From contig NZ_CP029256.1 in NCBI RefSeq assembly GCF_003628755.1, positions 2,561,585-2,625,584 on the forward strand: 64,000 bases of DNA. Direction: 5' to 3'. The notes under the pieces are model-generated. The model was not told the origin of the DNA and searched no databases. It saw only the letters and a list, made by a program, of their open reading frames with translations. Position 1 is the stretch's first letter, and every line of letters starts with the position of its first letter. This document shows positions 1 to 64,000 of this stretch, one piece after another. Origin of the DNA: Christensenella minuta. GTDB lineage: Bacteria; Bacillota; Clostridia; Christensenellales; Christensenellaceae. The position numbers and the translations under genes were made by a program.

Positions 1-8
1 TGGACTTC

Positions 9-37
9 ATTATAATATGAAAGCCCCGCTTTTACAA
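9..37 (-). promoter_or_regulatory. sigma-A promoter reading off the left edge
   Basis: On the minus strand TTGTAA (32-37) and TATAAT (9-14) are separated by 17 bp, a good sigma-A match. It points out of the window, so its gene lies to the left and is not seen. Confidence 0.6.
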
Positions 38-77
38 TACATACGCGCCGTTTCCATAGCTGCGGGCGGAACCACAT

Positions 78-108
78 AAAAATGCGGCGGGAGAAATTCC
101 CGCCGCGC
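78..108 (-). terminator. intrinsic terminator after the iron alcohol dehydrogenase
   Basis: A perfect 9-bp G+C-rich stem (84-92 with 98-106) with a 5-nt loop is followed in the minus direction by five Ts (78-82). It lies just past the stop codon of the dehydrogenase gene and ends the three-gene minus-strand operon. Confidence 0.85.
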
Positions 109-117
109 GCGTGCCTC

Positions 118-1296
118 TTACATCGACGCCCGATAAAGGGCGACGGCGTCCTCCGGTGTGACGGGCACGGGGCATACGCCCATATTGCCGCCCATTGCCT
201 CAAACGCATCCGCCGCCATCACGGGGAGCATCTCCTCCGTTACGCCGAAGGAGGAAAGCGAAACGTCCTGTCCGAACTGCGCGAGGAACCGTTTCATGGT
301 TTTTGCGCAGCCGCTGGCAAGGGCCACCTCGTCCAGCAAAGGATCGGCTCCCATAATAACGGCGGCCCTGGCGAATTTTTTGGGGTTGCTCTTCCATGTA
401 TAATCCGTCACCGCCGCCGCGATGGAACAAAGGGCGAGGCCGTGCGGAGTATTATAATGCCCGCTGATGCTGTGGCCCATACCGTGAATGATGTGCGTGC
501 CCGAAATACTGATGGCCGGCCCGGCGATCGTATTCGCGAAGGACATCGCGCTGCGCGCCTCGATATCCTGCGGGTCGTCGAGGCACTTTTTCAAATTCTC
601 CGCAACGAGCTCCATCGAACGCACGGCAAAGATATCCGTGAAATCGTTCGCAATGGTGGAAACGTACGCCTCATAGGCATGGAAAAATACGTCGATACCC
701 GTATTGGCGGTAACGTTTTTCGGCATAGAGAGGGTAAGCTCCGGGTCCACGATGGCAACGGTGGGGTACATCACAGGCGACCAGCCGAAGCCCGGCTTTT
801 TGCCCGTTTCCGGATCGGTCACCACCGCCCACGGTGTGGCTTCGCTGCCCGTGCCCGCCGTGGTCGTAATGGCGATCATGGGCAGCGTTTTGATTTCGTC
901 CGCCTTTTTCCGGGCATATTTTCCATCCAGCACGTAATCGCGCACGCTGCCGCCTGAAGCGCACACCATGGCGATGATCTTCGCCGAATCGAGGGAACTG
1001 CCCCCGCCCACGCCGATCACCAGGTCGCAGCTGTTTTCGCGCGCAAATTCCACGCCCGCGTCCACCACTGGAATCAGGGGATTTTCGTTGATTTCCGCAT
1101 ATACGAAGGACTCCACGCCCTGCCCGCCGAGCAATGCCCGTATTTTATCCAGCAGTGCCGTTTTTTCCGGCCGCACGCCCTTCCCGGCAATAATCGCCGC
1201 CCGCCTGCCGAGCGGTTTCGCATATTTCCCGACCGTATCCACACAGCCCGCGCCAAACACGATCTTTTCCGGTATATCCGCAACAAAGCTTTTCAT
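118..1296 (-). CDS. iron-containing alcohol dehydrogenase (group III)
   Basis: A 392-residue NAD(P)-dependent, metal-dependent dehydrogenase of the iron-ADH family (lactaldehyde/1,3-propanediol/butanol dehydrogenase type), interconverting an alcohol and an aldehyde or ketone in the cytoplasm. The cofactor loop GVGGGSSLDSAK is present, and the metal ligands lie in GIDVFFHAYEAY and HGMGHSISGHYNTPHG. The ATG at 1296 is chosen because GGGAGGG lies just upstream; a longer reading to 1440 would overlap the preceding gene. A TATACT box (1329-1334) with no good -35 box may give it its own promoter. It is the last gene after the HPS-like lyase and a DeoR regulator, so it probably reduces or oxidises a small carbonyl from that pathway. 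The substrate cannot be told from sequence. Confidence 0.9.
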   Translation of the reverse strand: MKSFVADIPEKIVFGAGCVDTVGKYAKPLGRRAAIIAGKGVRPEKTALLDKIRALLGGQGVESFVYAEINENPLIPVVDAGVEFARENSCDLVIGVGGGSSLDSAKIIAMVCASGGSVRDYVLDGKYARKKADEIKTLPMIAITTTAGTGSEATPWAVVTDPETGKKPGFGWSPVMYPTVAIVDPELTLSMPKNVTANTGIDVFFHAYEAYVSTIANDFTDIFAVRSMELVAENLKKCLDDPQDIEARSAMSFANTIAGPAISISGTHIIHGMGHSISGHYNTPHGLALCSIAAAVTDYTWKSNPKKFARAAVIMGADPLLDEVALASGCAKTMKRFLAQFGQDVSLSSFGVTEEMLPVMAADAFEAMGGNMGVCPVPVTPEDAVALYRASM

Positions 1297-1373
1297 ATCG
1301 ATCCCTCCCAAAGGTTCATTTATTCCCAGTATAGCACAGCCCCGCCTTTTTGGCAGAAAAAATTCCCGGCGGC

Positions 1374-1397
1374 AAAAGAGGCGGCCTTTGCCGCCTC
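1374..1397 (-). terminator. hairpin terminator after the DeoR gene
   Basis: An 8-bp perfect stem (1378-1385 with 1390-1397) with a 4-nt loop is followed in the minus direction by TTTT. The short T-run suggests partial termination between the regulator and the dehydrogenase. Confidence 0.55.
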
Positions 1398-1432
1398 CGA
1401 AAAATGTTCTGCGCTCCCTTGCGGAAAAACCG

Positions 1433-2197
1433 TCAGGCAAAGATCACTTCCGCTGCCTCACCCACGGCCTCTGCCGCCTCCCGCGGCGCGCCGCCGTCCG
1501 TTATCAGCACGTCGATATCGCGCCACTCGGCATATTGCACTACCGCATTGGTCACAAATTTGCTGCTGTCCGCCAGTACGATCTTCTTCCTGCTGTTTTT
1601 CAGCACGTCCTGCTTCATCTGCGCGTCGGGAAAGGTCTTGACACTGGGGCCGCTGTGCGACTGGAAGCCGCTTGTCCCAAGCAGCGCCACATCGAATTTA
1701 ATGGTGCTCACCGCATTGGTCGCCCAAAAGCCGCTGGTCGCCATCGTCACATCGGAAAACACGCCGCCCACAAAGTGGAGGTCGAGTCCCTTGCCCGTGA
1801 GCGCGTTCAAAGCGGCAAGGGAATTGGTCACGAGGGCAACGTCCATGCCGCTGTGCAGAAGCTTTGCAACCTCAAGCGCCGTGCTGCCCGAATCGATGAA
1901 CACCACGCCGCCGTCCGAAAGGAAATCCAGCGCGCGCAAAGCGATCGCCGCCTTCTGGCCCGCGTTTTCCATGGACCGGCCGGAGACCGGGCGCTCGCGG
2001 TATTCGCTTACTGCCACCGCGCCGCCGAAGCTCTTTTTAACCGCGCCGCGGTCGTTGAGGTAGATCAGGTCCTTGCGGATCGTTTCGGAGGATACGCCGA
2101 AAAATTCGGCGATTTCACCGATACGTACGCTCCCACTGCTGCGCACCATCTCCGTCAGCTGTTTGCGCCGTTCCGCGGCGAGCAGGTTTTTCTTCAT
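1433..2197 (-). CDS. DeoR-family transcriptional regulator (first paralogue)
   Basis: A 254-residue DeoR repressor with an N-terminal winged helix-turn-helix (about residues 6-60, with the DeoR signature SSETIRKDLIYLNDRGAVKK) and a C-terminal DeoRC sugar-phosphate-sensing domain containing DSGSTALEVA, TNSLAALN and LLGTSGF. These proteins bind phosphorylated sugars and repress nearby catabolic operons. An AAAGGAGGG site precedes the ATG. The gene lies 17 bp after the HPS-like gene and is cotranscribed with it, so autoregulation is likely. It is clearly paralogous to the DeoR protein at 17695-18453, and both upstream regions share a similar A+T-rich element. Confidence 0.93.
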   Translation of the reverse strand: MKKNLLAAERRKQLTEMVRSSGSVRIGEIAEFFGVSSETIRKDLIYLNDRGAVKKSFGGAVAVSEYRERPVSGRSMENAGQKAAIALRALDFLSDGGVVFIDSGSTALEVAKLLHSGMDVALVTNSLAALNALTGKGLDLHFVGGVFSDVTMATSGFWATNAVSTIKFDVALLGTSGFQSHSGPSVKTFPDAQMKQDVLKNSRKKIVLADSSKFVTNAVVQYAEWRDIDVLITDGGAPREAAEAVGEAAEVIFA

Positions 2198-2214
2198 TAT
2201 AGTATTCCCTCCTT

Positions 2215-2850
2215 TTAGTGCGCGCCCATCTTTTCGCGCACAATGCCCGCGGCCTTTGCCGGGTCGGAAGCGCCGGTGATACCCTCGCCGATGATAATAA
2301 CGTCCGGGGCCATGGACGTATAGCTCTCGATGTTTTCGGGATTGATACCGCCTGCGAGCGCAAGCTTCGCATGCCGCACAAAGCCCCTCATCTCACGCAT
2401 AAAAGCGGCAAAATCCCTGCCGCTGCCCTGCGTGTCTTTGGCCGTGTGCAGGCAGATATAGTCCGCGCCCATCGCGTCCAATTCGCCGATGCGCCGGGGA
2501 AGGTCGGGGTGCGCGATCGTATCCACCATGATCTCGCCGCCGTGTTTTGCCGCGGCCTCGACCGCTCCCTTAAGGGTCGCGTCCTCTGCGGCGGCCAGCG
2601 CAGTCACGATGTCCGCGCCCGCTTCAAAGGCGGCGTTTGCCTCGTAAAAGCCGCCGTCCATGATCTTGAGGTCGGCAAGGATCTTGAGATGGGGGTAACG
2701 CGGGCGGAGCTCGCGTACGGTTGAAAGTCCCTTCTCAATAATCAGAGGCGTGCCCACCTCGATAAAATCCATATATCCGGAGATGCGGTCCACGCAATCG
2801 CAGATCGTCCGTGTATTGCAGCCACAGTCGAATGCCACCTGAAGTTTCAT
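2215..2850 (-). CDS. 3-hexulose-6-phosphate synthase / 3-keto-L-gulonate-6-phosphate decarboxylase family protein
   Basis: A 211-residue TIM-barrel protein of the orotidine-5-phosphate decarboxylase suprafamily. The strand-1 VAFDCG, the hallmark metal-binding LADLKIMDGG, MVDTIAH, the LAGGI phosphate loop and IIIGEGIT match the HPS/KGPDC group in order and length. HPS joins formaldehyde and ribulose-5-phosphate, or runs in reverse to supply pentose phosphate. KGPDC decarboxylates 3-keto-L-gulonate-6-phosphate. No 6-phospho-3-hexuloisomerase or ula genes are nearby, so neither assignment is secure. It is the first gene of the operon with DeoR and the iron alcohol dehydrogenase, behind a strong promoter. 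Confidence 0.85.
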   Translation of the reverse strand: MKLQVAFDCGCNTRTICDCVDRISGYMDFIEVGTPLIIEKGLSTVRELRPRYPHLKILADLKIMDGGFYEANAAFEAGADIVTALAAAEDATLKGAVEAAAKHGGEIMVDTIAHPDLPRRIGELDAMGADYICLHTAKDTQGSGRDFAAFMREMRGFVRHAKLALAGGINPENIESYTSMAPDVIIIGEGITGASDPAKAAGIVREKMGAH

Positions 2851-2892
2851 AGCCTATTACCGCCCTTTTGATTATTGAACTGCCATATTGTT

Positions 2893-2921
2893 ATTATAAG
2901 CGGAAAGCATGTTGGAGTCAA
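2893..2921 (-). promoter_or_regulatory. strong sigma-A promoter of the HPS-DeoR-ADH operon
   Basis: Minus strand TTGACT (2916-2921), 17-bp spacer, consensus TATAAT (2893-2898). Transcription would start about 35 bp before the HPS-like ATG. Confidence 0.85.
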
Positions 2922-2950
2922 TTGGAAATAATATGGAATAAAATTGGATT
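2922..2950. promoter_or_regulatory. candidate DeoR operator
   Basis: A+T-rich block directly upstream of the -35 box with three spaced copies of a TTGGA/TGGAA half-site, including GGAATAAAATTGGA (2935-2948). A similar element, CCAATAAAATGGAA, lies at 18521-18534 in the promoter region of the paralogous DeoR gene. The assignment rests only on this likeness and position. Confidence 0.35.
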
Positions 2951-3009
2951 AATTGCGATTGATTGTGAAATTGACTGTGGAAAAAGGAAAGGATTCCTTT
3001 CGTATTTTA

Positions 3010-3018
3010 TGGTATACT
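3010..3018 (+). promoter_or_regulatory. extended -10 promoter for the EEP-family gene
   Basis: TGG immediately followed by TATACT (3013-3018), with no good -35 hexamer. It lies 40 bp before the GTG start and diverges from the HPS operon promoter. Confidence 0.55.
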
Positions 3019-3057
3019 GGGGGTATCCAAAGGCACAACGGAAAGAGGTGCGAAAAG

Positions 3058-4107
3058 GTGACGAGAGCAAAGCGCGTCCTGCGCGTAATTGGCATTATCC
3101 TTGCGGTGGTTGCAGTCCTGTTCGTAATCCTGCTTGTTTTCCTGACTGTGGCGGAGTACCGTCCCCAACCGGTGGAAGAGGTTGCGGTCACGGGGACGTC
3201 CGGTGCGCCCATAGACGGGCATGTGCGCGTGCTCACCTTCAATATTGGTTACGCGGGCCTTGGAAAAGACCAGGACTTCTTCATGGACGGAGGCGGCATG
3301 GTGCGCCCGGACAGCAAGGCCGATGTGGAAAAAAACCTGAGCGGCATCGGAAGCACGCTGGCCGGACACCCGGCGGACGTGGTGTTCATTCAGGAAGCGG
3401 ACGTCGGTTCGCACCGCTCGTATTACCTTGACGAGGCCGGATACCTCGCGGACCTTACGGGGAAAAACGCCGCCTTTGCATATAATTACAAGGCCGCATT
3501 TGTTCCATACCCCATTCCCATGATCGGGAAGGTGGAAGGCGGCCTTTTGACGCTTACGGACTACGGGGTGGAAAGCGCTTCGCGCGTGGCGCTGCCCGTA
3601 CCCTTCAAGTGGCCAGTCAGCACCTGTAACCTGAAACGCTGCCTGCTGGTGTGCCGTGTGCCGTACGGGGGACATGAACTCGTGCTTGTAAACCTCCATC
3701 TCGAAGCTTACGACGGCGGGGAAGGAAAGACCGCGCAGACGAATATGCTGATGGATTTCCTGACCGAAGAATATGAAAAGGGGAACTATGTGATCGCGGG
3801 CGGGGATTTCAACCAGACCTTCCCGGATATCGGGGGCTATCCCGTGGTCGATGCGGAAAACTGGATGCCCGGGGTCCTCAGCGCGGACATGCTGCCAGGG
3901 GGCTGGCAGTTCGCGGTGGATGCCTCTTCGCCCACATGCCGGCTGCTTTCCGGCCCGTATACCGGGAACCGGGAGCAAACGCAGCTCTATGTGATCGATG
4001 GTTTCATCCTGTCGCCTAATGTGGCTTTAAACTCGGTACACACCCTTGATCTCGACTTTGAATATGCAGACCATAACCCGGTCATGCTGGATGTGGAGTT
4101 ACAATAA
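3058..4107 (+). CDS. membrane-anchored endonuclease/exonuclease/phosphatase (EEP) family protein
   Basis: A 349-residue protein with an N-terminal transmembrane helix (about residues 7-32) and an extracytoplasmic metal-dependent EEP hydrolase domain. The family signature is complete: LTFNIGY, the Glu in IQEAD, VNLHLEAY, GGDFN and a C-terminal DHNPV, giving the metal-binding Glu, catalytic His/Asp and Asn/Asp residues. EEP enzymes cut phosphodiesters in nucleic acids, phosphoinositides or sphingolipids; this substrate is unknown. The start is GTG at 3058, preceded by a GGAAAGAGGTG site. The upstream in-frame start lies before the promoter and is rejected. The zincin gene begins 4 bp after its stop. 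Confidence 0.85.
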   Translation: MTRAKRVLRVIGIILAVVAVLFVILLVFLTVAEYRPQPVEEVAVTGTSGAPIDGHVRVLTFNIGYAGLGKDQDFFMDGGGMVRPDSKADVEKNLSGIGSTLAGHPADVVFIQEADVGSHRSYYLDEAGYLADLTGKNAAFAYNYKAAFVPYPIPMIGKVEGGLLTLTDYGVESASRVALPVPFKWPVSTCNLKRCLLVCRVPYGGHELVLVNLHLEAYDGGEGKTAQTNMLMDFLTEEYEKGNYVIAGGDFNQTFPDIGGYPVVDAENWMPGVLSADMLPGGWQFAVDASSPTCRLLSGPYTGNREQTQLYVIDGFILSPNVALNSVHTLDLDFEYADHNPVMLDVELQ

Positions 4108-4111
4108 AATT

Positions 4112-4576
4112 ATGGATCAAAACGATATGGTTCCGTCCGGGAAAATGCCGGACCCTGTAGATCAAAAGAACGAACCGGCCGCGCCGGAGGCCGGGAAAGG
4201 CCCGGTGACGCTCGACGAAATGGAACAGATGCTCGACGAGCTTGCGGAGGAGCTGCCGGAGGCGTTTTTCTACGGGCTGAACGGGGGCGTCGTGCTTCTT
4301 TCGCAGACAGAGCGGCATCCGCGCGGGCAGGGCGGGCTTTATACGCTCGGCTGTTATTTCTCCGGCGGTGAAATGGGCCGTTATATCGCGATTTATTACG
4401 GCTCGTTTTTGCGTGTCTTCCCGGGCGCGTCGCGGGAAAAGATCCGCAGGGAGCTGCGTAAGACCCTGCGGCATGAGTTCCGGCATCATGTGGAATCCCT
4501 GTGCGGGGAAAACGGCCTCGAGGTCGAGGACGAAGTGTTTTTACAGAATTACCTGCGTTCGCGGGGCGGAAAATAA
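4112..4576 (+). CDS. small zincin-like metallopeptidase family protein
   Basis: A 154-residue protein of the zincin-like metallopeptidase group (Pfam Zincin_1/DUF1025 type). The evidence is HEFRHHVE near the C-terminus, an HExxHH zinc motif, in a protein of typical small size with no signal peptide. The N-terminal 40 residues are Pro/Glu-rich and probably disordered. The ATG at 4112 is chosen because it follows the upstream stop by 4 bp; GGAG in the end of the EEP gene is a weak ribosome site, implying coupled translation. Substrates of this family are largely unknown, so function beyond a probable cytosolic zinc peptidase fold is not claimed. Confidence 0.8.
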   Translation: MDQNDMVPSGKMPDPVDQKNEPAAPEAGKGPVTLDEMEQMLDELAEELPEAFFYGLNGGVVLLSQTERHPRGQGGLYTLGCYFSGGEMGRYIAIYYGSFLRVFPGASREKIRRELRKTLRHEFRHHVESLCGENGLEVEDEVFLQNYLRSRGGK

Positions 4577-4607
4577 AGGCGGTTATTGCGGAGGACGGGG
4601 TTTGCCT

Positions 4608-5705
4608 ATGAAAAAATTAGCTGTATTGTTTCTTGCGTCGGTCTTGGTTTTGAGCGCGTGCTCGGGCGGGCCGCTTTCTTCGGGAAGCCCGGGCCCAGTG
4701 CAGTCGGCGGCTGAGGCAACGGCGAGCCCCGCTCCCGCGCCCACAGGCCCGCCGCCGGACATAGGGGAACTGGTGGCAGGATTTTCTTTTGAATATCCTC
4801 CGCTGGCCGCGCTTTATCCGCAGGACGGAGAACGGGGCTATGAAACCGTCGTTAACAATCCGGATATAACGGGCGGGCTCATAACGGCTTACGAGGCATG
4901 GGCTGAAGCGGTGTCCGCACATTGCGCCCGGCAGTTTAAGGCCTATTATGAAGACTGTACGTGGAGCGTGGGCAGCGAAATGCAGGCTCCCGGCTGGCAG
5001 GTGCTTGCGGCAGCGGCGCTTGCCTGTGAAACGCCCAGGGAACTTATTGCCCGGTTCCAAACGCTTGTCACGCCCTCTGTCAGCGTGGCCGCGGATGGGG
5101 AAGGACACACGGATTTTGAATTTGCGTTGCTCCCGAAAACTCCGCAGGAGGCGTTTCCCCTGTCAGATATCAAAGGAGATCCGATCCCTGCGGAGCTTTT
5201 CACGAGCACTTATCTGCTGACCATTTACGACGAGACGGGGGAGCTGCGGGAAGACAGCGGAGCGTTTGCAGGGCTTTCAGAGCGGCTCGCCTTCCCGTTT
5301 GCCGAGCGGTACGGCTTCAGCGACTGTTGGTACGACGACCGGGACGGCGGCGCGCGGCGGCATACGGGAACGGACATCCTGTGCCCCGAGGGCACGCCCG
5401 AGCTTGCTTGTGTAGACGGCGCAATCCTTGCCGTGGGCGGCGGGGAAGGGACCGGGAACTATGTGGTGCTTGAAGGTGCGGACGGTACGCAGTACCATTA
5501 TTATCATATGGTGGAGGTATCGCAGCTCGTGCAGCCCGGGAATACGGTGAAACGCGGGGACCCGGTGGGCCTCGCGGGAAATACGGGCAACAGCACGGCA
5601 AATCACCTGCACATTGCCATCATTGCGCCGGACGGCGTATATGTGAATCCATATCCCTATCTGCTTGACGCGGAGGACGCTCCGCGTCAGGCCACGGCCC
5701 GGTAG
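4608..5705 (+). CDS. M23-family peptidase lipoprotein
   Basis: A 365-residue lipoprotein. The signal peptide ends in the lipobox LSAC, followed by a Ser/Pro/Ala-rich linker, a middle region of unknown fold (about residues 50-225) and a C-terminal LytM/M23 domain. The zinc motifs HTGTD and HLHIAI are present, with YHYYHM between them. M23 enzymes cut peptidoglycan cross-links or, when catalytically poor, act as envelope scaffolds; the intact ligands suggest an active enzyme on the outer face of the membrane. The ATG at 4608 is chosen because it starts the signal peptide. It lies 31 bp after the zincin gene, probably in the same transcript. Confidence 0.9.
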   Translation: MKKLAVLFLASVLVLSACSGGPLSSGSPGPVQSAAEATASPAPAPTGPPPDIGELVAGFSFEYPPLAALYPQDGERGYETVVNNPDITGGLITAYEAWAEAVSAHCARQFKAYYEDCTWSVGSEMQAPGWQVLAAAALACETPRELIARFQTLVTPSVSVAADGEGHTDFEFALLPKTPQEAFPLSDIKGDPIPAELFTSTYLLTIYDETGELREDSGAFAGLSERLAFPFAERYGFSDCWYDDRDGGARRHTGTDILCPEGTPELACVDGAILAVGGGEGTGNYVVLEGADGTQYHYYHMVEVSQLVQPGNTVKRGDPVGLAGNTGNSTANHLHIAIIAPDGVYVNPYPYLLDAEDAPRQATAR

Positions 5706-5730
5706 CTCACTGGAGCATCCATATCTATAA

Positions 5731-5759
5731 TTGACTTTGAGCCTCAAATATCCGATAAT
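5731..5759 (+). promoter_or_regulatory. sigma-A promoter of leuS
   Basis: TTGACT (5731-5736), 17-bp spacer, GATAAT (5754-5759). The transcript would start near 5766, leaving a leader of only about 40 nt, too short for a T-box. Confidence 0.8.
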
Positions 5760-5804
5760 AATAAGGTATATCGAAATTTATTGATTGCCGGAGGCGAAAG
5801 TAAG

Positions 5805-8216
5805 TTGAACTTCACAGAGAATGAAAAAAAATGGCAGGAAAAATGGGCGGAAACGGGTATTTACAAATACGATAAAGACAGTAAGAAACCCAAGCACTAC
5901 GTATTGGAAATGTTTTCCTATCCCTCGGGCGCAAAGCTGCACGTAGGGCATTGGTATAATTACAGCCTTTCGGATACCTATGCGCGCTTTATGCGTATGA
6001 ACGGCTATAATGTGTTCCATCCGATGGGGTTTGACGCGTTCGGCCTTCCTGCGGAGAATTACGCGATCAAGACGGGCATCCATCCGCAGGATTCCACCAT
6101 GCAGAACATTGAGACCATGGAAGAGCAGCTGAAGGCCATCGGCGGTACGTGGGACTGGGACTATGAAGTCAAAACCTGTATGCCCGACTATTATAAATGG
6201 ACGCAGTGGTGCTTCCTTCAGCTCTATAAGCACGGCCTTGCCTACCGCAAGGCGGCGCCGGTCAACTGGTGCCCGTCGTGCAATACCGTACTCGCGAACG
6301 AGCAGGTTGTGGAAGGCTGCTGCGAACGCTGCGGAACGCAGGTCACTAAAAAACACCTGACCCAGTGGTTCTTTAAGATCACGGACTATGCGGAGCAGCT
6401 TTTAGAGGGTCTTGGCCGCATCGACTGGCCGGAAAAGACCAAGCTGATGCAGAAAAACTGGATCGGCAAATCCCAGGGCGGCGAAGTGAAATTCGATATC
6501 GTGGGCGGCGGGGATTTCACCGTGTTCACAACCCGCGCAGATACGTTGTTCGGCTGCACCTATGTGGTGATCTCGCCCGAACATCCGCTGGTGGAACAGA
6601 TCACTACCTCCGTCCAGCTTCCGGCCGTGAAGGAATACCAGGAATACGCGGCGCGGGCAAGCGAGATTGACCGCCTGTCAACCACGCGCGAAAAGACGGG
6701 CGTATTCACGGGCGCATATGCGGTCAATCCCATCAACGGGCGCAAGGTGCCGATCTGGACGGCGGATTACGTGCTTGCCAGCTATGGCACAGGCTGCGTG
6801 ATGGCGGTTCCCGCACATGACGAGCGCGATTATGCCTTTGCGGAAAAATATAATCTGCCCATCGAGCGGGTCATCAGATCCAAGGACGGCTCGGACGATG
6901 CGCTTCCCTTTACCGAGCACGGCATTCTCGTAAACAGCGGGAAATACGACGGCCTCACCACCGAAGAGGGAAAACAGGCGGTTTTGGGCGCCCTCGCAAA
7001 AGAGGACCGCGGCGGCTTTAAGATAAACTACCGCCTGCGCGACTGGCTGGTTTCCCGCCAGCGCTATTGGGGCGCGCCCATCCCGATGGTATACTGCGAA
7101 AAGTGCGGGGAGGTCCCCGTGCCGGAGGATCAGCTTCCCGTACAGCTTCCGTATGACGTGGACTTCACGCCGGACGGGACTTCGCCGCTCGCAAAGAACG
7201 GGGAATTCGTAAACACCACCTGTCCCGTTTGCGGAGGACCGGCGAAGCGCGACGTGGATACGATGGACACCTTTGTGTGCTCCTCGTGGTATTATCTGCG
7301 TTATCCCGACAATAAAGATAAAAAGGAAGCGTGGAACAGGGAGCTTATTGACAGTATGCTGCCCGTGGATAAATATATCGGCGGCGCGGAGCATGCGTGC
7401 ATGCACCTGCTGTACGCGCGTTTTTTCACCAAGGCCTTTCATGATATGGGCTATGTAGGCTTTGACGAACCGTTCTCGTCCCTCGTGCACCAGGGCGTGA
7501 TCCTCGGGCCTGACGGCGAGAAGATGAGCAAAAGCCGCGGCAACGTGATCTCACCGGACGAGCTTATCAAAAAGTACGGCTCAGATACCCTGCGTATGTA
7601 TCTCGCGTTCGGCTTTAATTATGTGGAGGGCGGTCCGTGGAACGACGACGGGATCAAGGCGGTGAGCCGTTTCCTCGAACGTGTTGAGCGCCTTGTGGAT
7701 GCGGTGGCTCCCATGCAGGGCGGCAGCGGCCAGCTGGATTTCGACGTAAATTACCAGCTCAATTATGCGGTCAAAAACGTAGCGCGGGATATCCCGCAGT
7801 TCTCGTTCAACACTGCGGTCGCGCGTATTATGGAACTTGTGAACGCAATGTATAAATATATGGACGGCCAGCCGGACGCGGCCTTTTTAAAGGAAGCTGC
7901 GAAAAAGCTGTGCCTGCTCCTCGCACCGTTTGCTCCGCACTTTGCAGAGGAAATGTGGTCGCGCCTCGGCGGGGAATATTCGATCTTCAATCAGGATTTT
8001 CCAGTGTGCGACGAAAGCGCGCTTAAGCGCCCGGTCGTAAATATGGCGGTGCAGGTAAACGGCAAGGTGCGTGCGAAATTCGACATTTCCGCGGACGCGG
8101 GCAGGGAAGAGATCGAGCGGTATGTGCGCGGCGAGTTTGCAGAGCTGTGGGAAGGCAAGGAGATCGTGAAGTTTATTGTGGTCCCCGGCCGCATCGTCAA
8201 TATCGTGGTGAAATAA
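5805..8216 (+). CDS. leuS: leucyl-tRNA synthetase
   Basis: An 803-residue class I synthetase charging tRNA-Leu. The HIGH signature is HVGH in [13 protein letters not shown] and the KMSKS loop is intact ([10 protein letters not shown]). A zinc finger (CPSC...CERC), the CP1 editing domain ([12 protein letters not shown] and the AVPAHDERD region), a second CxxC pair (CEKC...CPVC) and the C-terminal anticodon-binding and VxxKF regions follow in the usual order. The best start is TTG at 5805, 10 nt after GGAGG; the TTG at 5781 has no such site. It has its own promoter and, unlike ileS in this window, no T-box leader. Confidence 0.97.
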
Positions 8217-8395
8217 TTAAGGAAAAATCCCACATGTGAATAAAGTGCTTGGGAATATTGAAAAGTTTGTTGAAAGTTCTGCAAACGGCGTTCGTGTTCC
8301 GGCGGGAAAGCCACCGTGTGGAGAGGCGCGCCGCGCCGGATATTTGTCCTCGCGGAAAAAAGGGATATTGCCGCGAGAAAAGAATAAAAAATGCC

Positions 8396-8424
8396 TTGTC
8401 CTCACGAATTTTTTGTGGTAAAAT
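8396..8424 (+). promoter_or_regulatory. promoter of tRNA-Ser
   Basis: TTGTCC (8396-8401), 17-bp spacer, TGG-extended TAAAAT (8419-8424), about 50 bp before the mature tRNA. The 179 bp between leuS and this promoter hold no gene or clear terminator. Confidence 0.7.
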
Positions 8425-8475
8425 CATTAATGCTGTAACGAATGGAATTCATATTCCGGAAAACCAAATTTAAGT

Positions 8476-8567
8476 GGAGCAGTGGCTGAGATGGCTTAAG
8501 GCGCACGATTGGAAATCGTGTGAACGTTAATAGCGTTCCGGAGGTTCGAATCCTCTCTGCTCCGCCA
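8476..8567 (+). tRNA. tRNA-Ser(GGA)
   Basis: A 92-nt class II tRNA with encoded CCA. The acceptor arms GGAGCAG (8476-8482) and CTGCTCC (8557-8563) pair perfectly, with discriminator G at 8564. The anticodon stem 8504-8508/8516-8520 closes a 7-nt loop with anticodon GGA (8511-8513). A long variable arm and a T-arm with GGTTCGAATCC follow. Its last 18 nt (8550-8567) recur inside the flanking repeats, which suggests the tRNA gene was an integration target. Confidence 0.95.
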
Positions 8568-8688
8568 AAAAGAAGCTTGCGCCGAAGGTGCAGGCTCTTT
8601 TTTGATAAAATGGGAAGGATTCGAACCGAGGGAGGTTCAACAGAGCGGGAGCCATCGGCGAAGCGCGATGTATCCTCTCTGCTCCGCC
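8566..8688 (+). repeat. 123-bp perfect direct repeat, left copy (R1)
   Basis: Identical by eye over all 123 bp to 11750-11872. It starts at the end of the tRNA CCA and holds a terminator hairpin, an inverted T-arm box GGATTCGAACC (8617-8627), and a second copy of the tRNA 3' end: the 18-nt string at 8672-8689 equals 8550-8567. In the repeat the T-arm is split, GGAGGTTC being separated from ATCCTCTCTGCTCCGCC by about 33 nt, so it is a derived tRNA fragment and not a tRNA. Confidence 0.9.
8574..8603 (+). terminator. tRNA-Ser terminator inside repeat R1
   Basis: A 10-bp stem (8574-8583 with 8587-8596, two G-T pairs), GAA loop and a run of six Ts. The same hairpin occurs in R2 at 11758-11787. 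Confidence 0.85.
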
Positions 8689-8690
8689 AC

Positions 8691-8840
8691 ATCGCAGTAA
8701 ACTACGCTGCGCTTCAAAGCCTCGCTTTTAGCGAGGCTTTTGCGTATGCTCCGTTGCTGCTCCTTTTCCCCACGCGACCCGCTTCGCTGAGCTCGCGTGG
8801 AGCCCCGTTTTTAGCTGCATCTATTTCGCATCAATGACAC
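8691..8840 (+). repeat. 150-bp diverged repeat, left copy (S1)
   Basis: Follows R1 directly and aligns over 150 bp, about four-fifths identical by eye, with 11601-11750 (S2). It contains a terminator-like hairpin (8718-8726 with 8730-8738, then TTTT). A shorter, more diverged copy of its first 60 bp follows R2 at 11873-11935. Confidence 0.75.
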
Positions 8841-8844
8841 AAAA

Positions 8845-8880
8845 ACAGAACCCGGTTTTTAGCCGAGTTCTGTTTTTCTT
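8845..8880 (+). terminator. intrinsic terminator after S1
   Basis: Stem 8845-8851 with 8867-8873, extended by CGG/CCG past one mismatch, followed by a T-rich tail. It isolates the methyltransferase promoter from upstream transcription. S2 lacks this hairpin and runs directly into R2. Confidence 0.8.
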
Positions 8881-8941
8881 ATGCGGATTGTAGAGCTTTT
8901 TTTCATTCTTCAATATTTCTAATATTAGCGGGATGAATCAA

Positions 8942-8970
8942 CTGACAGGATTTGCTTTACATGATATAAT
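8942..8970 (+). promoter_or_regulatory. promoter of the methyltransferase operon
   Basis: CTGACA (8942-8947), 17-bp spacer, TGA-extended TATAAT (8965-8970). Close to ideal; transcription would begin about 25 bp before the start codon. Confidence 0.85.
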
Positions 8971-9003
8971 CAAATAGTAAATTGATATGACTAGGTGAAG
9001 AAT

Positions 9004-10134
9004 GTGGCAAATAGAAAATATAAACTCATTGATTTATTTTGTGGTGCCGGAGGCCTTTCGTTAGGTTTTAGTAATATTTTTGGACATCATTTTGAATCGG
9101 TATGGGCAAATGATATGAATCAATATGCGGCAGATACCTATAATGAAAATTATGGAAATAATTGTGTTGTCGGCGACATAGTAGACTTGTTGGCAGATCC
9201 ACATATAGAAATTCCAAATGCCGATATTGTTATTGGCGGGCCACCATGTCAAGGATTTAGTCTGTTAAATAAAAAAAGAGACGGAGACAAAAGAAGAAGC
9301 CTTTGGCGACCATTTATGGAAGTAGTGGAACGTTCGGGAGCGGAAGTGTTCGTAATGGAAAATGTCCCACAATTACTCAACTCAGAAGAACTTGAAGAAA
9401 TTGAGCAGTATGCTACACGTTTAGGATTTTTTCCATTAGCGAAAGCTAAATTGTGTGCGGCTGATTATGGTGTGCCACAAATCAGATATAGGGCATTTAT
9501 AATTGGTTGTCGGTCTACAGACCCAAATAGTAATTTCCCTCCATTAAAAACGCACTATAATCCTTCCGATTTGAACTCTACAAAAGGGCTTAATTTGCAG
9601 GAAGGATATGTCAAAAATCCACAACCGTGGACAACGGTGAGGGATGCTATTGGAGATTTGCCGGAGCCACGGGGAACCGAGATTAGGAAGGACATAGATC
9701 CACCTCTTAATTTGCATTTTGGACGTAATCCTACAAAAATTAGTATGAAACGTTATAAGTCAATCCCTGATGAAGGGATGAATCGATTCGATTTGCAACG
9801 GATTGCCCCGGATATAACCCCAAAATGTTGGAAAAACAAAAAATCCGGCGGGACGGATTTATTTGGACGACTATGGTGGGATCGACCATCTGTGACTATA
9901 CGCACCGAATTTTTCAAACCGGAAAAAGGACGTTATTTACATCCGGTGGAACATCGTCCTATTACGCATCGTGAAGCTGCTAGAATACAATCTTTTCCGG
10001 ATTCCTTTCGCTTTGTAGGAAGCAAAATAGAAATTGCCAAACAAATTGGTAATGCTGTCCCGCCGTTATTGGGTGCAAAAGTTGCCGAGTGTGTAGAAAA
10101 ACTTTTGAGGACTAAATCGAATAAGAATGACTGA
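9004..10134 (+). CDS. C5-cytosine DNA methyltransferase
   Basis: A 376-residue DNA (cytosine-5) methyltransferase with all main motifs in order: I (DLFCGAGGLSLGF), IV (IGGPPCQGFS, catalytic Cys82), VI (MENVP), VIII (QIRYRAFIIG), a target-recognition region at about 200-300, IX (RPSVTIRTEF) and X (QIGNAVPP). It transfers a methyl group from SAM to cytosine in a specific site that cannot be predicted here. GTG at 9004 is preferred because AGGTG lies 6 nt upstream; GTG at 8995 is the alternative. It overlaps the Vsr-HNH gene by 8 nt. Its A+T-rich composition suggests acquisition with that gene. Confidence 0.95.
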   Translation: MANRKYKLIDLFCGAGGLSLGFSNIFGHHFESVWANDMNQYAADTYNENYGNNCVVGDIVDLLADPHIEIPNADIVIGGPPCQGFSLLNKKRDGDKRRSLWRPFMEVVERSGAEVFVMENVPQLLNSEELEEIEQYATRLGFFPLAKAKLCAADYGVPQIRYRAFIIGCRSTDPNSNFPPLKTHYNPSDLNSTKGLNLQEGYVKNPQPWTTVRDAIGDLPEPRGTEIRKDIDPPLNLHFGRNPTKISMKRYKSIPDEGMNRFDLQRIAPDITPKCWKNKKSGGTDLFGRLWWDRPSVTIRTEFFKPEKGRYLHPVEHRPITHREAARIQSFPDSFRFVGSKIEIAKQIGNAVPPLLGAKVAECVEKLLRTKSNKND

Positions 10135-11515
10135 CGTATTTGATCCCATAAAAAGAAGCCAAATAATGGCGCATGTGAGAACAAAAAATACGGCGCCGGA
10201 AGTCAAATTAAGAAGTATCTTACACAGGAACGGCTTCAGATTCCGTTTGAACCGCAAAGATCTTCCCGGTAAACCCGATATTGTATTGCCAAAATATAAA
10301 GCGGTTATATTCGTTCATGGATGCTTCTGGCATGGACACGCTTGTCCACGTGGACAAAGGCCACAAACAAATATGGAGTTTTGGAACAAAAAAATCAATA
10401 AAAATATAGAACGTGACAAATCGGATATAATCAGGCTTAGAGAGCTTGGATGGCGAGCATTAGTAATTTGGGAATGTGAACTTAAAAAACAAAATCAAAA
10501 TGCTTTAGTGCTACGCTTAAAAAATTTTTTAGCTGGAAAAAATAATGAGAAAGAGAGTGATGATATGGCCCGTCGTTCCCGACCAAACGATATTCCCGAA
10601 AAACTCCGTCAATCACTAATAGAGCTACTGACAAATTTTTCAGAGGAATTAAAAAAATCCAATTTGCGATCTAAGGTCGTCGCATTGGTACCTGCATTTC
10701 ATACCTTGCGAGATTTAGGCAGCTCACTCATTCCTAAGAGTCAAGCTATCTCCGCTCGTGATCGTATTATTTCTTATCTCAAGCAATATCCGAGAACGGT
10801 AATTGATGGGGATGAGTTAATGGTCGTTTCGGGGATCAATGAATGGGCTAGAAGGGTCAGAGAATTGCGAGTGCAATTTGGGTGGTGGATATATTCCGGG
10901 GTGACATTTAATCAGATGGCTCAAAACTCAGATGATGTAGCTTCATTTAAAGAGATGGGGGTCGATCCTTCTAAAGTCAGGCCGGATCAATATGTACTTA
11001 TGCGTACTGAACAAGATAGAGATGCAGCACATCGCTGGAATGTGCTTAATGAAATACGCAAAAAGAAAATTGCAGTTAAAGATAAAATTATTGAATACTT
11101 GAGGAAAAATGTTGGTGTTCAGGTTACGGGTGAAGAATTGAATTATTTGGCTGGTGATACAAAAGAATGGGCTCGACGTATTAGAGAATTACGTACGGAA
11201 GAGGGTTGGCCAATAGTTACTAAAAATACCGGGAGATCGGATTTGCCGGTCGGGGTTTACCTTTTGGAGGAAGATCGTCAGGCATATGAGCATGATAGAA
11301 AAATTCCAGATCCTGTACGAGTGGCAGTATTGGAACGTGATCATTTCAAATGCGTGGAATGTGGTTGGGATAGAACTATGATCTCAAGGGAAGACCCACG
11401 GAAAATGCTTGAACTTCATCATAAGCAGTATCATAAAAATGGTGGGGATAATACTAAAGAAAATCTTATTACACTGTGCAATGTATGTCATGACGACGTG
11501 CATCGACATAGTTGA
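10127..11515 (+). CDS. Vsr mismatch endonuclease fused to a C-terminal HNH nuclease
   Basis: A 462-residue two-part protein. Residues 1-140 are a full Vsr very-short-patch-repair endonuclease: RSQIMAHVRTKNTAPE, catalytic Asp51 in GKPDIVLP, and His64 and His69 in FVHGCFWHGHACPR, at the same numbers as in E. coli Vsr. Residues 209-255 and 317-363 are two copies of a winged-helix-like unit (EWARRVRELR / EWARRIRELR). Residues 407-460 are an HNH nuclease (CVEC, LELHHKQYH, N446, CNVCHDDVH). Vsr nicks T:G mismatches left by deamination of 5-methylcytosine; the HNH part is probably the restriction enzyme paired with the methyltransferase. An ATG at 10565 (Met147), exactly at the junction, could also give a separate HNH protein. 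Confidence 0.88.
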   Translation: MTDVFDPIKRSQIMAHVRTKNTAPEVKLRSILHRNGFRFRLNRKDLPGKPDIVLPKYKAVIFVHGCFWHGHACPRGQRPQTNMEFWNKKINKNIERDKSDIIRLRELGWRALVIWECELKKQNQNALVLRLKNFLAGKNNEKESDDMARRSRPNDIPEKLRQSLIELLTNFSEELKKSNLRSKVVALVPAFHTLRDLGSSLIPKSQAISARDRIISYLKQYPRTVIDGDELMVVSGINEWARRVRELRVQFGWWIYSGVTFNQMAQNSDDVASFKEMGVDPSKVRPDQYVLMRTEQDRDAAHRWNVLNEIRKKKIAVKDKIIEYLRKNVGVQVTGEELNYLAGDTKEWARRIRELRTEEGWPIVTKNTGRSDLPVGVYLLEEDRQAYEHDRKIPDPVRVAVLERDHFKCVECGWDRTMISREDPRKMLELHHKQYHKNGGDNTKENLITLCNVCHDDVHRHS

Positions 11516-11600
11516 TTTAGTAAAATGCTACTATCAACCACCAAAAACCTTTACTTAATCACGTTTCTTTGCATAGTTCGGTTAGGAACCCCCATGCCAC

Positions 11601-11750
11601 GTCGTAGCAAACTACGCTGCACTTTAAAAGCCTTGCTTTTAGCGAGGATTTTGCGTATACCCCGTTGCTGCTCCTTTTCCCCGCGCGATCTGCTCTGCTG
11701 GGCTCGCAGGGCCCCGTTTTTTGCCTGCATCTATTTTGTATGAACGACAC
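11601..11750 (+). repeat. 150-bp diverged repeat, right copy (S2)
   Basis: Partner of S1 (8691-8840), in the same orientation but on the inner side of R2. Its hairpin is degraded (GCCTTGCT against AGCGAGGA), so it is probably a poor terminator. The 85 bp between the HNH stop and S2 show nothing else. Confidence 0.75.
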
Positions 11751-11872
11751 AAAAAGAAGCTTGCGCCGAAGGTGCAGGCTCTTTTTTGATAAAATGGGAA
11801 GGATTCGAACCGAGGGAGGTTCAACAGAGCGGGAGCCATCGGCGAAGCGCGATGTATCCTCTCTGCTCCGCC
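11750..11872 (+). repeat. 123-bp perfect direct repeat, right copy (R2)
   Basis: Identical by eye to R1 (8566-8688), including the tRNA-Ser 3'-end fragment at 11856-11872. Short open frames inside both repeat copies are an effect of the duplication and are not called as genes. Confidence 0.9.
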
Positions 11873-11900
11873 GCGCCGCGGCAAGCTCCGCGGTTTCAAG

Positions 11901-11924
11901 GCCCTCGCTTTGCGAGGGCTTTTT
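11901..11924 (+). terminator. terminator after R2
   Basis: Perfect 8-bp stem (11901-11908 with 11912-11919), 3-nt loop, then five Ts. It stops plus-strand transcription from the island before the convergent kinase gene. Confidence 0.85.
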
Positions 11925-11942
11925 CGTGCTCCGGTAAAAACT

Positions 11943-13124
11943 TCATTCGCGGTCCCCGTTCCGCTGAAGCAGCCCCCGGGCCGCATCCATGCGGAAATAT
12001 TGCCCCGTATATGCAAGGGGCGTTTTTTTCCATTCTTTGCGGCTTCTTGAAATGATCTTCTCCAGCGGCCCGATCCCGCCGGTCGCGGAATAGGCCGTAA
12101 CGCACGCAGCTCCGGTCGCGCAGGCGATGTCTACGGAATCAGCCAGCGAATATCCGCGTATGAGCGCCGCAAGGAAACCTCCGATGCTGGTATCCCCGGC
12201 CCCTGTCGCGGACCTCACGTGGTCAATGCGGTAAATGCTGGTGAAAATCTCCCTGCCAGCCCATTGCCCGGGTTCCGCGGGCATGCCCCGTCCCATACCG
12301 GCAAGGGCCTCGGCGCCCTGCGTGGCGGCGTAATATCCCCGGGTCCCGCATTTGATAACGACGATCTTCGCGCCCATATCCAAGAGCTTTTTCCCGAGGC
12401 GGGGCAGGTAGTCGATATCGAGATTTTTCAAAATATCTCCATCCATTGCCTTCAGGCGGCAAAATTCATCATGGTCGAACATAAACAGCGCCTCTTCGAT
12501 GCTGGGCATAAAAATGTCAGTAAAGGGCAGGACGTTGCCAAAAAGCCCCTCCCAGTCGGCATTGATGCCGTTTGCATCCTCATCCGGGTAAGAGGTGTCA
12601 ATGGAGGTCGTGACCCCAAGCTCCTTTCCTTTCCGCAGGATATTCCGCAGCTCGGCCCCCTTGTTTTGCGCAAGCTTTTTCATACAGGTCGGGTAGCCGA
12701 TGTGCAGGATTTTAGCCTGCCGCACCAGATCGAAATCGATATCATCCGCCCCAAAAGTGTGGTTTGCCGCCGGATTGTGCAGGAACATGCGGTCAAATCC
12801 GGGCGGCGCGAGCACAACGCTGTAGGAAGTAAGTTCGCCCCGGCCGGCGGAGAGATATTGCGCCTGCCCAACCTGTTCCTCCAACAACCTTTTGACAACG
12901 TCCCCCGGGATGTCGTCCCCGATCCTGCCTATCAGCGCGGTCCTGATGCCGAGCTTCGTGAGGGCGATGCCGGTGTTTGCCACGCTTCCCCCGGTCGAAA
13001 GAACCAGCTCATCCGTTTCGAGCAGCTTCCCGGGCTGGAACACCTTGTCGGCCCGGGCGAATTTAGAAGGTAAAACGGGGGTGATATCGAGGCAGATATG
13101 ACCCGCGCATATAATATCGCACAT
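11943..13124 (-). CDS. PfkB-family carbohydrate kinase
   Basis: A 393-residue ribokinase/PfkB-fold kinase. The N-terminal substrate motif GGSVANTGIALTKLG and the C-terminal ATP and anion-hole motif ATGAGDTSIGGFL are both intact. Members phosphorylate sugars, nucleosides or sugar phosphates with ATP. It is longer than the usual 300-330 residues, with an insertion around residues 245-290 before the catalytic motif. GGAGG lies 9 nt before the ATG. It is the last gene of the glycyl radical operon, 3 bp after the dehydrogenase, and so probably phosphorylates the substrate or a product of that pathway. The specific sugar is not evident. Confidence 0.9.
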   Translation of the reverse strand: MCDIICAGHICLDITPVLPSKFARADKVFQPGKLLETDELVLSTGGSVANTGIALTKLGIRTALIGRIGDDIPGDVVKRLLEEQVGQAQYLSAGRGELTSYSVVLAPPGFDRMFLHNPAANHTFGADDIDFDLVRQAKILHIGYPTCMKKLAQNKGAELRNILRKGKELGVTTSIDTSYPDEDANGINADWEGLFGNVLPFTDIFMPSIEEALFMFDHDEFCRLKAMDGDILKNLDIDYLPRLGKKLLDMGAKIVVIKCGTRGYYAATQGAEALAGMGRGMPAEPGQWAGREIFTSIYRIDHVRSATGAGDTSIGGFLAALIRGYSLADSVDIACATGAACVTAYSATGGIGPLEKIISRSRKEWKKTPLAYTGQYFRMDAARGLLQRNGDRE

Positions 13125-13127
13125 CGT

Positions 13128-14381
13128 TCAGTCCTCCAGGATCGGTTTGGCATGTTCTAAAAGATATTCCTCCGCCTCCCTGCACCACAGCATGTTGCTT
13201 TGAGCGCAGATATCCCGCAGGTCCGCAAAAAACGGATCGGACTTGCCTTTTTCGGCGAACTCGTCGATCGCCGTGAGCGGCAGGTCGGCGTTGCAGTAGA
13301 TCAGCTTTTTTGCACCGGGAATGCGGGGGAGGCTTTTCGTAGTCTCCGCGGCGCAATTGAGCCCGCCAATGTGGGAGATCAAAACGGATACGTCGATCTC
13401 TCCGGCCTCGATCAGCCGCAAAGCCTCCCGCATATCGTCGATATCCCCGCCGGATGTGCCGATGATATGCTTATAGTTGTAATGAACGTCGTAAAAATTG
13501 ATGGATGCGTAAAAATCCTTCCGGGTCGGGCCCGCGAAGAAATTGATGCAGGTATCAATCCCCGAAAGGGAGTCGGCCTGCTCGATCACGCCGGGGACCG
13601 GGGCCATGACCAGGATATCGTCGAATTGGTTCCGGCCCGCGCCCAGAAAGCCCGGAAGGTCCCCGATCCCGTTCGTATTCAGTATTTCAAGTTTCACTCC
13701 GTTTTTGCCCTTTAACAGGGCCTGGGCCCGGGCGACGCGCTTTTCGTCGATGTCCGTTAAAACGATCCGCGCAGGTCGGTTATCCAAAGCCATGGCGGCT
13801 TCCGCCGCACCGAGGCCCATCGGTCCGCATCCGGCAAGAATCGCCATGCTCCCTCCGGGACGGAGGCCCATCATGTGGTCCTTGTTGTTGGGCGCAAGGT
13901 GAAAAGAAGAACGCAGCGCCGAAATCAGGCAGGAAATCGGCTCCGCCATGGATGCCTTGAAGTAAGCGTCCCCGTCAAACGGCAAGAGATACCCGCCGTC
14001 GATCACCTCGGAAGGGACGATGATGTTGGTCGCGTTGCCGCCGTAGGTCGTATAGCAATATCCGGGCGATTTGATCTCATCGCCGAAAAACATTTTTGCC
14101 TGCACCGCAAATATGTCCCCGGGCTTGTAATCCTTTTTTACCTTGCACCCCACCCGCAGGATGCGCGCGCACAGCTCGTGCCCCATAATGATAGGATTCC
14201 TGCCAATATCGTCCGGGATGCACCGGTGGCCGCTGCCTTGGAGCATCGCCTTGTAGCTGGACATACATAAACTGTCCGTCATGACCTGCGCGAGTATTTC
14301 ATCGTCCTGGATATCCCTGAGCTCAAATTCTTCAAAACGCAAATCTTCTTTTCCGTATAACCGGACTGCTTTTATCTTCAT
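13128..14381 (-). CDS. zinc-type MDR dehydrogenase, sorbose-1-phosphate reductase-like
   Basis: A 417-residue medium-chain dehydrogenase. It has the GroES-like half with the metal-site GHELC and a Rossmann half (about residues 175-230) with AGCGPMGLGAAEAAM and TDIDEKRV. The four-Cys structural zinc lobe of ordinary alcohol dehydrogenases is missing, and the chain is longer than the usual 340-350 residues. This fits the SorE-like L-sorbose-1-phosphate reductase group, which acts on phosphorylated ketoses and polyols; the likeness is from memory of the family, so specificity is tentative. AAAGGAG precedes the ATG. It lies between the glycyl radical enzyme (13 bp) and the kinase (3 bp). Confidence 0.85.
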   Translation of the reverse strand: MKIKAVRLYGKEDLRFEEFELRDIQDDEILAQVMTDSLCMSSYKAMLQGSGHRCIPDDIGRNPIIMGHELCARILRVGCKVKKDYKPGDIFAVQAKMFFGDEIKSPGYCYTTYGGNATNIIVPSEVIDGGYLLPFDGDAYFKASMAEPISCLISALRSSFHLAPNNKDHMMGLRPGGSMAILAGCGPMGLGAAEAAMALDNRPARIVLTDIDEKRVARAQALLKGKNGVKLEILNTNGIGDLPGFLGAGRNQFDDILVMAPVPGVIEQADSLSGIDTCINFFAGPTRKDFYASINFYDVHYNYKHIIGTSGGDIDDMREALRLIEAGEIDVSVLISHIGGLNCAAETTKSLPRIPGAKKLIYCNADLPLTAIDEFAEKGKSDPFFADLRDICAQSNMLWCREAEEYLLEHAKPILED

Positions 14382-14394
14382 CCGTTACTCCTTT

Positions 14395-16788
14395 TCAAAA
14401 GCCATAGGCTGTGCGTGCAATGATCTCGTCCTGCAGGGACGCGTCGAGGTTCACGAAATATTCGCAGTAACCGCCGACCCTTACGATCAGATTTTGATAT
14501 TTCTCCGGCTCCAGTTTCGCCTGCCTGAGCGCCTGTGCGTCGACAAGGTAAGCCTGCAGCTGCGGGCCGCCGTCCATGATGTAGGCCTGCAAAAGCGCCT
14601 TCAGCGCACGGGTCCCGGCTTCGTTTTTGATAATTTCCGGGCTGATCTTCAGGTTCAGGGCATACCCGCCCGTAACCTCCCCGTGGTCAAGCTTGAGGAC
14701 GGAGTTGAGCAGGTTGGTCGGCCCGCTTGTGTCCTTCCCCTGAGACGGCCCCATGCTGTCGCTGAGCGGTTCGCCCCTCCGCCTGCCGTTCGCGGTCGCC
14801 CCGGTGATCTCCCCGTGGTAGATATGGAAAAAGTAACCGAACAGCGTGCTGACGTATTTATCCCTTGCATGCGGCGCGTTCAGCCGCAGGGCAGTACCGC
14901 ACATCTTAGAGAGGATGGCCCGGGCGACGGCGTCCACATCATCCTGGTCGTTGCCGTAATGGGGCGTCCTGTTTTCAAGGAACAGCCGTATTTCCTCGTT
15001 TCCGGCGAAGTTGCTTTGTAAAATTTCCGCCATCTGGCCGATGGAAAACCGTCCGTCCTCATACACATGCTTTTTGACGGAAGCCATTGCGTCCGCCGCG
15101 GTGCCCAGCCCGTAGGCGTAAAAGGACCAATGGGGCCCAAGCTCGCTGCCGCCCTGGAACATATCGCAGCCCTTCTCGAGGCAGCCGTCTATCATCAGCG
15201 AGGCCAGCGGGTCAAAGCAGCGGCCGGGGATCTGCGCGATTTTGCTGTCGGCCTCGGCCTTGTCCGCCAATACGGCCTTTTCCAGCACGCTGCAGTACTC
15301 CCGGAAAAAGGAATCATAACTGCTAAGCTCCGTTTCCCCGGCGCGGTATCCTGAGAACACGTCCTCGAACAGCATGGGGAAGGCGATGGGGTCGGTCACG
15401 CCCCAGTTCGGCTGTTTGCCGGGAATCATGATCTCCACACATCCCATATTGTAATAATCGTTGGCATATTGGTCGCCGTAACCGAGTTTTTTCAGGTTGG
15501 CGGTCCACACGGCGTCGTTTAGAAGCATAGGCTGCCCGCTGCCCGCCTTGATGGATTCGATCGCCATGTCGTAAAGCCAATCCGGGTTTTTGCTGCTAAA
15601 GCGCAGACCGATGTTGGGGTAAGGCAGCCGCATTTCACGCGTCACCTCGAGGCAGAGCGCCGTCAGGCCGTTTGCGGCGTCCGCGCCGTCCGGCGTGATG
15701 CCGCCCAGCGTCATGCTCTGCACGGTCCGCATTTTGGGCTCGTTGACCTTCAGCCAGAGGCAGCATAACAGTTCCTTTGCTTCGTTTTTGCTGATAACGC
15801 CGCTTGAAATATCGCGTTCGTAATATTCCCGCATATATTGGTCGAACCGTCCGAACGACAGGGCGGAGCTCCAACAAAAACTGGCCATGATGTGCAGCAG
15901 CCAGGTAAACTGGACGGCCTCGCGGAAGGAACGTGCCGGACGCAGCGTGATCGCCTCGCATATGTCCGCCATTTCCCCGAGCTCCCGCTTCCTGGAGGCG
16001 TCCTCGTGCCTGCTGCATTCCCGCAGCTTGGCAGCGTAACGTCCTATGAAACGGCTGGCGGCCTGCGCTACGGTTTTTGCGCAGAGGTAATATTCCCGCT
16101 GCTCCCCGCTGAGCGCTTCCCGGCGCAGCCGCCCGTCGATCGCGTCCAGCAACGGGCCGAGGCCCTGGCGGATGATACGGCCGTAATTCAGGCTGAGGTG
16201 GTTGGCGGCAAACCAAGGCAGGGAATCGATCTCCCGCCGGACGTCTTCGCCATAATCGATCTTGAACCCGCGTTCCAGCTCGCGGCCGATCTCATATTTC
16301 TCGATGTCTTCGTCCCGGAATTCCTCCTGCATATCCGCAATCAGCTTTTGCAGGTCCTCGAAGGTGATGCTGCCATCGTGGTAAACGCGGCCCATTAGCG
16401 TCCAGCGGCTTTTCTTGGTGGTAAATTCTTCCTCGAAGGTCTTGACCCGGCCCCTGTCTCCGCACGGCTGTTGTCCCGCCTGCTTTTTTGCCGACAGATA
16501 ATCGCTTACAATGCGGATGGCCTTGCCGCGCTGCTCCGGATAGGGAATGTCCTCCCCGGCGACGGGGCACAGGCCGGTCATACTTCCCGCAATGAGTTCG
16601 TAAGGCAATACGGCCAGCGGGGCATTGTCAAGGATGTATGCCTGCGCTTTGGCGCGCCGCATCTGGATGCTTTCGCCGCGGGTCCCGGCGAGGGAACAAA
16701 AAGCCAGCTCGTAAAAGAAGGTCTTCCTTACGCCCGCGTGGTTCAGCGCCTCAATGTTTTTTTTCATGGCTTCGATTCGTTCATTCAT
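14395..16788 (-). CDS. glycyl radical enzyme (dehydratase/lyase class)
   Basis: A 797-residue enzyme of the pyruvate formate-lyase-like superfamily. The thiyl site is MGCVEIM (Cys450, Glu452); the Cys-x-Glu pair is typical of the C-O, C-N and C-S eliminating branch (glycerol, propanediol, hydroxyproline, choline) and not of formate lyase itself. The C-terminal radical loop is VRVGGYCEYF with the radical at Gly773. Most eliminases read GCVEP; here Ile follows the Glu, which hints at an uncommon subgroup. The ATG at 16788 overlaps the activase stop by 8 nt, so translation is coupled; a longer in-frame reading would run into the activase gene. The substrate is unknown; a neighbouring kinase and sugar-phosphate-type reductase favour a polyol or sugar derivative. 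Confidence 0.95.
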   Translation of the reverse strand: MNERIEAMKKNIEALNHAGVRKTFFYELAFCSLAGTRGESIQMRRAKAQAYILDNAPLAVLPYELIAGSMTGLCPVAGEDIPYPEQRGKAIRIVSDYLSAKKQAGQQPCGDRGRVKTFEEEFTTKKSRWTLMGRVYHDGSITFEDLQKLIADMQEEFRDEDIEKYEIGRELERGFKIDYGEDVRREIDSLPWFAANHLSLNYGRIIRQGLGPLLDAIDGRLRREALSGEQREYYLCAKTVAQAASRFIGRYAAKLRECSRHEDASRKRELGEMADICEAITLRPARSFREAVQFTWLLHIMASFCWSSALSFGRFDQYMREYYERDISSGVISKNEAKELLCCLWLKVNEPKMRTVQSMTLGGITPDGADAANGLTALCLEVTREMRLPYPNIGLRFSSKNPDWLYDMAIESIKAGSGQPMLLNDAVWTANLKKLGYGDQYANDYYNMGCVEIMIPGKQPNWGVTDPIAFPMLFEDVFSGYRAGETELSSYDSFFREYCSVLEKAVLADKAEADSKIAQIPGRCFDPLASLMIDGCLEKGCDMFQGGSELGPHWSFYAYGLGTAADAMASVKKHVYEDGRFSIGQMAEILQSNFAGNEEIRLFLENRTPHYGNDQDDVDAVARAILSKMCGTALRLNAPHARDKYVSTLFGYFFHIYHGEITGATANGRRRGEPLSDSMGPSQGKDTSGPTNLLNSVLKLDHGEVTGGYALNLKISPEIIKNEAGTRALKALLQAYIMDGGPQLQAYLVDAQALRQAKLEPEKYQNLIVRVGGYCEYFVNLDASLQDEIIARTAYGF

Positions 16789-17698
16789 AAGCTCCGCTCC
16801 ATTCCTTTCCGCCGAACGCAAGGATCCTGTTTCTCCAGGAATCGACGGTCTCACGCTTTGGCGTTGAAAATTCGGGCATAACGGTATTGAGCCGCCGTGC
16901 CTTACTAAGGCCCATATTATGATAGGGCATGAGTTCAAATCCCAGTATGTTCTTATGGCCCGCCGTCAGGGCGGCGATCGCCCGGAAATGGGTGTCGTTG
17001 TCATTGAGCTGCGGGATGATGGGGCAGCGCAGCACAATTTTTGCCCCGGCCTCGTCAAGCTTCTGTATCGTTTCTCTTACGGGCCTGCCGGAGACTCCTG
17101 TGTGCCGCAGATGCAGCGCTTCGTCCGTCAGCTTGTAGTCCACAAGGAATAGGTCGGTATAGGGGATCAATCCGAAGTAGCCGGAAAAAGGAGCGCTTCC
17201 GTTCGTTTCTATGGCCACGCCGATCTTTTCCCGCGCCGCCAGCTTTGCGGTGGCAAGGGTAAACGGAAGCTGGCACATCGGCTCTCCGCCGGAAATGGTC
17301 AGCCCGCCGCCCGAGGCCTTGTAATAGCGCATATCCCGCAGGGTCTGGGCGACGATCCCGGCAGGGGTGGTTTCGGTCCCGGAAAGCACGAGGGCGCCGG
17401 ATATGCAGGCGGGGACGCAGCGTCCGCAGCCGACGCACAGGCTCCGGTCAAAAACATGTATCCCGTCCCGGACGAGATGGGCGTGCTGCGGGCAGGCCTC
17501 CGCGCATGCGCCGCACAGGCTGCATTTCGCTTCCTGAAACATAATCTCCCGTCCCCCGTGCAGGCTTTCCGGGTTGTGGCACCATGTACAGCTCATGTTG
17601 CAGCCCTTGAGGAAAACGGTTGTGCGGATACCGGGTCCGTCGTCGACGGAAAACCGCTGGATACCGAAAATCATTCCATGCAAATTTTCGTTGTTCAA
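16781..17698 (-). CDS. glycyl radical enzyme activase (radical SAM)
   Basis: A 305-residue activating enzyme that installs the glycyl radical on its partner. The radical SAM cluster motif is CNMSCTWC. Two ferredoxin-type [4Fe-4S] motifs follow (CSLCGACAEACP and CVGCGRCVPAC, about residues 58-95), as in activases of dehydratase-type enzymes but not of PFL. SAM-binding SGGEPM is present. The start is TTG at 17698, overlapping the DeoR stop codon; GAGGTGAT inside the end of the DeoR gene is well placed for this TTG and not for the later ATG. It lies directly upstream of its partner. Confidence 0.95.
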   Translation of the reverse strand: MNNENLHGMIFGIQRFSVDDGPGIRTTVFLKGCNMSCTWCHNPESLHGGREIMFQEAKCSLCGACAEACPQHAHLVRDGIHVFDRSLCVGCGRCVPACISGALVLSGTETTPAGIVAQTLRDMRYYKASGGGLTISGGEPMCQLPFTLATAKLAAREKIGVAIETNGSAPFSGYFGLIPYTDLFLVDYKLTDEALHLRHTGVSGRPVRETIQKLDEAGAKIVLRCPIIPQLNDNDTHFRAIAALTAGHKNILGFELMPYHNMGLSKARRLNTVMPEFSTPKRETVDSWRNRILAFGGKEWSGAYE

Positions 17699-18453
17699 AT
17701 GACGATCACCTCGGTCTTATCGCTGATCCCGTCGAGCGTTTTTCCGCCGATCCCTCCGTCCGTGATCCATAGGTCAATATCTTCCCAACCGGCAAACCGG
17801 ATCATCGCGTCCTGCCGCTCCTTGCTCGAATCGGCAAGCAAAACGGTTTTGTTCGCGGCGGCGATCATTGCCTTTTTCACTTCGCTCTCCCCGAAATTTT
17901 CCACACAGGGGCCGGAGCGGCCGTAAAACCCGCTCGTGCCGAGGAAGGCGGTATTTGCCCTGATCTCTCCAAGCGCCTGCAGCGCCCAGTGTCCTGTCGA
18001 AGCATTGCTCGTAGGCTGCACTGCCCCGCCGAGCAGATACACCCTGCTGTCCGCAGGGGAAAGCGTCTGCGCGGCATACAGGGAATTGGTAAAGACGGTA
18101 AGGCGTTTTTTGTTAAGCAGCAGCCGGGCAAGCGCGGCCACCGTGCTGCCGGAATCCAGTATAACGATGTCGCCGTCGCAAACGAAGTCAAGCGCCCTGC
18201 CCGCGATCCGGGCCTTCTCCGCTTGGTGCTCGATGGATTTCTGCCCGAAACTCTGCTCGTTCCATTCCGTACAGACGACCGCGCCGCCATAGCCCTTTTT
18301 GGCGATACCGCTTTTTTGCAGATATAAAAGGTCCTTGCGGATCGTCTCGACGGATACGCCGTATTCCCGCGCGAGGGCCTGGGTGCTGATCTGCCCGTCC
18401 TGCATCAATGATTTTGCGATTTCGTCTCTCCGGTTTAAAGCTGTTTTTTTCAT
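17695..18453 (-). CDS. DeoR-family transcriptional regulator (second paralogue)
   Basis: A 252-residue DeoR regulator heading the glycyl radical operon. It has an N-terminal winged helix (VSVETIRKDLLYLQKSG) and a DeoRC sensor domain (ILDSGSTVAALA, TNSLYAAQ, FLGTSGFYG). It resembles the DeoR protein at 1433-2197 along its whole length, so the two probably arose by duplication and may respond to related sugar phosphates. The ribosome site is weak (GGA only). Being the first gene, it likely represses its own operon through the element at 18521-18534. Confidence 0.93.
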   Translation of the reverse strand: MKKTALNRRDEIAKSLMQDGQISTQALAREYGVSVETIRKDLLYLQKSGIAKKGYGGAVVCTEWNEQSFGQKSIEHQAEKARIAGRALDFVCDGDIVILDSGSTVAALARLLLNKKRLTVFTNSLYAAQTLSPADSRVYLLGGAVQPTSNASTGHWALQALGEIRANTAFLGTSGFYGRSGPCVENFGESEVKKAMIAAANKTVLLADSSKERQDAMIRFAGWEDIDLWITDGGIGGKTLDGISDKTEVIVI

Positions 18454-18507
18454 AATACAATAAATTCCAATCGAAAAAAGTGTATTTTATTTGATTTGTC
18501 ACCTATA

Positions 18508-18534
18508 GTATACCACTATTCCAATAAAATGGAA
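18508..18534 (-). promoter_or_regulatory. promoter and candidate DeoR operator of the glycyl radical operon
   Basis: A minus-strand TATACT box (18508-18513) has a poor -35 region. CCAATAAAATGGAA (18521-18534) sits where RNA polymerase would contact the spacer and -35 region, so a bound repressor would block it. A further TTCCAAT lies at 18465-18471, past the transcription start. The rest of the 242-bp gap up to 18695 is A+T-rich and holds no gene. Confidence 0.45.
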
Positions 18535-18695
18535 CCGAAATTTTGCAAAAGCGGAAATTTATTTTTGTACGGGGAAGGGACGCGGCCTGCCTTTTTTCTG
18601 ATAATTGTCAAAAAAAAAAGAAAAAATCAGAAGAATGAGACCGGTTTTGAGACCGGCGGCCCTTAAAATAAACAATATAAGAAAGGTATTATATT

Positions 18696-19133
18696 ATGTT
18701 GGAAGCAGCACAGAAAAGAATTCGGATTTGTATAGACCGATGGGACCGCAGCAGGCTGGAAGGAAGGGCGTATCATCCCATCCTGCGGCAGGAGGCACAT
18801 TTTTCAGATGTCAATCAGCTGTGCACCAACCTGGAAAAGGTGTTCGATGCAGTCAAATATCCCGCGGCCGCGACGCAATGCCGTGTATTCGGAAAGAAAT
18901 CGGAAGATGCGGGAAAAAACGGAGTGAAACAGGCTATGACACAGGAAAAGACAGCAAATACGACATGTGCGGCAGGAAAAAAAGCGACGTTCATCGTGCA
19001 GGTGATGTACCGGCAGAACGCAACCTGGCAGGGACAGGTCGTGTGGTCGGAAAAGAATGAAACCAGGCAGTTCAGGAGCGCGCTCGAGCTGATTAAGCTG
19101 ATCGACAGCGCGGCGGAAGAAAGTGGCCTCTGA
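18696..19133 (+). CDS. small protein of unknown function upstream of the surface protein
   Basis: A 145-residue soluble protein, not recognised. It has an amphipathic N-terminal region with ICIDRWDRSRLEGRAYHP, a polar linker and a C-terminal piece (FIVQVMYRQNATWQGQVVW, then FRSALELIKLIDSA) that looks like a short beta unit plus a helix. I recall similar TWQG...FRSALELI tails in small proteins of gut Clostridia next to surface-protein genes, but this is only an impression. A weak AGAAAGG site precedes the ATG. The large surface protein begins 31 bp after its stop, so the two are probably cotranscribed. Confidence 0.7.
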   Translation: MLEAAQKRIRICIDRWDRSRLEGRAYHPILRQEAHFSDVNQLCTNLEKVFDAVKYPAAATQCRVFGKKSEDAGKNGVKQAMTQEKTANTTCAAGKKATFIVQVMYRQNATWQGQVVWSEKNETRQFRSALELIKLIDSAAEESGL

Positions 19134-19164
19134 TAGGAAGCAAGATAGCTGGAAGGAGTTAGCA

Positions 19165-22100
19165 ATGAAGGTAAGAAAATATAAAGTGAATCTGAAAAAG
19201 ATGCTGGTCATCGCACTGGTGGTCGCATTTTTCGTTTCGGCGCTTAATATCTCGGCATTTGCAATGGATGGCGAGCAGGGGACAGGCGCTGCCGATTCGG
19301 CGGCAAATACGGAACTGAACGTAGAGCCGTCCGCTTCGGCAAGCGCGGAGCCGTCCGCTTCGGCAAGCGCGGAGCCGTCCGCTTCGGCAAGCGCGGAACC
19401 GTCCGCTTCGGCAAGCGCGGAACCATCCGCTTCGGCAAGCGCGGAACCATCCGCTTCGGCAAGCGCGGAACCATCCGCTTCGGCAAGCGCGGAACCGTCC
19501 GCGGAACAGACAAAAACGCAGGATGTTATCCAAGAAGAAGTACCGGCGGCGATGAGCCTGCTGGGAAGGGGAGGGCCCTTGAACCGGAATTATACGGTAA
19601 CCTATGATTCAAACGGATACTTTACCGCGCCCAGCGATTCCAGGACCTATGCGCCGGGCGCTAAAGTGACTGTGCTGGACGGCGACAAGGCTGCGCACGA
19701 CCAAAGCGGCAAGCATACTTTTCTTGGCTGGAGTACGAGTAAGAATGACAAAATAGTCAATACATCCGAGCAATACCGGCGGTTGGTCGCGTCGGGCCGG
19801 TTCTATACGGGCGGCGAAACCTACATTATGGGAAACGGCAATGTGACCTTCTATGCGGTATTCGGGTCAGCCACGCCCTCTCCCTCGGAACTCTTTTACT
19901 TCCGTAACGATACCGAGGCGGATGCCGGCGTAACCGTGTACTACAGCAAAAATGGAGAAAGCCTGCAAACGATAGGGAGCGGCGAGCGGATCGGTTTCAC
20001 CAAAAGCGAAATCAGCGGCATCATGTTTTTTGTCAGGATAGACGAAGGGCATACGTATCAGGGAATTTCGTATACGGCAGGCCAGCAGGCAGAAATCAAC
20101 GTAGATATTGATAAAGCGCCCAAATCGCTGGGCGGTTACAATTTTTCAAATGCGATTGCAAGCGCAAAGGCGCAGGGCTGCTTCCGTGAATTCCATTATT
20201 CTGCATTCTGGGCAGCGCATCAGGGCGAGGGCGGCGTACGTGCCTTTAAGGTTCTGACAAATGAAAAACCAGTCGAGCTGACCAGCATCACCTATTATGC
20301 GAACGATACTTCGGGTCGGTCCACCGGACAGTCGGTTGTACAAAATAAGGCTGCGACACTTTTGGGCAGCGGGACCTTTACGCGGACCGGATACACGCTC
20401 GCAGGGTGGAACACAAGGGCGGACGGCAAGGGAGTCTCCTACAGCCTCGGCGGGACCTATCAGGTGGGAACCAGTGCGGTTAAATTGTATGCGGTGTGGC
20501 AGATACAGACTTATACGGTGACGTTTGAAGCGGGAGAGGGCGGAAGTCTCGCGCAGGGAATGCAGACGGTATTCACGGATATCAAGTACAATACTCCGTG
20601 GAATCAGGCGGTTACAGAACCGGCGCCTGTTCCGGACGAAGAATATTATTTTGCGGGATGGACTCCGTCACTGCCTTCCGCTGTAACAAAAACCGCGGTC
20701 TATACCGCGCAGTTTGCAGAAAAAACGGAAATTACGTTGACGGCAAACAGTGACGACAGCAAAACCTATAATGGCTCCCGTCAGACAGTCAGCGGATATT
20801 CCGGCGTGCCGGAAGGCCTTACCGTCACAGGCGTCGAGGCGCAGGGAAGCGGCACGGATGCCGGAACCTACACCGTGGCGTTCACGCAGAAAAATGCGGT
20901 CGTCAAAGACGCGAACGGCAGGGACGTGACCGATCAATATAAGATTACGTATGTTACGGGCACGCTGGCCATCGGCAAAGCAGGCCTGACAATCACGGCA
21001 AACGACGCTTACCGGGAATACGGGAAGGAAAATCCGGCGTTCAGCTTCACCCAGTCCGGCCTTAAGGGTACGGATACGGTAGAGGGCGTCGGCCTTGCGG
21101 TGACGCTCGACTGCGCGGCAGGCGCGGCCTCGCCGGTCGGCCCGTACGATATCGTGCCCTCGGGCGCGGCGGCAACAAAGAATTATAATGTAAGCTATGC
21201 AAACGGCACGCTGACCATAACGTACAGCACGGCGCTCACGCTGGATGCGGAAGCATACAGTGGAACATATGACGGTATCAGCCACGGCGGGATCACAAAA
21301 GCAGCGCCTTCCGTGGAAAACGCAGCCATTACCTACAGCATCGACGGCGAGAACTATTCGCCCGCTATGCCGCAGTTTACGAACGCGGGAGATTATCCCG
21401 TCTATGTCAGGGCAGAGGCTCCGAATTATAACCCGGCGGTAGCGCGGGTAACCGTGGCCGTCAAAAAGGCGGACCTTACGGTCACGGCGGAAGATATGGC
21501 GAAAGTATACGGACAGGAAAATCCGCAGTTTACCGTCTCCTATAGCGGGCTGGTGAACGGCGAGAGCGGAGCGGTGCTTTTGGGCACGCTCGCGTTCGAT
21601 TGCGCAGCGGATACGCTGTCCCCGGTTGACAGCTATGCGGTCACCCCCGGCGGCCTTACTTCCGATAATTACGAGATCAGCTTTGCGGAAGGCGTCCTTA
21701 CGGTAACGCCGAAGCCCGTCACCGTTACGGCGGAGAACAAGACGAAAACGGCGGGAGACGCCGATCCGGCTCTGACGGCAGTAGTGAGCGGCCTTGTCGG
21801 CAGCGATACGCTCCAGTATACGCTGGGCCGCGACGCGGGCGAAGCGGCGGGGACATACGCCATCCGCGTTGCGCCGGGCAGTAACCCGAACTATAGCGTA
21901 AAGACGGTGGATGCGGTGTTGACCATTACGGCGGCTCCGGCCGATCCCACACCGGCAGCCCCGACGCCTCCGGAAACGCCCACAACGCCCACAGCGCCCG
22001 CAGCGCCCGCAGCGCCGGGTACGCCCGCAGCGTCAGGAACGACAGGCGGTACGCCGCCTGCGGCGGAAGATACGGTCACGGTGCCGGACAACCAGACGCC

Positions 22101-22605
22101 GCTTGCGGGCAGTGAGGACGGCAACAACGGAGACGGCGGCAGTGCGGAGCAGGAGCCAGTTACCATCGACGACAACCAGACGCCTCTCGCGGGCGGGATC
22201 GGGCAGGCGTCATGGGCGCTCTTGAATCTGCTGCTCGCGATTGCGACAGGGATCATCATGATCGTGCTGCTTGCGGGCTACTTCATCGGCAGGAAGAAGA
22301 ACGAGGCCGAAGAGGGCGAAGGAGCGCAGCTCCATACGGCGCGCGGTGAAGAGGGCGAAGAGCAAGGCAAGCTGAAGCGCAAAGGGATCGTAAGGCTGCT
22401 GAGCATCATCCCGGCGGTGGCTGCTATCATTGCCTTTATCCTGACGGAAAACATCTGGAATCCAATGGTGTGGACGGACAAATGGACGCTGCTGATGGCG
22501 GTAATCGCAGTTGTGCAGGTCGTGGTGGCGGTCTTCACGAAAAAGAGCCGCAAGGATAAGGAAGATGAAGAACCGGAAGGCGGAATTCGTGCGGAGCGTG
22601 TGTAA
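19165..22605 (+). CDS. large repeat-rich surface protein with InlB-type and MBG domains
   Basis: A 1146-residue exported protein. A signal peptide (about 1-33, ending near AFAMDG) is followed by seven EPSASASA octapeptides (54-109), three Listeria-Bacteroides/InlB B-type repeats (signs: [24 protein letters not shown]; about 140-520), three or more MBG-type beta domains ([45 protein letters not shown]; about 525-920) and a Pro/Thr/Ala stalk. Two DNQTPLAG motifs precede the first of three C-terminal transmembrane helices ([10 protein letters not shown]..., then two more) and a charged tail. No LPxTG sorting signal is present. A role in adhesion or surface display is inferred. GGAAGGAG precedes the ATG at 19165. 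Confidence 0.9.
19324..19499 (+). repeat. 24-bp tandem repeat (7 full units plus a partial one)
   Basis: Units start at 19324 and every 24 bp to 19468, with a partial unit from 19492. They encode EPSASASA and differ only at third positions near the unit start (GAG/GAA, CCG/CCA). In-frame and nearly identical at the DNA level, they should change copy number by slippage. They have no spacers, so this is not a CRISPR array. Confidence 0.95.
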
Positions 22606-22635
22606 ACAGAGAAACTGACAGAGAAAAATAAAACA

Positions 22636-22673
22636 GGGGCTGTCCGGATAAAACCGGTACAGCCCTTTTTTTA
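22636..22673 (+). terminator. terminator of the surface protein gene
   Basis: Stem GGGCTGTCCGG with CCGGTACAGCCC (one bulge), A-rich loop, then seven Ts. A strong intrinsic terminator 30 bp after the stop codon. Confidence 0.9.
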
Positions 22674-22899
22674 GCCGCCTCGGTTCTCCCGGCATACGGG
22701 ACGGGGAGGCCGGCGGCAAAGCGGCCCCGCTGCGGTTGACAGGGACGCTTTGGGCCTGCGCCCGCTCCATACCGTCCGGTATTGCTTCCGGGCCTTTGGC
22801 TGGTTAAAAACAGCTGGGGAAAGCGGTTTTTGACCGGCCTGCCTGCCGGAGAGAAAATGCAAAAATCAATGGAATAAGACTACAAATGGCTGCAAACTG
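22674..22899. other. intergenic region without a convincing gene
   Basis: The first 190 bp are G+C-rich with several short inverted repeats (for example CCGG- and GGCC-rich arms); the rest is A+T-rich promoter DNA. A 63-codon minus-strand frame here lacks a ribosome site and any recognisable feature, so no gene is called. Confidence 0.5.
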
Positions 22900-22908
22900 T
22901 GATATAAT
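22900..22908 (+). promoter_or_regulatory. extended -10 promoter of the zinc-ribbon gene
   Basis: TGA directly followed by TATAAT (22903-22908), with no clear -35 box. The start codon is 22 bp downstream. Confidence 0.6.
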
Positions 22909-22930
22909 ATCTCTTTGTGGAGGGAATATC

Positions 22931-23083
22931 ATGGAATGTAAGAAATGCGGCACAGTGATGTATGCAAGAATATCAAAACAAGCTTCTAACGCAACGCAGG
23001 TCTATATATGCCCCAAATGCCACGCCATCGTGTATGTTTGGCCGGACGGAGAAGTAAAGGAAGAAAAGAGCGGCCGCGCATAA
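22931..23083 (+). CDS. small zinc-ribbon protein
   Basis: A 50-residue protein with two zinc knuckles, CKKC near the N-terminus and CPKC at about residues 29-32, forming a classic four-Cys zinc ribbon, followed by an acidic tail. GGAGGG lies 7 nt before the ATG. Such tiny ribbons occur in many Bacillota; partner and function are unknown. It has its own promoter, and the gene downstream has another. Confidence 0.75.
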   Translation: MECKKCGTVMYARISKQASNATQVYICPKCHAIVYVWPDGEVKEEKSGRA

Positions 23084-23265
23084 GGAGCCGGGAGATGCCG
23101 CCGTACTCCTTTATGAACAATATGCTTGCCGTAAAATAATTGCTCCTGCGATATGAAATCTACCGGACGGGCTGGACCGGTGGATTTTTTATTGGATCAT
23201 GGCCCGTTTGCAGTTTTTTATGGCTGCTCCTTTTTGGCCATAAAAAATACGGATCAGGTAAAGTA

Positions 23266-23274
23266 TGGTATAAT
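23266..23274 (+). promoter_or_regulatory. extended -10 promoter of the GGDEF-EAL gene
   Basis: TGG-extended TATAAT (23269-23274), 27 bp before the ATG. A hairpin-like inverted repeat with TTTTTATGGC and GCCATAAAAA arms lies just upstream (about 23214-23247). Confidence 0.6.
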
Positions 23275-23301
23275 GATAGAAATAACGGAAGGGTAGGCGG
23301 C

Positions 23302-25164
23302 ATGAAAAAATTTGCAAAATTTTGGATTCTCGTCCTTTGCATTATGCTTGTCGTAATCAGCCTGTCTGCGGTAAAGCTGGTGTCGGACATCGGCAATTAC
23401 GGGCGTTTGATTAATTATGTCGGCATTGTGCGCGGGGCTTCGCAGCGGGAAGTCAAACTGGAAACGAACCATATGCCCAGCGACGAACTGATCGAATATA
23501 TCGACGGGATATTGGCCGAGCTTGAGACGGGGAAGGGACGGTACGGCCTTGTGATCCCGCAGGATACGGCCTACCGGAAATACCTCTCGGCCCTTTCCGG
23601 CCAGTGGAACATCGTCAAGGACGAAATAGGGAATGTAAGGAATGGAGGAAATACCGCCGCGCTTATTGACGAAAGCGAGGAGCTGTTCCAGATTGCCAAC
23701 GATACCGTATTTGCGATCGAGGATTATTCCGGCCGGCAGACTGCGGACCTGTCCGGGCTGATTTTAGTGCTGACGATCGCCTGTATCGCCGCCTGTACGG
23801 TTGTGGTCGTGGTGTACGTCAAAAAGATGCTGGCGCTCAAGCGCAAGAACGAGACGCTGGAAAACCTGGCGTTCCGGGACGAGCTCACGGGCGCGTATAT
23901 CATGGAAAAATTCAAACAGGAAGCGGCGGGGATCATGGAGCGTAATCCGGGCGAAAAGTTTGCCGTTGTTTATATTGATTTTGAAAATTTCAAATATGTC
24001 AACGACGTTTTTGGCTATGAGTACGGCGACGATATCCTGCGGTCCTATGCCGGGTTGGCGATGGGCGGCCTCCGGGAAAACGAAGTGTTTGGCAGAAACG
24101 CGGCAGACCAGTTTGCCGCCTTGTACCGCTATGGGGAAAAGGACGACCTCATCCGCCGGCAGGAGCGGATCGCCCACGTCCTGACCGAGCAGACAACCGC
24201 GCTCAAAAATAAATATATGATTACCCTGGTATACGGAATCTGCTGCGTGGAGGACGTCGGGGACATGCGCGATATGGCGACCCTGCTGGACCGGGCGAAT
24301 TTTGCGCAGAAAACAGTTAAAAACTCCTCGGGCGGAAGGCATTATGCGTTTTATAACGAGAGCATCCGGGAGAAGATGATCAAGGAAGTAACCATCAAAA
24401 GCAGGATGCAGGATGCGCTCCAAAAAAACGAATTCCTGGTGTACCTGCAGCCAAAGGTGGGCCTCAAAAGCGGCCGGGTCGAGCGTGCGGAGGCGCTTGT
24501 GCGCTGGGATATGCCCGGCAGGGGAGTCCTGCCGCCAAATGCGTTTATCCCTATTTTCGAGCAGCACCAGATGATCGGCGCACTCGACCAGTATGTGTTT
24601 GAAAAAATTTGTATCTGGCTGCACGACCGCATTGCGGCCGGCCTTAAAGTGCTTCCCATCTCGGTAAACGTCTCCCGTATCCAGTTTTACAACTCGGATT
24701 TTGTGTCCACCTATGCAAAAATCAAGGACCGCTATAAAATCCCGGACGGCCTGATGGAAATTGAATTCACGGAATCGGTCGCCTTTGAAAACCAGGATTA
24801 TATGATACAGAATGTAGAGCATATGCGCAGGCACGGCTTCCTTTGCTCGCTGGATGATTTTGGAACGGGCTATTCCTCCCTTGGAATATTAAAGGACCTG
24901 TCGATTGACGTCCTGAAGCTGGATGCGGTTTTCTTCCGGGCCAAATCGGAAAAGAGCCGGACCTACACCGTGCTCAAGGGAATTATATCGATCGCGCGTG
25001 CCCTGCAGATCAAAACGGTCGCCGAGGGCGTGGAATACAAGGAGCAGGTGGATTTCCTGCGGAAGGAAGGGTGCGATTGCGTCCAGGGTTTTTATTTTTA
25101 CCGCCCCATGCCCATCGCGGAGTTTGAAGCGCTGATCGCCGGACAGGGATCCCCTCCGCAATGA
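23302..25164 (+). CDS. membrane c-di-GMP phosphodiesterase with a degenerate GGDEF domain
   Basis: A 620-residue protein: transmembrane helix 1 (about 9-28), an extracytoplasmic sensor of about 120 residues, transmembrane helix 2 (about 154-176), GGDEF domain (190-345) and EAL domain (365-615). The GGDEF signature reads AADQF, so cyclase activity is unlikely, although GTP may still bind and regulate. The EAL domain keeps EALVRW, NVSRIQF, the Glu in EFTES, DDFGTGYSSL, the Lys in VLKLD and AEGVE, so it should hydrolyse c-di-GMP in response to an external cue. ATG at 23302 is chosen as the start of the first membrane helix, after a GGAAGGGTAGGCGG site. Confidence 0.92.
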   Translation: MKKFAKFWILVLCIMLVVISLSAVKLVSDIGNYGRLINYVGIVRGASQREVKLETNHMPSDELIEYIDGILAELETGKGRYGLVIPQDTAYRKYLSALSGQWNIVKDEIGNVRNGGNTAALIDESEELFQIANDTVFAIEDYSGRQTADLSGLILVLTIACIAACTVVVVVYVKKMLALKRKNETLENLAFRDELTGAYIMEKFKQEAAGIMERNPGEKFAVVYIDFENFKYVNDVFGYEYGDDILRSYAGLAMGGLRENEVFGRNAADQFAALYRYGEKDDLIRRQERIAHVLTEQTTALKNKYMITLVYGICCVEDVGDMRDMATLLDRANFAQKTVKNSSGGRHYAFYNESIREKMIKEVTIKSRMQDALQKNEFLVYLQPKVGLKSGRVERAEALVRWDMPGRGVLPPNAFIPIFEQHQMIGALDQYVFEKICIWLHDRIAAGLKVLPISVNVSRIQFYNSDFVSTYAKIKDRYKIPDGLMEIEFTESVAFENQDYMIQNVEHMRRHGFLCSLDDFGTGYSSLGILKDLSIDVLKLDAVFFRAKSEKSRTYTVLKGIISIARALQIKTVAEGVEYKEQVDFLRKEGCDCVQGFYFYRPMPIAEFEALIAGQGSPPQ

Positions 25165-25222
25165 CGTGCCGTGCCGCAAGCGGCAAATAAAAAATTCCCT
25201 GTCTTTTCATTTTCACAGGATG

Positions 25223-25231
25223 TGGTATAAT
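25223..25231 (+). promoter_or_regulatory. extended -10 promoter of the flippase gene
   Basis: TGG-extended TATAAT (25226-25231). The predicted transcript starts inside the inverted repeat at 25232-25280. Confidence 0.6.
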
Positions 25232-25280
25232 AATAGGCATGCCGGGGAAGAGCGTTTGCTTTTTGCCCGGCATGCCTATT
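25232..25280 (+). repeat. 15-bp perfect inverted repeat at the flippase transcription start
   Basis: Arms 25232-25246 and 25266-25280 pair perfectly around a 19-nt loop. They begin one base after the -10 box, so the RNA would open with a strong hairpin. No T-run follows, so it is not a terminator; an operator or RNA-stability element is possible. Confidence 0.7.
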
Positions 25281-25306
25281 ACATTGAATTTTGATTGGAG
25301 TTTTGT

Positions 25307-26929
25307 ATGTCCAATACGACGAAAAGCCTGATTAAAAGCACATTGATCCTCGGCGCGGCCGGCGTGATTGTCAAAATCGTCGGCGCGCTTTACAGGATTG
25401 TCCTTGCGGATTTCATCTCGCTCGAGGGGATGAGCTATTACCAGCAGGCGTTCCCGGTCTATTCGGCCCTGCTCATCATTTCTACGGTGGGGCTTCCCAT
25501 CGCGATTTCAAAGCTCGTTTCCGAGCGTGTTACCACCGGGGATTATAAAGGGGCGTACGCCGTTTTTAAAACGTCGCGCGCTTTTTTGGTGCTCGTCGGC
25601 GTGATCACGTCCGTGGCCATGTTCTGCCTCGCGGGGCCGATCACGCGGCTCCAGGCGCTTCCGGGCGGGCAATATTCGCTGATGGCGCTTGCGCCCGCGC
25701 TGTTCTTTGTTTCCGTAATGTGCGCGTACCGCGGCTATTTCCAAGGTCTCCAGAACATGAAGCCGACCGCGCTTTCGCAGATCATCGAGCAGTTCGTCAA
25801 GGTGGGCGCGGGGCTCGCGCTCGCGTATTTCCTCCTGAAGTGGACGGGACGCATGGAACTGGGCGCGATGGGCGCGCTTTTGGGAATATCGATTTCCGAA
25901 GCCGCCGCGCTTTTGTATACGATGGGCGCGTATGGCAGGCAAAAAAGGCAAATGACGACGGATATGATGGCGGCCTATAAACACCGCCTTTCATGGGCGG
26001 AAGTAAAGCCGCTGCTGGGCAAGGTCCTCGTGCTTGCGCTGCCAATCACGGTGGCGGGGCTGGTCATGCCCATCGTCTCTTTCGTGGACTCCGTCATCAT
26101 CCCGCGCAGCCTGTTCTCCATCGGCTATGCGGATACCGCCGTGCGCAGCATGTATGGAACGCTTTCGGGCGGCGTTATCACGATCATCAACCTGGCGGCC
26201 ATCGTCTCGCAGGCGCTGCAAATGAGCGTCGTCCCCGCGATCAGCGAAGCGATCAAGCTAAAGGACAATGAGCGCGTCAGGGCGAACGTGCTGCACGGCA
26301 TCAAGTTTGCGTTTTTGGAAGGCGTACCCGTGACGGCCGCGTTTTTCATTTTTGCCTCGCCGATTTTTTCGTTTTTGTATCCGAGCTCCACGCCCGAACA
26401 GCATGCGCTCGCGACAGGGCTTTTGATGACAATGTGCTCGGTCGCGGTATTCCTGCCCTTCATGCAGACCATGACGGGCGTTTTGCAGGGCATCGGCAAG
26501 CAAAACCTGCCGCCCATCGCCCTTGCGGTCGGCGCGGTGGTCAAGGTTGGGCTGAGCCTGTTCTTGATGAGTATTCCGCAGATCAACATCTACGGCGCGG
26601 TCATCGGAACGGTGATGTGCTATGTGATTGCCGCGGTCATGAACTATTTGTACGTGCGAAAATATACGGGCGTGCGGATCAAATGGGGGGAACACCTCTT
26701 AAAGCCCATTGCCGCGACGGCGGTGATGGCGGCAGTCGCCTATTTGGTGTATTCGCTGATCGCGCCGTATTCCAATGCGGTCGGCGTGATCGTATGCGCG
26801 GTCGTAGGGCTGCTGGTTTATTTCTTCATGCTGGTGCTTGTGAAAGCGGTAAACGAGCGCGAGCTGGAACAGATTCGCGGCGGGAAAAAGCTGACGAGAG
26901 TCCTGAAAAAAATCCATGTATGGCGGTAG
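25307..26929 (+). CDS. polysaccharide/lipid II flippase of the SpoVB/YtgP (MurJ-like) family
   Basis: A 540-residue membrane protein with about 14 hydrophobic helices and the MVF/PST transporter look: VKIVGALYRIVLADFISLEGMSYYQ at the N-terminus, GLPIAISKLVSE, and YRGYFQGLQNMKPTALSQIIEQ in the middle. These proteins flip undecaprenyl-linked cell-wall or spore-cortex precursors outward. YtgP (vegetative) and SpoVB (sporulation) cannot be separated by eye; the presence of spo0A in this window keeps SpoVB open. ATG at 25307 is chosen, with GGAG 6 nt upstream. A hairpin in the 5' leader is noted separately. Confidence 0.88.
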   Translation: MSNTTKSLIKSTLILGAAGVIVKIVGALYRIVLADFISLEGMSYYQQAFPVYSALLIISTVGLPIAISKLVSERVTTGDYKGAYAVFKTSRAFLVLVGVITSVAMFCLAGPITRLQALPGGQYSLMALAPALFFVSVMCAYRGYFQGLQNMKPTALSQIIEQFVKVGAGLALAYFLLKWTGRMELGAMGALLGISISEAAALLYTMGAYGRQKRQMTTDMMAAYKHRLSWAEVKPLLGKVLVLALPITVAGLVMPIVSFVDSVIIPRSLFSIGYADTAVRSMYGTLSGGVITIINLAAIVSQALQMSVVPAISEAIKLKDNERVRANVLHGIKFAFLEGVPVTAAFFIFASPIFSFLYPSSTPEQHALATGLLMTMCSVAVFLPFMQTMTGVLQGIGKQNLPPIALAVGAVVKVGLSLFLMSIPQINIYGAVIGTVMCYVIAAVMNYLYVRKYTGVRIKWGEHLLKPIAATAVMAAVAYLVYSLIAPYSNAVGVIVCAVVGLLVYFFMLVLVKAVNERELEQIRGGKKLTRVLKKIHVWR

Positions 26930-26975
26930 TTTGCCGGGAAGAACCGGCCCGCATAAATATTTTCCGGGTTAATTC

Positions 26976-27003
26976 TTGACAAAAAAATACGATATGTTAT
27001 ACT
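26976..27003 (+). promoter_or_regulatory. strong promoter of the leader RNA and ABC operon
   Basis: Consensus TTGACA (26976-26981), 16-bp spacer, TGT-extended TATACT (26998-27003). One of the best promoters in the window. Confidence 0.88.
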
Positions 27004-27008
27004 GTAGT

Positions 27009-27100
27009 TAATCGAATAGAGTCCGGATCGTTCATGGTTGATGATTCGGATCACCGAACATGGTTATGAGTGCCTTTGTTTTTACAAGGGCACTTTTTTT
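27009..27100 (+). ncRNA. terminated leader RNA of the sugar ABC operon (possible ANTAR antitermination target)
   Basis: About 90 nt between a strong promoter and an intrinsic terminator. The first hairpin pairs 27022-27029 with 27043-27050 (one G-T pair), then an internal loop, then a 2-bp stem closing the hexaloop AUGGUU (27034-27039), which has the A1 and G4 that define ANTAR-binding loops. A second AUGGUU at 27060-27065 is flanked by CAC (27052-27054) and GUG (27070-27072), whose pairing would use the first bases of the terminator, but this second stem is weak. It matches no metabolite riboswitch I know. An sRNA or leader role is certain only to the extent of the promoter and terminator. 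Confidence 0.6.
27070..27100 (+). terminator. attenuator/terminator upstream of the ABC operon
   Basis: A 10-bp stem (27070-27079 with 27084-27093, one G-T pair), 4-nt loop and seven Ts. It would stop transcription 170 bp before the binding-protein gene unless read through. No second promoter is obvious in the A+T-rich 27101-27272. Confidence 0.88.
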
Positions 27101-27272
27101 ATTGCAACAATCTAAGCTTTACAAAATTCGTTTTATAACAACAACTGCCGGAAGAGACGCCCATAGGCGGAATGTTAATATGCCGGGAATACAGGATATC
27201 CGTTTTTTCGTAAATTAAAAAAGAACAGTTTCGGGGAGGCCTTCCCCAAAAAAATAAAAGGAGAGAAATATT

Positions 27273-28595
27273 ATGGACAGAAGGAAAAGATTTTTGACAA
27301 TGTTGGTATGCTTTGTGCTCGCCGCCTTTATGCTTACCGCATGCGCCGGGGGCGGTGCGCCCGCCGCAACGGAAAGTGTCGCCGCCGGGCAGGGCGCGGA
27401 GACAGAAACGCCCGCCGCGACGGATACGGCGGAAGCCGGGACCGAAAGCTCGCCGGCGATCCTCACTTCGGCAGACGTAGGCGACGTTTCCGGAATTGAA
27501 GGCTGGGACGGTCCCGTAGAAAGCCAGGTTATGACGGCCGGAGAAGACGGCGACCAGTTTGGCACGGCGGAGTCGACGGTCGTCGTCGGGAAAGGGCCGA
27601 AAGGCGAGGTCTCAACCCCCTGGACGGAAATAGCGCTGACGGATGAGGAAAAGGAGCAAATCAGGAGCGGAAACTATAAAGCGGCGATCTGCTTCCACTA
27701 TACGACGGACGACTGGTACGTAATGCAGCGCAAGGGAATCGAGGAAACGTTTGCAGACCTCGGCATAGAGGTTGTGGCCGTAACGGACGCCGGTTTCTCC
27801 GCGGAACAGCAGGTATCGGATATTGAAAACGTCCTCGAGCTCAATCCGGATATTATCATCAGTATCCCCGTCGATGAAACGTCTACGGCCGTCGCATACC
27901 AGAAGGCCGCCGACGCGGGGGTGAAGCTGGTGTTTATGGACAACTGCCCGAGCAATATGACGGCCGGGAAGGATTATGTCTCCATCGTGGCCGCCGACCG
28001 GTATGGCTGCGGGATGATCTGCGCCGACCTGATGGCCAGGGAGCTTAATTACGAGGGAACCGTCGGGGTGATCTATTACGACGCGGATTTCTTTGTAACG
28101 ACACGCGATTGCGCCGGGTTTGTAGACCGGATGAAGCTGAAATATCCCAATATTGAAATCGTTACGGAGATGGGCTTTGCGGATGCGACGCTCTCCGGCG
28201 AGGTAGCGGACGCAATGCTCGCGCAATATCCGGATATCGACGGTATCTTCGGAAGCTGGGATGTCCCCGCGGAATATATCGCTTCGTCCGCGTCGGCCGT
28301 CGGCAGGGACGACCTGGTCGTAAACTGCGTGGGCCTGGGCACCACCACCGCTTCCATGACGGCCGGGGACGGCATCATTAACACGATCTCCACACAGCGG
28401 CCCTACGACCAGGGCTGCACGGAAGCGCTTCTCGCATGCTATGGCCTGCTTGGGAAGGATGCGCCCGAATACGTAACGGTTCCCGCCCTCGGCGTTACAA
28501 AAGAGGGCAGCGAAAATTCGGCGTCCCTGAAGGATGCGTATCAGCTTTTCTATCAGATCGATACCCTTCCGGATTGGCTGCAGCAACTGATGTAA
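27273..28595 (+). CDS. sugar ABC transporter substrate-binding lipoprotein
   Basis: A 440-residue lipoprotein. The signal peptide ends in lipobox LTAC (Cys24), followed by an Ala/Thr/Glu-rich linker of about 100 residues, longer than usual, and a periplasmic-binding-protein type 1 fold (Peripla_BP_4; AICFHYTTDDWYVMQRKGI, NPDIIISIPVD, VKLVFMDNCP, DIDGIFGSWDVPAEYI). It should catch a sugar or polyol outside the cell and hand it to the permease at 30143-31099. The exact ligand is unknown. It begins 172 bp after the leader terminator and is preceded by AAGGAGAG. Confidence 0.93.
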   Translation: MDRRKRFLTMLVCFVLAAFMLTACAGGGAPAATESVAAGQGAETETPAATDTAEAGTESSPAILTSADVGDVSGIEGWDGPVESQVMTAGEDGDQFGTAESTVVVGKGPKGEVSTPWTEIALTDEEKEQIRSGNYKAAICFHYTTDDWYVMQRKGIEETFADLGIEVVAVTDAGFSAEQQVSDIENVLELNPDIIISIPVDETSTAVAYQKAADAGVKLVFMDNCPSNMTAGKDYVSIVAADRYGCGMICADLMARELNYEGTVGVIYYDADFFVTTRDCAGFVDRMKLKYPNIEIVTEMGFADATLSGEVADAMLAQYPDIDGIFGSWDVPAEYIASSASAVGRDDLVVNCVGLGTTTASMTAGDGIINTISTQRPYDQGCTEALLACYGLLGKDAPEYVTVPALGVTKEGSENSASLKDAYQLFYQIDTLPDWLQQLM

Positions 28596-28608
28596 TTTAA
28601 CTGCATGG

Positions 28609-28638
28609 CTTTAGCGCCCGCAAAGGCGGGCGCTAAAG
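28609..28638 (+). promoter_or_regulatory. intercistronic hairpin after the binding-protein gene
   Basis: Perfect 13-bp stem (28609-28621 with 28626-28638), AAAG loop, no T-run. Such hairpins commonly protect the 3' end of binding-protein mRNA so that more of it is made than of the ATPase and permease. Confidence 0.7.
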
Positions 28639-28662
28639 TCAAAAATGGAGGTGAAGACTGGA

Positions 28663-30180
28663 ATGGGAACGCCCTTATTAAAAGCAAACCATATTACAAA
28701 AGCATTCAATGGAGTTACCGTGCTCGATAATGTGGATTTCTCGGTAGACGAAGGCGAGGTACACGCGCTTGTCGGCGGGAACGGAGCAGGAAAAAGCACG
28801 TTGATGAAGATTATTACAGGCGTATACACGCATGATTCGGGAACGCTGGAGCTCGATGGAAAGCCCCTTTGGTTTAAGGATTACAGCGAAGCCACAAAAA
28901 ATGGCGTCAGGATGATTTTTCAGGAATTAAGCCTGGTGCCCACCATAACCGTCGCACAGAATATTTTCCTGAACCATGAAATCAGCAACAGGGGAAGGCT
29001 GCTGGACTTAAAGAAGATGAACAGGAAAGCCGCGGAAATCCTCGACAGCCTTGGCGTTGAAATCAGCCCTGCAACAATCGTCGGAACCTTAAGCGTTGCG
29101 GAACAGCAGCTCATAGAAATCGCAAAGGCGCTTTCGGAAGAAACAAAAATCCTGGTGATGGATGAACCCACCTCCTCGCTCTCGGAAACAGAGGTAGAAA
29201 CGCTGTTCCGCATCGTAAGGAAGCTGAAGGAGCAGGGCGTGGCAATCGTGTATATATCGCACAGGATGAATGAAATACTGAAAATTGCGGATAAGGTAAC
29301 AATCCTTCGGGATGGACAGCGCATCATCACGGAACAGGCAGAAGTGCTTACCGTTTCCGAGATCATTAAATATATGCTGGATGAACACGCAAAAGACCTG
29401 AAACCGAATGTGAATTATGAAAATATCAGGTATGACCGCTGCGTGCTCGAGATAAAAGGACTTACCGTAAATTCATGGGTGCGGAATATTGATTTCAAGG
29501 TTTATGAAGGCGAGGTCGTAGGATTTGCGGGCCTTATGAACAGCGGCAGGACGGAAATACTGGAAGGAATATTCGGCCTGCGGCATACCGAGTCCGGTGA
29601 AATCCTGGTCGATGGCAGGCAGGTCCCCCTTAACAGGGTGGATGCTTCAATCGGCGCGGGGATGGCGCTCGTTCCGGAAAACAGGCGGGAGGAAGGGCTT
29701 GTGCTCGGACATTCGCTTGAAACCAACATGATCCTGCCGTCTCTCGACCGGCTCAGGAAAAAAGCATTGCTCGACCGTACGAAAATCAGGTCGCTTGTTG
29801 AAGAAAACGTTCAAAAATACAATATAAAAACCGACAGCGTGCACAAGATGATCTCCCAGCTGTCCGGCGGAAACCAGCAAAAGGTTGTATTCGCAAAATG
29901 GCTTTCCACCCAGCCTAAACTGGTGATGTTCGACGAACCGACCATAGGGGTTGATATTGGCGCGAAAACCGAATTTATCGATTTTATCAGGGGATACGTA
30001 GCAGGGGGAAACGCGGCAATATTTGTTTCATCGGAAATATCGGAGCTGGTTGCGGCATGCGACAGGATTTTTATCCTGAACCGGGGCAAAATTTGCGCGG
30101 AGCTTTCGGGCAAGGAGATCGAGAACGAGGAGGTAATTCAAAATGAAATCCAGCAGTACAAGTCTCAAAAAGTCGTTTAA
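28663..30180 (+). CDS. sugar ABC transporter ATP-binding protein (RbsA/MglA type)
   Basis: A 505-residue tandem ATPase. The first half has Walker A GGNGAGKST, Q-loop FQELSL, a signature region LSVAEQQL, Walker B ILVMDEP and H-loop ISHR. In the second half Walker A is degenerate (FAGLMNSGRTE) and the signature LSGGNQQKV with VMFDEPT is intact, the normal asymmetry of ribose-type importers. It powers the permease encoded downstream, with which it overlaps by 38 nt. ATG at 28663 fits GGAGGTG better than ATG at 28645. Its first half is the template that the kinase at 33421-35274 copies in degenerate form. Confidence 0.95.
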   Translation: MGTPLLKANHITKAFNGVTVLDNVDFSVDEGEVHALVGGNGAGKSTLMKIITGVYTHDSGTLELDGKPLWFKDYSEATKNGVRMIFQELSLVPTITVAQNIFLNHEISNRGRLLDLKKMNRKAAEILDSLGVEISPATIVGTLSVAEQQLIEIAKALSEETKILVMDEPTSSLSETEVETLFRIVRKLKEQGVAIVYISHRMNEILKIADKVTILRDGQRIITEQAEVLTVSEIIKYMLDEHAKDLKPNVNYENIRYDRCVLEIKGLTVNSWVRNIDFKVYEGEVVGFAGLMNSGRTEILEGIFGLRHTESGEILVDGRQVPLNRVDASIGAGMALVPENRREEGLVLGHSLETNMILPSLDRLRKKALLDRTKIRSLVEENVQKYNIKTDSVHKMISQLSGGNQQKVVFAKWLSTQPKLVMFDEPTIGVDIGAKTEFIDFIRGYVAGGNAAIFVSSEISELVAACDRIFILNRGKICAELSGKEIENEEVIQNEIQQYKSQKVV

Positions 30181-31099
30181 TTGGAATAAATATATTGTCT
30201 ATATCATTTTTGCCGTAATGTTCATTATTTTCAGCGCGATCCTTGGGACCACCTTCCTTTCGGGAAGCAACGTCCTCAATATCATACGGCAGACGGCGAC
30301 AATCAGCATTATGGCGGTGGGCGGCGTGTTCGTGATCGGCGCGGGCATGATCGACCTTTCCGTCAGCTCCATCGTGCCGCTTTCCTCGCTGATTACGGCG
30401 CTGATCCTTACAAATACGGGAAATATCCCCCTGAGCATCGTCGGCGGGCTTGCGGTCGGCGTGGGAGTCGGCTGGGCCAACGGCTTCCTGATTACGTTTG
30501 CCAAGCTACCCGCGTTTCTCGCGACAATGTGCATGATGGGCGTTATCAAGGGCGTAGCAATGTGGGTTACGAATACGCAGGCCGTACCGACCAATAACCC
30601 GGCGTTTAACTACATCTTTGGCGGCGGGGACGTAGGCCCGGTCCCGGTGCTCATTTTCTGGACGGCGGCGTTTGTGATCGTAGGCTATATTGTCCTGAAC
30701 CGCACCTCGTTCGGGGTCAGGACGCTTGCAATCGGCGGGAATGAAACAGCCGCGAAATTTACCGGAATCAAGGTAGACCGCTATAAAATACTGATTATGA
30801 TGATCAGCGGCGCGTGCGCCGCGGTTGCCGGCATATTATACACGGGCAGGATGCAGGCGGCCCGCTATACCTTTGGCGACGGGGACGAAATGTCGGTCAT
30901 TGCGGCCGTAATCCTCGGAGGGGCAAGCCTATCGGGCGGGACCGGCTCCATGGTGGGGGCGCTTGTGGGGGCGATCCTTATGGGGATGCTCAATAACGCG
31001 CTGCTGCTTTGCGGGTTTGATTCAAGCGTGCAGATGATCCTCAAAGGGATCATCATTATCCTTGCGATTGCGGTCACAAATAAGCTCCAGAAGAGATAA
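30143..31099 (+). CDS. sugar ABC transporter permease (RbsC type)
   Basis: A 318-residue BPD_transp_2 permease with 8-10 transmembrane helices. Family marks include GGVFVIGAGMIDLSVSSI in the third hydrophobic segment, TLAIGGNETAAKFTGIKVDRYKI (the cytoplasmic loop contacting the ATPase) and VIAAVILGGASLSGGTGSM. It forms the membrane channel of the ribose-type importer. The ATG lies inside the end of the ATPase gene with AGGAGG 9 nt upstream. Only one permease gene is present, so it should work as a homodimer. Confidence 0.94.
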   Translation: MKSSSTSLKKSFNWNKYIVYIIFAVMFIIFSAILGTTFLSGSNVLNIIRQTATISIMAVGGVFVIGAGMIDLSVSSIVPLSSLITALILTNTGNIPLSIVGGLAVGVGVGWANGFLITFAKLPAFLATMCMMGVIKGVAMWVTNTQAVPTNNPAFNYIFGGGDVGPVPVLIFWTAAFVIVGYIVLNRTSFGVRTLAIGGNETAAKFTGIKVDRYKILIMMISGACAAVAGILYTGRMQAARYTFGDGDEMSVIAAVILGGASLSGGTGSMVGALVGAILMGMLNNALLLCGFDSSVQMILKGIIIILAIAVTNKLQKR

Positions 31100-31175
31100 G
31101 CATGCCGGATTCGGGCAATATGGCCCGCTCCCGTGCATACCTAACCAAATAAAACAATTAAAGGAGGAAAAGACA

Positions 31176-31598
31176 ATGAAAGAGAAAAAACGGATGTGGA
31201 ACTACAGGGAATTTCCGGAGGACCCGGAGGTAACGGCGCTCATGCCCGGTTTTGAAATCCAGTATATGATTACGGGCGATACGGTGGAAGAAAACGAGCA
31301 TCACTGCGTTTTCGGGCATTGCGTATTCCCGCCGCATTCCATGCACGGCCGCCACGGCCACACGCGCTCCGCGGAAATCATTTACGTCATCCGCGGACAA
31401 GTGACCAGCGGCTATGTGGACGAAAACGGCAACGATGTAGAGGAAATCTGTACGGAAGGCTCGTCTACCTATACGCCCCCAAATGTGACCCACTGGGTTA
31501 ATAACCCGTTTGAAGAGGAAGCGGAATTTGTATTTGTCTATACTTGCGCGCACAGTATTCCCGACAGCGGGTATTATGACGTAAAGACCGAAAAATAG
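31176..31598 (+). CDS. cupin-domain protein
   Basis: A 140-residue single cupin. The first metal motif is HGRHGHTRSAEIIYVIRG (His, His, Glu ligands) and the second is YTPPNVTHWVNN (His). Small cupins of this kind act as sugar isomerases or epimerases, lyases or ligand sensors. AAGGAGG precedes the ATG. It lies between the permease and a dehydrogenase in the same operon, so it probably works on the imported sugar or a product, for example as an isomerase. The reaction cannot be fixed from sequence. Confidence 0.85.
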   Translation: MKEKKRMWNYREFPEDPEVTALMPGFEIQYMITGDTVEENEHHCVFGHCVFPPHSMHGRHGHTRSAEIIYVIRGQVTSGYVDENGNDVEEICTEGSSTYTPPNVTHWVNNPFEEEAEFVFVYTCAHSIPDSGYYDVKTEK

Positions 31599-31611
31599 CG
31601 GAGGGGAAGCA

Positions 31612-32643
31612 ATGAAAGCGGTTAAAATCGTAGGACAGGAAAAAATAGAGGTTGTCGAGACTCCGGTTCCGGAAGTCGGGCCGAACGATGCGCTCGTACG
31701 CCTGAAAGCGACTGCGCTTTGCCGGAGCGACCTTTACAGGTATCACGGTACCACATGCTTTGACGACGACAGCGCAAACACGAATTTCACCCCCGGGCAT
31801 GAACCGTGCGGGATCGTTGAAAAGGTCGGGGACAAGGTCACAAACGTAAAACCGGGCGACCGGGTCGGCTTGTTCATGTTTGTCGGGTGCGGGGAATGCG
31901 AATATTGCCTCCGCGGGGATGAGATGCTGTGCAAACAGTTTGGCTGCATCGGCTTCCAGCGCGACGGCGCGCACGCGGACTACATCGTGCTGCCCGGCGC
32001 AAATTGCCTGAAAATACCGGACGAAATGTCGTTTGTCGCCGCGTCGCTGCTGACGGATGTGGGCGGCGGCCTTTATACGGCGTGCCGGAACCTGGACGTC
32101 AAAGGCGGGAAATACGTCGTCATCGTGGGCGCGGGCCCCATGGGCTGCGGCGGTGTGATGATGGCCAAAGCGTTTGGCGGCAAGGTCATCATTGTGGACG
32201 TGGATTCGGGCCGGCTTGATTTTGCGCGCGGAATCGGCGCGGACTATGCCATAAATCCAAAAGAGGAAGACGTCGAAAAGCGGGTGCTGGAAATCACCCA
32301 CGGACGCGGCGCGGATATCGCCATTGAATGCACGGGAAACGAGGTCGGCGCAAATACCGCCCTTAATGTTGTACGCCCGCTTGGCCGGGTGGGAATCATC
32401 GGCGAAAATTCAAGCTGCACGTTTGATCCGAGCGCGCAGGTAATCCATAAACGGCTGACGATCCTGGGATGCTGGGTGTTCAATAAGAACGATTGGGGAG
32501 AAATTGTGGATTTTGTCCTGGAAAACAATGTTCCAATCGAAAAGCTTGCCACGCACAAATATGGAATCGAAGACGCGGAGGAAGCCTACCGGGTGTTTGA
32601 TTCCCACGGCGCGCAGAAGGTTGTATTTGTCTGGGACGAATAG
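31612..32643 (+). CDS. zinc-dependent MDR dehydrogenase (sorbitol/threonine dehydrogenase type)
   Basis: A 343-residue zinc dehydrogenase. Catalytic zinc ligands are Cys37 and the His63-Glu64 pair (GHEPCG); the structural zinc lobe has Cys93, Cys96, Cys99 and Cys107. The NAD-binding segment is VIVGAGPMGCGG with VDVDSGR, where Asp favours NAD over NADP. It probably oxidises a polyol or sugar brought in by the ABC importer, with whose genes it is cotranscribed, 13 bp after the cupin. Unlike the MDR protein at 13128-14381 it keeps the structural zinc site, so the two belong to different branches. Confidence 0.92.
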   Translation: MKAVKIVGQEKIEVVETPVPEVGPNDALVRLKATALCRSDLYRYHGTTCFDDDSANTNFTPGHEPCGIVEKVGDKVTNVKPGDRVGLFMFVGCGECEYCLRGDEMLCKQFGCIGFQRDGAHADYIVLPGANCLKIPDEMSFVAASLLTDVGGGLYTACRNLDVKGGKYVVIVGAGPMGCGGVMMAKAFGGKVIIVDVDSGRLDFARGIGADYAINPKEEDVEKRVLEITHGRGADIAIECTGNEVGANTALNVVRPLGRVGIIGENSSCTFDPSAQVIHKRLTILGCWVFNKNDWGEIVDFVLENNVPIEKLATHKYGIEDAEEAYRVFDSHGAQKVVFVWDE

Positions 32644-32665
32644 GGGTCCTTTCTACTTAGGTCGG

Positions 32666-32704
32666 GGTAAAAGCGCCTTTTTTGAAAAGGCGCTTTTACC
32701 ATTG
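32666..32704 (+). terminator. terminator of the ABC-cupin-dehydrogenase operon
   Basis: A near-perfect 16-bp stem (32666-32681 with 32685-32700) ending in TTTTACC. Very stable; the T tract lies within the 3' arm. Confidence 0.8.
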
Positions 32705-32738
32705 TTATCCCGTCCCCGGCGTGCCGTCTTTATTTTAA

Positions 32739-32767
32739 TTCGAAGTCCGAAAACAATATGTTATAAT
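32739..32767 (+). promoter_or_regulatory. promoter of the ANTAR regulator-kinase pair
   Basis: TGT-extended TATAAT (32762-32767), with TTCGAA (32739-32744) as a weak -35 box at 17 bp. Confidence 0.65.
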
Positions 32768-32785
32768 TGAATAAACAACACAATC

Positions 32786-32808
32786 CGGCCGTCCGGCCAT
32801 TTTTTTCA
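32786..32808 (+). terminator. possible attenuator in the regulator leader
   Basis: A short G+C-rich stem (GGCC 32787-32790 with GGCC 32795-32798) is followed by A and seven Ts, between the promoter and the start codon of the ANTAR gene. The stem is small, so confidence is modest; if real, it is a natural site for autogenous antitermination. Confidence 0.4.
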
Positions 32809-32828
32809 GGTTGTACAAGGGTGAAATT

Positions 32829-33419
32829 ATGGATAAAGAGAGAGCTTTAAGAATTTATTTGGCAGAAGATGAAAGCATTATTTTGAATTGGATCAAGTCC
32901 GAATTGCTGGATATGGGATATGATGTAATCGGCTGCGCCACCGACGGAAAAACGGCGGTGGCGGAGGTGCTGCGCCTTGAACCCGATATGGTCATCATGG
33001 ATATCAATATGCCCGAAATGGATGGAATTTCCGCCATTGAAAAAATTGTGGAAGCCCGGCTTGTCCCGGTCATTGTGATTACCGGCTATTCGGACCCGGA
33101 ACTGATCGACCGTGCCAATGAAGTCGGCGTTTTCGGCTATCTGATTAAGCCGATCGATATCCACGAGCTATATTCCACCATTAAAATTACGCAGCGCAGG
33201 TTCGAGGAATTCAAAAACGTCCTTTGCAACCTAAAGGATGTGAAAGGGGCGCTCGAGGACAGGAAATATGTTGAAAAGGCAAAGGGAATCCTGATGGACC
33301 GGTTTGGGCTGACGGAAGAACAGGCAATGAAAACGATGCAGAAAAAGAGCAGGAATACCAATAAAAAGCTTGCGCGGGTGGCAAAGGACATCATTGTCTC
33401 GGAGCAGATTTTAAAATAG
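32829..33419 (+). CDS. ANTAR-domain response regulator
   Basis: A 196-residue response regulator. Residues 6-120 are a receiver with acidic pocket AEDE, phosphoacceptor Asp58 (VIMDINMPEMDG) and Lys107 (LIKPID). Residues 130-190 are an ANTAR RNA-binding domain (YVEKAKGILMDRFGLTEEQAM, ending KLARVAKDII). ANTAR proteins such as EutV, AmiR and NasT bind twin hairpins in nascent leaders and prevent terminator formation. Its kinase follows after a single base. The nearest terminated leader is that of the ABC operon at 27009-27100. Confidence 0.95.
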   Translation: MDKERALRIYLAEDESIILNWIKSELLDMGYDVIGCATDGKTAVAEVLRLEPDMVIMDINMPEMDGISAIEKIVEARLVPVIVITGYSDPELIDRANEVGVFGYLIKPIDIHELYSTIKITQRRFEEFKNVLCNLKDVKGALEDRKYVEKAKGILMDRFGLTEEQAMKTMQKKSRNTNKKLARVAKDIIVSEQILK

Positions 33420-33420
33420 T

Positions 33421-35274
33421 ATGGAAAAATACAATTTCAGGATCAGGAACCTGTCGGCCGTCCGGTTCCAAAAACAAATTATAGACCACATTGATTTTGA
33501 CCTGCGGGAAGGCGAAGTCCATACCGTAATCGGCACGACGGCAACGGATGTGTCGGATTTTGTGGATATCCTTGAAGGCGGGAACAGCAACATCAGCGGA
33601 AATATTATTATCGGGGAAAAAGAGTATGACGCGGGAGATATTGGAAAGTGGACAAAGGAAATCGACCATATCCGGCATGAAAATACGCTCTACGATAACC
33701 TTTCCATCGTCCATAATTTATATTTAATCAGCCGTCCTTTTTTCCTGCTCAATAAAAAGAAATACGTAAAGCTGTGCCAGAAGCTCCTGGACCATTTTGA
33801 TATCCATATCGACGCGGAAACCAAGGTCGATATGCTTACGCACGAACAAAAAAATATTATCGAGCTGCTGCGGCTTTACCTTTGTTCCAAAAGCACGATT
33901 GTCCTGCACGAAACCTTGGATTATATGGATTATGCCTACTACCTGAAATTCCAGCAAATCATTTCCAAAATGCAGGGAGAGGGAAAGAGCTTTTTATATG
34001 TCACGTCCAAATTCGAGGATATATTCAAGCTTTCCGACCGGATATCCTTCCTTTCGAAAGGAAGGATATCCGGCACCTATCTTGCGGAGGAAGTGAAAAA
34101 AGACCCGACAAAAACCATGTGCCTGATGTCCGGATGGGAAAATTTCATGGTGGAGGAAAACCAGCACGAGGAAATCCATGAAATGATCGATGCAATTTTC
34201 AAAGGAACGGAGATTCTCACCTCGAGCTATGAATTGCGGGACGTACTCGTATTTATCGCGGATAACCTTGCAAAGCATATACAGGCGAAGCACTGCGTCA
34301 TTTACATTATAGACGAGATGGCGAATAATATTATCGATACGATCAACAACGACGATATCGCCGGAAAGAAATACCGCCTGAAATCGGATTTTGTCGAGCG
34401 GCTGGCAAAATGCGATACAAACAAGTTCTTTTTTGCCAATTGTACGCATGAGGAAAGAAAAAATTACTTTGAAGAGGAAAACGATACGAAGTCGCTGATG
34501 GGCGTGCCCATTATCCATAAGGCAAAAGTTGTCGGGCTGATACAGGTCTCCTACGATAAGTATTATATGTATACGGAAAAAGACCTGATGTATATTGCGA
34601 CCATGAAAAACGAAATTGTGCTGGCAATCGAAAACTCAAGGCTGATGGGAAGGTCCGCGCTGCTCCAGGAAAGCCACCACCGCATCAAAAATAATCTCCA
34701 GATTATTATCAGCCTGCTTTACATGCAGAAGAACAACCTCCGCAAAAGCAAGGAGGCGGAATGGAGCGACGCCATCGATACAACGATTTACCGCATCAAG
34801 AGCATTGCCGCGGTCCACGATATGTTGTCCAATGAAAAAATGAAGAGCAGCATCGTCAACCTGCGGAAAATCATTACAGAGATTGTCAAATTATATAAAA
34901 CGCCGAGAATCAGCCTTGTACTGGAACTGGACGACGCCTTCATGCCTTATAACAAAGCGGCTTCCGCCGCGCTTGTGATTAACGAGCTGATTAACAATTG
35001 TGTCAAACATGCGTTTGGTTCCAGCGGGGAAGGAATCGTCAGGGTAGTGTGCCGGGACGGGGATGAGGAAATCCGGATGTCGGTTATTGACAACGGAAAA
35101 GGCGCCGACGAACAGAAGCTGCACCGAAAAGGAGGGCTTGGGATATCGATTGTGGAATCGATCGTCTCCGGGGATTTCAAAGGAAAAATCGAATACCGTG
35201 TCGACCACGGCACCACCGTAGATATTGTTTTCCCCAAGCATATTATTTATGACGGGGGCGGCCACGGCAAATAA
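33421..35274 (+). CDS. histidine kinase with a pseudo-ABC-ATPase sensor domain (pseudo-RbsA-GAF-HisKA_2-HATPase)
   Basis: A 617-residue soluble kinase. Residues 5-240 align from end to end with the first half of the sugar ABC ATPase at 28663-30180, but every catalytic motif is lost: Walker A is GTTATDVSD (38-46), the Walker B Asp is His163 (IVLHET), the signature is THEQKN and the H-loop His is Ser196. A GAF domain follows (about 260-405), then a HisKA_2 phosphoacceptor region (HHRIKNNLQI) and a HATPase_c domain (NELINNCVKHAF, DNGKG, GGLGISIVES). It should phosphorylate the ANTAR regulator encoded directly upstream. The dead ATPase domain may sense a nucleotide, a sugar or the transporter itself; this is inference. 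Confidence 0.92.
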   Translation: MEKYNFRIRNLSAVRFQKQIIDHIDFDLREGEVHTVIGTTATDVSDFVDILEGGNSNISGNIIIGEKEYDAGDIGKWTKEIDHIRHENTLYDNLSIVHNLYLISRPFFLLNKKKYVKLCQKLLDHFDIHIDAETKVDMLTHEQKNIIELLRLYLCSKSTIVLHETLDYMDYAYYLKFQQIISKMQGEGKSFLYVTSKFEDIFKLSDRISFLSKGRISGTYLAEEVKKDPTKTMCLMSGWENFMVEENQHEEIHEMIDAIFKGTEILTSSYELRDVLVFIADNLAKHIQAKHCVIYIIDEMANNIIDTINNDDIAGKKYRLKSDFVERLAKCDTNKFFFANCTHEERKNYFEEENDTKSLMGVPIIHKAKVVGLIQVSYDKYYMYTEKDLMYIATMKNEIVLAIENSRLMGRSALLQESHHRIKNNLQIIISLLYMQKNNLRKSKEAEWSDAIDTTIYRIKSIAAVHDMLSNEKMKSSIVNLRKIITEIVKLYKTPRISLVLELDDAFMPYNKAASAALVINELINNCVKHAFGSSGEGIVRVVCRDGDEEIRMSVIDNGKGADEQKLHRKGGLGISIVESIVSGDFKGKIEYRVDHGTTVDIVFPKHIIYDGGGHGK

Positions 35275-35516
35275 CGAAGCCCCCGGCAGGCGGTTCAGCA
35301 CAGGATTCGCGCAAACTGCGCGCCATATGCGCGGCGCTGCTCCTTCCTATCCAATATTTTAATGTCACCCGGCGATTCCGCGCAGGCAGGCGCTTTTGGG
35401 CGTGTTTTTGTATCGGGAGGCAAGTCCCGAAAACATTAAAATTCTTTGCGTTGTGTTTCCCGTAAAACCGAATGGTTAAAAAGAAAAGACCATAATTTAC
35501 AGGAGGAACACAAAAA

Positions 35517-36770
35517 ATGATGAACCCTTTTAAAGAAAAACCAATGGCAATGGACGAAGGCTTCCTTGGCTGGAAAGAGCTTTACCAAAAACCATATTCC
35601 AAAAATGATGCGGACCCCTACACGAAATGCCGCGTAATCCTGATGAACGGGATTGAAACCGAGGCGGTTATGTTCGGCCAGCAGTTCCACCGGAACTGTG
35701 CGGACAACGAACTGCGCCGCGAGATCGCGGCCTGCCGCCGCCAGGAGCAGATGCAGCAGAAAACCATTAACTGGCTTTCGCCCGGCGACGAAACGCAGCT
35801 CGAGACTACCATCGGTTACGAACACCTTGCCGTGGACCTCACGGCGTGGCTGGCGCAGCACGAGCCGGACGAATATGTGAAGCAGTGCATGGATTTTGCG
35901 CTCCTCGAGGATTTTGACCATCTGTACCGCTACTCGAACCTGCTCGATATGGATATGAATATCCCCGCGCATAAGCTGGTGAAGGGCTATGTGGACATCA
36001 CACCCGGCAGACCGACGGTCGCGCACCACCGCTATCCGTTTGAATCGGTCAAGCGTTTTGCGGATTTCAAGACGGCGGACGACCGCACCAAGCTCCATAC
36101 GCTGATTATCACTGCGGGCGAGCAGCAAACCATGAATTTCTATATGAACATCGGCAATACCTACCCCACCGATCCGGGACGAAAGCTGTATCTTGAAATC
36201 GGTATGGTGGAGGAGCAGCATGTCACGCAGTACGGCGGCCTGATGGACCCGAACTGCACGTGGCTTGAAAACCTGCTGCTGCATGAATATACGGAATGTT
36301 ACCTGTACGATTCGTTTTATGAGGACGAAGTGGACGCAAATATCAAGAAAATCTGGGAGCGCCACCTGATGCAGGAAATTTCCCACCTTCACAAAGCGGC
36401 GGAACTGCTCGAAAAATATGAAGGCAAGGAATGGCAGCAGGTATTGAATTCGGGCGAATTCCCCGAATTGCTGAAATTCCACGACACCAAGGACTATGTG
36501 CGCGATGTGCTTGCAAACCAGGTCGAGCTCACCGCGGACAAGGAAGATTTCGTCAGCATCCACGACCTGCCCGAAGACCATGAATTCTTCACCTACCAGG
36601 AGAAGGTCAACGGCTCGAATATACGCGGCGTGCAAAGCCACGTCGTGATCGCGGACCACCAGAAAAGCAGCAAGGACGGCGAGGACTACCGCGACGAGAA
36701 GAAAGAAAATCCGGTTCCGGGACTGAAGGACCGCAAAAAAGACAATACCACCATCGGCAGGACAAAATAA
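35517..36770 (+). CDS. ferritin-like (putative diiron) protein of unknown function
   Basis: A 416-residue soluble protein, mostly helical. Several helices carry ExxH-type pairs typical of ferritin-like carboxylate-bridged metal sites: GYEHLAVDL, ALLEDFDHLYRY, GMVEEQHVTQYG, LLLHEYTECYLYDSF and LMQEISHLHKAAELL. Two four-helix bundles in tandem are likely. The last 60 residues are Lys/Asp-rich and probably disordered. It begins after a strong AGGAGG and is a single gene between the kinase and a terminator. A role in iron or oxidative-stress handling is a guess from the fold. The 242-bp gap before it holds short G+C-rich inverted repeats and no gene. Confidence 0.75.
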   Translation: MMNPFKEKPMAMDEGFLGWKELYQKPYSKNDADPYTKCRVILMNGIETEAVMFGQQFHRNCADNELRREIAACRRQEQMQQKTINWLSPGDETQLETTIGYEHLAVDLTAWLAQHEPDEYVKQCMDFALLEDFDHLYRYSNLLDMDMNIPAHKLVKGYVDITPGRPTVAHHRYPFESVKRFADFKTADDRTKLHTLIITAGEQQTMNFYMNIGNTYPTDPGRKLYLEIGMVEEQHVTQYGGLMDPNCTWLENLLLHEYTECYLYDSFYEDEVDANIKKIWERHLMQEISHLHKAAELLEKYEGKEWQQVLNSGEFPELLKFHDTKDYVRDVLANQVELTADKEDFVSIHDLPEDHEFFTYQEKVNGSNIRGVQSHVVIADHQKSSKDGEDYRDEKKENPVPGLKDRKKDNTTIGRTK

Positions 36771-36807
36771 AGCGGCGATTCGTCCATATACATAACTCCC
36801 TGAAAGC

Positions 36808-36835
36808 AAAAAGCGGCAAATGCCGCTTTTTGTTA
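36808..36835 (+). terminator. terminator of the ferritin-like gene
   Basis: Stem AAAAAGCGGCA (36808-36818) with TGCCGCTTTTT (36821-36831). A-run and T-run on both sides mean it can also stop ktrA transcription coming from the minus strand. Confidence 0.85.
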
Positions 36836-36947
36836 TTTCCTTTTATTGGTATGGCCCGGAAAGACAGCGCCGCTCCTGGCGCTGCGGCTCCGGCTTTGCC
36901 CGAAACCTGTCCGGAATTCCGGAATAAAGGCCGCTTCCGGGGGGAAT

Positions 36948-37613
36948 TCAACGCTGCTTTTCGCCGCGCTGCTCGAGCCTGCTGATGCTTTCCTCTTCCC
37001 CGATCACCACCAGGACGTCGCCGTCCGCGATTACATCGCCGGGCAGCGGGCTCACATTGATGGCGTTTTCAGGGCCCTTAATGGCAATGATGTTTACGCC
37101 GTATTTTTTGCGGAAATCAAGATCGATCAGCGTTTTCCCCACCCATACGGGCAGCGCCTCGATTTCGGCGATCCCATAATCGTCCGAAAGCTCAATGAAG
37201 TCAAGGATATTGGAAGAGATCAGGTTGTGCGCCACGCGGATGCCCATATCCCGCTCGGGGAATACCACCTTATCTACGCCCATCTTGTACAGCACCTTCG
37301 CGTGCACCTCGCTCTGCGCTTTCACCAGCACAAGGTCGATTCCCTGCTCCTTGCAAATAAGCGCCGCCATGATGCTCGATTGGATCTCGCCGAGGCAAAC
37401 GCAGGCCACGTCGAAGTTGCGGATGCCGAGGGATTTCAGCGCCTGCTCGTCCGTCGCGTCCGCCTGCACGGCATGCGTCGCGAAATTAATCGCCTGATCC
37501 ACTTTTTCCTCGCTTGAGTCGATCACCAGCACATCCGCGCCCTGGTCTACGAGTGTCTTTGCGACGCTCGTGCCAAACCGCCCGAGCCCGATTACCACAT
37601 ATTGTTTTTTCAT
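36948..37613 (-). CDS. ktrA: KtrA, regulatory subunit of the Ktr potassium importer
   Basis: A 221-residue cytosolic RCK protein. The N-terminal Rossmann fold (VIGLGRFGTSVAK, VIDSSEEKV) binds ATP/ADP or c-di-AMP-linked signals, and the C-terminal RCK_C domain covers about residues 135-215. An octameric ring of KtrA gates the KtrB channel. The start is the second ATG (37613), 7 nt after AGGAG; the first ATG is too close to the ribosome site. It lies 16 bp after ktrB in the same minus-strand operon. Confidence 0.93.
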   Translation of the reverse strand: MKKQYVVIGLGRFGTSVAKTLVDQGADVLVIDSSEEKVDQAINFATHAVQADATDEQALKSLGIRNFDVACVCLGEIQSSIMAALICKEQGIDLVLVKAQSEVHAKVLYKMGVDKVVFPERDMGIRVAHNLISSNILDFIELSDDYGIAEIEALPVWVGKTLIDLDFRKKYGVNIIAIKGPENAINVSPLPGDVIADGDVLVVIGEEESISRLEQRGEKQR

Positions 37614-37629
37614 GCTCATTCTCCTGTCA

Positions 37630-39000
37630 TTATCCGATCATTACCCGCTCTTCGGGATAACGTATATTGCTTACGTCCTGTTTGCTCATGCGTTTGGCCA
37701 CTGCCATAGATACGGTAAACACGCCCACTCTGCCCGCAAACATCGTAATGATAATCAGTATCTGGCTCATGGGGGAAAGCGCGTGCGTAATTCCTGTGGA
37801 AAGCCCGACCGTCGCGAAGGCCGAGACCGTCTCGAACAAAAGGTCGGACGCCGCGAGATGCGACTGTTCGACAATGCAAAGCAGCATCGTAATAAAGCCG
37901 ACGAATACAAACGCAATGGTGGCGATGGTAATGGCGCGCATCATTACGTCCTTACTCATGCGGCGCTTCATTACAACGGTGTCCTTCTTGCCGGTCACGA
38001 TGGTCGCCACCAGGAAAAGCAGCATCACTGCGGTCGTAGTCTTGATACCGCCGCCGGTACCCGATGGGGACGCGCCGATGAACATGAGCGCCGTCGTCGC
38101 AATCTTGGATGCGGGCATCAGGTCCCCCTGGGGGATGGTCGCATAGCCCGCAGTACGCGGCGTTACGGATTGGAACATCGCACCCAGCACCTTGTCGCCG
38201 GTGGAAAGCCCTTCCGCGCCGAGCGTGCGGGGATTATTCCACTCGAAGGCCAGAAAAAACAAAAATCCCGCCAGCACCAGCACACCGGAGGTAATCAAAA
38301 CGATTTTCGTATGCAGCTTCAGGTGGTATTTGTGCCCGAGAAGTGTTTTGCGGTAAAGCTCCACCACCACAAAAAACCCCAGCCCGCCGACGGTAATGAG
38401 CGACATAATTGTGATGGTAACGAGCGGGTCGTATGCATAAGAGACGAGGCTGTTCCCAAGCCCGAACACGTCGAATCCCGCATTACAGAAGGATGAGATC
38501 GAATGGAAAACACTGTAGTAAAAGCCGCGCGCGGCCCCGTATTCCGGGATGAAGCGAAGGGAGAGGAGCAGGATGCCCGCGGCCTCGGCTGCCGCCGTCA
38601 CAATCAGCACGCTGCGCGTCATCCGCACGACGCCCTGCAAATGGGTCTCGCCCAGGGAATCCTTGATGACGATCCGGTCCTTTAGCGTAATGCGCCGCCC
38701 AATCAGCATATATACCATAGAGGTCGCCGTCATAAAGCCAATCCCGCCGAGCTGGATCAGGATGAGCATGACCATCTGCCCAAACAGGGAAAACGCCGTG
38801 CCGATCTCAAGCACCGAAAGCCCGGTGACGCATACGGCGGATGTAGCCGAAAAAAATGCAGACAAAAAGCCTACCGATTCTCCCGTGGAAGAAGCTGCCG
38901 GCAGGCACAAAAGGATGGTGCCTATGACTATCATTCCGCCAAAACCAAACACCAGTATTTCGGCGGGATTCAACGGTCTTTTCCGTTTCAGAATGCGCAA
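37630..39000 (-). CDS. ktrB: KtrB, potassium channel subunit of the Trk/Ktr/HKT family
   Basis: A 456-residue membrane protein with the four-fold M1-P-M2 plan of Trk/Ktr channels. Filter segments include ATSAVCVTGLSV, HSISSFCNAGFDVFG, GASPSGTGGGIKTTT and VSAFATVGLSTG, each with the conserved selectivity Gly. With KtrA it imports K+ in exchange for the Na+ or proton gradient. TTG at 39000 is chosen: AGGT lies upstream, and an in-frame ATG at 39069 lies before the likely promoter. Confidence 0.93.
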   Translation of the reverse strand: MRILKRKRPLNPAEILVFGFGGMIVIGTILLCLPAASSTGESVGFLSAFFSATSAVCVTGLSVLEIGTAFSLFGQMVMLILIQLGGIGFMTATSMVYMLIGRRITLKDRIVIKDSLGETHLQGVVRMTRSVLIVTAAAEAAGILLLSLRFIPEYGAARGFYYSVFHSISSFCNAGFDVFGLGNSLVSYAYDPLVTITIMSLITVGGLGFFVVVELYRKTLLGHKYHLKLHTKIVLITSGVLVLAGFLFFLAFEWNNPRTLGAEGLSTGDKVLGAMFQSVTPRTAGYATIPQGDLMPASKIATTALMFIGASPSGTGGGIKTTTAVMLLFLVATIVTGKKDTVVMKRRMSKDVMMRAITIATIAFVFVGFITMLLCIVEQSHLAASDLLFETVSAFATVGLSTGITHALSPMSQILIIITMFAGRVGVFTVSMAVAKRMSKQDVSNIRYPEERVMIG

Positions 39001-39030
39001 TTTGAATACCTCGCACCAAATCTCTGTACC

Positions 39031-39036
39031 ATTATA
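39031..39036 (-). promoter_or_regulatory. -10 box of ktrBA
   Basis: Minus strand TATAAT, 30 bp before the ktrB TTG, with only a weak -35 region. It is divergent from spo0A. Confidence 0.5.
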
Positions 39037-39135
39037 CACCCTTTCCCGCAAATGTACACCGAATTCCAAAGAAGCAATAAAAAATTGTGAAAAAATTTAT
39101 AATATATGGAATATTTTTCAGCTTTCATGAATATA

Positions 39136-39144
39136 TGTTATAAA
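39136..39144 (+). promoter_or_regulatory. extended -10 promoter of spo0A
   Basis: TGT followed by TATAAA (39139-39144), no clear -35 box, 38 bp before the ATG. Confidence 0.5.
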
Positions 39145-39181
39145 TAGGCCCGATGCAAGGCCGGAGAAAGGGTGAAGAGAA

Positions 39182-39955
39182 ATGCTAAAAGAGGCAATCG
39201 ATGTATTGCTGATAGACGACGATACGCAAACGGCGCACGAAATGGAGCATTTTCTCGCGCAGCAGAGAGATATCCATAAGGTAGACTGCGCCTGCTCGGT
39301 GCGCGAGGCAATGGAGTATTGCTCGCTGTGCTCCTACGACATCGCGGTCGTCGACCTGGTCATGCCCGGGTCGGACGGTTTCAGTTTCCTGGAACAGGCG
39401 GCGGAAAAAATGAAGAATGCACCGGATACGATCATCGTATCTGCGATTAGCAGCGAAGATGTAATTAAGAAATCATTCCATATGGGGGCGAAATATTATA
39501 TGATTAAGCCTTACCGTAAGGATGTGCTGTATCGGCGGATATGGGATGTGCTGCGCCTGCGCGAAGAGGAAGAAACCGGGGAGGGCGAATCGGTCAGAGG
39601 GGCGGCCAGCCTCGACCAGCGTATCACGGACCTGTTCCTGCGCATGGGGGTGCCCCCGCACCTCAAGGGTTATCAATACCTCAAAGAGGCCGTGAAGCTC
39701 ACCGCGCAGGACCGCATGATTATCTACAGCATTACCAAGGAACTGTATCCGAAGATCGCGCAGACGTACGGCGTGACGACCACAAAGGTAGAACTCGCGA
39801 TCCGGCATACGGTGGAAGTGATGTATGACCGGGACAGGATGCGCCACCTGCAGGAGGTCCTCGGTTTCCCGCCCAGCGTAAACAAGCAAAAACCCACCAA
39901 CGGGGAATTAATCGCCCTTATTGCCGATAAGATCCTCAGCGGGAATGATGAATAA
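39182..39955 (+). CDS. spo0A: Spo0A, master regulator of sporulation
   Basis: A 257-residue response regulator: receiver with acidic pocket DDD (12-14), phosphoacceptor Asp58 and Lys109, a short Glu-rich linker, and the Spo0A-specific C-terminal DNA-binding domain (about 150-250; LFLRMGVPPHLKGYQYLKEAV, TTTKVELAIRHTVEVM, KPTNGELIALIADKI). Spo0A~P binds 0A boxes to start sporulation and other stationary-phase programmes. The helix matching the recognition helix is intact. GGTGAAGAG precedes the ATG. It is a single gene, not beside spoIVB as in Bacillus, and points to a spore former or a recent descendant of one. Confidence 0.95.
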   Translation: MLKEAIDVLLIDDDTQTAHEMEHFLAQQRDIHKVDCACSVREAMEYCSLCSYDIAVVDLVMPGSDGFSFLEQAAEKMKNAPDTIIVSAISSEDVIKKSFHMGAKYYMIKPYRKDVLYRRIWDVLRLREEEETGEGESVRGAASLDQRITDLFLRMGVPPHLKGYQYLKEAVKLTAQDRMIIYSITKELYPKIAQTYGVTTTKVELAIRHTVEVMYDRDRMRHLQEVLGFPPSVNKQKPTNGELIALIADKILSGNDE

Positions 39956-40002
39956 TTATGCATGGACAATGTTTCACGGAAATGTTTCACAAAATGAATA
40001 AT

Positions 40003-40108
40003 TGTGGATAACGTGGATAAGTTTGTGGATAAGTCTGTCCTGAAATAGGCTTTTCCGGGCGAAAAGCGGAAAGACCGGTGGATAACGTGGATAAACAGCG
40101 GTGAATAA
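40003..40108. promoter_or_regulatory. cluster of DnaA-box-like 9-mers
   Basis: Six copies of an NGTGGATAA-type 9-mer (reverse complement of the DnaA box TTATNCACA) in 106 bp, all in one orientation: 40003-40011 and 40024-40032 are perfect (TGTGGATAA), 40012-40020, 40077-40085 and 40086-40094 differ at the first base, and 40100-40108 is GGTGAATAA. Two pairs abut exactly at 9-bp spacing. Neither dnaA nor dnaN is near, so a DnaA-titration or control site is more likely than the origin. Two TGTTTCAC repeats lie just upstream (39970-39990). Confidence 0.65.
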
Positions 40109-40220
40109 TGCGTAAGCTTCATGAATAAAGCGAAAGGCCGGGGAGAACCGCCGCCTGGAAAAAAATAGATTTTTCATACGTTTTTGCTTTATGAATATGC
40201 GCCGCTTATACAAAATGGGA

Positions 40221-40252
40221 AGGCTTCGGAAAATATTTCCGAAGCCTTTATA
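40221..40252 (+). terminator. hairpin between spo0A and the PadR gene
   Basis: Perfect 12-bp stem (40221-40232 with 40236-40247), 3-nt loop, followed by TTATAG. The T-run is short, so termination is probable but not certain. Confidence 0.65.
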
Positions 40253-40260
40253 GTATGTGC

Positions 40261-40317
40261 TTGACAATAGTGTGCGATATACAGTATAATACGGCCATAG
40301 TGTATGTCACACACTAT
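40261..40317 (+). promoter_or_regulatory. promoter and candidate PadR operator
   Basis: Consensus TTGACA (40261-40266), 18-bp spacer, TATAAT (40285-40290). ATAGTGT occurs in the spacer (40267-40273) and at 40297-40303, where it forms a palindrome with ACACTAT (40311-40317) over the transcription start. This is the usual layout for an autorepressed PadR gene. Confidence 0.7.
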
Positions 40318-40331
40318 TGGAGGAATACGCA

Positions 40332-40679
40332 ATGGAAACACCGGAAGAAATCTTGAATGGGCTGTCGCAGGAACTGCGGCGGGGAACGATCGTTATGTGC
40401 GTTCTTTCACAGCTTATGCAGCCGCAGTATGGATATTCCCTGGTTCAGCGCCTGTGCGGGGCCGGGATGCCCACCGAGGCGGGCACGCTGTATCCGTTGC
40501 TGAGGCGGCTGGAAAAGCAGGGGCTTCTTACGAGCGAATGGGAAACGGAGGGTGCCAAGCCGCGAAAATATTATGCGGTTACGCCCGCCGGGCGGGAAGT
40601 ATATGGGCGGCTGCGCATCCAGTGGCAGGAAATGACGGAAGCGATCGGGCGGATACTGGACGGAGGGAAAGAAAAATGA
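40332..40679 (+). CDS. PadR-family transcriptional regulator
   Basis: A 115-residue winged-helix repressor: RRGTIVMCVLSQLMQPQYGYSLVQRL, GTLYPLLRRLEKQGLL and the wing KPRKYYAVTPAGRE are all typical, with a short C-terminal dimer helix. PadR proteins sense small molecules or stress and often control the membrane protein encoded next to them. GGAGG lies 9 nt before the ATG. The stop codon overlaps the start of the next gene (ATGA). Confidence 0.93.
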   Translation: METPEEILNGLSQELRRGTIVMCVLSQLMQPQYGYSLVQRLCGAGMPTEAGTLYPLLRRLEKQGLLTSEWETEGAKPRKYYAVTPAGREVYGRLRIQWQEMTEAIGRILDGGKEK

Positions 40680-41734
40680 CGACGCAGGAAATGATAGAAC
40701 GTTATATCTATGAGGTGGTCCGCCGCCTGCCCGCGAAGCAGCGGGACGATACGGGCAGGGAGCTACGGAGCCTGATCGACGATATGCTGGAGGAACGCGG
40801 GAAAAACGGGAAAACGCGGCAGGAAAACGCGGCAGATGCCTTGCGTGAGCTTGGGGCGCCCTCCGTTCTCGCCGGGAAATACAGGGACGATAAAAAATAC
40901 CTCATTGGTCCGGCCTATTTCGAGCAGTATTGGTTTGTGCTGAAAATTGTGCTGATTGCCGTCACGTTGGGAATGGTCGTCGCGGCGATCGTGCAGGGTG
41001 TGGTATGGGGATACGAAACGCCTGTAGCCGGATACATAGGAGATGTGGTCACGATGGTTGCATCTGGTATCGCAGGCGCAGCCGGCAATGTGATCCTTGG
41101 GCTCGTTCAGGGGTTTGCGTGGGTAACGATCATCTTTGCGGTCATCGAGCGCTGCTCCGTGAAGATTGATATCAGGGAAGCCACGGCGGGCGCGTGGAAG
41201 CCGGAAGACCTTGCGGATAAGCCGGTTCCGGCGGAAAAGGCGATGCTTAAAAAGGGAGATTCCATCGCTGGAATTGTGTTCACGGTGGCGGTGGTTATCC
41301 TGTTCAATTTTGTACCGTACCTAATGAGCATCTGGCTCACAGGGCCGGACGGCTCGCTGCACTTTGTGCCGCTGTTCAACCTCGGGGTGCTGAAAACCAT
41401 GCTGCCGCTGTTCAACGTCTGCTTTGCGCTGGGAATTATCCGCGAGGCGCTGCGCGTTGCCGTGGGACGTCATACGCTGTGGCTTGGAATTGTGACCGTC
41501 ATCCTCAATATGGCGGCGCTTGGACTCGCGTGCATCGTATTCTTTGATCCGCATATCTGGAATCCCGATCTGGTCAGCCAGGCGGCGGCAGTAAATGCGA
41601 ATTTTGCGGAGGCGGCTCCGCAGCTTAATATGTTCTGGGGCTGCTTCACACAGTTCTTCGGCTGCATCCTGATTTTTGCGTTCGTGCTGGACAGCGCATT
41701 GTCCCTATACAAGGGGATCCGTTACGGAAAATAA
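40676..41734 (+). CDS. HAAS-domain multispanning membrane protein
   Basis: A 352-residue protein with an N-terminal cytosolic helical domain of HAAS/DUF1700 type (about 1-75; IERYIYEVVRRLPAKQRDDTGRE, ALRELGAPSVLAGKY) and six or so transmembrane helices (starts near 85, 125, 200, 240, 275 and 325). PadR-HAAS pairs are common in Bacillota; the HAAS domain is thought to be a partner-binding or sensing module. The ATG overlaps the PadR stop codon, so the two are coupled. The transported or sensed molecule is unknown. Confidence 0.85.
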   Translation: MTTQEMIERYIYEVVRRLPAKQRDDTGRELRSLIDDMLEERGKNGKTRQENAADALRELGAPSVLAGKYRDDKKYLIGPAYFEQYWFVLKIVLIAVTLGMVVAAIVQGVVWGYETPVAGYIGDVVTMVASGIAGAAGNVILGLVQGFAWVTIIFAVIERCSVKIDIREATAGAWKPEDLADKPVPAEKAMLKKGDSIAGIVFTVAVVILFNFVPYLMSIWLTGPDGSLHFVPLFNLGVLKTMLPLFNVCFALGIIREALRVAVGRHTLWLGIVTVILNMAALGLACIVFFDPHIWNPDLVSQAAAVNANFAEAAPQLNMFWGCFTQFFGCILIFAFVLDSALSLYKGIRYGK

Positions 41735-41745
41735 GTTATAAAAGT

Positions 41746-41774
41746 AAAAAAGCCGTGCGCCGCACGGCTTTTTT
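41746..41774. terminator. bidirectional terminator between converging genes
   Basis: Stem of about 9 bp (AGCCGTGC with GCACGGCT) with six As before and six Ts after, so it works for the HAAS gene on the plus strand and the HAD gene on the minus strand. Confidence 0.9.
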
Positions 41775-41781
41775 GATCCGT

Positions 41782-42432
41782 TTACGAAAGCAGCTCCACA
41801 AAGCTGCGGATGTAATAATCCGCCGCCTCCGCAAGTCCGTCCTGTTCGCCGAAGGACCACGGCTCGTATACGCCGCAGGTGGTGAATCCCCCCGCTTTTG
41901 CGCCGAGAACGCCGGTGCGGATATCCTCGAATACCACACAATCCGCAGGGCTTACGCCAATGCGCTCCGCAGCCAAAAGGTATACGTCCGGAAACGCTTT
42001 GCTGCGTCCCGGTTCGTGGGACGAAACGAACGCATCAAAAAATTCGTAAATGCCGTTATGCCTGAGGACCGGTTCGTACAGGTCAGAAGTAAGCGCGGTC
42101 GCCACGCCCATCTTCACGCCGTCCTCCTTCAGCCGCCGCAGGTATTCGTCCGCGCCGTCCTTCAGCTTTACCTCATTTGCGTAAATGGCAAGCGCCATCT
42201 CGTTCCATTCGGCGATCAGCGCCTCCGGCTCGTCCCCAAGGCCAAGGGTGGAAATGGCGTAGCTGGCCGCGTCGTTTGAAAACATGGGCGTAATGGCCTC
42301 CACATATCCCACGGGCGCGGAAAGCTTTCGTTTCCTGAGGAATTCCCTGTTGACGTCCGTCCAGACATACATGGAATCGAGGAGCGTTCCGTCGAGATCG
42401 AAAATTGCGCCTTTAAATCCTGGAAGTCTCAT
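41782..42432 (-). CDS. HAD-superfamily hydrolase (beta-phosphoglucomutase/phosphatase-like)
   Basis: A 216-residue HAD subfamily IA protein with a helical cap: motif I FDLDGTLLDS (nucleophile and acid Asp), motif II ATALTSD, motif III Lys in SKAFPDVY and motif IV VFEDIRTG. Members are phosphatases or phosphomutases for sugar phosphates. The ATG at 42432 is chosen, with AGGAGG upstream; a longer reading would cross the pckA terminator. It stands alone between that terminator and a bidirectional one. Confidence 0.9.
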   Translation of the reverse strand: MRLPGFKGAIFDLDGTLLDSMYVWTDVNREFLRKRKLSAPVGYVEAITPMFSNDAASYAISTLGLGDEPEALIAEWNEMALAIYANEVKLKDGADEYLRRLKEDGVKMGVATALTSDLYEPVLRHNGIYEFFDAFVSSHEPGRSKAFPDVYLLAAERIGVSPADCVVFEDIRTGVLGAKAGGFTTCGVYEPWSFGEQDGLAEAADYYIRSFVELLS

Positions 42433-42461
42433 GCCATCCTCCTGTTTACGTTTATGCCCGA

Positions 42462-42497
42462 TATAAAAATGCAGTGGGAAGCCTTCCCACTGCATTT
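42462..42497 (-). terminator. terminator of pckA
   Basis: A 14-bp perfect stem (42467-42480 with 42484-42497) followed in the minus direction by a T-rich tail (TTTTTAT). Confidence 0.9.
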
Positions 42498-42516
42498 GGT
42501 ATCACTGAGCTGCGGT

Positions 42517-44100
42517 TCAGCCCTTCGGGCCTGCATCCACAATGTGCTTGGGCATGTTCGGATACTTCTTTGAGAAGTTGTCCTCAAACATTTTTGCCAG
42601 CTTCTTCGCGGATTCGTCGTAAGCCGCTTTGTCTTCCCATGTGTCGCGCGGATTCATAATCTTATCCGGAACCTCCGGGCAGCTCTGCGGCACGTCCACA
42701 TTAAACACCTCGTCATGCCTATATTCTGCATTTTCGAGCGTGCCGTTCAGCGCAGCGGTAATCATCGCACGCGTGAATTTCAGCTTCATGCGGCTGCCCA
42801 CGCCGTAAGGGCCGCCGGACCAGCCGGTATTTACAAGATATACCTTCGTGTTGTATTTTGCGATCTTCTCACCCAGCATTTCTGCGTAAACGGAAGGATC
42901 CATCGGCATAAACGGAGCGCCGAAGCAGGTGGAGAATGTCGGCTGCGGCTCGGTGACGCCGCGTTCCGTGCCCGCCAGCTTGGACGTGAAGCCCGTTACA
43001 AAGTGGTACATCGCCGCGTTCTCATCAAGACGGCTGATGGGCGGAAGTACGCCGAACGCGTCCGCCGTCAGGAAGATGATGACCTTCGGAACGTCGCCGA
43101 CGCCCGGGATCGCCGCGTTGGAGATGAAGTTTACCGGATAGCCCACACGGGTGTTTTCCGTGAGGCTGCCGTCGTTAAAATCGGGCGTGCGCGTTTCGGG
43201 GTCGAGAACCACGTTTTCCATCAGTGCGCCGAAACGGATCGCGTTATAGATTTCCGGCTCCCCCTCAGGATCGAGGTTGATGGTTTTTGCATAGCAGCCT
43301 CCTTCAAAGTTGAAGATGCCGTGTTCGGACCAGCCGTGCTCGTCGTCGCCGATCAGCTTGCGGTTCGGGTCGGCCGACAGCGTCGTCTTACCCGTACCGG
43401 AAAGGCCGAAGAATACCGCCGTGTCGCCCGTCTCGGGGTCCATGTTCGCCGAGCAGTGCATCGGCAGCACATTTTCCTTGGGCATCAGGAAGTTCATGAC
43501 GGAAAATACGCTCTTTTTGATCTCGCCCGCATACTGGGAGCCTGCGATCACAACGAGCTTCGCCTCATAGTCGATCATGATGGCGGCTTCGCTGTTCACG
43601 CCGTCTTCCTCAGGAATGCACTTAAATCCGGGCGCGGCAATGATCGTAAAATCAGCGTCTCCATAGGAAGCGAGCTGTTCCTCCGTCGGACGGATCAGCA
43701 GCTGGTGAATGAACAGGTTCTCGCTGGCCAGCTCGTTTACGATGCGGAATTTTTTTGTGCACGCCGGGTCCGCGCCCGCAAATCCGTCAAAAATAAAGAT
43801 CTCGCGGTTCTGCAGATAAGCGGCCAGCTTGTTTTTGATCGCATCAAATTTTTCTTTGGTGATCGGTACGTTTACGCTGCCCCAGGCGATATCGTCATGA
43901 ACGCCGGGAGTGTCGACAATGAATTTGTCCTTGGGCGAACGTCCCGTATATTTTCCTGTCGTTACCGTAAGGGCGCCCTTGTCGCTCAATACGCCCTCGC
44001 CCCTTCTCAAGGCCGCTTCTACCAGCAAAGCGGGGGAAAGGTTGCGGTGAACTTCCGTGGGATTCAGGATTCCCAGTTTTTCCAGACCGTAAGTCTCCAT
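42517..44100 (-). CDS. pckA: ATP-dependent phosphoenolpyruvate carboxykinase
   Basis: A 527-residue enzyme, normal length for the ATP-type family. It interconverts oxaloacetate + ATP and PEP + CO2 + ADP; in fermenters it often runs toward oxaloacetate. Kinase-1a GLSGTGKTTLS, kinase-2 IGDDEHGWS, the Arg/Lys/His metal-site region (FSVMNFLMPKENVLPMHCS) and NTGWSGGPYGVG are intact. AGGAGGT precedes the ATG. It has its own promoter and terminator. Confidence 0.97.
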   Translation of the reverse strand: METYGLEKLGILNPTEVHRNLSPALLVEAALRRGEGVLSDKGALTVTTGKYTGRSPKDKFIVDTPGVHDDIAWGSVNVPITKEKFDAIKNKLAAYLQNREIFIFDGFAGADPACTKKFRIVNELASENLFIHQLLIRPTEEQLASYGDADFTIIAAPGFKCIPEEDGVNSEAAIMIDYEAKLVVIAGSQYAGEIKKSVFSVMNFLMPKENVLPMHCSANMDPETGDTAVFFGLSGTGKTTLSADPNRKLIGDDEHGWSEHGIFNFEGGCYAKTINLDPEGEPEIYNAIRFGALMENVVLDPETRTPDFNDGSLTENTRVGYPVNFISNAAIPGVGDVPKVIIFLTADAFGVLPPISRLDENAAMYHFVTGFTSKLAGTERGVTEPQPTFSTCFGAPFMPMDPSVYAEMLGEKIAKYNTKVYLVNTGWSGGPYGVGSRMKLKFTRAMITAALNGTLENAEYRHDEVFNVDVPQSCPEVPDKIMNPRDTWEDKAAYDESAKKLAKMFEDNFSKKYPNMPKHIVDAGPKG

Positions 44101-44195
44101 CAGTGTACCTCCTAAAAATATGTTTTAAATAATAATTTTGTGCGATTTCCAAACCGTCCGCAGACGGTAAGGGATACAATTTGAACGTACCCCAT

Positions 44196-44201
44196 ATTAT
44201 A
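44196..44201 (-). promoter_or_regulatory. -10 box of pckA
   Basis: Minus strand TATAAT with a weak -35 region, giving a leader of about 90 nt. The leader includes a small hairpin (44154-44158 with 44163-44167). Confidence 0.5.
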
Positions 44202-44259
44202 AGTATTCTATAAATACCCCTTTAATCCTTCCTGAAAATAAAAAAAGTTGTGAAATTAT

Positions 44260-45102
44260 TTACAATTTTTGAAAAATTGATTTTGCAATCTCGCAGAATT
44301 GACTGGCAGTAAGCTCTTGCGCCCTTGCATTGGGGTCGATTTTGCAGGATTTCAAAATTAATTTTGCGTCTTCGCCGGCAAGTGCTTTGAGGTTGTTGCA
44401 GATGGTCTTCCTGCGCATGGAAAAGGCCGCGCGCACTACCGCCGTATAGCCGTCCCGCGGGACATCGCATGTGGGGTGAGAAAGCTCCATGCGGATAATT
44501 GCGGAATCCACATCGGGGGCGGGGTAAAAGCAGCTGCGCGATACGGTGAATACCGTCTCGGGCTGCGCGAAATACAGGCAGGACGCGGTGAGCGCACCGT
44601 AATCGGTGTCTCCCGGCCGCGCGGAGAGGCGCCCCGCGACTTCCTTTTGCACCATTGCCGTCAAAGAACGTACGGGCGCGCCGCTCTCCAGTACCTGCAT
44701 GAGGATCCTGCTCGTGATGTAGTAAGGCAGGTTGCCGCATACGTGGAAAGGCCCGCCGCCAAAATGCTCCGCACACAGGCCCTTAAGGTCGTATTTCAGG
44801 ATATCGCCCTCGAGGACCGTAACGTTTGTAAGCCCGGCGAGCGTTTCTTTGTGCAGGGCCAGCAGCCCGCGGTCGATCTCCACGGAGACCACCTTTTTCG
44901 CGCGTGCGCCAAGCGCGCGTGTGAGCGCGCCGAGGCCGGTGCCGATTTCGAGGACAAAATCCCCGGGGGCAAGATGCATACAGTCCGCGATTTTCTGCAC
45001 GACGTTTTCGTCGCACAGAAAATTCTGGCCGAATTTTTTCAGCGGGGAAAGTCCGTTTTCCGCAAGCAGCCGCGTGATCTCGCGCGGGGATGTGATATTC
45101 AT
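44260..45102 (-). CDS. rsmA: 16S rRNA dimethyladenosine transferase
   Basis: A 280-residue KsgA/RsmA methyltransferase that dimethylates two adjacent adenosines near the 3' end of 16S rRNA during 30S assembly. KKFGQNFL, the SAM loop VLEIGTGLGALT, VEIDRGLL, the catalytic NLPYYI and FYPAPDVDSAI are present. GAGGT lies upstream of the ATG. It follows the G5/3D protein on the minus strand; in Bacillus the same two genes (yabE, ksgA) flank rnmV, which is absent here. Confidence 0.96.
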   Translation of the reverse strand: MNITSPREITRLLAENGLSPLKKFGQNFLCDENVVQKIADCMHLAPGDFVLEIGTGLGALTRALGARAKKVVSVEIDRGLLALHKETLAGLTNVTVLEGDILKYDLKGLCAEHFGGGPFHVCGNLPYYITSRILMQVLESGAPVRSLTAMVQKEVAGRLSARPGDTDYGALTASCLYFAQPETVFTVSRSCFYPAPDVDSAIIRMELSHPTCDVPRDGYTAVVRAAFSMRRKTICNNLKALAGEDAKLILKSCKIDPNARAQELTASQFCEIAKSIFQKL

Positions 45103-45180
45103 AAAGAGCTACCTCATGCCGTGCCTTCCCTGCCGGGAAGGGAGAGCCTCCGGCCCTCAGACAGTACCGGAGGAAAAAGA

Positions 45181-45209
45181 TAAAAAAGCGGCGGGCAGGT
45201 GCCCGCCGC
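45181..45209 (-). terminator. terminator of the G5/3D gene
   Basis: G+C-rich stem (45188-45197 with 45200-45209) followed in the minus direction by six Ts. rsmA therefore probably depends on readthrough or on a weak promoter in 45103-45180, where I see no clear one. Confidence 0.85.
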
Positions 45210-45221
45210 CGTGAAATCCTG

Positions 45222-46631
45222 TTAGCCGATCACATAAACCGTGACGTTCTTTTTTCGCCCGAAGCTGTTGCACACGTCGTCGTTTTCCTGTTCGCCCATG
45301 TAAATATCGATTACATTGCCGCCCATGCCGCCGCGGTCCTCCACGATATATTCGCCGTAACCTTCGATATAGATGCGCGTTCCAAGGGGAAGCGAATTGC
45401 ACGCAACCGTCCTGCCCGCCGCCGGATAGGTGCCGGAAGAGGTCTTGCTGCCGCTGTTACAGTACGAGCAATATGCGGTCAGCTGCATCTTCATGCCCTT
45501 GCTGCCATCGAGGTCGGCGTCGCTTGAGCCGCCGCCGGACGAGGACGACGAACTGCTGCCCTTCGACGAGCTGCCGGATGACGAGGATGAGGATGACGAG
45601 CTTTTTGGGGTCGTCGTTTTCTTCGTGGTCTCCTTGGGTTTTTCAGGCTCGACATACGTGCCGATTGCCATCACCTGGTCTACGGGCTGCTGCACCACGT
45701 CTTCAGAAATGGAATCCTGAGAGATCAGTACACCGTTCTTGTAGACCTGCTTATAGGTGATGCGAAGAACGCCTTCCTGTCCCTCCTGGACAACCTCGTG
45801 CTTGCCCTTGGCAAGGTTCGGGTCTTCCTTCGTGGTGTTATCAAAGGGGATCGCCTGATCCTCCGTTGTTTCTTGCGTCGTGACCACGATGTGGTCGATG
45901 GTCATACCCGAGCGGACGATGGTGTCCGGCGAAGGATAAACCTCGTCGTCCTCCGCGGGAACGATCCCGGCCTTATCGAGCGCGTCCTGCACGGTATGCC
46001 CGGCGACAATGCTCACCTGGGTCTCCGTGCCGTTGCTCTTCACCGTGATCGGGACCGCGCGGTAAATCGTGATCGTCTGTCCCTCATAAAGCGGGGCGCT
46101 CAGATCCGTGGATACCACATCTTCCTCGCCAAGCTCGACAGCGTTGTCGCTGAGGAATTCGCCGACCGTCTGAGCGGTAGTTTCGCACTGCAGCTCCCGG
46201 CCGTTGTCGATCAGCGTGATCGGCGTGCCGGGCTTTGCAAACGTGGTCTGCACTGTAATCAGGGAAACGGCCACGACCGCGATACACACGAGGGAGGTCG
46301 TCCGAAGAAGCCTGTCGTGGAAAAGCCCCCCCTGTTTTTTACCGCCCGTCCTGCCCGAACGCAGGACTCTGCCGCTGCCCGCGCTCTGCCGGATGGGTTC
46401 CTGCTTTGCGGAAGCGTGCGCCGCCGCGCCCGAATCTTTAGGGCGCTTCGCGCGGAAAAAAGAAAACAGGTTCCCGCTCTTGGCGGCCGCGCGCGCGCGC
46501 CGCCGCCTTGTTACGGGCGGCAGATCGTCATCGGTGGAAGTGCGGCGGTCCGCCGTATAAAGGATCCGGTTATATTTTGTTTCAGGATGGACCGAAAGGT
46601 CGATATCCTTTTTTCGTTTTCCAAAAGGCAT
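45222..46631 (-). CDS. YabE-like cell-wall protein with DUF348, G5 and 3D domains
   Basis: A 469-residue protein: an Arg-rich cytosolic N-terminus (1-105), one transmembrane or signal-anchor helix (about 108-130), two DUF348 modules (about 135-250), a G5 domain (about 250-330), a Ser-rich linker and a C-terminal 3D domain (about 385-469; LTAYCSYCNSG, the TYPAAGRTVACNSLPLGT core and VEDRGGMGGNVIDIYM with the conserved Asp residues). Such proteins resemble resuscitation-promoting factors, and the 3D domain is a MltA-like lytic transglycosylase fold, so it probably trims peptidoglycan. It has a near-consensus promoter. Confidence 0.92.
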   Translation of the reverse strand: MPFGKRKKDIDLSVHPETKYNRILYTADRRTSTDDDLPPVTRRRRARAAAKSGNLFSFFRAKRPKDSGAAAHASAKQEPIRQSAGSGRVLRSGRTGGKKQGGLFHDRLLRTTSLVCIAVVAVSLITVQTTFAKPGTPITLIDNGRELQCETTAQTVGEFLSDNAVELGEEDVVSTDLSAPLYEGQTITIYRAVPITVKSNGTETQVSIVAGHTVQDALDKAGIVPAEDDEVYPSPDTIVRSGMTIDHIVVTTQETTEDQAIPFDNTTKEDPNLAKGKHEVVQEGQEGVLRITYKQVYKNGVLISQDSISEDVVQQPVDQVMAIGTYVEPEKPKETTKKTTTPKSSSSSSSSSGSSSKGSSSSSSSGGGSSDADLDGSKGMKMQLTAYCSYCNSGSKTSSGTYPAAGRTVACNSLPLGTRIYIEGYGEYIVEDRGGMGGNVIDIYMGEQENDDVCNSFGRKKNVTVYVIG

Positions 46632-46684
46632 AAATTTCCTCCGTCTTTTTTATGGAATCTGTTCCTTCCATAAAACGTATGGGT

Positions 46685-46713
46685 ATTATACCCCAAAAAA
46701 AGGAAAAAGTCAA
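46685..46713 (-). promoter_or_regulatory. promoter of the G5/3D gene
   Basis: Minus strand TTGACT (46708-46713), 17-bp spacer, TATAAT (46685-46690). Confidence 0.88.
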
Positions 46714-46806
46714 ACGCGCGTAAATGCAGAAAAATGGCTATATGAAGCCGTTTTCCGGCAAAATAGACCGCGTGCGGAACGCGCATGTGAATAAAATGTA
46801 ACGTTT

Positions 46807-46835
46807 TTGCAATTATTACGAAATAATAGTATAAT
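46807..46835 (+). promoter_or_regulatory. promoter of the penicillin-binding protein gene
   Basis: TTGCAA (46807-46812), 17-bp spacer, TATAAT (46830-46835), 45 bp before the ATG. Confidence 0.8.
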
Positions 46836-46879
46836 AATACAAATTATTCCGATACCAAACGATACGCCGGGGAAATAAA

Positions 46880-49039
46880 ATGAAAAAGAAACTTCTTATC
46901 TATATACTGGTTCCGCTCCTTTTGCTCGTGTTTACAGGGGCGGCGTTTACAGGCTGTTCTACGCTTACGGATAGTGCCGACAGCGTGGGCGGCGCCTTTG
47001 TAAATAAGCTTGTCGCGCGCGATTATTCTGGCGCGTTCGATTATGTGTATGTCCTCACGGCGGACGTAGGGACGCGCGATGAATTCGTGGCGCGGTTCAC
47101 CAATATTTACGACGCACTCGAGGTCTCGGACGTAAAGCTTGTGTCGCGCAGCGTGGAGCCGGTCTCGGACAATGAATACGAGCTCAAATATACGCTCGCG
47201 CTCACCAGCAGGCTGCTCGGCGTGCTCACCTATGATTATTCCGCCGATATCGTCGCGGGGCCGCAGGGATATACGGTGCTCTATACGCCGAGCCTCATCC
47301 TGCCTATGCTCGAAGAGGGCGATAGGGTGCGTTCCACCACGCAGGAGGGCGCGCGCGGGGAGATTTTTTCCGCCGATGGAGCGGTGCTCGCGAAAAACGA
47401 TTACGCGGACAGCGTGTATATCGACCTTGAAAAGGGTCCGGATATCGAGGAGGTCAAGGCCTTCCTTACAGCGAATTTCAGCGTGGATGCGGAAACGATC
47501 CAAAAAAAGTACGATAACGCGGTAGAAAAGGGCTACCCGCTCGAAGTGCTGCTTTCCTACCCCAAGGGGACCATAACGGACGAACAGAAGGAAGCGGTCG
47601 CGGGCATAAACGGCCTTGGGTTCGACGATTCCCGCTTTTCGCCCGTGCGGTATTATCCCCTGAAGGACGATGCGGCGCATATCATCGGCTACCTTGGTTC
47701 GCCGTCCGATGAACAGCTGGCGGCAAATGAAGATCTTACGGAATATTCCACGGTGGGGAAATCCGGTCTCGAAATGCAGTATGAAGAGGTTCTGCGCGGC
47801 AGCGACGGACGGATCATTTATATTGAGGACGAAAAGGGCAGCCTCAAACAGGTCCTGTTCGAGGACGAAAAGACGGACGGACAGAATATCGAGCTTTCCA
47901 TCGATTCCAAAACGCAGGAGCGCGCGTATACGCTGATGGCTTCCAACCTTGTGGACGGGCAGAGCGGCGCGGTGATCGTGATGGATTACTCAACGGGGGC
48001 TGTGGAGGCTATGGTTTCGTATCCGTCGTTTGATAACAACCTGTTTAATTTCCCGCTCGACGAGGCCACCTGGAATTATTACAACGGCGATGAAGACCAT
48101 CCGCTCATCAACCGGGCAATCCAATCGGCGTATATGCCGGGCTCCTCGTTCAAGCCGTTTTCCTCCCTGCCCGCCATCGAAGGCGGTCTGCTCGACGCGG
48201 ATTCCGTTCCGCCGATCACCAAGAAACCGCCGCATTCCGAGGGGAATGAAGAGAGCGGCTCCCACAGCTGGACGCCGGATATTGAAGGCTGGCATTCGGG
48301 AGCGATCTATTCCAAAACCGTCGCGGAATCGCCGTATAATTACGAAATGGCAATGAAGTCGTCCGACAATATCTTTTTCGCCTATTACGCCTTGCAGGCG
48401 GGGGTAGACCCGTTCGAATCCTACATGGAAAAGATCGGGATCGGCGAAGCGCCGCAGTTTGAACTGCCGGTGACAGCCTCCAGCATGCTGAGCCAGTCCG
48501 AAGACGAGGTAGACTGGCTGGACTGGCTGGCGCGTACCGGTTACGGTACGGGCGAGCTTGTGATAACCCCGCTCCAGCTCGCATGCATGTATACCGCAAT
48601 TGAAAACGGCGGCACGATGGTAAACCCGCATATCGTAAACCGCACCTTCACCATTGAAGGAGAGGATGAGACGGAAACAACGGTAGAAGAAACATCCGTC
48701 TCCGCTTTCAAAGAGGGGACGATGAGCCAAAAGGCTATCGACATTATAAAGCCCGCCTTAAAGCGCGTCATGGTGGACGGGACAGGCTATGAAGCGCGCC
48801 TCGGGGACCGGGACGTCCTCGGAAAAACGGGGACCGCGCAGGTCGGCGCGAACAATTCGCGCGAAGTTAACTGGATCATCGCGCTTAACCAGGAGGACGG
48901 GAAGCTGTACATGGTGGTTGTGGAAACGGATACGGACGAGGGAACCAAACCAAAAACTTCGATTCTGCGGGGCCTTGCAGACGAAAGCGCCTATTCCCGG
49001 ATGCTGTCGGGCGTCAGCAGCAGCGGGGAAGAAGAATAA
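46880..49039 (+). CDS. class B penicillin-binding protein with a MecA_N (NTF2-like) domain
   Basis: A 719-residue transpeptidase that cross-links peptidoglycan outside the membrane. The N-terminal signal anchor or lipoprotein-like segment ends TGCS, then an NTF2-like MecA_N domain (about 35-150), a PBP dimer region (155-310) and the transpeptidase domain (345-700). The active-site motifs are SSFK (Ser422, Lys425), SSDN and KTGTAQ. MecA_N domains occur in PBP2a/PBP3-type proteins of Bacillota, several of which bind beta-lactams poorly, but low affinity cannot be read here. It is a single gene with its own promoter. Confidence 0.94.
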   Translation: MKKKLLIYILVPLLLLVFTGAAFTGCSTLTDSADSVGGAFVNKLVARDYSGAFDYVYVLTADVGTRDEFVARFTNIYDALEVSDVKLVSRSVEPVSDNEYELKYTLALTSRLLGVLTYDYSADIVAGPQGYTVLYTPSLILPMLEEGDRVRSTTQEGARGEIFSADGAVLAKNDYADSVYIDLEKGPDIEEVKAFLTANFSVDAETIQKKYDNAVEKGYPLEVLLSYPKGTITDEQKEAVAGINGLGFDDSRFSPVRYYPLKDDAAHIIGYLGSPSDEQLAANEDLTEYSTVGKSGLEMQYEEVLRGSDGRIIYIEDEKGSLKQVLFEDEKTDGQNIELSIDSKTQERAYTLMASNLVDGQSGAVIVMDYSTGAVEAMVSYPSFDNNLFNFPLDEATWNYYNGDEDHPLINRAIQSAYMPGSSFKPFSSLPAIEGGLLDADSVPPITKKPPHSEGNEESGSHSWTPDIEGWHSGAIYSKTVAESPYNYEMAMKSSDNIFFAYYALQAGVDPFESYMEKIGIGEAPQFELPVTASSMLSQSEDEVDWLDWLARTGYGTGELVITPLQLACMYTAIENGGTMVNPHIVNRTFTIEGEDETETTVEETSVSAFKEGTMSQKAIDIIKPALKRVMVDGTGYEARLGDRDVLGKTGTAQVGANNSREVNWIIALNQEDGKLYMVVVETDTDEGTKPKTSILRGLADESAYSRMLSGVSSSGEEE

Positions 49040-49455
49040 AGCCGAACGGCCCGCTTGCGGCCGGAAAATAAAATTGTGGATTCGTGAATTATCAAAGATT
49101 ATGCAGCCTTTTGCGGGGATGAAAAGCATTCTTGGCAAAAGGAAGGCATAGTCTTTTTTACGGCAAAATTATGGGCGCTTTATTCCCCTTGCAGTCTGGC
49201 CGGACGCGGACGCGCCGGACAGGACTGAAATCAAAAAAACTGCCGCTGATGAGACGCGCTGCTGGAATGCCCGTCGGATGCCGCGCGCTGTTCCGCGTGT
49301 CGGACAATACAAATAAATATGAACTCTGCTATATGGTACAGGCGGCCACCGGTCTCGCGGACGGCGCGGAGGAACGAAAGGAAAGACCTGCTCCCGCAGG
49401 ACGGCTGACAGAAATCCCCGCGGTAAAATGAAGCAGGAAGCCGCTGCGGGAAATT
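49040..49455. other. gene-free intergenic region
   Basis: 416 bp between converging genes. A CGGCC/GGCCG hairpin (about 49046-49063) without a T-run follows the penicillin-binding protein. A 99-codon plus-strand frame (49132-49431) is Arg-rich, has no domain and no ribosome site, and is not called. Nothing else is seen. Confidence 0.5.
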
Positions 49456-49974
49456 TTACTCGTGCAGCGTGAACAGCCACGAACACGCGCACGTATCGTC
49501 TGTAATTTGCGGGTAACAGCTGACGCATGTGCAGGTGACGCGCGGATCGATCGTGCGCGCAAACCCGGCGTATTCGATCTCCCCGACGGGTTTGCACGGA
49601 TGGAATTCCATATTTTTGCGCGCACGCGCATTCTGCACCCGGCAGGAAAGGGTGCGGTACAAAAGCGTATTCCCCCGCAGGATGGCTTCGTCCTCGTTGA
49701 TGTTCGCGTAAAACCGCAGGGAAAGCGCTTTTTTAAGGCCGCCGAGTCCCGCATACTCGGGCAGGCCTAAAAATTTCTTGATCCTGCGCGCTTCAATCAC
49801 GGTAAACCGCTCCCATGCGCGCGCATCGTGCAGCATGGCCTCGTCCATGCCCAGCTTTTGCTCGATGGACTGGAACCACACGCCGTCGAGCGCCAGCCAG
49901 TTTTTGGAATAGAGGCCGATCAGGCGAATCAGCTCCTCCTTCGATAAATCGTCCAGTGCTTCGTTATGCTTCAT
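49456..49974 (-). CDS. Cys-rich protein of the DUF6125 type
   Basis: A 172-residue soluble protein. An N-terminal helical part (LSKEELIRLIGLYSKNWLALDGVWF) leads to a C-terminal region with conserved Cys residues (CRVQNARARKNMEFHPCKPVGE, then CTCVSCYP and CACSW). I recall this pattern from the DUF6125 cytosolic proteins of Clostridia; the name is from memory. The Cys positions suggest a metal or cofactor site. ATG at 49974 is preferred, with GAGGAG just upstream. It is not clearly linked to its neighbours. Confidence 0.75.
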   Translation of the reverse strand: MKHNEALDDLSKEELIRLIGLYSKNWLALDGVWFQSIEQKLGMDEAMLHDARAWERFTVIEARRIKKFLGLPEYAGLGGLKKALSLRFYANINEDEAILRGNTLLYRTLSCRVQNARARKNMEFHPCKPVGEIEYAGFARTIDPRVTCTCVSCYPQITDDTCACSWLFTLHE

Positions 49975-50071
49975 CAGGACTCCTCTCCGCAAATCAAAAG
50001 ACGGCGCGGCACGGAATCCGCCGGCTTTTTGGTGCCGGACGGGTCCTAAGCCGCACCGCCTTTATTTCAGG

Positions 50072-50281
50072 TTAATACTTCCGGTTCTTCTTGAACGCCC
50101 TGGCAAACAAGATGAAAACGATGAACTGCACCGCGCAGGCCGCAATCGCGAAGATGCGGATGGCCCACTGTACGGTTACGCCCATATCCGGCGCTTTCAG
50201 TGAAAAGAACAGGAGGGAAATGGCCGTTATGAGAACGGCGCTCGTCACGATGAGGGTGATCCCCCATTTTTTTTCGCTCAT
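50072..50281 (-). CDS. small two-helix membrane protein
   Basis: A 69-residue protein with two transmembrane helices (about 7-27 and 38-60) and a Lys/Arg-rich C-terminal tail, which places both ends in the cytoplasm. It starts 1 bp after the serA stop and is surely cotranscribed with serA. No family is recognised. Confidence 0.7.
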   Translation of the reverse strand: MSEKKWGITLIVTSAVLITAISLLFFSLKAPDMGVTVQWAIRIFAIAACAVQFIVFILFARAFKKNRKY

Positions 50282-50282
50282 G

Positions 50283-51446
50283 TCAAATCACGCGCACCTT
50301 AATCACGCCTTCGATCGCGGCGATCTCGCCTGTCGCTTCCTGTGAGATTTCGTGGTCAAGATTCAGCACCGTATATGCGATATCGCCGCGGGATTTGTTG
50401 GCCATATCCGCAATGTTAAGGCCGTATTTCGCCACCGTATTGGTAATCTGCCCCACCATGTTCGTGAGGTTTTTATGGATGATCGTCACGCGCACCGTGT
50501 CCGAAGGCGGAACGATACATTCGGGCATATTGACGGAATTGACGATTGTTCCCGTCTCAAAGAAATCGCGCATTTGCTTTGCCGCCATCACCGCGCAGTT
50601 TTCCTCGCTCTCCGGCGTAGACGCGCCGAGATGCGGGATCGCGAGCACGTTTGGGTGGCAGAGCATATCGTCGTCCGGGAAGTCCGTGACGTATTTCTTT
50701 ACCTTGCCGCTGTCCATCGCGTCGAACAGGGAAGTCGTTTTCACGAGGCCGCCGCGCGCGAAGTTGAGGATAATCACGCCGTCCTTCATTTTGGAAAATT
50801 CGGGGGTGCTCAAAAAGCCCTTGGTTTTATCGTTTTGCGGAATGTGCAGGGTAATAAAATCCGCTTTTTCAAGCAGCTCGTCCAGCTTTTCCGCCTTGTG
50901 CGTATACATGGAGATCGACCACGCCCTGTCCACCGACAGGAATGGATCGTAGCCGATGACGTTCATGCCGATCGCCGAAGCCGCGTTGGCCACCATGATG
51001 CCGATGGCTCCAAGGCCGATCACGCCAAGGGTCTTGCCCTTGACCTCGCCGCCCACGAACTGGCCCTTGCCTTTTTCCACCAGCGCGGCAACGCCGTCCT
51101 GGCCCTTTAAAGTCTTCGCCCAGTCGTACGCCTCAGGCAGGTTGCGCGACGCCGCGATCATCGCCCCGATCACCAGCTCCTTCACGCCGTTTGCGTTCGC
51201 GCCGGGCGTGTTGAACACCACGATGCCCTTTTCCGTGCACTTATCGATCGGGATATTGTTCGTCCCCGCGCCCGCCCGCGCGATGGCAATGGTATTTTCC
51301 GAAAAATCCATGCCGTGGCAGTCCGCGCTGCGCACGATGAAGCCTTCGCTGTCGTCCTCGAGGTGGGACGATACGTTGTAGTTCTCCTTCGGAAGGTAGT
51401 CGTAGATCACGGGCGATATTTTATTCAGCTTTTTGATTGTATGCAT
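50283..51446 (-). CDS. serA: D-3-phosphoglycerate dehydrogenase
   Basis: A 387-residue NAD-dependent dehydrogenase for the first step of serine synthesis. It has an N-terminal substrate part (ARAGAGTNNIP), a Rossmann domain (LGVIGLGAIGIMVAN), catalytic Arg in NFARGG and His in PHLGAST, and a C-terminal ACT domain (about 315-387) for feedback by serine. It lacks the long intervening domain of the 530-residue type. AAAGGAG precedes the ATG. It follows serC on the minus strand with a 74-bp gap that holds a weak hairpin. Confidence 0.95.
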   Translation of the reverse strand: MHTIKKLNKISPVIYDYLPKENYNVSSHLEDDSEGFIVRSADCHGMDFSENTIAIARAGAGTNNIPIDKCTEKGIVVFNTPGANANGVKELVIGAMIAASRNLPEAYDWAKTLKGQDGVAALVEKGKGQFVGGEVKGKTLGVIGLGAIGIMVANAASAIGMNVIGYDPFLSVDRAWSISMYTHKAEKLDELLEKADFITLHIPQNDKTKGFLSTPEFSKMKDGVIILNFARGGLVKTTSLFDAMDSGKVKKYVTDFPDDDMLCHPNVLAIPHLGASTPESEENCAVMAAKQMRDFFETGTIVNSVNMPECIVPPSDTVRVTIIHKNLTNMVGQITNTVAKYGLNIADMANKSRGDIAYTVLNLDHEISQEATGEIAAIEGVIKVRVI

Positions 51447-51520
51447 AACATTGCTCCTTTTTCTCTGGATGCCGTAAAGCGTCCGTTTCAGGAAAGAGGC
51501 CCGCGCCTCTCCCGGATTTT

Positions 51521-52606
51521 TTATCTGTGCTTCGCTTCAAACCCCGCCATGAACGCAATAAGTGAGCGCACGCCGTCTTCGGGCATCGCGTTATAGATGC
51601 TCGCGCGCATGCCGCCCACGCTGCGGTGTCCCTTCAGGTTTACAAGGCCCGCCTTTTTCGCCTCGGCGACGAATTCCCTGTCAAGCTCCGCGTCGCCTGT
51701 CACGAAAGGTACGTTCATCATCGAGCGGTCCGCGCCCGCGACGGTCGCGCTGAAGAGGGATGAATTGTCGAGGAAATCGTACAGCATCGCCGCTTTTTCC
51801 CGGTTGATCTTTTCCATCTCGCCGATGCCGCCCAGCCTTTTCAGGTTTTTAAACACCAGCCCCGCGATATAGATCGCGTAGGTGGGGGGCGTGTTGAACA
51901 TGGAACCATTGTCCGCATGCGTCTTATAGCGCAGCATCGTGGGGATATCCTCCGGCGCGTTTTCCACAAGGTCCCTGCGCACGATCACAATGGTTACGCC
52001 GGCGGGGCCGATGTTTTTCTGCGCGCCCGCATAGATCAGGCCGTAATCCGCCACGTTGATCTTTTCGGAAAGGATGCAGGAGGACATGTCGGAGACGAGC
52101 GGGAGGTTCCCCACCGGGGGAAGCTTCGTATACTTCGTTCCGTAAATCGTATTATTGGAAGTAATGTGTACATAATCGGCGTCCGGCGTAAACAGTTCCG
52201 CCGAAAGCTCCGGGATGTAAGAGAACGTTTTGTCCTCGGAGGACGCGACAACATTCACTTCGCCGAATTTTTTGGCTTCGGCGATCGCTTTTTTAGACCA
52301 CTGGCCCGTGTTGACCGCGTGGATTTTTTTATACTTTGTCATCAGGTTCATGGGAACCATGGCAAACTGCAAGGACGCGCCGCCCTGCAGGAACAGAACG
52401 TCGTAATTGTCCGGGATGTTCAGCAGCTCGCGCAGGTCCGCCTCGGCCGTGTCGATGATGTTCTGGTATTCGGGGCTGCGGTGGCTCATTTCCATGACGT
52501 TCATACCGCTCCCGCCATACGAAATAAAGTCTTTCTGCGCCTGTTTCAGCACGTCCATAGGCAGGCACGCCGGGCCGGCCGAAAAGTTGTACACTCTTTC
52601 TTCCAT
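51521..52606 (-). CDS. serC: phosphoserine aminotransferase
   Basis: A 361-residue class V PLP aminotransferase converting 3-phosphohydroxypyruvate to phosphoserine with glutamate. FSAGPACLP at the N-terminus, the PLP Lys in AGAQKNIGPAG, and GGMRASIYNAM at the C-terminus are diagnostic, and the length is standard. AGGAGGT precedes the ATG. It is the first gene of serC-serA-(small membrane protein). The phosphatase serB is not in the window. Confidence 0.96.
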   Translation of the reverse strand: MEERVYNFSAGPACLPMDVLKQAQKDFISYGGSGMNVMEMSHRSPEYQNIIDTAEADLRELLNIPDNYDVLFLQGGASLQFAMVPMNLMTKYKKIHAVNTGQWSKKAIAEAKKFGEVNVVASSEDKTFSYIPELSAELFTPDADYVHITSNNTIYGTKYTKLPPVGNLPLVSDMSSCILSEKINVADYGLIYAGAQKNIGPAGVTIVIVRRDLVENAPEDIPTMLRYKTHADNGSMFNTPPTYAIYIAGLVFKNLKRLGGIGEMEKINREKAAMLYDFLDNSSLFSATVAGADRSMMNVPFVTGDAELDREFVAEAKKAGLVNLKGHRSVGGMRASIYNAMPEDGVRSLIAFMAGFEAKHR

Positions 52607-52684
52607 TACAAGACCTCCTAAAAATTGAAGGACAGGATACAGTGCCGTAAACCTGTTCTGTCCAAAATATCATATACAAATATC

Positions 52685-52713
52685 ATTATAATATGGGAAA
52701 GCGGCATTTTCAA
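52685..52713 (-). promoter_or_regulatory. promoter of serCA
   Basis: Minus strand TTGAAA (52708-52713), 17-bp spacer, TATAAT (52685-52690). The leader is about 70 nt long. Confidence 0.85.
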
Positions 52714-52887
52714 TACTAATACCAAGCTTCTTTGCGTCGCCGTCCCAATAAAAAGTTGTATTTGATCTCTTTTTTGCCGGGACGGATAAGGTGCGCGTCG
52801 CCGCCCGCGGGAAAGCGGGCCGGGGGACGTCCGTTTTCCCGCGGTTAAAATTTTCGTAAACGCGCTGAATTTGCGGCTGGAATAGTA

Positions 52888-52893
52888 TATAAT
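52888..52893 (+). promoter_or_regulatory. -10 box of rarA
   Basis: TATAAT within an A+T-rich stretch, without a clear -35 box. The transcript would start near 52900, which rules out the in-frame ATG at 52901 as a normal start. Confidence 0.5.
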
Positions 52894-52981
52894 ATACAAT
52901 ATGAAATTTTTCCCCGCGGGAGAACCGGCCGAAGCGCGCCGGGAAACCCGGCGCAGGATACGGGATAAAGGAGGGAAAGCA

Positions 52982-54298
52982 GTGGACCTGTTTTCCGGAA
53001 ATCTGGAAAAAAGCGCCCCGCTCGCGGACAGAATGCGTCCACGCACGCTCGACGAGTTCCTGGGGCAAGGACATATCGTGGGAAAAAATACGCTTCTCCG
53101 CCGCGCCATCGAGGCGGATAAGCTTGGTTCGTGTATCTTCTGGGGCCCGCCCGGGTGCGGGAAAAGCACGCTCGCGGCAATCGTCGCGCATACGACGGGC
53201 AGCGATTTTTATAAACTGAACGCGGTCACGAGCGGCGTGAAGGATGTGCGCGAGGTAATAGACAAGGCGGAGGGCAGCCTCAAGCTGTACGGGCGGGAAA
53301 GCTTCCTGCTGCTCGACGAGTGCCACCGCTGGTCCAAATCGCAGTCGGACAGCGTCCTCCCGGCCATGGAAAGCGGCGTCATCAAGCTCATCGGCTCCAC
53401 GACGGAAAACCCGATGGCCGCGATGACGAGCGCCATCGTTTCGCGCTGCCGCCTGTTCGAGTTTTACGCCCTTGGAAAGGAAGACATTAAAAAGGCCGTA
53501 TTCCGCGCGGCGGAAGATAAAGAACGCGGCTTTGGCAATATGGACCTTACGGTGGACGGGGACGCGGCGGAGCACTGGGCGTCCGTCTCGAACGGGGACG
53601 TGCGGAGCGCGCTCAACGCGCTCGAACTCGCGGTTCTCACCACAAAGCCGGACGCAAAGGGCAGGGTACATATTACCCTCGAGATCGCGGAACAGTCCAT
53701 CCAGCAGCGCGCCGTGCGCATGGACGACAACGAATATTACGATATGCTGTCCGCGTTCTGCAAATCCCTGCGGGGAAGCGACAGCGACGCGGCCCTTTTC
53801 TGGTTTGCACGCATGGTCTACGCGGGCGTCGACCCGCGCGTACCCGTGCGGCGGATGATCGCCCATGCGTCGGAAGACGTAGGGCTCGCGAACCCAAGCG
53901 TCCTCAACCAGTGCGTCGCGGCAATGCAGGCGCTCGAGTTTAACGGCATGCCTGAGGCGCGTCTCAATATCGCGCAGGCCATCATCTATTTGTGCGAATC
54001 GCCTAAGAGCAACAGCGTGCTTCTCGCGGTAGATGCTGCGGCAAAGGCCGCGCGGGAAGCGTCGCGGCAGGACGTGCCCGCCTATCTTCAGGACGCGAAT
54101 TTTGAGAAAGCCAAGCACGAAAAGAAAAGCGAGGCGTATAAATACGCGCACGATTACCCGCGCCATTATGTGGAGCAGCAATATCTCCCCGATGAAATGA
54201 AGGACAGGGTGTTCTACCGTCCTTCCATGCAGGGCTACGAACAAAAGGTGCACGAATACCGCCGGTTTATCGGCAAGGAAAAGAAGCCCGGGAAATAA
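52982..54298 (+). CDS. rarA: replication-associated recombination protein A (AAA+ ATPase)
   Basis: A 438-residue RarA/MgsA clamp-loader-like ATPase acting at stalled replication forks. Walker A WGPPGCGKST, Walker B LLLDECHRW, sensor 1 GSTTENP, the arginine-finger region SRCRLFEF and the C-terminal tetramerisation domain (RMIAHASEDVGLANP, AIIYLCESPKSNS) are all present. GTG at 52982 is chosen because GGAGG lies 8 nt upstream and the earlier ATG sits at the transcription start. Confidence 0.95.
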   Translation: MDLFSGNLEKSAPLADRMRPRTLDEFLGQGHIVGKNTLLRRAIEADKLGSCIFWGPPGCGKSTLAAIVAHTTGSDFYKLNAVTSGVKDVREVIDKAEGSLKLYGRESFLLLDECHRWSKSQSDSVLPAMESGVIKLIGSTTENPMAAMTSAIVSRCRLFEFYALGKEDIKKAVFRAAEDKERGFGNMDLTVDGDAAEHWASVSNGDVRSALNALELAVLTTKPDAKGRVHITLEIAEQSIQQRAVRMDDNEYYDMLSAFCKSLRGSDSDAALFWFARMVYAGVDPRVPVRRMIAHASEDVGLANPSVLNQCVAAMQALEFNGMPEARLNIAQAIIYLCESPKSNSVLLAVDAAAKAAREASRQDVPAYLQDANFEKAKHEKKSEAYKYAHDYPRHYVEQQYLPDEMKDRVFYRPSMQGYEQKVHEYRRFIGKEKKPGK

Positions 54299-54310
54299 GG
54301 CGGGAGCCGG

Positions 54311-54339
54311 TTGATTTTGCGGGGGAAATATTTTAATAT
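54311..54339 (+). promoter_or_regulatory. promoter of the GGDEF/EAL/PAS gene
   Basis: TTGATT (54311-54316), 17-bp spacer, TAATAT (54334-54339), 13 bp after the rarA stop. Confidence 0.7.
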
Positions 54340-54425
54340 AAAAGAATAGATTGCCGGAATAAGCAGGTATTATTTCTCCGTCCGGTCCCTTGCGGCACGG
54401 ATGGATACCGGCATGGAGGAACGTC

Positions 54426-57400
54426 TTGAAACCACGTGAAGGCAGACCGCAAGAGGAGCTGCTCCGGAAAATCGAATCGCTGGAGCGCGAAATTAAGGAA
54501 TACAGGGAATTCGATCCCCTGACCGGGCTGTACAATAAAGAAACCTTTTACCGCAAGGCGGAAGAATTCCTTGCGGAGAGGCCCGGGCGGGAATATGCTT
54601 TCGTGTGCGTGGATATCGAACGGTTCAAGCTGATTAACGACCTGTATGGGACGGCGGAAGGAGACCGCCTGCTCGCCTACCTCGGCGACAGGATCAGGCA
54701 TGCGGAAGGCCCGAAAGCAGAGCTTGCGGGCCGTATCACGGGAGATGTATTTATTGCGTGCGCACCGCTCGAGGGAGAGGCCGGCCGGGCGATTGAAGAA
54801 AATGTCGTAAGCTGGCTCAGGCAATATCCGCTCGATATGGAGATCGTTCCGGCGGTCGGCATCTACCGGATCTGCGACCGTACGGTCCCCGTCAGCCTGA
54901 TGTGCGACCGCGCGATCCTGGCCGCAAGATCCGTCAAGGGAAATTATATGCGCCATACGGCGGAATACCACGCCGGGCTTCTTGATTCCATCATCGAGGA
55001 ACAGGATATTCTCAACGCGGCCGAGCATGCCCTGCAAAACCGGGAATTTCAAATCTATGTGCAGCCAAAATGCGATATCCGCAGCGGAAAGATCGTAGGA
55101 GCGGAGGCGCTCGTGCGCTGGATACGGCCCGAAAAAGGCCTGCTCCCGCCGGATTCCTTCATCCCCGCGTTTGAGAAGAACGGCTTCATCGTGAAGCTGG
55201 ACGCCTATGTGTGGGAAGGGGTGTGCAGGCTCCTGCGCAGATGGATTGACAGCGGACATACGGCCGTCCCGATTTCTGTGAATGCTTCCCGCGAAAGCCT
55301 CTATGACCCTGGGTTTTACGGCCTTCTGACGGGCTTGATTGAAAAGTACGCGCTCGATCCGCGCCTCCTTGAGATCGAAATAACGGAGACCGCGTATGCG
55401 GAGAACCTGGAGCGGATTCTCGAGGTGGCGGGGGGCTTGCGCGCGGCGGGTTTCACGGTTTTGATGGACGATTTCGGCAGCGGTTATTCCTCCCTTAATA
55501 TGCTCAAGGACATCAGCGTCGACATCCTCAAAATAGACCTGCGCTTTTTGCAGAAGACGGACGGGCAGGACCAGCGGAGCGAAAATATCATCGAATCCGT
55601 AATTCGCATGGCCAAATGGCTGAAGCTGAGCGTGATTGCGGAGGGCGTGGAAACGGCCGGGCAGGCCGCCTTCCTTGCCGATGCAGGCTGCCGCTACGCG
55701 CAGGGCTATTATTTCTACAGGCCCATGCCCAGCGGGGAGTTTGAGGCGCTGCTGCTTCAGGACGGCCAAACCGACTATAATGGGATCGTACCCCCGGACA
55801 AACGGGAAATTTCCTTTGAAGACCTTTTCCAGTCCGGGATGATGTCAAAGAAACTCCTGAATAATATCATCGGCGGCGTGGCCCTCTATGAATACCATGA
55901 CGGCAACCTGGCCATTATCCGCGTCAACGACGGCTATTACAGGATCACCGGATGCAACCCGGAAATGCTGCGCGTCAAAGGGCTGCATATCCTTGAACGC
56001 GTGCCGCCGGAAGACCGGCAAATCGTGCAGGACGCGCTCCGGCGCGCCAAGGCGGACCCCACGCAGGGGGTGGAGATCCAGTTCCGGCGGCGCAGGCTGT
56101 GCGGGGACCTGATGTGGATGCACATGCGGCTGTTTTTTCTCTTGGAAAATGAAGGGCGGGATATCTATTACGCTTCCATCAACGATATCACGCAGCGCAA
56201 GGAAGCGGAGGCGCAGCTCCGGCAGTCGGAAGAGCTTTACCGCACAGCGATGCTTTCCACAGGGCGGATTCCGTTCATGTTTGACGTGGAAAAACGAAGC
56301 GTTGCCTATGATGAAACGCGTTCGGCCATCCAGGGTATGGATAAGCTTCTCGAGGGTCTCCCGGAAAGCCTGATGGAAGCGGGCGCGGTCGCGCCCGAAC
56401 ACATGCAGCGGCTGCATGATTTTTTCTATGATGTAATCGAGGGGAAACCGAATTCCGTACAGGAAGCGCTGCTGCGCCTGAAAGATGGTTCCTATGGCTG
56501 GCGGCGTGCCTCCATGACCACGATTTTCGATCAGTTCGGAAGGCCGGTGAAGGCCTTTGGTATACTAGAGGATATCACCCGCGAACATGACCTGGAAGAG
56601 CGGCTGCGCCAGGGCGAAAAACAGCTTTCCGACCTCAAGGCGGAAAACCAGATGACGGCGGTTTCACTCCTCAATGAAATGGCGCTCTGCGGGCTTATCG
56701 GGGGCTATTGCGAAGAGAATTTCCCGCTTTATTTCATCAATGGAGAGATGCTCCGGCTGATGGGTTACGGTTCCCATGAAGATTTCATAGAGCATACGGG
56801 CGGCTTTGTAGGCAACACGATCCACCCGGACGATATTCCGCATGTGCTGCGGGAACTCGGGACCGGCTATTACGAGGGACAGGAATATATCGTAAAATAC
56901 CGTACGCTCAAAAAGGACGGCAGTTTTTTCTGGACGCTCGACAAGGGCCGCGTTGTGGAGGCCGAGGACGGCAGGCTTGCCATCCTCAGCGTGTGTATCG
57001 ACCTTTCGGGCCAGCAGCAGGCCGAAGAGAACCTGCGCCTTGCGAACAGCAGGTTCCGGATCGCAATGCAGCTTACCCGCGCCGACGTGTGGGAATATGA
57101 TATCCCTACACGGACCATTGTCCGTTTCGATCCGGAAGACGCCTGGGTCAAAGGAGCGCAGGAGATTACGGGCGCGCCCGAATGCCTGGTCGAGTGCGGC
57201 TGGATTCATCCAGAAAGCGGGGAAGCGGTGCTCCGCGCGGTGCGCGAGGTCGAGGAAGGCGCGCGGCAAAGCGTATGCGAAATGCAGGCTCTGTGCAAGG
57301 ACGACAGGTACCGCTGGTTCCGCCTCACCTGCACCGTGATCCAGCAAAAAGACGGGAAAGCCGTGCGCATGCTGGGCGTTTCCGAAAATATAGACCATGA

Positions 57401-58307
57401 AAAGGAAAAAGAGCGCCAATATAAGCGCCTGCTCCGAGACTCGCAGAGGGATTCCCTCACCGGGCTTTATACCAGGAGCGCCTTTGAAAACAAGGTTCGC
57501 GCCGTTTTGGAACAAAGCGGGCCGGAAGGCCCCGTCACCGCGGTGGCGCTGCTTGACGTCGACAATTTCAAACAGGTGAACGACGCGTTCGGGCATGTCC
57601 GCGGCGACGAGATACTCAGAAAAATCGGGGATGCGATACGCGGCGCGTTTGGAGCGGAAGCCGTAGCCGGACGGTTCGGCGGCGACGAATTCGCCCTGCT
57701 GGTTACGGCCGCCTACGAAAGCGATGTCTGCAACCGGCTGGAGGGCTTCCTGCACAGCCTGAATGAACGGCATACGGACGAAAGGATCCGGATATCCGCT
57801 TCGGCGGGCGTCGTTTTCGCAGCCGGGGAGGATTTTGAAACGCTCTACCGCCGGGCGGATAAAGCCCTCTACCAGGCGAAGAGCGCGGGAAAGAACACCT
57901 ACGCCGTCTACAGCGGCGAAAGCGCAAACGGACATGTCTACCTCAACGTGGATTCCACGATCCTCGACGAGATGGAGGGGCTCATTTATATCATCAACAA
58001 GGAAGATTACGGCCTCCTGTACTGCAACGGAGAGCTGAGGGAACTGTTGGGGATCGAAGAGGACGAGTTCCATAACCGGAAATGCTACCAGCTCCTGCGG
58101 GGCAGGAGCGCGCCGTGCCCGGGGTGCGCCGAACGGCAGCTGAGCCACAACAGCTACCTTGTGCGTGAAGACCGCGACGAAACCCGGGGAATCGGCTACG
58201 AGATCCGCGAAAAGCTGTTTTACTGGGGAAAGCACGAACTGCGCATCGAGCTTGCGAAGAAAAAAGAAGAAGCGGAGGACGCGGACCACGGTTTGCAAAA
58301 GCCCTGA
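54426..58307 (+). CDS. soluble multidomain c-di-GMP protein (GGDEF*-EAL-PASx3-GGDEF-PAS-like)
   Basis: A 1293-residue protein without membrane helices. In order: short coiled coil; degenerate GGDEF (about 30-190; signature TGDVF); EAL (200-445) with EALVRW, NASRESLY, the Glu in EITET, DDFGSGYSSLN and AEGVE, so probably an active phosphodiesterase; three PAS-type sensor units (about 475-1000; one ends ASINDITQRKEAE); an intact GGDEF (1010-1165; RFGGDEF) expected to make c-di-GMP; and a C-terminal PAS-like piece with Cys-rich CYQLLRGRSAPCPGC. Having EAL before PAS and GGDEF is the reverse of the common order. TTG at 54426 is chosen, 6 nt after GGAGGAAC. Confidence 0.9.
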   Translation: MKPREGRPQEELLRKIESLEREIKEYREFDPLTGLYNKETFYRKAEEFLAERPGREYAFVCVDIERFKLINDLYGTAEGDRLLAYLGDRIRHAEGPKAELAGRITGDVFIACAPLEGEAGRAIEENVVSWLRQYPLDMEIVPAVGIYRICDRTVPVSLMCDRAILAARSVKGNYMRHTAEYHAGLLDSIIEEQDILNAAEHALQNREFQIYVQPKCDIRSGKIVGAEALVRWIRPEKGLLPPDSFIPAFEKNGFIVKLDAYVWEGVCRLLRRWIDSGHTAVPISVNASRESLYDPGFYGLLTGLIEKYALDPRLLEIEITETAYAENLERILEVAGGLRAAGFTVLMDDFGSGYSSLNMLKDISVDILKIDLRFLQKTDGQDQRSENIIESVIRMAKWLKLSVIAEGVETAGQAAFLADAGCRYAQGYYFYRPMPSGEFEALLLQDGQTDYNGIVPPDKREISFEDLFQSGMMSKKLLNNIIGGVALYEYHDGNLAIIRVNDGYYRITGCNPEMLRVKGLHILERVPPEDRQIVQDALRRAKADPTQGVEIQFRRRRLCGDLMWMHMRLFFLLENEGRDIYYASINDITQRKEAEAQLRQSEELYRTAMLSTGRIPFMFDVEKRSVAYDETRSAIQGMDKLLEGLPESLMEAGAVAPEHMQRLHDFFYDVIEGKPNSVQEALLRLKDGSYGWRRASMTTIFDQFGRPVKAFGILEDITREHDLEERLRQGEKQLSDLKAENQMTAVSLLNEMALCGLIGGYCEENFPLYFINGEMLRLMGYGSHEDFIEHTGGFVGNTIHPDDIPHVLRELGTGYYEGQEYIVKYRTLKKDGSFFWTLDKGRVVEAEDGRLAILSVCIDLSGQQQAEENLRLANSRFRIAMQLTRADVWEYDIPTRTIVRFDPEDAWVKGAQEITGAPECLVECGWIHPESGEAVLRAVREVEEGARQSVCEMQALCKDDRYRWFRLTCTVIQQKDGKAVRMLGVSENIDHEKEKERQYKRLLRDSQRDSLTGLYTRSAFENKVRAVLEQSGPEGPVTAVALLDVDNFKQVNDAFGHVRGDEILRKIGDAIRGAFGAEAVAGRFGGDEFALLVTAAYESDVCNRLEGFLHSLNERHTDERIRISASAGVVFAAGEDFETLYRRADKALYQAKSAGKNTYAVYSGESANGHVYLNVDSTILDEMEGLIYIINKEDYGLLYCNGELRELLGIEEDEFHNRKCYQLLRGRSAPCPGCAERQLSHNSYLVREDRDETRGIGYEIREKLFYWGKHELRIELAKKKEEAEDADHGLQKP

Positions 58308-58317
58308 GTTTCCCCCT

Positions 58318-58345
58318 TTACAAAGCCTGTTTCGTACCATATAAT
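58318..58345 (+). promoter_or_regulatory. promoter of the ileS T-box leader
   Basis: TTACAA (58318-58323), 16-bp spacer, TATAAT (58340-58345). Confidence 0.8.
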
Positions 58346-58351
58346 GGTAAC

Positions 58352-58590
58352 TACCGGAAATATGATCCGGCGCAGGACCGGCAAACGTTTTTTAAAGTGG
58401 CCCATCAAGCGAGCGGGAGAGGGTGGAAGACCCGCGGCAACGCTTTTTAAAATTATCACGCGTCCATATATGCGCCGCGCGCTCCGCGCGTTACAGCGGA
58501 AACGAGTGTCCCAAAGCGCGGCTGCGCACACGGGAAATTCAGGTGGTACCGCGAGCTTTCGTCCTGATAGGGAGGAAGGCTTTTTTATTT
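58352..58590 (+). ncRNA. T-box riboswitch, isoleucine type
   Basis: A leader of about 240 nt before ileS. The T-box sequence AGGTGGTACCGCG (58541-58553) is near-consensus and is followed by a terminator (58554-58564 with 58569-58580, one mismatch) and six Ts. Stem I is the G+C-rich region from about 58370; the specifier is ATC (58455-58457), an Ile codon, in AAATTATCACG. Uncharged tRNA-Ile should pair with the specifier and T-box bulge, block the terminator and let ileS be transcribed. Confidence 0.92.
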
Positions 58591-58691
58591 TGATACCGGG
58601 CGGAGCGATCCTGCGGTTCGCGCCGGCCGGTCCCCAAAGCAAGCGGGCAGCCGCAGAATAAAAATTTGTAATCGGCCGAAGGGAGATAACA

Positions 58692-61600
58692 ATGTACAAA
58701 AAAGTTTTGACGGATTTGAAATTCGGGGAGCGCGAGCTCGAGGTGCTTGATTTCTGGCACGAAAACAAGATATTCGAGCAGAGCATGAAGGAAAACGAGG
58801 ACGGCCCGAAATTCACCTTTTACGACGGCCCGCCGACGGCGAACGGAAAGCCGCACATCGGCCATATCCTGACGCGCTGCATCAAAGACCTGATCCCGCG
58901 CTATAAGACCATGCAGGGCTATAACGTGCTCCGGAAGGCAGGCTGGGATACGCACGGGCTTCCGGTGGAGCTCGAGGTGGAAAAGCTGCTCGGCCTCGAC
59001 GGAAAAGAGCAGATCGAGGAATACGGCGTGGAGCCGTTCATCCAGAAATGCAAGGAATCCGTGTGGAAATATAAGGGCGAGTGGGAAAAAATGTCCGACC
59101 GCGTCGGCTATTGGGCGGATATGGACGACCCATACGTCACCTATGAAAACGACTATATCGAGTCCGTGTGGTGGTCCTTAAAGGAGATCCACAAAAAGGG
59201 CCTGCTCTATAAGGGCCATAAGATCGTGCCCTATTGCCCGCGCTGCGGGACGGCGCTTTCCTCGCACGAGGTCGCGCAGGGCTATAAGGACGTCAAGGAA
59301 ACGTCCATCTTCGTGCGCTTCAAAGTGAAGGGCGAGGACGCGTATTTCCTTGCGTGGACGACGACGCCGTGGACGCTGCCCTCAAACGTCGCGCTGTGCG
59401 TGAATCCAAATGAGGAATACGTGCTCGCGCAGGATAAAAACGGTGACCAATACTACCTCGCGAAAGCGCTGTGCGAAAAGCTTCTGGGCGAGGACGCGCA
59501 TATCGTCCGCAAATTCACGGGCAAGGAGCTTGAATTTAAGGAATATGAGCCGCTGTTCGATTTTGTCCATCCGGATCAAAAAGCGTGGTATATCACATGC
59601 GATACCTACGTCACCCTAACGGACGGCAGCGGCATCGTCCACATCGCCCCCGCGTTTGGGGAAGACGATGCGAACGTCGGCCGCAAATACGGCCTCCCGT
59701 TCGTCCAGCTCGTGAAGCCGGACGGCACGATGTCTGGGGAAACCAAGTGGCCGGGCGTGTTCGTGAAAAAGGCGGACAAGCTGATTATCGAAGATTTAAG
59801 GGAATGCGGCCTGCTCTTTGCCGAGGTGCCGTACGAGCACAGCTATCCGTTCTGCTGGCGGTGCGATACGCCCCTCATTTATTACGCGCGCTCCACATGG
59901 TTTATCAAAATGACGGAGCTGCGGGATAACCTTCTGAAAAACAACGCCAGCGTAAATTGGCTGCCCGAAAACATCAAAAACGGACGCATGGGCAACTTCC
60001 TCGAAAACGTCATAGACTGGGGCATCTCGCGCGAGCGCTATTGGGGGACGCCGCTTCCGGTGTGGACGTGCGGCTGCGGCCATGTGCACGTGGTCGGCTC
60101 GCGGTCCGAGCTGCGCGAAATGGCGGAGACGGACGTTCCGGAGGATATCGAGCTGCACAAGCCCTTCCTCGACCCCATCACGCTCAAATGCCCGGAGTGC
60201 GGGGGCAGCATGCACCGGGTCCCCGAGGTCATCGACTGCTGGTACGACAGCGGCTCCATGCCCTTCGCGCAGTGGCACTATCCCTTTGAGCACAAAGAGG
60301 AATTCGAGAGCCATTTCCCGGCGAACTTTATCAGCGAAGCGGTAGACCAGACGCGCGGCTGGTTCTATACGCTGCTTGCCATCGGCACGCTGATCTTCGA
60401 TAAAGCGCCCTTTGAAAACTGTATCGTGCTCGGCCATGTGCAGGATAAGGACGGCCAGAAGATGAGCAAGCATAAGGGCAACGTCGTCGACCCGTGGAGC
60501 GTGCTCGATAAGCAGGGCGCGGACGCGGTGCGGTGGTATTTCTACTCGGCAAGCGCGCCGTGGCTGCCCTCGCGCTTCTATGACGAAGCGGTGAGCGAGA
60601 TGCAGCGCAAATTCATGGGCACGCTGTGGAACACCTACGCATTCTATATCCTGTATGCGGATATAGACGGGTTCGACCCAACGAAATACGAATTGAAGCC
60701 CACGAATATTATGGATAAGTGGGTGCTGTCCCGCCTCCATTCGCTGGTGCGCTCCGTGACGGACGACCTCGACCATTACCGTATCATAGAGCCGTCGCGC
60801 AGCTTAAGCCAGTTTGTGGATGAGCTTTCCAACTGGTATGTGCGCCGCTCGCGCGACCGTTTCTGGGGCAGCGGGATGGAGCAGGATAAGATCGACGCCT
60901 ATATGACGCTGTATACGGTGCTTGAGACGCTCACACGCCTGCTCGCGCCCTTCACGCCGTTCATGACGGAGAGCATCTATCAAAACCTTGTGCGCACGAA
61001 CGGCAAAAACGCGCCGCTGTCCGTACACCTGACGAAATGGCCGCAGGCGGACGAAGCGCTCATCGATACGAAGCTGGAGCGCGACATGGATGCGGTGCTG
61101 AACGTGGTCAATCTCGGACGCGCGTGCCGCAACACGGCGAACATCAAAAACCGTCAGCCCATCGCGAAAATATTCGTTTCGGGCATCGACCATCTTGATG
61201 AAACGTTCCTTTCCGTCATCCGCGGGGAGCTGAACGCAAAAGAGGTCGAGCTCGGCGCGGCCGCGGCGGAATACATCACCTACAACGTCAAGCCGCAGAT
61301 GCGCACGCTGGGGCCGAAATACGGCAAGCTGCTGGGCGGTATCCGCGCGCATCTCGCGCAGGCGGACGGCATGCTCGTGGTCAGCACGGTCCGGGGCGGA
61401 GCGGCCTATGAGTTTGAGGTGGACGGCAGCAAAGTGTCCCTTCAGGAAGAGGACGTATTGGTCGAGCCCGCGCAGCGCGAGGGCTTTGTCGCCGAAACAA
61501 GCGGAGATTTCGCAGTGATTATCGATACGACGCTGACGCCCGAGCTGATCGAGGAGGGCAACGTACGTGAAATCATCTCCAAAGTGCAGACGATGCGCAA

Positions 61601-61802
61601 GGAAGCGGGCTTCGAGGTGACGGACAAGATCGAGCTCTACGCGAAAGGCAACGACAAGATCACGGCGGTCATGGAAAATAATGAAGACCGGATTTTGAGC
61701 GAAGTCCTTGCGCAGGGGGTGCAGTACGGTGTCGCCGAGGGCTATGAAAAGGAATGGAACATCAACGGGGAAAAGGTCACGCTGGGCGTGAAAAAGGCGT
61801 AA
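58692..61802 (+). CDS. ileS: isoleucyl-tRNA synthetase, eukaryote-like (IleS2) type
   Basis: A 1036-residue class I synthetase charging tRNA-Ile. HIGH is PHIGH in PPTANGKPHIGH; the KMSKS loop reads KMSKHKGN. CP1 editing (TTTPWTLPSN, and GSGIVHIAPAFGEDD), the WCISRQ-like region WGISRERYWGTPLP, a CxC/CxxC metal site (CPECGG) and a long C-terminal extension are present. The KMSKH form, the length and the editing segments fit the IleS2 group shared with eukaryotes and many anaerobes; some IleS2 enzymes resist mupirocin. AGGGAGAT precedes the ATG. Regulated by the T-box directly upstream. Confidence 0.96.
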   Translation: MYKKVLTDLKFGERELEVLDFWHENKIFEQSMKENEDGPKFTFYDGPPTANGKPHIGHILTRCIKDLIPRYKTMQGYNVLRKAGWDTHGLPVELEVEKLLGLDGKEQIEEYGVEPFIQKCKESVWKYKGEWEKMSDRVGYWADMDDPYVTYENDYIESVWWSLKEIHKKGLLYKGHKIVPYCPRCGTALSSHEVAQGYKDVKETSIFVRFKVKGEDAYFLAWTTTPWTLPSNVALCVNPNEEYVLAQDKNGDQYYLAKALCEKLLGEDAHIVRKFTGKELEFKEYEPLFDFVHPDQKAWYITCDTYVTLTDGSGIVHIAPAFGEDDANVGRKYGLPFVQLVKPDGTMSGETKWPGVFVKKADKLIIEDLRECGLLFAEVPYEHSYPFCWRCDTPLIYYARSTWFIKMTELRDNLLKNNASVNWLPENIKNGRMGNFLENVIDWGISRERYWGTPLPVWTCGCGHVHVVGSRSELREMAETDVPEDIELHKPFLDPITLKCPECGGSMHRVPEVIDCWYDSGSMPFAQWHYPFEHKEEFESHFPANFISEAVDQTRGWFYTLLAIGTLIFDKAPFENCIVLGHVQDKDGQKMSKHKGNVVDPWSVLDKQGADAVRWYFYSASAPWLPSRFYDEAVSEMQRKFMGTLWNTYAFYILYADIDGFDPTKYELKPTNIMDKWVLSRLHSLVRSVTDDLDHYRIIEPSRSLSQFVDELSNWYVRRSRDRFWGSGMEQDKIDAYMTLYTVLETLTRLLAPFTPFMTESIYQNLVRTNGKNAPLSVHLTKWPQADEALIDTKLERDMDAVLNVVNLGRACRNTANIKNRQPIAKIFVSGIDHLDETFLSVIRGELNAKEVELGAAAAEYITYNVKPQMRTLGPKYGKLLGGIRAHLAQADGMLVVSTVRGGAAYEFEVDGSKVSLQEEDVLVEPAQREGFVAETSGDFAVIIDTTLTPELIEEGNVREIISKVQTMRKEAGFEVTDKIELYAKGNDKITAVMENNEDRILSEVLAQGVQYGVAEGYEKEWNINGEKVTLGVKKA

Positions 61803-61838
61803 GGCGCACGCCTGTTTTCAGGTGGATATTTGTTTCCC

Positions 61839-62014
61839 ATGAATGATAAAGAGGCCTGTCTGCCTACACGCTCCGCTTGTCTTGAGATCTATTCGATGAA
61901 CTGCGCTGTGTCGCGGATTATGAAGGCCGTTCCGCAAATATGGAAATCATCCAGCTCATCAAAAGGCATATCGCAGAATTTGAAGTCAAGCACAGAGAAA
62001 TCAAAATAAAGTGA
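61839..62014 (+). pseudogene. frameshifted ribbon-helix-helix (Arc-like) protein
   Basis: Reading from ATG 61839 gives MNDKEACLPTRSACLEIY, then the frame leaves the family. A 2-nt shift at about 61893 restores DELRCVADYEGRSANMEIIQLIKRH and IAEFEVKHREIK up to TGA 62012-62014. The second part has the Arc/MetJ-type helices and the NMEI turn seen in small DNA-binding proteins of Bacillota. So it is a broken gene or a sequencing frameshift. It lies between ileS and a terminator with no partner toxin gene. Confidence 0.55.
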
Positions 62015-62020
62015 ACCTCA

Positions 62021-62053
62021 ACAGCCCCGCATGTTCATGCGGGGCTGTTTTGA
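62021..62053 (+). terminator. terminator after ileS and the RHH remnant
   Basis: Perfect 13-bp stem (62021-62033 with 62036-62048), tight loop, then TTTTG. Confidence 0.9.
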
Positions 62054-62116
62054 ACAAATAGTTACAAAATATGTTAATTTATAACATCCAAAGATAGAAT
62101 AGATCGGCTTTTCCTG

Positions 62117-62145
62117 TTGAAATACCCCCATAAATCCGATATAAT
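62117..62145 (+). promoter_or_regulatory. promoter of tkt
   Basis: TTGAAA (62117-62122), 17-bp spacer, TATAAT (62140-62145), 59 bp before the ATG. Confidence 0.85.
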
Positions 62146-62204
62146 GAAAGTGTTTTTGAAGCTTGACTTTCATTGTAAAAATTTCACAGGAGGATTCAAT
62201 CAAT

Positions 62205-64000
62205 ATGAGTAAAATCGATAAGCTTGCCGTCAATACCATCCGCGTACTTTCGGCCGAAGCGATCCAGAAAGCAAACAGCGGCCATCCGGGCCTGCCGCTC
62301 GGTTCCGCTCCCATGGCGTATACGCTGTGGTCCAAGTACTTAAAGCATAACCCGAAAGACCCCAAATGGGAAAACCGTGACCGTTTTATCCTCAGCGCGG
62401 GGCACGCGTCCATGCTGCTGTATTCCCTGCTGCATATGTTCGGCTATCAGGTTTCGATGGAAGATATCAAAAACTTCCGCCAGTGGGAATCGGTAACGCC
62501 GGGCCACCCGGAATATGGCCTGACGGACGGCGTGGAAGCGACCTCCGGCCCGCTCGGCCAGGGCATCGCGATGGCGGTCGGCTTCGCGATGGCGGAAGCG
62601 CACCTTGCGGCGGAATTCAACAAGCCGGGCTATAATGTGGTGGACCACTACACCTATGCCTTAACGGGCGACGGCTGCCTGCAGGAAGGCGTTTCCGGCG
62701 AGGCAAGCTCCTTTGCGGGCACGCAGAAGCTCGGGAAACTCATCGTGCTGTACGATAAGAACGATATCACCATCGAGGGCAACATCGACTGCGCCTTCGA
62801 CGAAGATGTGAAAAAGCGCTATAAAGCCTATGGCTGGCAGGTGCTCGAGGTAGAGGACGGCAACGAGGATATGAAAGCCATCGCCGCCGCGATCGAAGAA
62901 GCCAAGGAAGAGAAGGAAAGGCCGTCCCTCATCATCGTCAAGACGGCCATCGCATACGGCTGCCCGGCAAAGCAGGGCAGCGAATCGAGCCACGGTTCGC
63001 CGCTCGGCCAGGATAATATCGACGCGATGAAGAAGAACCTCGGCTGGGAGTACGAAGAAGCCTTCGTGGTTCCGGAAGAGGTGAAAAAGCACATCGCGGA
63101 GCTTCAGGAAGTCTATTCCGCGGAGGAAGCGCAGTGGAAAGACCTGTTTGCAAAATACGAAAAGGAATATCCGGAACTCGCGGCGCAGTATAAGGCCTAT
63201 CACTTGCCCGTTTCGGAAGATATATTCGACGACGCATATTGGGATTTTGAAGATAAACCGATGGCGACGAGGGATTGCTCGAACGTAATCATCAACCGCC
63301 TTGCGGCGAAGCTTCCGAACCTCATGGGCGGCAGCGCGGACCTCGGCCCGGCGAACAAATCCACCATGAAGGAGCGCGCGTGGTTCTCGCCGCAGGACCG
63401 CACGGGCACGAACGTACACTTCGGCATCCGCGAATTCGCGATGGCGGCGATGTGCAACGGCATGATGCTGCACGGCGGCGTCCGCCCCTACTGCGCGACC
63501 TTCCTCGTATTCAGCGATTATATGAAGAGCGCGATCCGCATGTCCGCGCTGATGAAGCTCCCGGTCACCTATGTGCTGTCGCACGATTCCATCGGCGTAG
63601 GCGAAGACGGCGCGACGCACGAGCCGATCGAGCATCTCGCGGCGCTGCGTGCAACGCCGGGCGTGTATATGTGGCGTCCCGCGGACGGGCACGAAACGGC
63701 CGCGGCCTATAAGGCTGCAATGACGAAGAACGCGCCCGCGGCAGTCGCGCTTTCCCGCCAGAACCTTCCGCTTATGAAAGAGACGGGCGAGGGCGCTCTG
63801 CGCGGCGCTTACATCTTAAAGGATGGCGGCGGGACTCCGGATGTGATCCTGATCGGCACGGGCAGCGAGGTGGAACTTTGCATGAACGCTGCGGAAGAGC
63901 TCAAGAAAGACGGCGTATCCGCGCGCGTGGTCTCCATGCCCTGCATGGACCTGTTCGAGGAACAGGATGCCGCATATAAAGAGAGCGTGCTTCCGGGTGC
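62205..64000 (+). CDS. tkt: transketolase (3' end outside the window)
   Basis: 598 codons are visible of a family of about 660. Transketolase moves two-carbon ketol units in the pentose phosphate pathway using [20 protein letters not shown], the TPP motif [13 protein letters not shown] with [16 protein letters not shown], and the pyrimidine-half [21 protein letters not shown] and [14 protein letters not shown] are all intact. AGGAGG precedes the ATG at 62205. The frame is open to the last base, so the gene is cut by the window edge and not truncated. Confidence 0.97.

Follow-up and report, generated by a model that had tools for sequence, protein, structure and literature searches.

A histidine kinase with an N-terminal Rbs-type ABC ATPase-like domain, encoded beside a sugar importer operon in Christensenella minuta

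HisKA_2 kinases with ANTAR partners, leaders under ANTAR control and the ATPases of Rbs-type sugar importers are all known pieces of bacterial regulation and transport. EutW, of the ethanolamine utilisation pair EutW/EutV, is a HisKA_2-type kinase. In MalK-MalT and MalK-Aes control, it is an importer ATPase that gives the signal to a regulator. GAF domains bind small ligands. Leaders controlled by ANTAR proteins contain paired hairpins, each with an A at loop position 1 and a G at position 4, and overlap an intrinsic terminator (PMC3369931). C. minuta itself carries a large expansion of RbsA, RbsB and RbsC genes, with 42 RbsA by one annotation (PMC7064737). Here we describe a C. minuta histidine kinase in which an Rbs-type ATPase-like domain is fused to GAF, HisKA_2 and HATPase domains. 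It lies in a 64,000-nt stretch of contig NZ_CP029256.1 (the window; Table 1). We found no description of this fusion: a search of open-licence papers returned none on the ABC-GAF-HisKA_2-HATPase architecture, and the initial annotation of the DNA likewise knew of no family with such a layout.

Table 1. Features of the importer operon and of the regulator-kinase pair (positions in the window)
Feature	Position	Strand	Remark
Promoter TTGACA-16-TATACT, extended -10	26976-27003	+	Importer operon leader start
Predicted ANTAR-type dual-hairpin element, AUGG loops	27024-27079	+	Second hairpin weak here
Intrinsic terminator	27068-27102	+	Overlaps 3′ part of the element; precedes binding-protein gene
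Sugar-type periplasmic binding protein	27273-28595	+	Peripla_BP_4
RbsA-type double ATPase of importer	28645-30180	+	First-domain motifs intact
RbsC-type permease	30143-31099	+	
Cupin protein	31176-31598	+	
Zinc-type sugar/threonine dehydrogenase-like protein	31612-32643	+	
Strong hairpin, boundary of importer operon and regulator-kinase pair	32666-32700	+	Probable importer operon end
Response regulator with ANTAR RNA-binding output domain	32829-33419	+	Directly 5′ of kinase
Histidine kinase	33421-35274	+	617 aa: ABC ATPase-like - GAF - HisKA_2 - HATPase
Inactivated Rbs-type ABC ATPase domain	33430-34140	+	Kinase residues 4-240
GAF domain	34234-34632	+	Kinase residues 272-404, Pfam GAF_2
HisKA_2	34669-34890	+	Kinase residues 417-490, E = 4e-16, intact His box ESHHRIKNN
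HATPase	34957-35238	+	Kinase residues 513-606, HATPase_c at 516-606, E = 6e-12, N and G boxes

The C-terminal part of the protein has the features of a HisKA_2 kinase: HHRIKNN is invariant, and NELxxNCxxHAF, DNGxG and GLGxSIV appear in the family consensus. A search of the window genome at E ≤ 1e-8 found nothing else related to this kinase part. Upstream, Pfam ABC_tran covers residues 22-164 above its cut-off (E = 1.3e-7), and GAF_2 scores slightly below its cut-off in the window kinase (E = 1.5e-5; best in the family, E = 2.4e-18).

The N-terminal domain is related to the ATPases of Rbs-type sugar importers. Its best NCBIfam models, over residues 11-254, are all of this type (YtfR, 1.5e-24; AraG, 1.6e-21; AlsA, 4.7e-18). 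With a single ABC domain and scores far under the equivalog cut-offs (at most 88 bits, against curated values of 586-850), the protein is not itself an RbsA-type importer ATPase. BLASTP aligns the kinase with the first half of the adjoining RbsA at 24% identity and 50% positives over 200 residues (E = 8e-20), and more weakly with the second half (E = 4e-9). The initial annotation had matched residues 5-240 to that first half and proposed profile searches and structure prediction as checks, and each of these upholds the match. Seven family members went into an AlphaFold2 model of the kinase (mean pLDDT 75, with residues 1-220 mostly at 80-92). Over residues 2-243 the model resembles solved ABC ATPases (Foldseek E = 1e-13; structural alignment Z = 23.2 over 237 residues at 3.3 Å), and this region is accordingly predicted to form a complete ABC nucleotide-binding domain. 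Profile, pairwise and fold comparisons exclude chance or artefact as the source of the likeness.

Most hallmarks of an active ABC ATPase are missing from the window copy. Walker A reads GTTATDVSD, compared with GGNGAGKST in the RbsA next door; Walker B reads LHE instead of MDE, with the Asp replaced by His and the catalytic Glu kept; and the H-loop reads VTSKF instead of ISHRM, with the His replaced by Ser. The Q-loop Gln is lost as well, leaving the Walker B Glu as the only catalytic residue among these motifs. The signature region (LTHEQKN, compared with LSVAEQQ in RbsA) tells less than the other losses because the RbsA-type first domain itself lacks LSGGQ. Of the replacements claimed in the initial annotation, those in Walker A, at the Walker B Asp and at the H-loop His stand, and the loss of the signature that it also listed is the weakest of its points.

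Related kinases occur elsewhere in the phylum. We count 16 intact loci, the window among them and 15 in other genomes, which rejects the idea that the kinase is unique to the window genome. The count draws on phylum-scan matches and their close neighbours, and treats the two Christensenella species as a single locus. The second of these species, Christensenella intestinihominis, has a near-identical locus (L031), and the kinase is absent from four further Christensenella genomes. Homologues in the phylum scans are full-length at 30-36% identity, and the same four domains, GAF included, were found in all seven members scanned. On plasmids, no relative with the ABC part was found. We put prevalence at roughly 2%, a lower bound from two overlapping samples of about 400 genomes of the phylum in which the best three candidates per genome were scored. 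Some copies are imperfect. L065 (kinase at 9565-11418), which we included among the 16, has one in-frame TAG in the ABC domain that may be a sequencing error, a pseudogene mutation or a read-through codon; the rest of the gene is intact and its leader element is among the best. Outside the 16, the kinase of L112 is cut off by a contig end, and L107 (G959:C1:1300001-1318000, 8183-9487) is a broken third kinase copy in one genome, with two stops and no regulator. L107 lies near arabinose/xylulose-type genes and an Rbs-type importer, and we read it as a recent loss or duplication.

Phylogenetic analysis indicates that the fused kinases form a single group. In a kinase-domain tree with 22 other HisKA_2 kinases of the same phylum, the 16 fused proteins make up one clade (support 100/97; 99% of bootstrap trees), and the fusion therefore probably arose once. 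In the ABC-domain tree, the fused domains adjoin the first domains of RbsA and fall outside both the first- and the second-domain clades. What this placement supports is kinship to the RbsA first domain; it does not point to any particular RbsA as ancestor. The window copy has by far the longest branch in this tree (2.77, compared with a median of 0.63).

Catalytic motifs have eroded to different degrees across the 17 fused ABC domains. A complete Walker A (GxxGxGK[ST]) is kept in seven; seven others keep the P-loop Lys with the Ser/Thr changed to Lys; and three, from the window, L037 and L116, keep neither. The Walker B Asp survives in 4/17 and is lost in 13/17 (the position is His in ten), and the H-loop His is lost in all except one. 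The catalytic Walker B Glu is kept in every domain, and the motifs of the RbsA first domains at the same loci are intact. The loss of the H-loop His in 16 of the 17 domains also rejects the notion that only the window copy is dead. The family as a whole looks non-hydrolysing, with nucleotide binding slowly being lost and the window copy, the most eroded, as the end point. The term 'dead', used for the sensor in the initial annotation, thus fits the window copy and not most of its relatives, which keep the P-loop Lys and share only the loss of hydrolysis residues; judged by its motifs, the domain is better called non-hydrolysing and, in the window, also stripped of its nucleotide site. Other parts of the domain have taken on or retained patterns of their own. 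The place of the H-loop now holds YxTKQWEEALKIADRI, and the segment after the Q-loop, LSVAENL, is conserved while the catalytic motifs decay. Aligned to MalK, this segment falls at what we take to be the permease docking place; the mapping leans on MalK because the PDB entries searched include no RbsA-type structure at E ≤ 1e-40.

The fused kinases keep constant genetic company. The regulator directly 5′ of the window kinase contains Response_reg (8.8e-25) and ANTAR (1.8e-19) domains, both above their Pfam cut-offs, in agreement with the HisKA_2-ANTAR pairing anticipated in the initial annotation. An ANTAR regulator lies 0-35 bp from the kinase in 16/16 intact loci, and an RbsA gene on the same strand lies 1.0-3.4 kb away in 14 of them. 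Of the other two, L037, whose contig spans 3.9 kb, has RbsC in the same gene run at a distance of 49 bp, and at L117 (L111 in a longer cut) a pair of RbsC genes lies further along the run. The L117 contig is without RbsA; there (3823-10258), genes for a glycyl radical enzyme, the activase of this enzyme and the two RbsC permeases come after the kinase pair and its leader. Assuming about 30 RbsA genes per 3 Mb, the chance of RbsA proximity at 14/14 loci is about 7e-13. Homologues scattered away from any ABC importer would have spoken against the reading in the initial annotation; in our survey of genome neighbourhoods, every intact homologue lies beside Rbs-type importer genes. Adjacent genes differ in sugar type (e.g., galactokinase- and mutarotase-like genes at L108-L110), and the importers evidently serve different sugars, while the importer class never changes. 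The usual order is kinase, regulator, binding protein, RbsA, RbsC and sugar enzymes, with 260-420 bp (914 bp at L116) separating the regulator and binding-protein genes. The window departs from it, with the importer genes first, the regulator-kinase pair downstream and a hairpin between them. A further strong hairpin at 28596-28662 (CTTTAGCGCCCGC...GCGGGCGCTAAAG), between the binding-protein and RbsA genes, lacks a T tail and is likely an mRNA-stabilising element that favours expression of the binding protein.

The leader of the importer operon contains a putative ANTAR target. It opens with a sigma-70-like promoter, followed by a hairpin whose loop is AUGG and, in most cases, by another hairpin (GGUCAWGGA.GCC) whose 3′ strand is shared with the intrinsic terminator; the gene comes next. 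In the relatives it occupies the gap between regulator and binding-protein genes; in the window it lies 5′ of the binding-protein gene. The A-U-G-G of the loop agrees with the A..G requirement of known ANTAR targets (PMC3369931). A dual-hairpin ANTAR-type element before a terminator fits 14 of the 15 readable importer leaders, and the leaders of L067 and L069 fit it poorly. The window leader has hairpin 1, the AUGG loop and the overlapping terminator (27068-27095 or, by the longer reading, 27068-27102); hairpin 2, clear in most relatives, is weak. Four of nine consensus pairs change on both sides with pairing kept, and hairpin 1 shows compensatory changes. At L116, the gap between the regulator (7667-8251) and the binding protein (5781-6752) holds two near-identical tandem AUGG hairpins and a third before the terminator; the tandem pair is possibly a double ANTAR site.

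Detection of the element depended on how the loop was defined. Many loops are 7 nt by simple pairing, and a strict search for A1-G4 hexaloops on perfect stems missed most hairpins. Allowing 5-8 nt recovered them; we relied on a covariance model because, used by itself, so loose a rule also finds hairpins in 10-30% of shuffled leaders. A leave-out model, built without either Christensenella leader, matched the window leader at 27024-27079 (27.2 bits, E = 7e-5). In 243 kb of sequence, the two Christensenella leaders were its only good matches besides a near-copy of the training loci, and 28 other RbsA loci from the window genome gave nothing under E = 0.2. Across 26 whole genomes, 13/13 leader-model matches under E = 0.002 fell in kinase-linked leaders, most of which had trained the model. 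That search scored 150 of 882 candidates, and the window leader, presumably dropped by the first-look filter, was not among the matches; its significance therefore rests on the 243-kb leave-out test. Two weak matches away from the kinase (E 0.005-0.007; G792:C1:666257-666310 and G572:C22:3586-3657) are possible further ANTAR targets. A comparison with Rfam did not assign the leader convincingly to any family: the best match, at E = 0.75, fell far short of the gathering score.

Comparison across loci shows the architecture, a probable single origin, the gene partnership and the predicted RNA element. From these we propose that a single Rbs-type (CUT2) sugar importer operon has a two-component antitermination switch of its own, with the ABC domain as input; taken whole, the proposal is in our judgement evenly balanced between right and wrong. 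The pathway from kinase through ANTAR regulator to antitermination of the importer operon is its firmest part and very probable. By the precedent of EutVW, the active kinase would phosphorylate the regulator, the phosphorylated regulator would dimerise and bind the leader hairpins, and RNA polymerase would then pass the terminator so that the importer is made. Points that count against the proposal are the different gene order in the window, its poor hairpin 2 and the ill-fitting leaders of L067 and L069.

The least certain step is the input. Here the ABC domain would dock on the importer, through cytoplasmic loops of the permease or through RbsA, and couple the importer's presence, occupancy or turnover to the kinase; the GAF domain would provide a second, small-molecule input. 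The initial annotation had likewise supposed that the domain may dock on the permease or ATPase, in which case the kinase would report transport activity and not ligand level alone. We infer docking because the nearest kin of the ABC domain is the ATPase type of the adjoining importer, because sugar genes vary between loci and the importer class does not, because the window copy has fully lost its nucleotide site while its gene partnership stays, and because divergence of the ABC domain tracks that of its importer partners. With the kinase-domain signal removed, ABC-domain divergence follows the cognate binding protein (partial r = 0.40, p = 0.003) and permease (partial r = 0.29, p = 0.024), and GAF divergence follows neither; these are exploratory values from about 14 loci and six tests, one of which survives correction. 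Because the window copy lacks a nucleotide site, protein contact would be the simplest function common to the family. The conservation of LSVAENL, which by the MalK alignment would lie at the permease, also speaks for docking. The P-loop Lys kept in most relatives counts against docking and speaks for nucleotide binding there. Overall, we hold docking as a tentative proposal, rated slightly below an even chance. A more specific version, in which the fused domain takes the ATPase seat on RbsC or pairs with RbsA, and transport state passes through the His-Asp relay to the leader antiterminator, is possible but rather doubtful. As a thought and not as evidence, a kinase dimer would carry two ABC-like domains, matching the number of seats on a permease dimer.

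Other sources of the signal can be envisaged. The GAF domain might be the true sensor, of the imported sugar or a metabolite, with the ABC domain retained as a dimerisation or scaffold module that makes no importer contact. Conservation of the GAF domain in 7/7 members scanned, the ready dimerisation of ABC domains and the position of the window ABC domain as the fastest-evolving branch of its tree all fit such a role; yet the ABC domain is full length in every intact member, its divergence tracks the cognate importer better than that of the GAF domain (in the exploratory test above), and the fusion always adjoins the importer type to which the domain is kin. We consider a GAF-only sensor unlikely, though it is the alternative to which we give most weight. 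That the ABC domain senses energy charge, with ATP or ADP bound without hydrolysis setting kinase activity, seems less likely again. An energy sensor needs no place beside a single importer, and the window, L037 and L116 proteins have lost the P-loop residues in an unchanged gene context, even though the kept P-loops of the other domains, together with losses of the H-loop His and Walker B Asp, form a pattern of binding without hydrolysis.

Conceivably, too, this species is losing the kinase, and its ABC domain is a relic in decay. The long branch, the loss of every motif except the Glu, the absence of the kinase from the four other Christensenella genomes and the broken copy at L107 would all be in keeping with decay. 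However, two species have an unbroken reading frame, and few differences between them alter the protein (3 base changes in 1851, the species being too close for a selection test); the His and ATP boxes, regulator, leader element and importer are all intact, which makes decay very improbable.

An ABC-domain input to an ANTAR switch, the reading we prefer, would bear on the old question of how bacteria measure the uptake of a nutrient as opposed to its presence, to which there are few molecular answers. A kinase that has a copy of an importer ATPase as its input, and is always encoded beside such an importer, makes this question directly testable and may let the cell read the importer's own state. 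ANTAR regulators gain a new and defined class of likely targets in Rbs-type sugar operons, and the system may help to explain how, in a gut bacterium, one of about 40 RbsA homologues (PMC7064737) is controlled. The family also offers a ready series of ATPase domains, from nearly intact to fully stripped, for studying the passage from enzyme to sensor.

Among described systems, we file this one under HisKA_2-ANTAR antitermination, with a new kind of sensor. Like EutW/EutV, it has a kinase beside a response regulator with ANTAR output; the leader of its putative target operon likewise has a predicted dual-hairpin RNA, with A..G loops, ahead of an intrinsic terminator. Unlike EutW/EutV, its sensor is an ABC ATPase domain plus GAF, its target is an Rbs-type importer operon, the P1 stem is longer (up to 11 bp) and the loops are often 7 nt by simple pairing. 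The fused domain shares fold and sequence with the first ATPase domain of the CUT2 double ATPases RbsA, AraG, MglA and YtfR, but is single, kinase-fused and without the hydrolysis residues. BceRS-BceAB is likewise a two-component system tied to one ABC transporter, with the transporter as proposed sensor. There, however, BceS is a small membrane kinase of another type, BceAB is exporter-like and the output is a DNA-binding regulator; here the corresponding places are filled by an ABC-GAF-HisKA_2-HATPase protein, a CUT2 importer neighbour and an ANTAR regulator, and the ATPase-like part belongs to the kinase protein. MalK-MalT and MalK-Aes control resembles the proposed switch in using an importer ATPase to give the signal to a regulator. 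In those cases a working ATPase binds the regulator, whereas the regulatory protein described here contains its own, separate copy of the ATPase domain.
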